Notes under the pieces: model-generated
Databases searched by the model: none
The model's input: only the letters and a program-made list of their open reading frames with translations
Told to the model about the DNA's origin: nothing
Assembly (NCBI GenBank): GCA_902826025.1
Contig: CADEDH010000031.1
Span: 24,354 to 59,960 of the forward strand
Length of the DNA: 35,607 bases
Source of the DNA: an uncultured Actinomycetes bacterium
GTDB taxonomy: Bacteria > Actinomycetota > Acidimicrobiia > Acidimicrobiales > SZUA-35
Direction of reading: 5' to 3'
Shown here: in pieces, positions 1 through 35,607 of the stretch
Position numbering within the stretch: position 1 is the first letter of the stretch
Layout of the letters: each line of letters opens with the position of its first letter
Translations under genes and position numbers: made by a program

Positions 1-53
1 GCGGCGAGCCGGTAGCGGTTCGGGCCGTGCCACAGGTGGAGACCATTGTTCAT
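1..53 (-). CDS. Possible 5' end of an unidentified gene (partial)
   Basis: An ATG at 53 on the minus strand opens a frame that runs off the left edge. It reads MNNGLHLWHGPNRYRLA, with almost every third codon position G or C, as in the real genes here. No clear ribosome binding site precedes it. A plus-strand frame ending in a stop at about 78 (ending IVHRRGDKRD) is a competing reading with weaker codon bias. Too little is visible to name a function. Confidence 0.25.
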   Translation of the reverse strand, partial: MNNGLHLWHGPNRYRLA

Positions 54-84
54 CGTCGAGGAGACAAGCGTGACTGACGACGCG

Positions 85-170
85 AAAACCGCGCCCCGCC
101 GCCGATCTGCGTCGCGAAAACCCCCGAAAGACAGCGAAAACGTCGCGCAGTTCGGGGGTGGGGCGCGGTT
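85..170 (-). terminator. Nested double hairpin terminator after nuoN
   Basis: Read in the direction of nuo transcription, an 11-base arm at 170-160 (AACCGCGCCCC) pairs perfectly with 97-87. Inside it an 8-base arm at 158-151 (CCCCCGAA) pairs perfectly with 128-121. Each right arm runs straight into TTTT (120-117 for the inner one, 88-85 for the outer one, whose last two T are also paired). This is the form of an intrinsic terminator, built twice. It starts 34 bases after the nuoN stop and probably ends the nuo transcript. GCGAAAAC also recurs three times on the plus strand (82, 114, 134) and CGTCGCGCAG twice (141, 172). Confidence 0.65.
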
Positions 171-203
171 ACGTCGCGCAGAACGGTGGCCGGGTGGGGC
201 CGA

Positions 204-1885
204 TCAGCCGGCGAGGAGGAGGGCGCTGGCGGCGTCGCTCAGGATGCCCCCGCCGAGATCGGGCAGCAGGCCCAGCACCAGGGTCACGGCGGCGGCCAGG
301 CACACGGCCAGCAGGGCGGTGGGGGCGGGGGCCCGCACCGACGTCAGCACCGACGCCTCCGGGCTCGCCTCGACCAGGGTGTCGCCCTCGGCCTCGGGCG
401 CCGCCCGACCGCCGGCCACGGCGTCGACCGCCTCGTGGTCGGCCTCGTGGGCCTCGCCGTTGTCGATCAGGAACATCGACACGACGATGCGCAGGTACAG
501 CACGGCCGATATCACGGCGGCCAGCATGGCCGCCCCACCCAGGGCGTAGGAGCCGTCGGAGGCGAGGGCCCCGATCACCCGGAACTTGGCGAAGAAGCCC
601 GATGTGAACGGCACACCGGCCTGGGAGAACAACAGGATCGCCATCACGCCGGCCAGCAGCGGGTTGGAACGGGACAGGCCCCGGTAATCGTCGAGGTCGT
701 GGCGCCCGTCGCCCCGGCCGCCCACGATCGTGGCCACACCGAACGTGCCGGTGACCATCACCGTGTAGGCCAGGAGGTAGAACAGCAGGGCCTCGGCCCC
801 TCGCTGGCCCCCGTCGTCGGGGCTGGCGGCGGCGTGGATGGCCAGCAGCATGAAGCCGGCGTGGTTGATCGAGGAGTAGGCCAGCATGCGCTTCACGTTG
901 CGCTGGGCCAGTGCCAGCAGGCCGCCCACGATCGTCGACAGCACGGCGAGGGCGGCGATGGCGGGCCGCCAGTCGGCCCAGTAGGGCTGGAAGGCGTAGA
1001 GGAAGATCCGGGCCAGCCCGGCGAACCCGGCCACCTTGACCCCCGAGGCCATGAAGGCCACCACCGGGCTGGGCGCCCCCTGGTACACGTCCGGGGCCCA
1101 GAAGTGGAAGGGCACGGCCGACACCTTGAAGGCGAAGCCCACCAGCAGCAGGGCCATGCCCGCCAGGATCAGGGAGGAGTCGGTGCGGGGGTCGAGCCCG
1201 GCGGCGTTGGGCCCGGCAGCGAAGATCCCCTGCAGCGTGGTGGAGCCGGTGGCGCCGTAGACCAGGGCGATCCCGTACAGGAAGAAGGCCGAGGCCAGCG
1301 CCCCCAGCACGAAGTACTTGAACCCGGCCTCCTGCGACTCGGCCCGCCGCAGGTGCAGGGCCGCCATGACGTAGGCCGCGATGGACAGGATCTCGAGCCC
1401 GAGGAACGACACGATGAGGTCGTTGGCCGAAGCCAGCAGCACCCCGCCCGAGGCCGACATCAGCATCAGGACGTACCACTCCGGCCCATCCAGTCCTTCC
1501 CGACGGAGGTACCCGTCGAGCAGGAGGGCGGTCAGGAACACCGACACGCAGATCACACCGGTGACGAACACCGTGAACCCGTCTACCGCATAGGCGCCCG
1601 ACACCAGGCTCCGGGGACCCTCGGTACCGCTACCGATGGTGCCGCCCACCAGGTCGAGGCGGTCGACCCGCTGCCACACCGGGATCAGCGACAGGCCCGA
1701 GGCCAGGGCCGTGAGGCAGGTGAAGGCGGCCGGGAAGCTCCGGCCCCGCAGCACCGGCACCACCGAGGTGACCGTGACCAGCAGGACACCGCCCACGGCC
1801 AGGATCAGGAACGGCCACAGCAGCGACCACACCACCGGTGGACCCGGCAACGCCACCGTCTGCGTGTCCTGGGCCACCAGCGCGA

Positions 1886-1889
<4 letters not shown>
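204..1889 (-). CDS. nuoN: NADH-quinone oxidoreductase subunit N (NuoN)
   Basis: This is one of the three antiporter-like, proton-pumping membrane subunits of complex I. The 561-aa product is hydrophobic throughout, with the usual multi-helix layout. It contains the family segment LHLRRAESQEAGFKYFVLGA and the WAPDVYQGAPSPVVAFMASG region around the broken helix. The ATG at 1889 is chosen because it overlaps the nuoM stop by four bases (ATGA), which is the standard coupling in this operon. The frame stays open upstream only as a shadow of nuoM. The length is slightly long for bacterial NuoN (about 480-550), and the C-terminus holds an Asp/Glu/Ala-rich loop (about residues 470-510) before the last helix. 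It is the last gene of the nuo operon and is followed by a strong terminator. Confidence 0.95.
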
Positions 1890-5916
<4,027 letters not shown>

Positions 5917-5920
5917 CGCC

Positions 5921-6226
5921 TCAGCCCTTCAACGATCTCAGGTCGTCAGCCGTGATCGACGGGCGGCGGCGCATGACGGCCACCACGATCGACAGGCCAA
6001 CAACCACCTCGGCCGCCGCCACCACCAGCACGAAGAACACCGCGGTCTGGCCGGCGATGTCGTCGAGCTTGTTGGCGAAGGCCACGAAGCTGATGTTCAC
6101 CGCGTTCAGCATCAACTCCAGCGACATGAACATCACCAGCGGGTTGCGCCGCACCAGTAACCCGACGAAACCGACGGTGAACAGCAGTGCGCTCAGCGTC
6201 AGATACCAGGTCTCGGTCACCCTCAT
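5921..6226 (-). CDS. nuoK: NADH-quinone oxidoreductase subunit K (NuoK)
   Basis: This is a small three-helix subunit of the complex I membrane arm, 101 aa, the standard length. The conserved membrane glutamates on helices 2 and 3 are visible in FMSLELMLNAVN and AAAEVVVGLSIVVAV, part of the proton path between the E-channel and the antiporter-like subunits. The ATG at 6226 is preceded by GGGAGGG at nine bases. The 83-base gap to nuoJ (6227-6309) is the largest between nuo genes. In the mRNA sense it is unusually purine-rich, with many GAGGG and GAGA runs. Confidence 0.96.
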   Translation of the reverse strand: MRVTETWYLTLSALLFTVGFVGLLVRRNPLVMFMSLELMLNAVNISFVAFANKLDDIAGQTAVFFVLVVAAAEVVVGLSIVVAVMRRRPSITADDLRSLKG

Positions 6227-6309
6227 CGGGGGCGCCCTCCCATCCCGTTCGAACCCATCTCCTACCCGTCTCCCTCGTCTCTCGCCCTCTCAGCCCCCGG
6301 CCGGTCGCC

Positions 6310-6885
6310 TCAGTGGTCGGCCCGGCCCGGTTCGTCGACCGACAGATCCTCGGCCCCGGCGTTGCGCACCAGCACCACCGCTCCCACGGTGGCGATCGTG
6401 AGCAGCAGAGCGGTTGCCTCGAACGCCAGCACATTGCGACCGAACAGATCGGTGGCGAGGTTGTCGATGTTGGGCTGGGTCTCGTCGATGGGCTGGGTGA
6501 CCGACTCCGTGCCGGTTACCGCCACCGCCCCCTCGTCACCGCCCGACAGGAACAACCCGCCCAGCAGGAACACCAGCAGCGCGGCCCCGGCCAGCAGGCC
6601 CCCGATCCGCTGCCCGCTGAGGGGCTCGATCGACAGGTCCTCCACCTCGTCAACACCCAACAGCATGATGACGAACAGGAACAGCACGACGATGGCGCCG
6701 GCGTAGACCACGATCTGGACCAGGGCCAGGAAGTGGGCCTCCTGCAGCACGAACAGCACGGCCACCCCGAAGAAGGAGGCGACGAGCGACAGGGCCGAGC
6801 GCACCGGGTTGCTGTTCAGCACCACGCCCAAGCCTCCGGCCAGCACGATCAGGCCGGCGACGGCGAACACGATCACGTCGACCAT
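6310..6885 (-). CDS. nuoJ: NADH-quinone oxidoreductase subunit J (NuoJ)
   Basis: This is a membrane-arm subunit of complex I that carries the pi-bulge helix linking quinone chemistry to the proton channels. The 191-aa product has five predicted helices, with the signature QIVVYAGAIVVLFLFVIMLL on the third. A loop rich in Thr, Glu and Asp (about residues 120-150) separates helices 4 and 5 and is poorly conserved in the family. The ATG overlaps the nuoI stop by one base (TGATG), and its ribosome binding site GGAGGT lies in the last codons of nuoI. The C-terminus is short and soluble. Confidence 0.95.
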   Translation of the reverse strand: MVDVIVFAVAGLIVLAGGLGVVLNSNPVRSALSLVASFFGVAVLFVLQEAHFLALVQIVVYAGAIVVLFLFVIMLLGVDEVEDLSIEPLSGQRIGGLLAGAALLVFLLGGLFLSGGDEGAVAVTGTESVTQPIDETQPNIDNLATDLFGRNVLAFEATALLLTIATVGAVVLVRNAGAEDLSVDEPGRADH

Positions 6886-7559
6886 CAGTGGTGACCTCCG
6901 TGGTCGTCATGGTCGTCGTGGGCGCCGGACTCCCGGTCGGCCTCATCGGGCGGTGCGGTCTGACCCAGCTCGGGGGCCCGCACGCCGTAGCCCAGCTCAC
7001 CCGACCAGCCGACCACGCCCTCGTAGGCGGCTTTGCCGGCCGGAGCGGTGGCCCGCATCCAGGCCGAGGTGTGCTCGTCCTCACCGGACCGCCAGTCTTC
7101 CCACGGCAGCTGCTGAGGCTTGCCGTCGTCGCCCACCAGGAGCTCGTCCTTGGTGTAGATGGCGTCGGCCCGGTTGGTGAACGAGAACTCGAACAGCTTG
7201 GTTTCGGTGATCGCCTCGGTGGGGCAGGCTTCAACACACAGATCGCAGTGGATGCAGCGCAGGTAGTTGATCTCGTAGACGTAGCCGTAGCGCTCGCCGG
7301 GCGAGCGGGGCTCGTCGGGCGGGTTGTCGGCCCCCCGCACGTAGATGCAGCGGGCCGGGCACACGCCGGCACACAGCTCGCACCCTATGCACTTCTCCAT
7401 CCCGTCTTCGTAGCGGTTGAGGACGTGCCGTCCGTGGAGCCGCTCGGGCTTGGGGGCCTTCTGGTCGCTGCTCCCGCCGCGCCCGCCCAGGTACTGGCGG
7501 GTGGTAACGCCCTCGCCCCACTTACGGAACGTGACGCCGAAACCTTCCAGGTATCCCAT
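6885..7559 (-). CDS. nuoI: NADH-quinone oxidoreductase subunit I (NuoI), His-rich tail
   Basis: This peripheral-arm subunit carries iron-sulfur clusters N6a and N6b, which pass electrons towards N2 and quinone. Two complete 4Fe-4S motifs are present: CIGCELCAGVCP and CIHCDLCVEACP. The product is 224 aa, longer than the usual 160-190. The extra length is a C-terminal stretch ending AHDDHDDHGGHH (residues 213-224), with five His. The last codons GGA GGT CAC CAC also form the ribosome binding site of nuoJ, so part of this tail may be dictated by translation signals. The start overlaps the nuoH stop by one base. Confidence 0.96.
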   Translation of the reverse strand: MGYLEGFGVTFRKWGEGVTTRQYLGGRGGSSDQKAPKPERLHGRHVLNRYEDGMEKCIGCELCAGVCPARCIYVRGADNPPDEPRSPGERYGYVYEINYLRCIHCDLCVEACPTEAITETKLFEFSFTNRADAIYTKDELLVGDDGKPQQLPWEDWRSGEDEHTSAWMRATAPAGKAAYEGVVGWSGELGYGVRAPELGQTAPPDEADRESGAHDDHDDHGGHH

Positions 7560-8863
7560 CAGTGATGCCCCTCCCCGGCGGGCGCGCCGCCGTCGAGCTC
7601 GAACACGGGCGCCACCTCGACCAGACCGTGGCGGTGCAGGCGGTCCTGGCGCGACGTACGCACGGCGCTGGACAGCAGCAGGGCCGCCACCACCCCGATC
7701 GCCAGGCCCACCACCAGCACGATGCCGGTGTCGACCTGGGTGGAGTCGGTGATGCCGAACCCGCCCGACTGGGCCACCCGGATCCCGGCCAGGATCATCA
7801 GCCAGCCCAGGGCCAGCGGGATCAGGAGCTTCCACCCCAGGTCCATGAGCTGGTCGTAGCGGAGGCGGGGCAGGGTGGCCCGGAACCACACGAAGGTGAA
7901 GAGGAACACGAGCAGCTTCAGGAAGAACCAGACGAAGCCCCACAGCCAGCCCGGCAGCACCCCGAAGTTGGGGCCGGCCGGCCCGCCGAAGAACAGGGTG
8001 ACGATGATGGCCGACATGGTGACCGTGTTCATGAACTCGGCCAGGTAGAACATGGCGAACCGGATCGAGGAGTACTCGGTGTGGAACCCACCCACCAGCT
8101 CCTGCTCGGCCTCCACCATGTCGAACGGGGGCCGGTTGAGCTCGGCCGTGCCGGCGATGAGGAAGATCCCGAAGGGCACGAACCCGGTGGTGATGAGGTT
8201 CCAGTTGGGGATGATGCCCCGGAACCCCTCGCCCGCCTGGACCTGCACGATCTCGTTGGTGCTCAGCGTGCCCGAGATCAGCAGCACCGAGGCCAGCGAC
8301 AGGCCGAGGGCGGCCTCGTAGCTGATGGCCTGGGCCGACGCCCGCACCGAGCCCAGCAGCGGGTACTTGGACCCCGACGACCAGCCGGCCAGCATCACCC
8401 CGTAGACCCCGATGGAGCTCATGGCCAGGAAGAACAGGATGCCGACAGGCACGTCGGCCACCTGGAGGAAGAACTGGCGGCCGGCGATGGACACCGAGCC
8501 GTCCTTCCCATCGGAGAAGTCGCCGGCGATCGGCACCAGGATGAACGTGAGGAAGGCCGGCACCACCGACAGGTAGGGCGCCAGCTGGAAAACGAACCGG
8601 TCGGACCGCTCCGGGATCAGGTCTTCCTTGAAAAACAGCTTCATGCCGTCGGCCAGTGTCTGCAGCAGGCCGAAGGGACCGGCGACATTGGGGCCGATGC
8701 GGTTCTGGAGGCGGCTGATCACCTTGCGCTCGAACCACACCATGAGCATCACGGACACGAGCAGCACGACGAAGGCCACGACGACCTTCACCACGGTGAG
8801 GACCACGTCGCCCAGATCGACGCCGTCGCTCAGGTAGGGCTCGCCCAGCGCCAGGAGTGACAT
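7559..8863 (-). CDS. nuoH: NADH-quinone oxidoreductase subunit H (NuoH)
   Basis: This membrane subunit forms most of the quinone chamber of complex I and contacts NuoB and NuoD. The 434-aa product has the NuoH signatures ERKVISRLQNRIGPN and GPFGLLQTLADGMKL near the N-terminus, and ELNRPPFDMVEAEQELVGGF with the following YSSIRFAMFYLAEF. The C-terminal 50 residues extend past the last helix and end GAPAGEGHH. Its terminal GGGGAGGGG codes for the ribosome binding site of nuoI. The ATG at 8863 overlaps the nuoG stop by one base and is preceded by GGGAGGA. Confidence 0.96.
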   Translation of the reverse strand: MSLLALGEPYLSDGVDLGDVVLTVVKVVVAFVVLLVSVMLMVWFERKVISRLQNRIGPNVAGPFGLLQTLADGMKLFFKEDLIPERSDRFVFQLAPYLSVVPAFLTFILVPIAGDFSDGKDGSVSIAGRQFFLQVADVPVGILFFLAMSSIGVYGVMLAGWSSGSKYPLLGSVRASAQAISYEAALGLSLASVLLISGTLSTNEIVQVQAGEGFRGIIPNWNLITTGFVPFGIFLIAGTAELNRPPFDMVEAEQELVGGFHTEYSSIRFAMFYLAEFMNTVTMSAIIVTLFFGGPAGPNFGVLPGWLWGFVWFFLKLLVFLFTFVWFRATLPRLRYDQLMDLGWKLLIPLALGWLMILAGIRVAQSGGFGITDSTQVDTGIVLVVGLAIGVVAALLLSSAVRTSRQDRLHRHGLVEVAPVFELDGGAPAGEGHH

Positions 8864-11346
8864 CAGTGGGTTCCTCCCGCGGCGCGGATCAGGATGTTGG
8901 TGACCGACCGGCCCACGGTGAGCAGGCTGCGCACGTCGAAGCCGGGCAGCCGGATCGCCATGCGGGCGGTGCGGGGCACCACGCTCGGATCGGCCACCCA
9001 GGGGGCCTCCAGCGTGGCGCCGTCGCGGTCGATGATGGCCGGTGTGCCTTCGGAGAGCCCGAGGGCCTCGACGTCGGCCGGATTCAGGTGGAGCAGGGCC
9101 GGCGGGGCCAGCCCGGCCAGCGAGGGCGACTCCTGCGCCATCGTGCCCTGGTCCCACAGCTTGTGGTCCACCACCAGCCGCAGCCCGTAACTCGACGGGG
9201 CGGGTGGGGTGGCGGCGTCGCCGAACTCGAGCACCCACTGCCGCTTGAGCGGGAGCACCGGGCCATCGTCGGCCGAGGCCAGTCGGTTCCAGTCGACCGA
9301 GGCGAAGGTGGTGGCCATCGAACTCAGCTCGGCCCGCAGTTCGGCCAGGGTGACGAAGCCGAGGTCGATCCCGAGGGCGGTGGCCAGCTCCACCGCCACC
9401 ATCCAGTCGGCCTTGGCCTGCCCCGGCGGGGTGACCTTGGCCAGCATCGGCGACAGGCGGCCTTCGAGGTTGAGGAACGACCCGTCGGACTCACCGAACA
9501 GGGCGGCGGGCAGGATCACGTCGGCCTCGGCGGCCGAGCTGGTGACGAAGGCGTCCACCGCGATCAGGGTCGACACCCGCTCCAGAGCGGCCTTGGCCAA
9601 CGCGGCGTCGGGGTAATCCTCCATGGGGTCGGCGCCCAGGAGCACGATGGTGTCGATCTCGCCGTTGGCCGCCGCCCGCATGATCCCGTCGGCGTCCTTG
9701 CCGTCGAAGTCGGGCACGAAGGGCCAGGCCGGGAAGTTGGCGCCGGCCCGCCGGACCCCGCCGGGAAGGAAACCGGCGGTGAGGCCCATCTCCAGGCCGC
9801 CGAGCACATTGCCCCGGCGCAGGGCGGGCAGGAAGGTGACGCCGGGTACGAGGCGCTGGAGGGCACCCACGGCGTCGGCGGTGTAGCGGGCCGACTCGGC
9901 CAGGTTGGCCCGGCCCAGCACCACGGTGACCGGGCGGCTGCCGTCGAGCAGCGCCCGGGCCGCTGTCATCTGATCGGCGGGCTGAGCGTCGGCCGACTCG
10001 TTCGACACGCCGGGGGCCAGCGCGGCGGCCACCTGGCCCACGGTGCCCGGCACGCAGTGGAGGCGGGCGGCGGCCAGGTCGGACAGGGAGGTGGGCCGGG
10101 GGGTGAGCTCGATCAGGCTCACGCCGTCTTCCACGATGGCGTGGCGGAGGCGGAGGTAGAGGGTGGGCAGCTCTTCCTTGGGGTCGGGCCCCAGCAGCAC
10201 CACCACTCCGCCGGGGGCGCAGACCTGGTTGATCGTGGCCCGGGGCAGGCCGAGGGCCATGGGGGCGGGCAGGCCGTCACTCAGCTGGCAGTCCACGTGA
10301 TCGGTGCCGATCACGCCCTTCATCAGCTTGGCCCAGGCGTACTGGCCCTCGATGTTCAGCCGGGCGCCGCCCAGCACGGCCACCCGGGCCGGATCGCCCC
10401 GCAGGGCCCGGGCCGCCGTCTTGGTGGCATCGGACCAGCGGCTGGGGGTGAGGTCGTCGCCCCCCCGGCGGAGCATGGGCTCGGTGACCCGGTTCTCGCT
10501 CTCGGTCACCTGGTAGGCGAAACGGTCCTTGTCGGACAGCCAGCCCCAGTTCACGGCATCGGAGTCGAGACCCAGGATGCGGGTGAGCTGGTTGCGGCTC
10601 GACTGGACCAGCACCCGGGCCCCGGTGGTGTCGACGGCGGAGGTGGACTCCACCGTCTCCAGGTCCCACGGGCGGGCCTTGAACCGGTAGGGCTGGGCCA
10701 GCAGAGCCCCCACGGGGCAGATCTGCACCGTGTTGCCACTGAAGTACGACGAGAACGGATGGTCGGGGAACGTGTTGACCTGGGTCTGGGCGCCCCGTCC
10801 GATGAAGTGGATCAGCGGGTCGCCGGCCACCTCCTTGGCGAATCGGGTGCAGCGGTCGCACAGGATGCAGCGCTCCCGGTCGAGGTCGACCAGCGGGCTG
10901 ATCGGGATCGGCTTCTCGTAGTGGCGCTTCTCCTCCACGAACCGGCTCTCGCCGGGGCCGAACGACAGGGTGTTGTCCTGGAGGGGGCACTCCCCGCCCT
11001 TGTCGCACACCGGGCAGTCGAGCGGATGGTTGATCAGCAGGAACTCGAGCACCCCGTCCTGGGCCGACTTGGTGGCCTCGGACTCGGTGTCGACCTTGAT
11101 ATCGGGCGTCACCGGCATCATGCAGGCCGGCTGGAGCCCGGGGCCCCGGCCCATGTCGACGTCGACCAGACACATGCGGCACATGCCCACCGGGTTCATC
11201 CGGGGGTGGTAGCAGAAGCGGGGGATGTGCACGCCGTGACGGTCGGCGGCGTCGATGAGCAGCTCGTCCTTGCGCGCCTCGACCGCCTTGCCGTTGAGGG
11301 TGAAGGGCACCCCGGTGGTGGTCTGCGGGTTGTCGGTGGCGGTCAT
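8863..11346 (-). CDS. nuoG: NADH-quinone oxidoreductase subunit G (NuoG)
   Basis: This is the large peripheral-arm subunit of complex I, relaying electrons from NuoE/NuoF towards NuoI. In the 827-aa product the 2Fe-2S cluster N1b ligands lie in FCYHPRMNPVGMCRMC. The His-Cys cluster N5 is HPLDCPVCDKGGEC, and N4 is CILCDRC with the later CPVGAL. A molybdopterin-oxidoreductase-like domain follows to the end, without evident cofactor function. After RPWDL (about residue 224) the region that holds the extra N7 cysteines in some bacteria reads TVESTSAVDTTGARV and has no Cys, so N7 is absent. The start at 11346 overlaps the nuoF stop by one base. Confidence 0.96.
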   Translation of the reverse strand: MTATDNPQTTTGVPFTLNGKAVEARKDELLIDAADRHGVHIPRFCYHPRMNPVGMCRMCLVDVDMGRGPGLQPACMMPVTPDIKVDTESEATKSAQDGVLEFLLINHPLDCPVCDKGGECPLQDNTLSFGPGESRFVEEKRHYEKPIPISPLVDLDRERCILCDRCTRFAKEVAGDPLIHFIGRGAQTQVNTFPDHPFSSYFSGNTVQICPVGALLAQPYRFKARPWDLETVESTSAVDTTGARVLVQSSRNQLTRILGLDSDAVNWGWLSDKDRFAYQVTESENRVTEPMLRRGGDDLTPSRWSDATKTAARALRGDPARVAVLGGARLNIEGQYAWAKLMKGVIGTDHVDCQLSDGLPAPMALGLPRATINQVCAPGGVVVLLGPDPKEELPTLYLRLRHAIVEDGVSLIELTPRPTSLSDLAAARLHCVPGTVGQVAAALAPGVSNESADAQPADQMTAARALLDGSRPVTVVLGRANLAESARYTADAVGALQRLVPGVTFLPALRRGNVLGGLEMGLTAGFLPGGVRRAGANFPAWPFVPDFDGKDADGIMRAAANGEIDTIVLLGADPMEDYPDAALAKAALERVSTLIAVDAFVTSSAAEADVILPAALFGESDGSFLNLEGRLSPMLAKVTPPGQAKADWMVAVELATALGIDLGFVTLAELRAELSSMATTFASVDWNRLASADDGPVLPLKRQWVLEFGDAATPPAPSSYGLRLVVDHKLWDQGTMAQESPSLAGLAPPALLHLNPADVEALGLSEGTPAIIDRDGATLEAPWVADPSVVPRTARMAIRLPGFDVRSLLTVGRSVTNILIRAAGGTH

Positions 11347-12815
11347 CAGTGGCCCCCGGCGGCCACGGCGGTGGCATCGGCGTCGTGGGCGTGCCCGTGG
11401 CCGTCGTGGTTGTCTTCGTGGTCGTGGTCGACCTCGTCGTGGTCGCCGTGGTCGAGCACGATCTTGGCCTCGAACTCGGAGCGGAACCGGCGGATGGCCG
11501 ACACGATCGGGGCCACCGACGACGGGCCCAGCGGGCAGATCGTGGTTTGGCGAGGCGGGAAGGGCACGGCCGACAGGCCGGCATCCTCGAACGAGGCGGC
11601 CGGGTAACGCCCGGGGCTGATCTGGGCGCCGACCGACAGCAGCAGGTCGATGTCCTCCTGTCGGCCGTGGCCGTCGAGGATGCGCTCCAGGATCTTCTCC
11701 TCCCAGCTCGTGCCCTCCCGGCAGGGAGTGCACTTGCCGCACGACTCGCGGGCGTAGAAGCGAACCAGCCGCAAGCAGGCCCGTACCGCGTCGGTGGAGT
11801 CGTCCATCACCACCAGGGCGCCCGAGCCGAGCATCGAGCCGGCGGCGCCCACGTCGGACGCTTCGAGCTTCAGGTCGAGCTGGTCTCCGAAGAACCAGGG
11901 GGCGGAGCCGCCGCCGGGGATGAACATCTTCAGCTCGTGACCGTCGCGGATGCCCTGACAGTAGTTCTCACCGTAGAACAGGTCGCGGAAGGAGATGTTG
12001 CCGGCTTCGACCTCGTACACCCCGGGCCGCTTCACGTGGCCGCTTACGGCCAGCATGCGGGTGCCCGGGGACTTCTCCGAGCCGTACTGCTTGTAGGCGT
12101 CGGCGCCGTTTATGAGCAGCCAATTCAGGTTGGACAGGGTCTCGACGTTGTTGACGATCGTGGGCTTGAGGTACAGGCCCTTGGCCGCCGGGAAGAACGG
12201 GGGCTTGAGGCGGGGCATGCCCCGGTTGCCCTCCAGGCTCTCGATGAGGGCCGTCTCCTCCCCCACGATGTAGGCCCCGGCCCCCCAGTGGAGCACCACG
12301 TCGATGTCCACGTCGGTGCCGAGGATGCCCTTGCCAACGAAGTTGTTGGCGTAGGCGTCGTTCAGGGCCTGGGCGATGCGCTCCTGGGCCAGGGCCATCT
12401 CGCCCCGGACGTAGAGGAAGCACTGGTTGAGGCCCAGGGCGTAGCAGGCGATCACGCAGCCCTCGATGAGCTGGTGGGGATCGCGCTCCATGAGCAGCCG
12501 ATCCTTGTAGGTGCCGGGCTCCGATTCGTCGCCGTTGACCACCAGATAGCGGGGCCACACAGGGGGCATGAAGCCCCACTTCACACCGGCGGGGAAGCCG
12601 GCGCCGCCCCGGCCCAGCAGAACGGCGTCCTTCACCAGGTTGGCCACCTCGGCCGGGGCCATCGACATGGCCTTGCGCAGACCGTCGTAGCCCTCAGTGG
12701 CCAGGTACCGCTCCAGCGTGTGGCTCTCGGGGTCGGCGAATCGCCGGGTGACGATCTTCGGGCCGTCGTTGTCGACGTAGCCCGGCGCGTGGGCCACGTA
12801 GGTGTTCGTCGCCAT
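11346..12815 (-). CDS. nuoF: NADH-quinone oxidoreductase subunit F (NuoF), His/Asp-rich tail
   Basis: This is the NADH- and FMN-binding subunit where electrons enter complex I, 489 aa. The flavin/NADH glycine-rich segment is GRGGAGFPAGVKWGF (about residues 67-81). Cluster N3 is bound by ESCGKCTPCREGT (about 357-369) and the later TTICPLG. The last 35 residues (455-489) are unusual: nine His among Asp, Glu and Gly, a potential metal-binding tail absent from typical NuoF proteins (about 430-445 aa). The gene starts directly after the nuoE stop (TAGATG). Its final codons carry a G-rich run that serves nuoG. Confidence 0.96.
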   Translation of the reverse strand: MATNTYVAHAPGYVDNDGPKIVTRRFADPESHTLERYLATEGYDGLRKAMSMAPAEVANLVKDAVLLGRGGAGFPAGVKWGFMPPVWPRYLVVNGDESEPGTYKDRLLMERDPHQLIEGCVIACYALGLNQCFLYVRGEMALAQERIAQALNDAYANNFVGKGILGTDVDIDVVLHWGAGAYIVGEETALIESLEGNRGMPRLKPPFFPAAKGLYLKPTIVNNVETLSNLNWLLINGADAYKQYGSEKSPGTRMLAVSGHVKRPGVYEVEAGNISFRDLFYGENYCQGIRDGHELKMFIPGGGSAPWFFGDQLDLKLEASDVGAAGSMLGSGALVVMDDSTDAVRACLRLVRFYARESCGKCTPCREGTSWEEKILERILDGHGRQEDIDLLLSVGAQISPGRYPAASFEDAGLSAVPFPPRQTTICPLGPSSVAPIVSAIRRFRSEFEAKIVLDHGDHDEVDHDHEDNHDGHGHAHDADATAVAAGGH

Positions 12816-13448
12816 CTACGACCCTGCCTTCTGTTCGCTCGGGGGTGCCTGGCGGGCGGTGAACCAGGCGGGGGTGCCGGCCACCTCGGGCGCCTCGATG
12901 CCACCCAGCCGGTCGGCCGGGATGTGCTGGCGGACCCGCTGCAATGTGCCGTGGTGAGGTATGTCGGTGCGGGCGCCGGAGCGCAGATCGTCCACCAGCT
13001 TGCGCAGCCCGGCGGGGTCGACCCGGTACTCGTAGCGGTAGTTGACCTGGAGGCAGGGGCCTTCGGTGCAGGCGGCGATGCACTCCACGTCTTCCAGCGT
13101 GATCATGCCGTCGGCGGTGGTGCCACCGGGGCGGACGCCGAGCACCTTCTCGGCCTCGTGCAGCAGTTCCTCGCCCCCGGTGAGCTGGCAGGCGATGTTG
13201 GTGCAGATGTTGAGCAGGTACCGGCCCACCGGCTCCCGCTTGAACATCTCGTAGAACGAGCAGGTGCCGAGCACTTCGGCCGGGGTGATGCCCACCAGCT
13301 CGGCCAGGTGCTCCATGGCGTCGTCGGCCACGTAGCCGTCCTGCTCCTGGGCCAGGTGCAGCAACGGGATCAGGGCCGACTTCGGGCGGGGGTAGCGGCT
13401 GATGATCTCGCTGGCGAGCAGCTCGTTTTCAGGGGTCAGCCGACTCAT
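12816..13448 (-). CDS. nuoE: NADH-quinone oxidoreductase subunit E (NuoE)
   Basis: This is a thioredoxin-fold subunit holding the 2Fe-2S cluster N1a beside the flavin of NuoF. In the 210-aa product the ligands appear as CTNIAC and, about 40 residues later, CIAAC, the usual C-x4-C plus C-x3-C pattern. The N-terminal helical domain contains the family sequence GYVADDAMEHLAELVGITPA. The last 40 residues extend beyond the thioredoxin fold, are rich in Ala and Pro, and have no evident motif. The ATG at 13448 overlaps the nuoD stop by four bases. Confidence 0.96.
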   Translation of the reverse strand: MSRLTPENELLASEIISRYPRPKSALIPLLHLAQEQDGYVADDAMEHLAELVGITPAEVLGTCSFYEMFKREPVGRYLLNICTNIACQLTGGEELLHEAEKVLGVRPGGTTADGMITLEDVECIAACTEGPCLQVNYRYEYRVDPAGLRKLVDDLRSGARTDIPHHGTLQRVRQHIPADRLGGIEAPEVAGTPAWFTARQAPPSEQKAGS

Positions 13449-14869
13449 CGGTCAACCTCCCCGAGCACGGGATCCACGGAGGCGATCACGGCCACGGCAT
13501 CGGCCAGGAAGCCCTCGTCCATCATGTGTGGCATCGTCTGCAGGTTCACGAAGCTCGGCCCTCGGATGTGCATGCGGTACGGCTTGGGCCCCCCGTCGGA
13601 AACGAGATAGCACCCCAGCTCGCCCCGGGGCGACTCCACAGCCACGTAGACCTCGCCCTCGGGCACCTTGAAGCCCTCGGTGAAGATCTTGAAGTGGTGG
13701 ATCAGGGCCTCCATCGACTCATCGATCCGGGCCCGGGGCGGGGGTGTGACCTTGGTGTCGGCCGAGCGGTAGTCACCCGACGGCATCCGTTCCACGATCT
13801 GGCGGACGATCCGGATCGACTCCCGGATCTCGTTGAGGCGGATGGCGTAGCGGTCGAAGGCGTCGCCGTAGGAACCGACGAGCACGTCGAAGTCGACCTC
13901 GTCGTAGGCCAGGTACGGCATGTCCCGCCGCAGGTCCCAGCTGATGCCGGTGGAGCGCAGGATGGGGCCGGTGGCCGACAGGGCGACCGCCTCGGCCTGG
14001 GAGATCACGCCTACGCCCTGGAGCCGGTCACGCCAGATGGGCTGGCCGGTCATGAGGATGTCGTACTCCTCCAGCCGGGGCGGGAGGAGATCCATCAAAT
14101 CGAGGACGTCGCGCCGCCAGCCGTCGGGCAGGTCGGCCGCCACCCCGCCGGGCCGGATGTAGTTGTGGTTCATCCGCAGGCCCGTGACCTTCTGGAAGAA
14201 GCGGAGCACGACCTCCCGTTCCCGCCAGCCGTAGATCATCATCGACACGGCGCCGATGTCCATACCGCCGGTGGCCATCGACAACAGGTGCGACGAGATC
14301 CGGTTCAGCTCGCACATGAGCATCCGGATCCAGACGGCCCGGGGCGGGACCTCGAGGCCCAGCAACTGCTCGGTGGCCATCGAGAACACCAGCTCGTTGA
14401 AGAACGGGGAGGCGTAATCCATCCGGGTGACGTTGGTGGGCCCCTGGAGGAAGGTGAGGCTCTCCGCCGTCTTCTCCATGCCGGTGTGGAGGTAGCCGAT
14501 GATCGGCTTGGACCGCAGCACGGTCTCGCCGTCGAGCTCCAGCATCAGGCGCAGCACACCGTGGGTGGAGGGGTGGACGGGGCCCATGTTGACCAGCATG
14601 GTCTGGTCGTTCTCGCCCCCGATGAGCGGGCCGTCGATGTCGGCCGCCGCCTGCACTTCGCTCATGCGCAGCACCGCCCCGCGGCGGGGCAGGAGGTGGA
14701 GCTGGCCCGAGCCGTCGTCTTCGGGCTCGGGGCCGAAGTCGGCCGGGACAGTCTCGGTGGACCCGGCACCGGCGGCAGCGATCTCGGATGGGGCGGCAGC
14801 GCTGTCGACACCGGTGGTGTCGTCGCCGGTCTGTTGCTCGGGCGAGGCGGAGTCTTCGGTTACGGTCAT
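13445..14869 (-). CDS. nuoD: NADH-quinone oxidoreductase subunit D (NuoD)
   Basis: This quinone-site subunit of complex I is related to the large subunit of NiFe hydrogenases. The core is unmistakable: GPVHPSTHGVLRLMLELDGE, then GYLHTGMEKTAESL, then the C-terminal ESPRGELGCYLVSDG. The ATG at 14869 gives 474 aa, with a 68-residue Ala/Ser/Glu/Asp-rich N-terminal extension. An internal ATG at 14665 (MSEVQAAADIDG) would give 406 aa, nearer the family norm. Neither has a clear ribosome binding site. I keep the longer form because the extension shows normal codon bias, but the start is uncertain. A 62-base gap separates it from nuoC. Confidence 0.93.
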   Translation of the reverse strand: MTVTEDSASPEQQTGDDTTGVDSAAAPSEIAAAGAGSTETVPADFGPEPEDDGSGQLHLLPRRGAVLRMSEVQAAADIDGPLIGGENDQTMLVNMGPVHPSTHGVLRLMLELDGETVLRSKPIIGYLHTGMEKTAESLTFLQGPTNVTRMDYASPFFNELVFSMATEQLLGLEVPPRAVWIRMLMCELNRISSHLLSMATGGMDIGAVSMMIYGWREREVVLRFFQKVTGLRMNHNYIRPGGVAADLPDGWRRDVLDLMDLLPPRLEEYDILMTGQPIWRDRLQGVGVISQAEAVALSATGPILRSTGISWDLRRDMPYLAYDEVDFDVLVGSYGDAFDRYAIRLNEIRESIRIVRQIVERMPSGDYRSADTKVTPPPRARIDESMEALIHHFKIFTEGFKVPEGEVYVAVESPRGELGCYLVSDGGPKPYRMHIRGPSFVNLQTMPHMMDEGFLADAVAVIASVDPVLGEVDR

Positions 14870-14931
14870 GGCGGATCTGCTCGTTGCGGGGCCGGGGGAG
14901 CCGCTCGGGAGGCGAGCGTGCTCGGGGTGGT

Positions 14932-15471
14932 TCAGCGGTGGGTGTTGGCGCTCGGGGCCTTGAACTGGACGGGGATGGCCCCGATGCCGAAGTCCTTGCG
15001 CAGCGGGTGGCCTTCCCAGGTCTCGGGCATCAGTATCCGCGACAGGTCGGGATGACCCACGAAGGTGATACCGACGAGGTCGTAGACCTCGCGTTCCAGG
15101 AAGTCGGTGCCGGGGTAAATGACGTAGAGCGAAGCGATCGAGGGATCGGAGGCCGGCACCTGCACCCGGGCCCGTAGGCGCTCCCGGCGCAGGTGCGACA
15201 CGAACGAGGCCACCACCTCGAACCGCTCCGGCTCCACGCCGGCGGGGAGGTCGCGGTCGGCGTGGTGTGTGAGGTAGTCGACCGCAGTGACGTCGACGCA
15301 CATGTTCCAGCCGTCGGCCAGCAGCGCCTTCGCCGTGGCCAGCCATTCCTCACGCGTCGGGTGGATCACCCGCTGGCCACGGGACCAGCTGACGAGGGCG
15401 CCGTACGCGGTTTCGGGCTCGGGCTCCGGCTCGGGAGCCTCGGCCTCGTTCTCGGCGGCGGTGTCGGTCAT
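14932..15471 (-). CDS. nuoC: NADH-quinone oxidoreductase subunit C (NuoC)
   Basis: This is the 30-kDa structural subunit of the peripheral arm, next to NuoD and the quinone site, 179 aa. It carries the family signature [20 protein letters not shown] and then [15 protein letters not shown] at the C-terminal end. Residues 3-22 are a run of Glu, Pro and Ala that looks disordered. The gene is separate from nuoD, unlike the enterobacterial nuoCD fusion. The ATG at 15471 overlaps the nuoB stop by four bases. Confidence 0.95.
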
Positions 15472-16058
15472 CGGTGGCGGCCGATCGTGGTGAGCTGCGG
15501 GGCCCCCTGGCCGTCGCGCTGCTCGATCGTGATGCTGGCCCCGGCGCCGGTGGCCGAGCGCCGCTGCAGCAACTCACCCGACTCGATCTTGGCGTGGAGG
15601 GTGGTGATGGCGTGCAACAGGGTCTCGGGACCGGGCGGGCAGCCCGGGGCGTACACATCGACCGGGACGACCTGATCGACGCCCTGCACGATGGCGTAGT
15701 TGTTGAACATCCCGCCGCTGGAGGCGCAGACCCCCATGGAGATGACCCACTTCGGTTCCATCATCTGGTCGTAGATCTGGCGGAGGACGGGGGCCATCTT
15801 CTGGCTCACCCGGCCGGCCACGATCATCACGTCGGCCTGGCGGGGGGAGGCCCGGAAGACCTCCATGCCGAGGCGGGCGATGTCGTAGTGGGAGCCGCCG
15901 GTGGCCATCATCTCGATGGCGCAGCAGGCCAGGCCGAACGACGCCGGCCACGACGACCGGGCCCGGGACCACTGGACCAGCTTCTCCAGCGGAGCGGTGA
16001 GCACATTGTGCTCGAGGCCCTCGAAGCCCCGATCCTGCACGTTGCGGATGAGGCCCAT
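15468..16058 (-). CDS. nuoB: NADH-quinone oxidoreductase subunit B (NuoB)
   Basis: This subunit binds cluster N2, the last electron carrier before quinone. The N2 ligands are visible as the tandem cysteines in [11 protein letters not shown], the Cys of MGVCASSGG, and the Cys of [10 protein letters not shown]. The product is 196 aa, within the normal range. The ATG at 16058 overlaps the nuoA stop by one base. The short C-terminal tail after LLQRRSATG is polar and variable in this family. Confidence 0.97.
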
Positions 16059-16561
16059 CAGGCCGCCACCCCACTGCCCGCTTCCTCCGCCGCCACGCCG
16101 GCGTCGAGCACGGTGACCGTGCGCCCGTCCTGGCCCACGCGGCGCACGGTGCTGGCCGTGGTGCGGTCGGCCGACCGCATCGGGTCTTGGCGACGGGAGA
16201 CCTGCAGCGGCCCCCAGTCGAGGGCGCCCTTGGAGATCAGGTACACGAAGGACTCGAACACCAGGGCCGAGAAGATCAGGACCGACACCAGGCCGAACAG
16301 GCCCAGCTCCTGGTAGTTCACGGCCCACGGGTAGAGGAACACGATCTCGATGTCGAAGATCACGAACAGCATGGCCACGAGGTAGAAGCGCACCGGGAAC
16401 CGCTCGGGCAGGTCCCGCCCGGGGGTGATGCCGCACTCGTAGGGGGCCAGCTTCTCCGCCGTCGGATTACGGGGGGCGAAGATCTTCGATGCGACGAAGC
16501 TCAGCCCTGCGAACAACCCGGCCAGGACGAGCAGTGCCAGAACCGGTAGGTACTGGGCCAT
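16058..16561 (-). CDS. nuoA: NADH-quinone oxidoreductase subunit A (NuoA)
   Basis: This is a three-helix membrane subunit near the quinone chamber. Family features are PYECGI in the first loop and [20 protein letters not shown] spanning helix 2. The product is 167 aa against a usual 115-130. The extra 45 residues after [12 protein letters not shown] are polar and probably cytoplasmic. The ATG at 16561 has a strong ribosome binding site (GGAGG, five bases upstream). The 64-base gap to the preceding 345-aa gene contains a 7-bp hairpin but no T tract, so read-through from the bc genes is likely. Confidence 0.95.
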
Positions 16562-16591
16562 CGTGTCCTCCTCTCGTGTGGTGTTGGGGAA

Positions 16592-16611
16592 CCGGCGGCC
16601 GTGACCGCCGG
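16592..16611 (-). other. Hairpin between bc genes and nuoA
   Basis: CCGGCGG at 16592-16598 pairs perfectly with CCGCCGG at 16605-16611 around a six-base loop. It lies between the stop of the 345-aa membrane gene and the nuoA ribosome binding site. In the mRNA sense no T run follows (TTCCCC), so it does not look like an efficient intrinsic terminator. It could be a processing or stability element that sets different amounts of bc and nuo message; that role is inference. Confidence 0.45.
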
Positions 16612-16625
16612 CTCCTGCCCCGGCG

Positions 16626-17663
16626 CTAGGCCGCGGCTCGAACGCTTTCTTCCCGCTTGTCCCGTAGGTGCAGGTTCCAGGCCAGGATCGCGAAGATCAG
16701 ACCGGTGAACACCGAGAACATAGCCGGCGTGAAGCGCAATCCGCTGAAAAGCGCCGGCACGGGGCCACCGCGATCGCGCTCCATGATCACGCTCACCAAC
16801 GGCGCCTCGGTGTCGGCGGCGGCCACCGGCGGGGGCTGGCCGGGCAGCGCGGCCTGAGCCTGGGCTGCCCGCACCTGCATGACGATGTACTCCCCCCGGA
16901 AGTAGGGGTGGAGAATCGTCTCGTTCAGCGTGTGCGCCACACGCCGGACAATCCCGGGGTTCTCCGCCAGGACCGGCTTACCGTCGCGGATGAACGCCCC
17001 GAAGCGCTCGGGCACGTAGCCGCCGGTCTCGAACACGCCCTCCTCGATGAGGAAGGCGTCGACCGAAGCCTGGGCCTCACCCCGGATCGGATCCGACGCC
17101 TCGAGGTAGCGCCAGTCGGCCAGGTCCCGGCCGCGTGACGCCACCAGCGCCGCCTCCTGGGCCACATCGGGGTCGGGAATGTCGGCCACGGTGGCCGACT
17201 CCGCCAATTCGGCGGCCGCCTTCTCACGGGTGGCGTCGTCGGTGATCCGCTCCAGGACGGCCTCGTTGTCGATCCCGAGCGAGCCGAGACCGTTGGGAGG
17301 GAGGCCGTTCTCGGCGTCCACCAGTCTCTCAGCCTCGGTCACCTGGGAGAACAGCAGCCCGTCGTCGCCCTCGGCGGCGTCATCGACGTTGATCTCCACC
17401 AGATGCCAGGTGGGGGCTTGGCCGGCCCAGCCGATGCCGTAGATCGTCCACACGATCCCCATCAGGAACATCCAGCCGAACAGGCCGGCCAGAGAGATGA
17501 GGAAACCCTTCCGGGTGCCGGTGTTGGTGGCGACGATGAGGTATGTGCCACCGATCAGCACCGCCACGGCGGTGAGAACGCTGAGCAGGCCCCGAAAGAA
17601 GGGGTCGAACCCCATGCCCTCCAGGAAGGCCAACGTGGTGGTCATCGCAGTGATGCTGGCCAT
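16626..17663 (-). CDS. Membrane protein of unknown function between bc complex and nuo
   Basis: I do not recognise this family. The 345-aa product has two close N-terminal helices (about residues 22-44 and 51-77). A polar domain of about 230 residues follows, probably outside the membrane, and then one C-terminal helix (about 310-330) with a basic end. The middle domain contains no CxxCH heme motif, no iron-sulfur motif and no catalytic signature, and is rich in Ala, Glu and Asp. The ATG at 17663 overlaps the diheme cytochrome stop by one base (TGATG). A GTG just before it (17666) is an alternative start. Its place inside the bc/complex I gene series suggests an accessory subunit or assembly factor of the bc complex. 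Confidence 0.85.
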   Translation of the reverse strand: MASITAMTTTLAFLEGMGFDPFFRGLLSVLTAVAVLIGGTYLIVATNTGTRKGFLISLAGLFGWMFLMGIVWTIYGIGWAGQAPTWHLVEINVDDAAEGDDGLLFSQVTEAERLVDAENGLPPNGLGSLGIDNEAVLERITDDATREKAAAELAESATVADIPDPDVAQEAALVASRGRDLADWRYLEASDPIRGEAQASVDAFLIEEGVFETGGYVPERFGAFIRDGKPVLAENPGIVRRVAHTLNETILHPYFRGEYIVMQVRAAQAQAALPGQPPPVAAADTEAPLVSVIMERDRGGPVPALFSGLRFTPAMFSVFTGLIFAILAWNLHLRDKREESVRAAA

Positions 17664-19210
17664 CACAGCCCCCGCTCGTAGTCGATAACGGCCTGGATGT
17701 AGTCGGGCGGCAGGCTGCCCCCGAAGCCGGGCATGAGGCCAGCGGCGCTCTGACCGCCCCGCCCGTAGCCCTTACCGGCCACGGCGCCCGTATAGACGAA
17801 CTCGTAGTGGGCGTCGCTCGTCCGCTCCGGCATCTCGACGACATCGCACTGGGAGGCCAGCCGACCGTCGCCCAGTGTGATCACCTGACCGCCGACATCG
17901 GCCGGCGTCAGCTCCGGTGGGTCTTCGAACGTCCCACTCCCGTCGGTCTTGAGGGCCGGGGTGATCTCGGGGTCGAAGGGATAGGCGTCGCCCGTGGGCG
18001 GCTGCCACAGCTTCGAGACGAAGTCACACGAGGCCAAGTCGCCGCCGGCGTCGGGGATGCCGGGGGCGCTCACGCCCTCGTCGAGGATCAGATACCGCTC
18101 GCCGTCGGCGTCGACCGGCACACCGGTGTCGTCGAGGCGGATCTTGTCGCCGTCGGCCGACTCGATGTAGGAGCCGTCGTTGTCGGCCAGGCCACCGGCC
18201 GGCATCCAGTTGCCGTTGGAGTCCTTCCAGGTGTCATCGGGGAAGCGGGCCTTGGTGCGGCCACCACAGAGGTTGAAGCCGATACCCGACGGGTTACCGC
18301 CACCGCAGCCCTCGATGCCTTCCTCGAGCACGTTGTCGAGCCCGACCGACCAGCCGGCGGTGTGGCAGCGGGCGCAGCTCAGCGAGCCGCCTTCGAAGCC
18401 GCTGACGAGCCCGAGGTTGAACACCGCCTCGCCCACGGTCTGGAACTCGCCATCCTGGATGGAGCGGTCGACCTCAGCCCGAATCGCCGCCTCCCGGGTC
18501 TCGGCCGCCTCCTGGGCGGCGAGGGACTCCGGATCATCGTCGAGGGCCGGATCGCCCGCCTCCTGAATGGCCAAGGGATCGAGGCTCTGCACCTGCAAGG
18601 TGCGAAGGTAGATGATCACGTTGTTGACTGCCTGCTCGGTGAGCGGACCGCCACCGGGCGTGCCCCACGCCGCCATGGGCGAGCCGGGCCGGCCGTAGTT
18701 GAGGATGTAGCGGACCTCGTCTTCGGAGTAGCGCAGCAGCACGTTGTTCAGAGCCGGCGCCTTCCAGCTGACGTTGGCCAGGAACTGGCCGTCGGCGTCC
18801 TGCAGCACGTAGGCCGCGCCGCCGCCCGCGCCGCCGGCGGCGTGGCAGTTCACGCACTGGGCGTCGACGGTGTAGGTGTTCGCCCCCCGCACCTCGAACG
18901 AGAGGTTGTAGGCGTCCACCGCACCGTCCTGGCGGCCCGGCTCGGCCAACCAGTAGACGGGAAGACCGACGGCCAACAGCGCCAGCATGCCGAGGGCGAA
19001 CGTGAGGGCCCGGTCGAGTTTGGGGCCTTCGAGCTCCTCGTCGGTCAGGTAGGGCTTGCGGTTGGGGGCCAGCTCGATCTCGGAACCGAGCTCGGGCTTG
19101 GCCGACCGGATGTTCCGGACGAACATCAGCACGAAGCCGACGAACGTGAGGGCGCCGACGGTCAGGCCGATGGCGCGGAAATCAGCGGCGAGGATGGCAG
19201 TGCTGATCAT
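17663..19210 (-). CDS. Membrane-anchored diheme cytochrome c of the bc complex
   Basis: This is probably the c-type cytochrome subunit that receives electrons from the Rieske protein. The 515-aa product has two N-terminal helices (about residues 12-31 and 66-86), followed by two c-type domains. The heme motifs are CVNCH (119-123) and CARCH (279-283). PGSPMAAWG and LMPGFGGSLP supply candidate Met axial ligands for the first and second heme. The second domain carries a roughly 150-residue Asp/Gly-rich insertion between its heme motif and the Met segment. It also contains extra Cys residues (in GCGGG, NLCGG, LASCD, ASQCD) that might form disulfides. The start overlaps the Rieske stop by one base. 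Heliobacterial bc complexes also use a diheme c subunit, but homology to that protein is not shown here. Confidence 0.88.
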   Translation of the reverse strand: MISTAILAADFRAIGLTVGALTFVGFVLMFVRNIRSAKPELGSEIELAPNRKPYLTDEELEGPKLDRALTFALGMLALLAVGLPVYWLAEPGRQDGAVDAYNLSFEVRGANTYTVDAQCVNCHAAGGAGGGAAYVLQDADGQFLANVSWKAPALNNVLLRYSEDEVRYILNYGRPGSPMAAWGTPGGGPLTEQAVNNVIIYLRTLQVQSLDPLAIQEAGDPALDDDPESLAAQEAAETREAAIRAEVDRSIQDGEFQTVGEAVFNLGLVSGFEGGSLSCARCHTAGWSVGLDNVLEEGIEGCGGGNPSGIGFNLCGGRTKARFPDDTWKDSNGNWMPAGGLADNDGSYIESADGDKIRLDDTGVPVDADGERYLILDEGVSAPGIPDAGGDLASCDFVSKLWQPPTGDAYPFDPEITPALKTDGSGTFEDPPELTPADVGGQVITLGDGRLASQCDVVEMPERTSDAHYEFVYTGAVAGKGYGRGGQSAAGLMPGFGGSLPPDYIQAVIDYERGL

Positions 19211-20082
19211 CAGTGGCCTCCGCCCCCGGCGCCGATGCAGTTCGGACCCTCGGCCTCCTGGCCGGTGGTGTTGGTGCCGATGGCGGGGCCCTGGATGACC
19301 ACGCCGGTGTCGACGACCAGGTCATTGCCCGACGTCACTTCCATCGGGAAGCGGTCCATACCCCGGGGGGCGGGGCCGCCCTTCTTCTCCCCCACCCGGT
19401 TGTACTTCGAGCCGTGGCACGGGCATTCGAACCACTGTGAGGTGAGGCACTGCGGAACCCGGCAACCCAGATGGGGGCAGGTCTGGTAGAGGGCCGAGAC
19501 GCCGGCCTGCAGACCCTGCTCCACCTGCGAGTAGAAGGTGTACTGCTGGGCCGCCTTGGCCAGGGCCGCCTCGGGGTACTCGGTGACCCACATGCGGCCC
19601 TCGGGGACGTAGAAGAAGCCGTTGCCGGCCTTGATGGCGGCCTTGATGTCGTCGATCTTGCCCACGTTGACCTTGGAGCCGAACCCGCCTCCGGGCGGCG
19701 GCCACAGGAAGCCCAGGCAGGCGGCGCCGAAGGCGCTGAGGCCGAGACCGAAGGTGGTGATGATGCCCCGGTTGAGGAACTGGCGCCGGGTGACACCCAG
19801 CGTCTCGGGGTCGGGCGGGACCCAGACCACAGGGGGGCTCGAGTCAGCAGCGGGGACGACGGCCCCGGCCCGGGCGGCCAGCTCGACCTCGCGACCGGTG
19901 GCGACGCCGGGGGTGGCGGCGCCGACGCCGACCGTCTCTTTGTCTCGCGAGCGGTCGCGCTTCACCGCCTCGCCCGAGAGTTGACCAATCGCGCTGGACG
20001 TGTCGGCCCGGCGGAACGACGCACCGAGTAGCACCAGGCCGAGGATGGCCAGGAGCACGATGCCGATGATGAAGGGGTTCAT
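19210..20082 (-). CDS. qcrA: Rieske iron-sulfur subunit of the bc complex
   Basis: This is the Rieske 2Fe-2S protein that takes one electron from quinol and passes it to cytochrome c. The cluster-binding loops are CPHLGC (residues 202-207) and CPCHGSKYN (220-228), both complete. The 290-aa product has a first helix at about residues 4-21. A second helix follows TRRQFLNRG (about 98-106), a twin-arginine-like motif, and is the usual Rieske anchor. The linker between the helices is polar and contains VWVPPDPETLGVTRRQFLNR-type sequence typical of actinobacterial Rieske proteins. The last codons GGA GGC CAC form the ribosome binding site of the diheme cytochrome gene. Confidence 0.94.
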   Translation of the reverse strand: MNPFIIGIVLLAILGLVLLGASFRRADTSSAIGQLSGEAVKRDRSRDKETVGVGAATPGVATGREVELAARAGAVVPAADSSPPVVWVPPDPETLGVTRRQFLNRGIITTFGLGLSAFGAACLGFLWPPPGGGFGSKVNVGKIDDIKAAIKAGNGFFYVPEGRMWVTEYPEAALAKAAQQYTFYSQVEQGLQAGVSALYQTCPHLGCRVPQCLTSQWFECPCHGSKYNRVGEKKGGPAPRGMDRFPMEVTSGNDLVVDTGVVIQGPAIGTNTTGQEAEGPNCIGAGGGGH

Positions 20083-20101
20083 GCCTGTATCCAGCCCTCT
20101 C

Positions 20102-20902
20102 TTACAGGTCGAAGAAGATGCCCGACTGCCACGGGAAGACGAAGTTGAAGCCCGGGCCCCGGAAGAACGATCCGATGATCACGAGTACGGCCCAGAACAT
20201 CAGGAACACCGTGAACACCGACACCGCGAACTTGCGGGCCTCGGGTCGGTTATCGGGGTTCTTGTCGATGTAGGGGGCGAGCATCAGCACGAACAGGCCC
20301 ATGCCGGGGATGGTCACGCCGGCCACCATGGGGTGGAACATCGTGAGCAGCTCCTGCAGGCCCAGGAAGTACCACGGGGCCTTCGACGGGTTCGGCGTGC
20401 GGTTCACGTCGGCCAGCGACAGCAGCGGGGCGTTCACGAAGACCGAGAAGAAGGTGAGGAAAGCCGTGCAGAACAGGGCCGCCCCGAACTCCACGATGAT
20501 CAGGTGGGGCCAGGTGTGGACCTTGTCCAGGGGGGAGGTCTTGATGTCCTGGATCGACCCCGACTTCACCACCGTGAGCAGCCGTTGGGTGTGCCCGGCG
20601 GGGCCGGTCATGGTGGGCAGGGGGCCACTGGCGGTGGCCGCCGCCACGTTGGCTGCGGCGGCGGGAGCCACTGCGGTGGCCGTTCCCCCACCGCCGGCCG
20701 GCTCGTCGCCGCCCCGCTGGCGAGCCGAGCGCGACCGCTCGAGCAGGTGGGCGGGAATCTTGGAGCCGCCGCCACCGCCGTCGGCGGGGGCGCTGGCGCC
20801 GCTGGGCGCGGCGGCCGCCGGCTCGGCCGGGGTGGCGGCCGGTTCGGCCTTCTTCCGGGCCTCTTCGGCCCGCTTGCGGAGATGCTCTGGGATTTCGGTC
20901 AT
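20102..20902 (-). CDS. Cytochrome b subunit IV (C-terminal half of cytochrome b)
   Basis: This is the C-terminal part of cytochrome b as a separate protein, as in b6f and heliobacterial complexes; it completes the quinol-oxidation site. The hydrophobic half (about residues 125-260) has three helices and NPSKAPWYFLGLQELL. The Qo-site PEWY motif thus reads APWY, without the Glu. The first 100 residues are an unusual Ala/Gly/Pro-rich extension carrying two related segments, EIPEHLRKRAEEARKK (3-18) and KIPAHLLERSRSARQR. A similar segment opens the divergent cytochrome c gene. The product is 266 aa against a usual 160 for subunit IV. An 18-base gap separates it from cytochrome b6. Confidence 0.9.
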   Translation of the reverse strand: MTEIPEHLRKRAEEARKKAEPAATPAEPAAAAPSGASAPADGGGGGSKIPAHLLERSRSARQRGGDEPAGGGGTATAVAPAAAANVAAATASGPLPTMTGPAGHTQRLLTVVKSGSIQDIKTSPLDKVHTWPHLIIVEFGAALFCTAFLTFFSVFVNAPLLSLADVNRTPNPSKAPWYFLGLQELLTMFHPMVAGVTIPGMGLFVLMLAPYIDKNPDNRPEARKFAVSVFTVFLMFWAVLVIIGSFFRGPGFNFVFPWQSGIFFDL

Positions 20903-20920
20903 TGATCTGTTCCCGTCGGG

Positions 20921-21712
20921 CTAGAGCGGACCGGAGATGCCGCCGTCCTTACGGACACGCCAGAAGTGGATGGCCATGAAGATGACGGTGACGAAGGGCA
21001 GCAGGAGCACGTGCAGCACGTACCAGCGGAGCAGGGTGTTGGTGCCGATCACCTGGCCGCCGAGCAGGACGAACTTCACCTGGGGCCCGAGGACCGGGGT
21101 GTAGCCCATCATGTTGGTGCCCACGGTGACGGCCCACAGGGCCAGCTGGTCCCACGGCAGCAGGTAGCCGGTGAACGACAGCAGCAGGGTGAACTGCAGC
21201 AGGTTCACACCGATCACCCAGTTGAACTCCCGGGGTGCTTTGTAGGCCCCGTGGTAGAACACCCGGGCCATGTGGAGGAAGACCGAGATCACCATGAGGT
21301 GGGCCCCCCATCGGTGCATGTTGCGCACCAGCAGGCCGAAGGCGATCTGCGTCTGCAGGGTCTCGATGTCACCCCAGGCCGCGGCGGCGGTGGGGCGATA
21401 GAAGAACATCAGGAAGATGCCGGTGATCGTGAGCAGGATGAACAGGAAGAAGCTGAGGCCGCCGAGGCACAGCGTGTAGCTCACCTTCACTGCGTGCCGC
21501 TTCACCTTCACCGGGTGGAGGTGGTACAGCACGCTGTTCATGATCACGTACGACCGGTTCCGGGGGCTGTCGGTGTAGCCCTTGCGGAACACCGAGCCGG
21601 GCCGGAAGATCGAGCTCCATGCCTGGGAGCTCTGCACGTAGTCGGTGACCTGGGCGGCGCCGGAGCTCATCCTCTCGGCGAGCGACATCTTGTCCTGGAT
21701 CGAGCGGGCCAT
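20921..21712 (-). CDS. qcrB: Cytochrome b6-type subunit (N-terminal half of cytochrome b)
   Basis: This diheme membrane subunit carries electrons across the membrane in the Q cycle. The 263-aa product has four core helices. Heme ligand pairs are the His of NMHRWG with FLHMAR (13 residues between) and the His of VLHVLL with AIHFWR (14 between). The wider second spacing is the known mark of b6-type proteins. GYLLPWDQLALWA is the conserved quinol-site region. The N-terminal 60 residues are polar, with NSVLYHLHPVKVKRH just before helix 1. The 113-base gap upstream (21713-21825) holds a GAGGAAG ribosome binding site. A TAGCCT hexamer at 21784-21789 in the gap might be part of an internal promoter, but the -35 spacing is poor. 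Confidence 0.93.
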   Translation of the reverse strand: MARSIQDKMSLAERMSSGAAQVTDYVQSSQAWSSIFRPGSVFRKGYTDSPRNRSYVIMNSVLYHLHPVKVKRHAVKVSYTLCLGGLSFFLFILLTITGIFLMFFYRPTAAAAWGDIETLQTQIAFGLLVRNMHRWGAHLMVISVFLHMARVFYHGAYKAPREFNWVIGVNLLQFTLLLSFTGYLLPWDQLALWAVTVGTNMMGYTPVLGPQVKFVLLGGQVIGTNTLLRWYVLHVLLLPFVTVIFMAIHFWRVRKDGGISGPL

Positions 21713-21825
21713 GCAGCTTCGCTTCCTCGTGTTCCGTGATCGTGGGCTGGGAGTTCGTGGAGTTCTTGTTCAGCCGGTGCGCAAGGCTAGAGGCCTCGGG
21801 CGCCGGATCGGCCAAGGGAGCCGCC

Positions 21826-22242
21826 TCAGGCGAGGCGCATCCCGTAGCCGTAGCCGTAGGAGCTGGTGCGTTGGTGGAGATCACCGGTGGGGGGGGAATC
21901 ACCGATCTTGCCCAGGATGATCACGCCGGTGGGGCACCGGTCGACGCAGAGGGCACAGCGGGTGCACACGTCGTCGTCGATGGTGAAGATGAAGGCGTCG
22001 GCCGGGTCGTCGCCCGGCTTGGCGCAGCCGTAGGCCTCGGCCACGGCATCCACCGTCTGCATGTGGATGCACTTCCACGGGCAGATGTCGACGCAGCCCT
22101 CACAGGCGATGCACTCGCTCTGGTCGATGTGGATGAACTGCTTGGGCTTGACCGCCCGGGCCATGTAGTCCGCATCCACCTCCATGAGGAGGTAGTCGCT
22201 GCGGAACTCCGGCAGTGGTGGGTTGGCATCAGTGGTGGCCAT
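21826..22242 (-). CDS. Ferredoxin with two 4Fe-4S clusters, in the bc operon
   Basis: This is a small soluble iron-sulfur protein of 138 aa with two complete motifs: CIACEGCVDICP and, about 45 residues later, CTRCALCVDRCP. A linker with GCAKPGDDPADAF lies between them. The tail after the clusters is short and Gly/Tyr-rich (SSYGYGYGMRLA), and no membrane helix is seen. It lies three bases after the 149-aa membrane gene and 113 bases before cytochrome b6. Ferredoxin genes are not part of a standard bc complex. It may donate electrons to or accept them from the complex, or bind the adjacent membrane protein; this is inference from position only. Confidence 0.9.
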   Translation of the reverse strand: MATTDANPPLPEFRSDYLLMEVDADYMARAVKPKQFIHIDQSECIACEGCVDICPWKCIHMQTVDAVAEAYGCAKPGDDPADAFIFTIDDDVCTRCALCVDRCPTGVIILGKIGDSPPTGDLHQRTSSYGYGYGMRLA

Positions 22243-22245
22243 GGC

Positions 22246-22695
22246 TCAGCCCTGCTTGATCAACGGTCGACCGTAGGTGCTCTTCACGACCTGCTTGCCC
22301 TTGCTGGCGGCCCGCTTGCCACGGTTCTGCCAGAAGAGCCAGAGACCGATCTGGCCGCCCAGGAACACGATGTAGAACACGGCGGCGATCGAGTCGGACA
22401 CCGTGCGGTAGGTCACGTCGAAAGGGAAGTTCCCGCCCAGGCTCCTGGGCTGGAGGATGTTGCCCGGGCCGTACACCATGCGGGAGGCCCGCCAGCCCAG
22501 CTCGTTCTCGGCCAACGTGAGCCACTGATGGGGGACTATGCCGTAGGCCAGGAAGCTGATGAAGTAGACGTAGGTGGCGCCCACCATGGCCTCACCCCAG
22601 CTCACCGGGGTACCGACGGGACGACGCTTGGCGTAGTAGAACACGCCCCCGGTCAGCACCAGGAGAGCCAGGATGGAGAAGACGAGGGCGACCAC
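22246..22695 (-). CDS. Three-helix membrane protein of unknown function, first gene of the series
   Basis: I do not recognise this family. The 149-aa product has hydrophobic helices at about residues 2-22, 33-54 and 97-118. A polar loop lies between helices 2 and 3 (LAENELGWRASRMVYGPGN), and the cytoplasmic tail is basic (GKRAASKGKQVVKS). No cysteine or heme motif is present. The GTG start at 22695 is chosen because AGGAG lies eight bases upstream; the open frame beyond it is only antisense to other sequence. It is the promoter-proximal gene of the bc/nuo series and is followed by the ferredoxin after three bases. It may be the membrane partner of that ferredoxin. Confidence 0.82.
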   Translation of the reverse strand: MVALVFSILALLVLTGGVFYYAKRRPVGTPVSWGEAMVGATYVYFISFLAYGIVPHQWLTLAENELGWRASRMVYGPGNILQPRSLGGNFPFDVTYRTVSDSIAAVFYIVFLGGQIGLWLFWQNRGKRAASKGKQVVKSTYGRPLIKQG

Positions 22696-22856
22696 GGACG
22701 GGACTCCTGTACGTTTTCGGCGACATTGCGGACTGGTACAAGCAGATCTGGCACGAGCCACCGGCCGGAACCTTCCCCCGGAACTGCTCCGGGGCCTCGC
22801 TCGGACCGGTGGCCGAGCCCCCGCCAGGCGGGTGCTCGACGACATCGTGTTGGACT

Positions 22857-22874
22857 TTGTGAAGTCGCGCACAA
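22857..22874. promoter_or_regulatory. Candidate Rex operator
   Basis: TTGTGAAGTCGCGCACAA matches the Rex operator form TTGTGAA-N4-TTCACAA at 12 of 14 defined bases. The outer TTTGTG/CACAAA arms (22856-22875) are a perfect palindrome. Rex represses respiratory genes when NADH/NAD+ is low, and in Streptomyces its targets include nuo, cyd and rex-hemACD. The site overlaps plausible promoter elements of both divergent transcripts. A rex gene is present in this window. Confidence 0.7.
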
Positions 22875-22904
22875 ATCTAGTCCTGCGGCGACAGAACCAC
22901 GCAA
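22874..22904 (-). promoter_or_regulatory. Candidate promoter of the bc/nuo series
   Basis: On the minus strand TTGCGT (22904-22899) and TAGATT (22879-22874) are separated by 19 bases. TAGATT fits the TAnnnT form of the -10 box and resembles the TAGCCT box in front of rex. The candidate Rex operator begins at the last base of the -10 box and would cover the start point. On the plus strand TTGGAC (22850-22855) and AAATCT (22873-22878) with a 17-base spacer could serve the cytochrome gene, with the operator inside the spacer. No transcription data support either. Confidence 0.4.
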
Positions 22905-22993
22905 CCGGAGACTGTTTACCACGCTCAGTTGCCGGTCCGGCTCCCAAGTTCGGTAGTCTTCTGCCGCTCGGGTGTCGATTCTGCCCCGGGCGC

Positions 22994-23029
22994 ACCCGAA
23001 TACGTATCCGAATGCGTACCCGATTGCAG
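22994..23029 (+). repeat. Three 12-base tandem repeats before the cytochrome c gene
   Basis: The units are ACCCGAATACGT (22994-23005), ATCCGAATGCGT (23006-23017) and ACCCGATTGCAG (23018-23029). The first two differ at two positions and the third is more diverged. They end 23 bases before the TTG start, so they could be protein-binding sites in the leader or promoter of the cytochrome gene. Confidence 0.6.
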
Positions 23030-23052
23030 GCCCGCACCGCTGCGGAGGACCG

Positions 23053-23913
23053 TTGAGCGAGATCCCCGAACACCTGTTGAAGCGAAGCCGCTCGGCCAAG
23101 GCGGGCAAGTCCGGTGGGGATGCCGGGGCCTCGGAGTCCGCCCCGGCCGCGGCCAGCCCCTCGGCCCCCGCGCCCGCTGGCGGCTCGGCCCCGGCGGCGG
23201 CCGCTTCCGTGCCGGCCAACCTGCCCAACCTCGATCCCGAACCGGTCCCGGCCAAGCCCGAGCCCCACTTCGTGGTGGCGGCCAAGGCTCGTCGGCGGGT
23301 GCCGGTGTGGGCCCTGCCCATCGTGGCCGCCCTGCCGGTGTGGGCCATCGCCTATCCCGGCACCATGCAGGAGCCCCCCCGGGAGGATCCGCTCATCACC
23401 GAGTCGACGCTGCTCTACACCGAAGAAGCCGGGTGCGCCGGCTGCCACGGCGCCGGCGGAGGCGGCGGTCTGGGTTACGCCTTCACCAACGAGTCGTTGC
23501 TCGAGACCTTCCCCGACCCGATCGACCAGATGGTGCACGTGGCCCGGGGCTCGGCCGCCATTCAGGGCCAGGAGTACGGGGCCGAGCGCAGAGACGGCGC
23601 CCGACGGGTGTCCGGGGCCAAAGGCAGCGGCCAGATGCCGGCCCAGGAGAAGCAGCTCACCCAGATCAAGCTGGAGATGGTGATCTTCCACGAGCGGGAG
23701 CTGGCCGGCGAGGAGCAGACGTCGCCGGAGTACATCGAGTGGATGGACAACATGCGGGAGCGGTTCGAGGGTGGTGAGGCGACGCCGATCGATCTCGATT
23801 TCCTCCTCGCCTGCGCCAACCCCGAGATCACCCCTGGCGCCACCGGCGAGGGATCCCCCGATCCCGAGACGGAACCCTGCCCCGGCCCGCCCCCCGCCGA
23901 GGAAGACGCCTGA
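23053..23913 (+). CDS. Membrane-anchored monoheme cytochrome c
   Basis: This is a single-heme c-type cytochrome, probably an electron carrier linked to the neighbouring bc complex. In the 286-aa product the heme motif is CAGCH (128-132), followed by GAGGGGGLGYAF; a candidate Met ligand is in GSGQMPAQE. One helix (about residues 81-99, VPVWALPIVAALPVWAIAY) follows an 80-residue Ala/Pro-rich N-terminal region, so the heme domain faces outward. The N-terminus reads SEIPEHLLKRSRSAKAG, closely like two segments of subunit IV. A TTG start at 23053 is chosen because GGAGG lies four bases upstream. A GTG at 22972 would add 27 residues translated from the tandem repeats and is less likely. It is transcribed away from the bc series. 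Confidence 0.85.
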   Translation: MSEIPEHLLKRSRSAKAGKSGGDAGASESAPAAASPSAPAPAGGSAPAAAASVPANLPNLDPEPVPAKPEPHFVVAAKARRRVPVWALPIVAALPVWAIAYPGTMQEPPREDPLITESTLLYTEEAGCAGCHGAGGGGGLGYAFTNESLLETFPDPIDQMVHVARGSAAIQGQEYGAERRDGARRVSGAKGSGQMPAQEKQLTQIKLEMVIFHERELAGEEQTSPEYIEWMDNMRERFEGGEATPIDLDFLLACANPEITPGATGEGSPDPETEPCPGPPPAEEDA

Positions 23914-23943
23914 ACCCTGAGAGGGCTGTAGCCCCTCCGGGTT
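23913..23943. terminator. Hairpin between convergent genes
   Basis: AACCC (23913-23917) pairs with GGGTT (23939-23943). Inside, GAGGGCT (23921-23927) pairs with AGCCCCTC (23930-23937) with one bulged base. The hairpin spans the 28 bases between the stop of the cytochrome c gene and the stop of the facing metalloprotease gene. T runs on either side are poor. It is likely a shared terminator. Confidence 0.5.
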
Positions 23944-26269
23944 ACGGGATAGTCCCCGTGGCGATGATGAACTCGGAGCTCTCGGAGAAGCCGACCATCA
24001 TGGCGCCCCGGTTCACACCGGCGCCGAGCTGCGACTGCCAGTAGCTGGCGCCCGACGAGTCGGGCGTCCGGGCCAGCACGTTGGCGTACACCAGGTTCAC
24101 GAACGACGCGTCGGGCAGCGAGCCGTAGGTCTGAATGAACTCGGCTGAGCCGGCGAAGGCGGCGGCGATCGTCTGCAGCGACGCCCCGCTGGCCCGCACC
24201 CCGGACCAGTACTGGAACCCGGCCGGATCGGGGTGGCGCAGGAAGAAGGCCACGTAGAGCCGGTACACCTGGGCCTCGGCCGAGCTGGTGGGGGCGACGG
24301 TACCGGTGGCGTTGACCATCTCGGCCGACTCTGAGAACCCAGTCATGGCCTGGCCTCGGCTCATCCCGGCGTTGAGCTGGGAGATCCAGTAGGCCCGCCC
24401 GCCCGAGTCGGCCGGCCGGCCCAGCACGTTGGAGTAGACGAGGTCCACGAAGGCCCCGTTGTTGAGCGGACCGTAGGTGTTCTGGAACTCGGCGCTGGCG
24501 GCGAAGGCATTGGAGACGCCGTTGAGGCTGAGGCCGGCCGACCGCTGCGACTGCCAGAACAGGAAGCCGTCAGTGTCGGCCGAGCGCAGGAAGTAGGCCC
24601 GGTAGAGACGGGCGATCTGGCCGTCGAGCGCCACCGGGCGCTCCACCCCGGCCCCGATGCCGCTCGGGATCGAGTAGCCCCAGACGCCCGGCCCGTAGCC
24701 GTTGGTGGCCCGCACCCGGAACTGGTGGATCCCGGCCGACACGGTGGCCGAGATCGAGGTGGAGCCGGTTGAGCCGACGCTGCTCCAGTTGGTGCCGTCG
24801 GTGGAGCGCTCCACGGTGTAGCTCGTGATGCCGGTGCCCGAGGCTGCGGCCCAGCTGACGGTCCGGGTGAGGCCGGACCCGCTGACCCGCACCATGGTGG
24901 GCGCACCCGGCGTGCCCGACAGGGTGACCGAGGCCGTGGCCGCCGTGCCGTCGACGCCGTGGGCGTAGGGGATCACCTTGACCGTGTAGCTCGATCCTCC
25001 CGCCAGGGAGTTGACGGTGGCGGCGCTGGTGCCGCCCGACACGTTGTAGCTGCCGTCGAGGGTTGTGCCGTTGCGCCACGCCTCCACCCGGAACCCGTCG
25101 GGGGCAATGCCGGCCAGACCCAGGTTGAGGCCCCAGTTGACGGTGACCGACGAACTGGTGGTGCTGGTGGACGTGATCGACGGGGTGATGGCCTTGGCGT
25201 CCATCGGCCAGCCCATGCCGGCCATGACGCCCAGCGTCGGGCCGTCCAGGGTGCGCTCGACTTCCTGCGAGCTGAGGCTGGGGGTCATGAGAGCCCCGGG
25301 CCAGCCCGACGGGTAGGAGGGCTCGTCGAAGTGGGAGAAGCTGCTGCCTTCGGCCCAGCTCGAGGGGGCGTAGATCTTGGCCTCGAAGCTCTGGGACAGG
25401 TCGATGTACAGGCTGTTCGACTTGAGCAGGCTGTTGGGGCTGCCGGCGCTGAGCAGTGGGGCGCCGTTGTAGGTGACCAGGTTGTCGTAGACGAACGACG
25501 TCGAGCCGAGGGAGGGGTTGGGGGGCGAGTTGTTCACGCTGGCCGACCCGAGGAACCCAAGCCCGTGGCTCAGCTCATGAAGGATCACGCTGTAGAGGTC
25601 GATCTGGCCCGACCCGGGGTTCCCGCTGGTGCCGATATACCAGTTGGCCGTCGAGTTGAGGTTGACCGTCAGCTCCGGGGTGGCCCCGTTGAGGTCGGTG
25701 TTGAGCAGCGTGTTGGCCAGGGCAGCCGGGTAGAAGGTCGACGGGTTGGGCAGCGACGGGTGGGAGAACAGCGCGGTAGGCCCGGCCGAGCCGAGGAGGC
25801 TCGAGCTTCCCAGGTTGCGCCAGATGACAGCCACCTCGATCGGCCCCGATGGGCTGGTGGCCAGGGCCTGGTTCCAGCCGTTGGCGGCAGCCGCCACCAC
25901 CGTCTGGACATTGGACGGGGCGGTGTAGGTGGCGTCGTAGTTCAGGGTGATGCCACCGCCCACGGCGGCGGTGGGGCCGCCGGTGGTGAGACCGGCCGAC
26001 GGGCCGGCGGCGGGGAGGGTCTCGCCCGACTCGAACTCGTCGTGGACCGCCTCCATCGCTTCGATCAGATCGGGATCCTGGGTGTCGACCGACGGATCGG
26101 CCGCCTCCACCACGATCGGGGCTGCGATCTGGAGCCCGTCGCTCGCCGGAGCCGGCGACGAGGGGAGACCGAGGGCGCCGACGCCGACCACCGTCCCCAG
26201 CAGGGCGAAGAGTCGCAGTCGGGCGCCGGGCCGGGCCAGCTTGTGGGGAGTTTGCTCGGGAGCCGCCAT
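23942..26269 (-). CDS. Secreted zinc metalloprotease-like protein with Fn3 and DUF4214 domains
   Basis: A 775-aa exported protein. Residues 1-42 form a signal peptide (basic region, then a hydrophobic core LRLFALLGTVVGVGALGL, then PAPA). The N-terminal catalytic-like domain has HELSHGLGFLG (231-241), the HExxHxxG zinc motif, and a later VMAGMGWP segment like a Met-turn. The expected third ligand at position 11 of the motif is Gly, so zinc binding is not certain. Two fibronectin-III-like domains follow (about 356-448 and 450-540). Two DUF4214-like repeats end the protein (about 551-660 and 661-775), each with RLYxAxFLR, GFxxW and FVxLVYxNVL. DUF4214 occurs in extracellular proteins, but its role is not settled. 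The gene stands alone between respiratory and heme genes. Confidence 0.85.
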   Translation of the reverse strand: MAAPEQTPHKLARPGARLRLFALLGTVVGVGALGLPSSPAPASDGLQIAAPIVVEAADPSVDTQDPDLIEAMEAVHDEFESGETLPAAGPSAGLTTGGPTAAVGGGITLNYDATYTAPSNVQTVVAAAANGWNQALATSPSGPIEVAVIWRNLGSSSLLGSAGPTALFSHPSLPNPSTFYPAALANTLLNTDLNGATPELTVNLNSTANWYIGTSGNPGSGQIDLYSVILHELSHGLGFLGSASVNNSPPNPSLGSTSFVYDNLVTYNGAPLLSAGSPNSLLKSNSLYIDLSQSFEAKIYAPSSWAEGSSFSHFDEPSYPSGWPGALMTPSLSSQEVERTLDGPTLGVMAGMGWPMDAKAITPSITSTSTTSSSVTVNWGLNLGLAGIAPDGFRVEAWRNGTTLDGSYNVSGGTSAATVNSLAGGSSYTVKVIPYAHGVDGTAATASVTLSGTPGAPTMVRVSGSGLTRTVSWAAASGTGITSYTVERSTDGTNWSSVGSTGSTSISATVSAGIHQFRVRATNGYGPGVWGYSIPSGIGAGVERPVALDGQIARLYRAYFLRSADTDGFLFWQSQRSAGLSLNGVSNAFAASAEFQNTYGPLNNGAFVDLVYSNVLGRPADSGGRAYWISQLNAGMSRGQAMTGFSESAEMVNATGTVAPTSSAEAQVYRLYVAFFLRHPDPAGFQYWSGVRASGASLQTIAAAFAGSAEFIQTYGSLPDASFVNLVYANVLARTPDSSGASYWQSQLGAGVNRGAMMVGFSESSEFIIATGTIP

Positions 26270-26396
26270 CCCCCGACAGATCGGCCGGCCAACGAGGGAA
26301 CTGAAGGTATCTCAGCTCCATCCAACCGATCGATGGCTCCTGGAGCGGCAGATCAGGCTCTCCACCGACGTCCGTCGGCGGGGATCGACCTGGACG

Positions 26397-27695
26397 TCAG
26401 ACCAGGGTGCCGGCCACGGCGGCGGCCGCTTCGACCGTCCGCTCGATGTCGGCCCCGGTATGGGCCAGGCTGGGGAAGATGGCCTCGTAGGGCCCGGGGG
26501 CCAGGGCGATCCCTCGCTCCAGCATCCCGTGGAAGAAGGCCGGGTAGAGGCCCCGGCCGGCGGCTTCCTTGGCGTCGTCGTAGTTGCGGACGGGCTGGTC
26601 GGCGAAGAACAGACCCACCAGCGGGCCCACCACGGGGGCCTGCACCGGCACCCCTGCCCCGCCGATGGCTTCGGCCAGGCCGTCGCCCAAACTGCGGGCG
26701 GTGGCCGCCAGCTCCTCGTAGCGCCCGTCGTCGAGCTGGGCCAGAACGGCCAGGCCGGCCGCCGTGGCCAGGGGGTTTCCCGACAGGGTGCCGCCCTGGT
26801 AAACCGGCCCCAGAGGGGCGATGTTGGCCATGATCTCCCGGCTGGCCCCGAAGGCCCCCACCGGCAGGCCGCCGCCCAGCACCTTGCCGAAGGCCCACAC
26901 GTCGGGGGTGACCCCCGACCAGGCGGTCGCTCCCCCCCGGCCCAGACGGAACCCGGTGATCACCTCGTCGAAGAACAGCAGGGCGCCCACCCGGTCGCAC
27001 TCGGCCCGCAGGGCCTTCAGATAGCCCGGCTCGGGGGCGACGAGGCCCATGTTGGCCGCCACCGGCTCCACCGCCAGCACGGCGGTGTCGTCGTCGAGGG
27101 TGGGGACGGTGTTCCACGGCACCACCACGGTGTCGGCCACGGCCGCCGGGGTGACGCCGGCCGAGCCCACCAGACCCTGGTTGGCCACCCCGGAGCCGCC
27201 GGCCACGAGGAGGGAGTCGACGTGGCCGTGATAGCAGCCGGCGAACTTGACCACTTTGGCCCGTCCGGTGGCGCCCCGGGCCAGCCGGATGGCCGACATA
27301 GACGCCTCGGTGCCCGAGGACGTCATCCGGATCATCTCCACCCCGGGCACCCAGGAGCACACCAGCTCGGCCAACTCCACCTCCCGGCGCGTAGGGGCGC
27401 CGAAGGTCGTGCCGTCTTCGGCCGCCTTCTGGATGGCGGCCACCACCGTGGGGTCGGCGTGGCCCAAGATGGAGGCGCCGTAGCTCTGGACGTAGTCGAT
27501 GTACTCCCGCCCGTCGGCATCCCACACCCGGGAGCCCTCGCCCCGCTCCACGAAGTAGGGGGTACCGCCCACCGAGCCGAAGGCGCGGACCGGTGAGTTC
27601 ACCCCGCCCGGGAGCACCCGCTGGGCCCGCTGGAACAGCTCGTGGTTGTTGGTGCGTGCATCGTCGTTCGGTGCGCTGTCGTCGACCTGGCTCAT
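26397..27695 (-). CDS. hemL: Glutamate-1-semialdehyde 2,1-aminomutase (HemL)
   Basis: This PLP enzyme converts glutamate-1-semialdehyde to 5-aminolevulinate, the second step of the C5 heme pathway. In the 432-aa product the N-terminal PGGVNSPVRAFGSVGG is the family signature. The PLP lysine is K271 in AFGKVLGGGLPVGAFG, preceded by FFDEVITGFRLG. MTSSGTEASMSAIRLAR binds the cofactor phosphate. The ATG at 27695 follows GGAG at a normal distance and lies 23 bases after the hemB stop, so the two are probably cotranscribed. The 127-base gap downstream has only a small hairpin (CCGAC/GTCGG, 26365-26378) as a possible terminator. Confidence 0.96.
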   Translation of the reverse strand: MSQVDDSAPNDDARTNNHELFQRAQRVLPGGVNSPVRAFGSVGGTPYFVERGEGSRVWDADGREYIDYVQSYGASILGHADPTVVAAIQKAAEDGTTFGAPTRREVELAELVCSWVPGVEMIRMTSSGTEASMSAIRLARGATGRAKVVKFAGCYHGHVDSLLVAGGSGVANQGLVGSAGVTPAAVADTVVVPWNTVPTLDDDTAVLAVEPVAANMGLVAPEPGYLKALRAECDRVGALLFFDEVITGFRLGRGGATAWSGVTPDVWAFGKVLGGGLPVGAFGASREIMANIAPLGPVYQGGTLSGNPLATAAGLAVLAQLDDGRYEELAATARSLGDGLAEAIGGAGVPVQAPVVGPLVGLFFADQPVRNYDDAKEAAGRGLYPAFFHGMLERGIALAPGPYEAIFPSLAHTGADIERTVEAAAAVAGTLV

Positions 27696-27718
27696 GATCC
27701 GCTCCGCTACCCGGCCGG

Positions 27719-28702
27719 TCAGCCGTTGAGCCGCTCGGCGACCTCGCCGGCGAGATAGGTGAGGATGAAGTCGGCCCCGGCCCGCTTGATGGATCCCAGC
27801 ACCTCCAGCGCCGCGGCGTCGCCGTCGATCCAGCCGTTGGCGGCGGCCGCCTTGAGCATGGCGTACTCCCCGCTCACGTGATAGGCGGCCAGAGGCACGT
27901 CGACCTCGGCCCGGGCCCGGGTGATGATGTCGAGATAGGCCAGGGCCGGCTTGACCATCACCATGTCGGCCCCTTCCGAGATGTCGAGGCGGATCTCCTC
28001 CAACGCCTCGCGGGCGTTGCGCCAGTCCTGCTGGTAGCTCTTGCGGTCGCCGCCACCGGCGATCGTCACGTCCACCGCCTCCCGGAACGGGCCGTAGAGG
28101 GCGCTGGCGTACTTGGCCGAGTAGGCCAGGATCGAGACGTCGGTGTGGTCCTCCTCGTCGAGGGCGTCCCGGATGGCCAACACCTGGCCGTCCATCATCC
28201 CCGAGGGGGCCACGATGTCGGCTCCGGCCCGGGCCTGAGCCAGAGCGGCGTTGGCGTACAGGTCGAGGGTCTCGTCGTTGTCGACCGTGCCGTCGGGGCG
28301 GACAACGCCGCAGTGCCCGTGATCGGTGTACTCGTCGAGGCAGAGGTCGCTCATCAGCACGAGCTCGTCGCCGAAGGCCTGGCGGCACTCCTTGAGAGCG
28401 ACCTGGACGATGCCGTCGGGGTCCCAGGCGCCGGAGCCGATGTCGTCTTTGTGCTCGGGGACCCCGAAGAGGATGACGCCGGGGATGCCGAGGCCGGCCA
28501 GGCGCTTGACCTCGGCCAGGAGCGACGGGATCGTGTGCTGCACCACGCCCGGCATGGACGAGATCGGAACCGGATCGGCGATGCCCTCCCGCACGAACAG
28601 AGGGGCGATCAGGTCGTCGACCGACAGGCGGGTCTCGGCCACCAGTCGGCGCAGGGCCGAGGTGGTACGGAGGCGGCGCGGGCGGCGTTGGGGAAACGAC
28701 AC
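27719..28702 (-). CDS. hemB: Delta-aminolevulinic acid dehydratase / porphobilinogen synthase (HemB)
   Basis: This enzyme condenses two 5-aminolevulinate molecules to porphobilinogen. In the 327-aa product the Schiff-base lysines are K197 (LAYSAKYASALYGPFR) and K251 (MVMVKPALAYLD). The metal site reads DLCLDEYTDHGHCG. Two of the three zinc cysteines of the E. coli type are present and the middle one is Asp, a pattern I recall from other actinobacterial HemB proteins. The GTG start at 28702 is supported by GAAGGA seven bases upstream and by homology starting at once (PQRRPRRLRTTSALRRLV). A 335-base gap separates it from hemD, so it may have its own promoter. Confidence 0.95.
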   Translation of the reverse strand: MSFPQRRPRRLRTTSALRRLVAETRLSVDDLIAPLFVREGIADPVPISSMPGVVQHTIPSLLAEVKRLAGLGIPGVILFGVPEHKDDIGSGAWDPDGIVQVALKECRQAFGDELVLMSDLCLDEYTDHGHCGVVRPDGTVDNDETLDLYANAALAQARAGADIVAPSGMMDGQVLAIRDALDEEDHTDVSILAYSAKYASALYGPFREAVDVTIAGGGDRKSYQQDWRNAREALEEIRLDISEGADMVMVKPALAYLDIITRARAEVDVPLAAYHVSGEYAMLKAAAANGWIDGDAAALEVLGSIKRAGADFILTYLAGEVAERLNG

Positions 28703-29037
28703 GGTGTGGTCCTTCGGTGTGTCGGTGGCCCCGTTCGGGGCCGGTTGACGCCCGCCATCGGGCGCCGGGACGTGATCCTTCCCGGTAGTTCTAGCCGGTT
28801 ACGGTCCGTCCCCGACGAGTTGGCCTCCATCCGTTGCCCTTTCCCCGCCCCCGACCCCCCGTTCTCGGCGCACCAGGCGCGTGAGGAGCCACCGGTGGTG
28901 CGCTCCGCACCGGGTGCGTGGGTGGCCACCGGTGACGCCCGGTGCACCGGGTGTTGGGGTGGCCACGGACCTGGTGTGTCAGGCACCGCCCGTGAGGCCC
29001 TACGCACCGATCTCGAGGGCGAAGGCGCCGCCGCCTC
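28703..29037. other. Gap between hemD and hemB
   Basis: No gene is convincing here. In hemB direction a TAGAAC hexamer about 90 bases before the hemB start could belong to a promoter, but no -35 box is clear. The middle of the stretch is occupied by a GC-rich imperfect repeat described separately. Short frames across it are shadows of hemB in other phases. Confidence 0.5.
28888..28960. repeat. Imperfect direct repeat of about 36 bases in the hemD-hemB gap
   Basis: A unit beginning GCCACCGGTG at 28888 recurs at 28925 (spacing 37). Both continue through a G/C-rich middle to GCACCGGGTG and a GTGGGT or TTGGGGT end. Each contains the self-complementary core CACCGGTG. A third, degenerate copy may follow at about 28961. 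The function is unknown; it may be a local slippage duplication. Confidence 0.4.
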
Positions 29038-29829
29038 TCAGGTGAGGGCGGCGGTCAGGGCGGCGACGAGGCCGGTGGTGGTGTGGTCGTCGGCGGTGAC
29101 GAGGCCGCCCAGGCCCCGCTGGTGGGCCCGGTCGGCGGTGCGGGGGCCGATGCAGGCGGCGACGGGGGGCACGAGGGCCGGGCCGAAGCGGTCGCAGAAC
29201 CGGTCGACGACCGACGGCGAGGTGAAGGCCACGGCATCGGCGCCCGTCAGTCCGTCGGGCAGGGGGGCGCCGGGGGCCGGTGGAGGCAGGTCGGCCAGGC
29301 GGTAGGCGTCGACCCGGTCGACCACCCATCCCCGGGCCCGCAGGCCTGCCACCAGGTCGTCGCCGGCCAACTCGGCCAGGGGTGCCAGGACACGACCCGC
29401 CTCGGGGTCGGGCGGGGCGGGTGGGAAGGCGGCGGCCAGATCGGCGGCCGTGGCCGTGGCCGGGACCAGGTGGGGCTCGACGCCGGCCCGGCGCAGCGCC
29501 TCCGCCGTCGCCGGACCCACCGCCGCCACCCGTACCTGCGCCGGCCAGCCCACCGGAGCGCCCCCGGCTGCCGAAGCGAGGGCGGCCAGGAGAGCCTCGG
29601 CGCCGGCGGCGGAGGTGACGGCGACCCAGGCGTAGCGGTCGAGGTGGGCTACCGCCTCCCGCAGGGCGGCGCCGCCGTCGGCCGGATCGGCCCGGACCAG
29701 GAGGGGTACCAAAACGGGCACGGCGCCCTGCTGGCGCAGGGCGGCGGCCAAGGGTCCGGCGTCGCCCTCGGCCCGGCACACCACCACCCGTCGACCGGCC
29801 AGCGGCCGGGGGTCAGCGTCGGGCGCCAC
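29038..29829 (-). CDS. hemD: Uroporphyrinogen-III synthase (HemD)
   Basis: This enzyme closes and inverts hydroxymethylbilane to uroporphyrinogen III. The product is about 263 aa, with the two-lobed layout of this poorly conserved family. The first lobe begins LAGRRVVVCRAEGDAGPLA and has WVAVTSAAGAEALL and RVAAVGPATAEALRRAGV. The second has DAVAFTSPSVVDRF and VAACIGPRTADRAHQRGL. Assignment also rests on the rex-hemA-hemC-hemD order. The start is uncertain: GTG at 29829 is the first in-frame start codon before the conserved region, without a good ribosome binding site. The frame stays open upstream through two repeat elements. Confidence 0.87.
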   Translation of the reverse strand: MAPDADPRPLAGRRVVVCRAEGDAGPLAAALRQQGAVPVLVPLLVRADPADGGAALREAVAHLDRYAWVAVTSAAGAEALLAALASAAGGAPVGWPAQVRVAAVGPATAEALRRAGVEPHLVPATATAADLAAAFPPAPPDPEAGRVLAPLAELAGDDLVAGLRARGWVVDRVDAYRLADLPPPAPGAPLPDGLTGADAVAFTSPSVVDRFCDRFGPALVPPVAACIGPRTADRAHQRGLGGLVTADDHTTTGLVAALTAALT

Positions 29830-29860
29830 CGTCGCCGTGACCGTCGCCCGTCCCCCGCCG

Positions 29861-29910
29861 TGCAATCTGTGGCGCCGGCGCGCAAAATACAGCACCACGC
29901 GCCACAGTTC
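29861..29910. repeat. Palindromic 50-base repeat, copy 1 (hemC-hemD gap)
   Basis: This copy has perfect 9-base inverted arms, CTGTGGCGC (29867-29875) and GCGCCACAG (29899-29907), around GGCGCGCAAAATACAG. It matches copy 2 at 44 of 50 positions with a 72-base period. It may be a dispersed extragenic palindromic element; genome-wide copies could not be checked. Confidence 0.65.
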
Positions 29911-29932
29911 GCCAGACGGGTCGCCGGACCGG

Positions 29933-29982
29933 TGCGATCTGTGGCACCAGCGCGCAAAATCCAGCGCCACACGCCACAGTTC
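29933..29982. repeat. Palindromic 50-base repeat, copy 2 (hemC-hemD gap)
   Basis: This is the second copy, with 7-base arms CTGTGGC (29939-29945) and GCCACAG (29973-29979) and the shared core GCGCGCAAAAT. The six differences from copy 1 break the two inner pairs of the stem without compensation. Together the copies fill most of the 179-base hemC-hemD gap. Confidence 0.65.
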
Positions 29983-30008
29983 CCGGGTGGGAGCGGTGGC
30001 GGGCGCGG

Positions 30009-30914
30009 TCAGGCGTGGGCACCGCCGGGGGCGGCGTCGCCGGCCAGCGCCGACCGGAGACGGCGGGCCAGGGACCGGCCCGGATCGGCGCCGGGCAGGT
30101 CGATGATCTCGGCCCGCTGCAGGCTCCCACCGTCGGCGTCGGCCAGGACGCCCCGGATCGTCAGCTTGCCGTCGGCGTCGGCCACAGCGTGGGCACCGGC
30201 CGGCAGGTTGCAGTCTCCCCCCAGCTCCACCAGGAACGACCGCTCGGCCGTTACCGCCACCTCGGTCGGCCCGTGGTTGACGGCGGCCAGCCGCTCGATG
30301 GTGGCCTCGTCGCCGGCCCGGCACTCCACGGCCAACGCCCCCTGGCCTACCTGGGGCACGAACCGTTCGGGGTCGAGCGCCTCGGTGACCTCGGGCTGCT
30401 CGCCCAGCCGCTCCAGGGCGACGGCCGCCATGACCAGGGCCCCGCACGCCGGGAGCTGGGCCAGGCGGGTGCCGATGTTGCCCCGCAGGCCGATGATCTC
30501 CAGGTCGGGCCGCAGGTCGAGCAGGAGGGCCCGGCGCCGGGCCGAGCCGGTGGCTACGGTGGCCCCCTCCGGCAGGCCGGCCAGGCGGGACCCGACGAGG
30601 CAGTCGTGCACTGTTCCCCGCTCGGGGAAGGCCGCGATCACGAGCCCCTCGGGGGTGATGGCCTGGAGGTCCTTCGCCGAGTGGACGGCCAGATCGGCCC
30701 GACCGGCCAGCACCAGCTGCTGGATCTCCTTGGAGAACGCCCCCTTGCCCCCGATCTCGCTGATCGAGCGCTGGAGGTCGAGGTCGGCCGAGGTGTCGGC
30801 CGCCACCAGCTCGACGGTGAGGGCAGGGTCGGCCGCCCGGAGCAGGGCGGCGACATGCTCCGCCTGCCACAGGGCGAGTGGGCTCCGACGGGTGGCGATG
30901 CGCAGCGTGGTCAC
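30009..30914 (-). CDS. hemC: Porphobilinogen deaminase / hydroxymethylbilane synthase (HemC)
   Basis: This enzyme polymerises four porphobilinogens into hydroxymethylbilane, using a covalently bound dipyrromethane cofactor. In the 301-aa product the cofactor cysteine is C235 in LGGDCNLPAGAHA. The N-terminal RIATRRSPLALWQA and GGKGAFSKEIQQLVLAGRAD are family signatures, and the catalytic Asp is in HSAKDLQ. ATGSARRRALLLDLRPDLEI supplies the arginines that bind substrate acids. The GTG start at 30914 overlaps the hemA stop by four bases (GTGA), so hemA and hemC are translationally coupled. Confidence 0.96.
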   Translation of the reverse strand: MTTLRIATRRSPLALWQAEHVAALLRAADPALTVELVAADTSADLDLQRSISEIGGKGAFSKEIQQLVLAGRADLAVHSAKDLQAITPEGLVIAAFPERGTVHDCLVGSRLAGLPEGATVATGSARRRALLLDLRPDLEIIGLRGNIGTRLAQLPACGALVMAAVALERLGEQPEVTEALDPERFVPQVGQGALAVECRAGDEATIERLAAVNHGPTEVAVTAERSFLVELGGDCNLPAGAHAVADADGKLTIRGVLADADGGSLQRAEIIDLPGADPGRSLARRLRSALAGDAAPGGAHA

Positions 30915-32167
30915 TGCTCGAACAGCTCCCGCAGCGCCTCCACCAGACGATCGCCCTTGGCCGTGCCCGCCGCCTCACGCAGGGCGACGGTGGGGTGATG
31001 GAGGATCTTGGCCACGATGGAGCGGGAGATCGCCTCCACAGTGGCCCGGTCGGCGTCGGTCATCACCGCCAGTTTGGCGGCATATCGATCCAACTCGGCG
31101 CTTCGGATCCCATCGGCCCAGCCGTGGAGACCGGCGATCACGGGCGCCGCCTGACGGGCGGTGGTGGCGGTCTGGTAGCGGCCGAGCTCCCGTTCGATGA
31201 CCGTCCGGACCGCCCCCACCTGGGCCTGACGGGCCTCCAGGCCCTGGTTGGCGAAGTGCTGGAGCTCGGCCAGCTCGATCAACTCCACCCCCGCCAGCTC
31301 AGCCGCCTCGGCCGGAACGTCACGGGGTTGGGCCAGGTCGAGGACGATCAGGTGCCGACGCCCGCCAGCGGTTGCGGAAGCCAGAGCATCGACGCCGATC
31401 ACGGGCTCGGCCGCTCCGGTGGCGGAGATCACCACGTCGGCTTGGGCCAGGGCCGCATCGAGCTCGGTGAAGGGCACCGTCCGGCCGCCGATGCGGGCCA
31501 CCAGCTCGTCGGCCCGCTCCGGGGTCCGGTTGGTGACGATCAGGCTCACCGGGTACTTGCGGGCCAGGGCGGCGGCCACGTCGGCCCCCAGCTCGCCGAC
31601 CCCCACCACCAGGGCGGTGGCCGTGCCCAGCTCGGGCCGGCGCTCGGCCAGCAGCGACACCGCAACGTGACCCAGCGACGCCGTGCTGCGACCGATATCG
31701 GTGTCGGTGCGGACCTTCTTGCCGCTCTCCACCGCCCGCTGGAACAGGAGATTGAGCACCGGCCCGGTGGCGCCACCGGTGCGGGCCAACTCCCAGGCCC
31801 GGCTGACCTGGCCCAGGATCTCGTGCTCTCCCAGCACGAGGGAGTCGAGCCCCGCCGTCACCTCGAACAGGTGGCGGGCCGCTTCGTTGTGGTAGTGGGC
31901 GTAGAGGTAGGGGTCGAAGGCGTCGGGATCGACCCCGGTGAGGCGGGCCAGCACGTCGCGCAGGTCGCGGAAGCCGTCATGGAAACGCTCGGCGTCGGCG
32001 TAGAACTCGGTGCGATTGCAGGTGGAGAGGACCACCGCCTCGTTCAGCACCTCGCTGACCAGGGCCTCCTTGAGCACCAGGGCGAGTTCGTCGGCCGGGA
32101 ACGTCAGCTGGCCCAGCATCTCGGGCGGTGTTGTGCGGTGGTTAACGCCAACGGCGATAACGGTCAT
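30911..32167 (-). CDS. hemA: Glutamyl-tRNA reductase (HemA)
   Basis: This is the first committed enzyme of the C5 heme pathway; it reduces glutamyl-tRNA to glutamate-1-semialdehyde with NADPH. In the 418-aa product the catalytic Cys lies in VVLSTCNRTEFYAD. LDSLVLGEHEILGQV and ESGKKVRTDTDIG are strong family motifs. The NADPH fold reads ALVVGVGELGADVA. The ATG at 32167 has AGGGAG six bases upstream. The 156-base gap to rex holds a 32-codon frame (32262-32164) whose stop overlaps the hemA ATG, a possible leader peptide that I do not annotate as a gene. Confidence 0.96.
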   Translation of the reverse strand: MTVIAVGVNHRTTPPEMLGQLTFPADELALVLKEALVSEVLNEAVVLSTCNRTEFYADAERFHDGFRDLRDVLARLTGVDPDAFDPYLYAHYHNEAARHLFEVTAGLDSLVLGEHEILGQVSRAWELARTGGATGPVLNLLFQRAVESGKKVRTDTDIGRSTASLGHVAVSLLAERRPELGTATALVVGVGELGADVAAALARKYPVSLIVTNRTPERADELVARIGGRTVPFTELDAALAQADVVISATGAAEPVIGVDALASATAGGRRHLIVLDLAQPRDVPAEAAELAGVELIELAELQHFANQGLEARQAQVGAVRTVIERELGRYQTATTARQAAPVIAGLHGWADGIRSAELDRYAAKLAVMTDADRATVEAISRSIVAKILHHPTVALREAAGTAKGDRLVEALRELFEQ

Positions 32168-32323
32168 CGTCGACTCCCTGCCGTGACCGGGCCGAGATCG
32201 TCCGTCAGGCGTGGTTGATAGCTTCGCAGCTGCTGGGCGGAAACAACCACCCCGGCGCCCATGATCGTGGTCACGTTGCCCTCCGAGGCAGGGTCCGAGG
32301 TCCATCGGCGGCCGGGGGGAAGG

Positions 32324-32992
32324 TCATGAGGTCTCCAGTGGAACGCCGACGCCGGTGCTGGAGGCCAGCCCCCGCTGCTGATAGAAGCTGAGGATCTGCA
32401 GCTCAGTAGCCAGATCGACCCGCCGCACCACCACCTGGTCGGGCACGGCGATGGGGTGGGCGGTGAAGTTCAGGATTGACGTCACACCCGCCGCCACCAG
32501 GGCGTCGGCCACTTCCTGGGCCGCTTCGGCCGGGGTGGCGATCACGCCGACGGCGACTGACCGCTCCCGTACCAGGGCGGCCAGGCGGCTCACCGGGTGG
32601 ACCTCGATCCCCGACACGGAGGTGCCGGCCTTGGCCGGGTCGTTGTCGAGGAGGAGCCGGATGGGGAACCCCCGCTCGGCCAGCCCGGTGTAGTTGGCCA
32701 GGGCCCGACCCAGGTTGCCGGCGCCCACCACGGCCACCGGCCACTCCTGGTTGAGGCCGAGCTCCACGCTGATCTCGAACACCAGGTACTTCACGTCGTA
32801 GCCCACGCCCCGGGTGCCGGTGATGCCCAGCGAAGCGAGGTCGCGCCGCACGGTGGCCGAGTTGACCCCCACCCGCTCGGCCAGGTGGTCCGACGACACC
32901 GTGGAGGTGTCGGCAGCCGCCAGCTCGACCAGCGAGCGCAGATAGGCCGGTAGTCGGCCCACGGTGGCGGCAGAGATGGCCCCGGAGCTCAC
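32324..32992 (-). CDS. rex: Redox-sensing transcriptional repressor Rex
   Basis: This is a dimeric DNA-binding repressor that senses NADH/NAD+. In the 222-aa product the N-terminal winged helix (about residues 12-75) contains LAERVGVNSATVRRDLASLG, the recognition helix region. GTRGVGYDV follows, and the NAD-binding Rossmann motif is VVGAGNLGRAL with GAGNLG at 90-95. The C-terminal swapped helix includes LQILSFYQQ. The GTG start at 32992 has no ribosome binding site but sits six bases after a -10 box, so the mRNA is probably leaderless. Likely targets in this window are its own operon and the bc/nuo series. Confidence 0.95.
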   Translation of the reverse strand: MSSGAISAATVGRLPAYLRSLVELAAADTSTVSSDHLAERVGVNSATVRRDLASLGITGTRGVGYDVKYLVFEISVELGLNQEWPVAVVGAGNLGRALANYTGLAERGFPIRLLLDNDPAKAGTSVSGIEVHPVSRLAALVRERSVAVGVIATPAEAAQEVADALVAAGVTSILNFTAHPIAVPDQVVVRRVDLATELQILSFYQQRGLASSTGVGVPLETS

Positions 32993-32998
32993 CGTTCG

Positions 32999-33028
32999 AG
33001 GCTAGGGAACCGGAGGCCCGGTTCACAA
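32999..33028 (-). promoter_or_regulatory. Leaderless promoter of rex-hem with a Rex half-site
   Basis: On the minus strand TTGTGA (33028-33023) and TAGCCT (33004-32999) are separated by 18 bases. The rex GTG begins six bases after the -10 box, so transcription would start at the start codon. The -35 box is part of TTGTGAA, one full half of a Rex operator; the other half is not recognisable at the normal spacing. Autoregulation is therefore possible but weakly supported. Confidence 0.5.
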
Positions 33029-33044
33029 GTGCACGAGCGTGCTT

Positions 33045-34520
33045 TCACCGGAGGTGGCGCCGCCGGAGCTTGCCGCCGAGCCCTTCGGGCAGCCCCTCTC
33101 GCACCTCTACCCGCCGCGGCACCTTGTAGCGGGCCAGCTGGCTCCGGCAGTGCTCTATCAGCCCGTCCACGTCGATCGTTCGGCCCTCAGCCGCCACCAC
33201 GTGGGCCACCACCGCCTCGCCGGTGTCGGGATCGGCCTCGCTCACCACCCCGGCCGCCGACACGTCGGGATGGAGGACCAGCACCTCCTCCACCTCGCCG
33301 GGAAACACGTTGAAGCCCGACACGATGATCAGGTCTTTCACCCGGTCGACGACGGCCAGATGGCCGTGCTCGTCGACGATGGCCACGTCACCGGTGTGGA
33401 GCCAGCCCTCGGCGTCCCGCCGATCGTCCAGCGGGGCACCGGCCGGGCGGAAGTAGCCGGGTGACACCATCGGGCCCCGCACCAACACCTCGCCCGGGTC
33501 GCCCACCAGCACGTCGACCCCGTCGTTGTCCACCAGACGAGCCTCGACGCCGGCCACGAGGCCGCCCACGGTGCCGGCCGGGGCACCGGGGCGGCCCAGC
33601 GTGGTGGCCACCACGGCGCAGGTCTCGGTGAGGCCGTAGCCTTCGTCCAGGCGGAGGCCAAGGCGGTCACCCACCGCCCGGTGCAGCTCGCCCGTCAGCC
33701 GGGCCGCCCCCGACAGGGCGATCCGCACCGACGTGAACTGTTCGGGGGTCACGTCGGGATGGTGGGCCAGCGCCCGCCACAGGGTGGGTGGGCCGGCCAG
33801 GATCGTCACCTGATGGGTGGCGGTGAGCACTGCCACCTGCTGGGGACTGCGGTAGTCGTCGAGCACCAGCGTGGCCCCCATGGCCAGGCTCAGGTTGACC
33901 ACGGCGTTGAGGCCGAACACGTGAAACAAGGGGATGACGGCCAGGCCCACGTGACCGACCCCGGCCAGCTCCACGGGGAGGGCCAGCATGGCCCGGAGGC
34001 TGGCATCGAGGTTGGTGTGGGTCAGCACGGCTGGTTTCGGCCCACCGGCGGTGCCGCTGGTGGACAGCAGGAGGGCCGGGGTGTCGGGGTCGACCCCGGC
34101 CACCGGGGCGGCCTCGACGTCGCTCCACGCCGCCGGATCGAGGCGGAGGTCGACCCATCGGGTCTGTTCGGCCACCAGCGCAGCCCAGGCCGCCTCACCG
34201 GACGGTGACACCAGCACGGCGTCGGGGTCGACCGCCGCCAGCTCCCGGGACAGCTCGGCCGGGGGCGACAGGGGGTTCACCGGGGCCACCACTGCACCCG
34301 CTCCCACCAGGGCCAACTCGGCCAGCACGACCGTCTCGTCGTTGCCCGCCAGCACCGCTACCCGCTGGCCCGGGCCGATGCCGGCGGCGGCCAGACCGCC
34401 CCGCCAGCGGGCCGCCCGCTCGGCCAGCTCGCCGTAGGTCAGCAGCCGGGAGCCGCACACCAGCGCCAGGTGATGGGGGGGATGGCTGAGCAGTCGATCG
34501 GCCAGGTTCACGGGTGGCAT
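33045..34520 (-). CDS. AMP-binding acyl-CoA synthetase-like enzyme
   Basis: This is a class I adenylate-forming enzyme, probably activating a fatty or other carboxylic acid to its CoA thioester; the substrate cannot be read from sequence. In the 491-aa product the ATP-binding loop is STSGTAGGPKPAVLTH (starting about residue 153). The acyl-site region is IPLFHVFGLNA, followed by GYGLTETCAVV, the hinge-side GWLHTGDVAIVDEHG, and the DRVKDLIIVSGFNVFPGEVE signature. The catalytic Lys is K484 in GGKLRRRHLR. The ATG at 34520 lacks a strong ribosome binding site. It lies 52 bases upstream of rex on the same strand but probably is not part of the rex transcript. Confidence 0.9.
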   Translation of the reverse strand: MPPVNLADRLLSHPPHHLALVCGSRLLTYGELAERAARWRGGLAAAGIGPGQRVAVLAGNDETVVLAELALVGAGAVVAPVNPLSPPAELSRELAAVDPDAVLVSPSGEAAWAALVAEQTRWVDLRLDPAAWSDVEAAPVAGVDPDTPALLLSTSGTAGGPKPAVLTHTNLDASLRAMLALPVELAGVGHVGLAVIPLFHVFGLNAVVNLSLAMGATLVLDDYRSPQQVAVLTATHQVTILAGPPTLWRALAHHPDVTPEQFTSVRIALSGAARLTGELHRAVGDRLGLRLDEGYGLTETCAVVATTLGRPGAPAGTVGGLVAGVEARLVDNDGVDVLVGDPGEVLVRGPMVSPGYFRPAGAPLDDRRDAEGWLHTGDVAIVDEHGHLAVVDRVKDLIIVSGFNVFPGEVEEVLVLHPDVSAAGVVSEADPDTGEAVVAHVVAAEGRTIDVDGLIEHCRSQLARYKVPRRVEVREGLPEGLGGKLRRRHLR

Positions 34521-34756
34521 TTCAGCACAGTGACCGGCCAGGTGCGCTGCCGCCTCCGACCTGCCGGTTTGGGACGGTTTCCCGGTGGGAGCGCCGGGAG
34601 GACGGCCTAGCTTGGGGCAGGTTGGCCAGGGCGGTGGCAACACAACGGAGCCGGCACGGAGCTGGACGGCGACCTCCGGGGTGAAGCCTGTGCCCTGGCG
34701 CGAGGCAGGATGGACGTGCCGGAGAAGGGCTCGAACACGATGACGAGGGAGCGGTA
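34521..34756. other. Divergent gap between acyl-CoA synthetase and EspG-like gene
   Basis: This 236-base gap lies between two genes transcribed apart, so promoters for both should lie here. A TAGCTT hexamer at 34608-34613 resembles the -10 box of rex, but no matching -35 is clear. AGGGAG at 34746-34751 is the ribosome binding site of the plus-strand gene. I see no repeat or RNA element. Confidence 0.45.
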
Positions 34757-35607
34757 GTGGCCGGACCTCAGGCGACCAGAGCGGGCGGTGGCGCGCGGGG
34801 ACAGTCGTCACCCCTGATCGACCGCGGGGTCATTCCCATACTCGACCGGAGTCGCAGCCGGTTGCGCATCCCCCGGGAGATCCTGCCCGAGGCGATCCGC
34901 CAGGCCAGCCGGGAGGGTCTGGCCAGCCCGCTGGCCACGGTCCGGATGGAGACCGGCGGGATCATCACCGACGGCCGGCTCGACCCGATCGTGGCCGCCA
35001 TGCTGAACGTGGTGGCCGAGGCCAGCCTGATGCTCACGATCGAGGTGGAACTGGAGGGCGACGTGAGCGAGACCACGATCTGGGCCACCCCGGCCCGGGC
35101 CGTGATCACGTCGTCGCTCGACCCCGAACTGGTCGACGTCTCACCGGTGCGGCTGCCCCGTCTACCCGAGACGCTCACCGATGTGATCATGCTCCGCCCG
35201 CCCGACTCGGTGGCGGCCCACGGGGTCACCCTCGACGCCGGCGCCTACCGCCGGGCTGAGGAGGCCCGCCTTCGACCCGAGGCCGCCCGGGCGGCGTTGA
35301 CCGAGGCCGCCCTGGGCGATGACGACGTCGACCTGCTGCTCGCCATCCAGGCCCCGTCCACCCGCCGGTGGCACGTCAGCTCCACCTGGGCCACCGAGGA
35401 CGGCCAGGAAACGGCCCGTATCACCGGGTTCGACGCCGGCGCCCGGGGCCAGTGGCTGCTGGAGGTGGGCCTCGACGCCGAGGGCGACGAGAGCACCCTC
35501 ACGTTCGCCCCCCAGGGCGACGGCGACACCCTGCGGGCCCTCCGCGACGTCCTTCCCCGCCGCTGGGTCGGTACCCCCCTCACCCCCCGCCCCACCAAGA
35601 CCGCCCG
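34757..35607 (+). CDS. EspG-like protein, cut by window end
   Basis: A GTG at 34757, preceded by AGGGAG five bases upstream, opens a frame that stays open for 283 codons to the window edge, with strong G/C third positions. The layout resembles mycobacterial EspG proteins, the chaperones of type VII secretion substrates. An early segment METGGIITDGRLDPIVAAML parallels the GxxxxDGxVDPxV region. A late segment ARITGFDAGARGQWLLEVG is followed by LRALRDVLPRRW. This is similarity recalled by eye, not a search result. No ESX substrate or ATPase gene is visible nearby. EspG proteins are about 260-300 aa, so the end is probably just outside. It could instead be an EspG-fold protein without a secretion role. 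Confidence 0.7.
   Translation, partial: MAGPQATRAGGGARGQSSPLIDRGVIPILDRSRSRLRIPREILPEAIRQASREGLASPLATVRMETGGIITDGRLDPIVAAMLNVVAEASLMLTIEVELEGDVSETTIWATPARAVITSSLDPELVDVSPVRLPRLPETLTDVIMLRPPDSVAAHGVTLDAGAYRRAEEARLRPEAARAALTEAALGDDDVDLLLAIQAPSTRRWHVSSTWATEDGQETARITGFDAGARGQWLLEVGLDAEGDESTLTFAPQGDGDTLRALRDVLPRRWVGTPLTPRPTKTA

Follow-up and report, generated by a model that had tools for sequence, protein, structure and literature searches.

Gene content of the locus

The stretch of DNA analysed here (35,607 nucleotides, positions 24,354 to 59,960 of contig CADEDH010000031.1; hereafter the window) is largely occupied by a minus-strand gene series that begins with a bc complex and continues into complex I. 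The first gene (22246-22698) encodes a 15-kDa membrane protein with a GTG start near 22695 preceded by AGGAG, and is followed by a gene for a 4Fe-4S dicluster ferredoxin-like protein (21826-22242; 71-87% identity to relatives), which lies within the bc operon in all relatives read. Next are the N-terminal, b6-type half of cytochrome b (20921-21712; PF00033) and its C-terminal, subunit IV-type half (20102-20902; PF00032), encoded separately in the b6/subunit IV style, a Rieske protein (19210-20082; PF00355), a membrane-bound cytochrome c (17663-19210; PF13442 and PF00034) and ORF346, a 346-residue membrane protein (16626-17666) that is kept in relatives. The first gene product and ORF346 are thus two conserved membrane proteins that match no Pfam or NCBIfam family. 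The NCBIfam model NF040969 (ExtP, a selenite/tellurite reduction cytochrome) passed its cut-off on the b6 half, an ordinary cytochrome b6, so the ExtP name would mislead annotation.

Complex I genes nuoA to nuoN occupy 204-16561 on the same strand. Those tested were assigned by Pfam (PF00507, PF01058, PF00329, PF01257, PF01512, PF00384, PF00499 and PF00361) and the remainder were named by position and layout. nuoA starts 64 nt past ORF346, and the gaps from the first gene to nuoA are 64 nt or shorter, save one of 113 nt. Bc and nuo genes therefore share one strand, short gaps and, as described below, a conserved order, which suggests a single operon and a shared transcript. A promoter scan of the 64-nt gap before nuoA found none; this gap could nonetheless carry another promoter. 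Upstream of the series and divergent from it lies a plus-strand cytochrome c gene (23053-23913), a conserved neighbour with a CAGCH motif, weak matches to PF13442 and PF00034, and a TTG start after GGAGG.

The Rex protein

As the original prediction had stated, a rex gene lies in the same window (32324-32992, minus strand), and hemA and hemB follow it on that strand. Its product scored 287 bits against the NF003992 equivalog model (cut-off 226), combines a winged-helix N-terminal domain (PF06971) with an NAD(H)-binding Rossmann domain (PF02629), matches Rex chains in the PDB at E-values down to 8e-43, and is the only Rex of the genome.

In the Thermotoga maritima Rex-operator structure, two residues of the recognition helix, Arg48 and Lys49, read the half-site (PMC8836258). 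Compared with that protein (7WB3), the window's Rex keeps the operator-G-reading Arg48 (PMC8836258), and in its family Lys49 is replaced by Arg, Gln46 by Thr or Ser, and Ser52 often by Ala. In family f1, the Rex proteins read carry Arg at the Lys49 position and the bc sites carry C. Strict covariation of Lys49 to Arg with operator A to C was considered and rejected as a rule, because TTGTGCA also stands at bc in two genomes with Lys49 (G092 and G109), and C occurs commonly in rex operators elsewhere.

Predicted operator and promoter

Between the divergent cytochrome c gene and the bc series, about midway between their start codons, lies the predicted Rex operator TTGTGAAGTCGCGCACAA (22857-22874; TTGTGCGCGACTTCACAA on the bc strand). 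It agrees with the Rex consensus, the inverted repeat TTGTGAAN4TTCACAA, at 12 of the 14 defined bases, as originally predicted, with both mismatches in the CG of the right half. No other position in the window matched with three or fewer mismatches (0.18 expected from shuffles), and a motif scan of the whole 6.87 Mb genome returned it as the only match with two or fewer. At up to three mismatches the genome held 22 matches, against 13 for a reversed control pattern. A wider Rex regulon in this genome was considered and set aside: there was no further site with two or fewer mismatches, and three-mismatch matches barely exceeded the control.

A chance match in a GC-rich genome, serving no regulator, could account for a site of this quality: matches of at least 12/14 are expected about 1.4 times per genome of this size and GC content under a composition model and 6 times under a first-order Markov simulation. 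With 1 to 6 such matches expected, the match by itself falls short of genome-wide significance and was rejected as proof, even though only 1.6e-4 such matches are expected in the 353-bp intergenic region. Against chance, most relatives examined carry the site at the orthologous place and control patterns gave counts near zero (see below); we regard the chance reading as already refuted by this conservation and accord it a negligible probability.

On the bc strand a -10 box, TAGATT (22874-22879, minus strand), overlaps the operator edge, and a TANNNT motif begins 4 to 6 bases ahead of the operator in 19 of 23 site-bearing relatives; the minus-strand -10 box of the original prediction is in this way borne out. 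A candidate -35 box, TTGCGT (22899-22904, minus strand), is separated from it by a 19-nt spacer, and TTGCG or TTTGC is likewise placed in many relatives. A simple promoter scan of the bc/nuo start region, which permits only spacers of 16-18 nt, gave no match. The site thus lies within a predicted promoter, with a conserved -10, of a respiratory operon. From this geometry, bc/nuo transcription would begin near 22866, within the operator, and bound Rex would therefore block initiation.

The pair of -35 and -10 boxes that had also been proposed around the site on the plus strand did not hold up: no such pair was conserved on the cytochrome c side among the site-bearing relatives compared, and a plus-strand cytochrome c promoter at the site was set aside for want of a conserved -10. 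This bears on whether the site is a Rex operator that serves the divergent cytochrome c as much as, or more than, bc/nuo, as its position midway between the two start codons and the presence of cytochrome c as divergent neighbour in most relatives might suggest. That assignment is improbable given the promoter comparison and the arrangement in one genus (G011 and relatives), where cytochrome c lies upstream on the bc strand and the site remains with bc.

Conservation of the site and gene order

By its named neighbours the window belongs to Acidimicrobiales. Gene order was read in 20 relatives as far as their contigs extend. In nearly all of them the site lies between a divergent cytochrome c gene and a series made up of the 15-kDa protein, ferredoxin, b6, subunit IV, Rieske protein, cytochrome c, ORF346 and nuoA, and the order bc-orf346-nuo is conserved wherever the contigs extend far enough. 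Within the 400 bp preceding the series, 23 of 28 genomes (the window's genome included) carry a site with at most three mismatches, mostly one or two, one being the usual number; the reversed control pattern never reached two or fewer in the same regions. Among 77 further GTDB loci, 54 had two or fewer mismatches, none had exactly three and 23 had four or more, a distribution that is bimodal since the class of three is empty; here too the control never reached two or fewer. The two sets partly overlap, and in the combined set 53 of 78 genomes carry a site with three or fewer mismatches at the bc promoter.

The search of related genomes with a Rex matrix that had been proposed as a check was carried out in leave-one-out form. 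The window site scored 23.3 bits, and scores ranged from 16.6 to 27.2 bits across the 24 genomes outside four rex-less ones (G004, G009, G014 and G017), which scored -2.6 to 1.1 bits.

In a distant actinobacterial family (f40), three rex-bearing genomes (L313, L314 and L315) have a site with zero or one mismatch, 510-545 bp before the ferredoxin gene of the bc operon; most other families of the phylum with a related ferredoxin gene have no such site. The f40 site sits behind a membrane-protein gene alike in place and size. Separately, three contigs titled Bifidobacterium breve or Phycisphaeraceae (L166, L178 and L180) show the Acidimicrobiales gene order, and these titles are probably wrong, or the bins mixed.

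Co-occurrence of site and rex

Presence of rex was scored in the compared genomes by a PF06971 search. Rex and the site were both found in 51 of the 78 genomes, rex without the site in 4, neither in 21 and the site without rex in 2; the site is thus present in 51/55 rex-bearing and 2/23 rex-less genomes (Fisher p 5e-13, a value inflated because kinship is ignored). A tree built from ferredoxin and cytochrome b together requires at least seven changes each for rex and for the site, and independent pairs gave three concordant and no discordant cases, too few for significance (sign test median p 0.25). Rex-less clades recur (g4, g9, a 12-genome clade and a clade of L182, L201 and L206), each without the site. 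In the rex-less G009, G017 and G014 the -10 sequence GTAGATT is retained and the adjoining operator has decayed. A full-length Rex protein search of ten genomes lacking PF06971 found none, with one weak match in G004 confined to the Rossmann part.

Exceptions run in both directions. Rex is present with no clear site in G024, G103, G106 and G108, and also in the f7 genera g36 and g42 (G178, G232 and G254); losing the site while keeping rex is not contradictory. Two genomes, G019 (84% complete) and G081, keep the site with no rex detected, which would contradict a Rex assignment provided that their assemblies are complete.

These two genomes also favour a different protein, TetR-like or Crp-like, whose operator would have the identical palindrome. 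So do identical palindromes which precede cytochrome P450 genes in several relatives, one of them (G022) with a TetR-like frame alongside; given these copies, the palindrome is not Rex-specific. An operator of this kind at bc is nevertheless unlikely: clades without rex repeatedly lack the site as well, some of them retaining the promoter beside a decayed operator; the rex gene is found some 10 kb upstream of the site in the window and in several relatives; and nuo is an established Rex target (PMC5355995). Perfect or one-mismatch copies of TTGTGAAN4TTCACAA were seen before P450-like genes at six loci (L212, L219, L221, L223, L225 and L226), and the P450-side palindromes are perhaps operators of another regulator.

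Conservation across genomes, co-occurrence with rex and promoter geometry together support the Rex operator that had been placed on the bc/nuo promoter. Rex very probably binds at 22857-22874, and it is highly likely that this site is a Rex operator over the start of a joint complex III/complex I operon under NADH-released repression. According to this model, the single minus-strand operon would encode a b6c-type complex III (with ferredoxin and cytochrome c) and then all of complex I; at a low NADH/NAD+ ratio a Rex dimer would cover the start point and block transcription, and as NADH accumulates Rex would let go, so that complexes I and III would be produced together. The effect of NADH on this operator is assumed by analogy with the Rex family. 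Since the site is order-wide and nearly always missing where rex is missing, a single redox sensor probably governs the output of much of the respiratory chain. Of the one-sensor control originally envisaged, the bc/nuo part is upheld by conservation, and the divergent cytochrome c part is weaker, given the lack of a conserved promoter and the arrangement in G011.

Comparison with known Rex systems

Streptomyces avermitilis Rex binds operators at nuoA1-N1, rex-hemAC1DB, cydA1B1CD and atpI, and NADH weakens binding (PMC5355995), which agrees with the statement in the original prediction that Rex control of nuo is known in Streptomyces. The footprinted rex-hemAC1DB operator of that species is TTGTGCACGCGTTCACAA, with the half-site variant TTGTGCA (PMC5355995), and its A-to-C change also occurs in the bc sites of the window's family. 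The system resembles the Streptomyces Rex regulon (S. coelicolor and S. avermitilis) in repressor family, palindrome, nuo and rex-hem targets and an operator that overlaps the promoter (PMC5355995). It differs in that Streptomyces nuo has its own operator, with qcr unmentioned (PMC5355995), whereas in the window a single operator precedes a joint bc/nuo series with a b6c-type split cytochrome b. Rex operators of the Bacillota (ldh, cyd, ndh and adh) share TTGTGAAN4TTCACAA and NADH-released repression (PMC13077300, PMC5355995); they act chiefly on fermentation, cytochrome bd and NDH-2 rather than on complexes I and III. A literature search that did not extend to the comparative study of Ravcheev et al. 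2012 returned no report tying Rex to a bc operon or to Acidimicrobiia, and a prior prediction of the bc target is possible for that reason.

Likely Rex sites were also seen before a class II fumarase-like gene in two relatives (G028 and G060), and G006 has two tandem perfect sites before a type II NADH dehydrogenase-like gene (the fumarase and G006 loci being L207, L208 and L215).

A direct repeat at the rex promoter

Control of heme synthesis, also part of the original prediction, would run via the rex promoter, and the case for it is weaker, as the window's family has there a direct repeat of half-sites and no palindromic operator. The window's copy, TCGTGCA-C-TTGTGAA (33022-33036, minus strand; contig 57375-57389), has no second occurrence in its genome and is conserved among members of the family. 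A palindromic operator some 40-60 bp ahead of the helix-turn-helix coding start is found at many rex promoters of other families. Of 29 rex promoters in the window's own family, 22 carry TYGTGMA-N-TTGTGAA in its place, exactly or in a near form; a near form has at most two mismatches to TTGTGCANTTGTGAA on the rex strand or, in G008, is this repeat on the opposite strand. Because these promoters also supplied the pattern, the count is only descriptive. The second unit of the repeat occupies the -35 position of what appears to be a leaderless promoter.

No genome has more than one copy of the exact repeat. Of the 25 exact matches, 22 fall at rex, and the reversed control pattern matched nowhere in 61 genomes. 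As a general motif the direct repeat was rejected, given that it occurs no more than once per genome and the non-rex matches (G004, G014 and G052) apparently lie within unrelated coding frames. At aveR, S. avermitilis Rex is reported to give weak protection of two adjacent half-sites (PMC5355995). A scheme in which complexes I and III are both set by a single NADH sensor via the one operator and, in addition, rex-hem would be under autocontrol via the direct repeat, with its 8-bp period, is put forward tentatively and is rather doubtful as a whole. If it is true, direct-repeat half-sites in place of a palindrome would be a new operator geometry for Rex.

Significance

Complexes I and III pump most of the protons of aerobic respiration. 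The reach of Rex, known for nuo, cyd and heme genes, would here be extended to the bc complex. The pattern is order-wide and recurs in the distant family f40. Repressor and operator are repeatedly missing together, sometimes with the promoter kept, which makes the proposed switch directly testable. In this little-cultured bacterial order, complexes I and III both appear to depend on one NADH-released switch.
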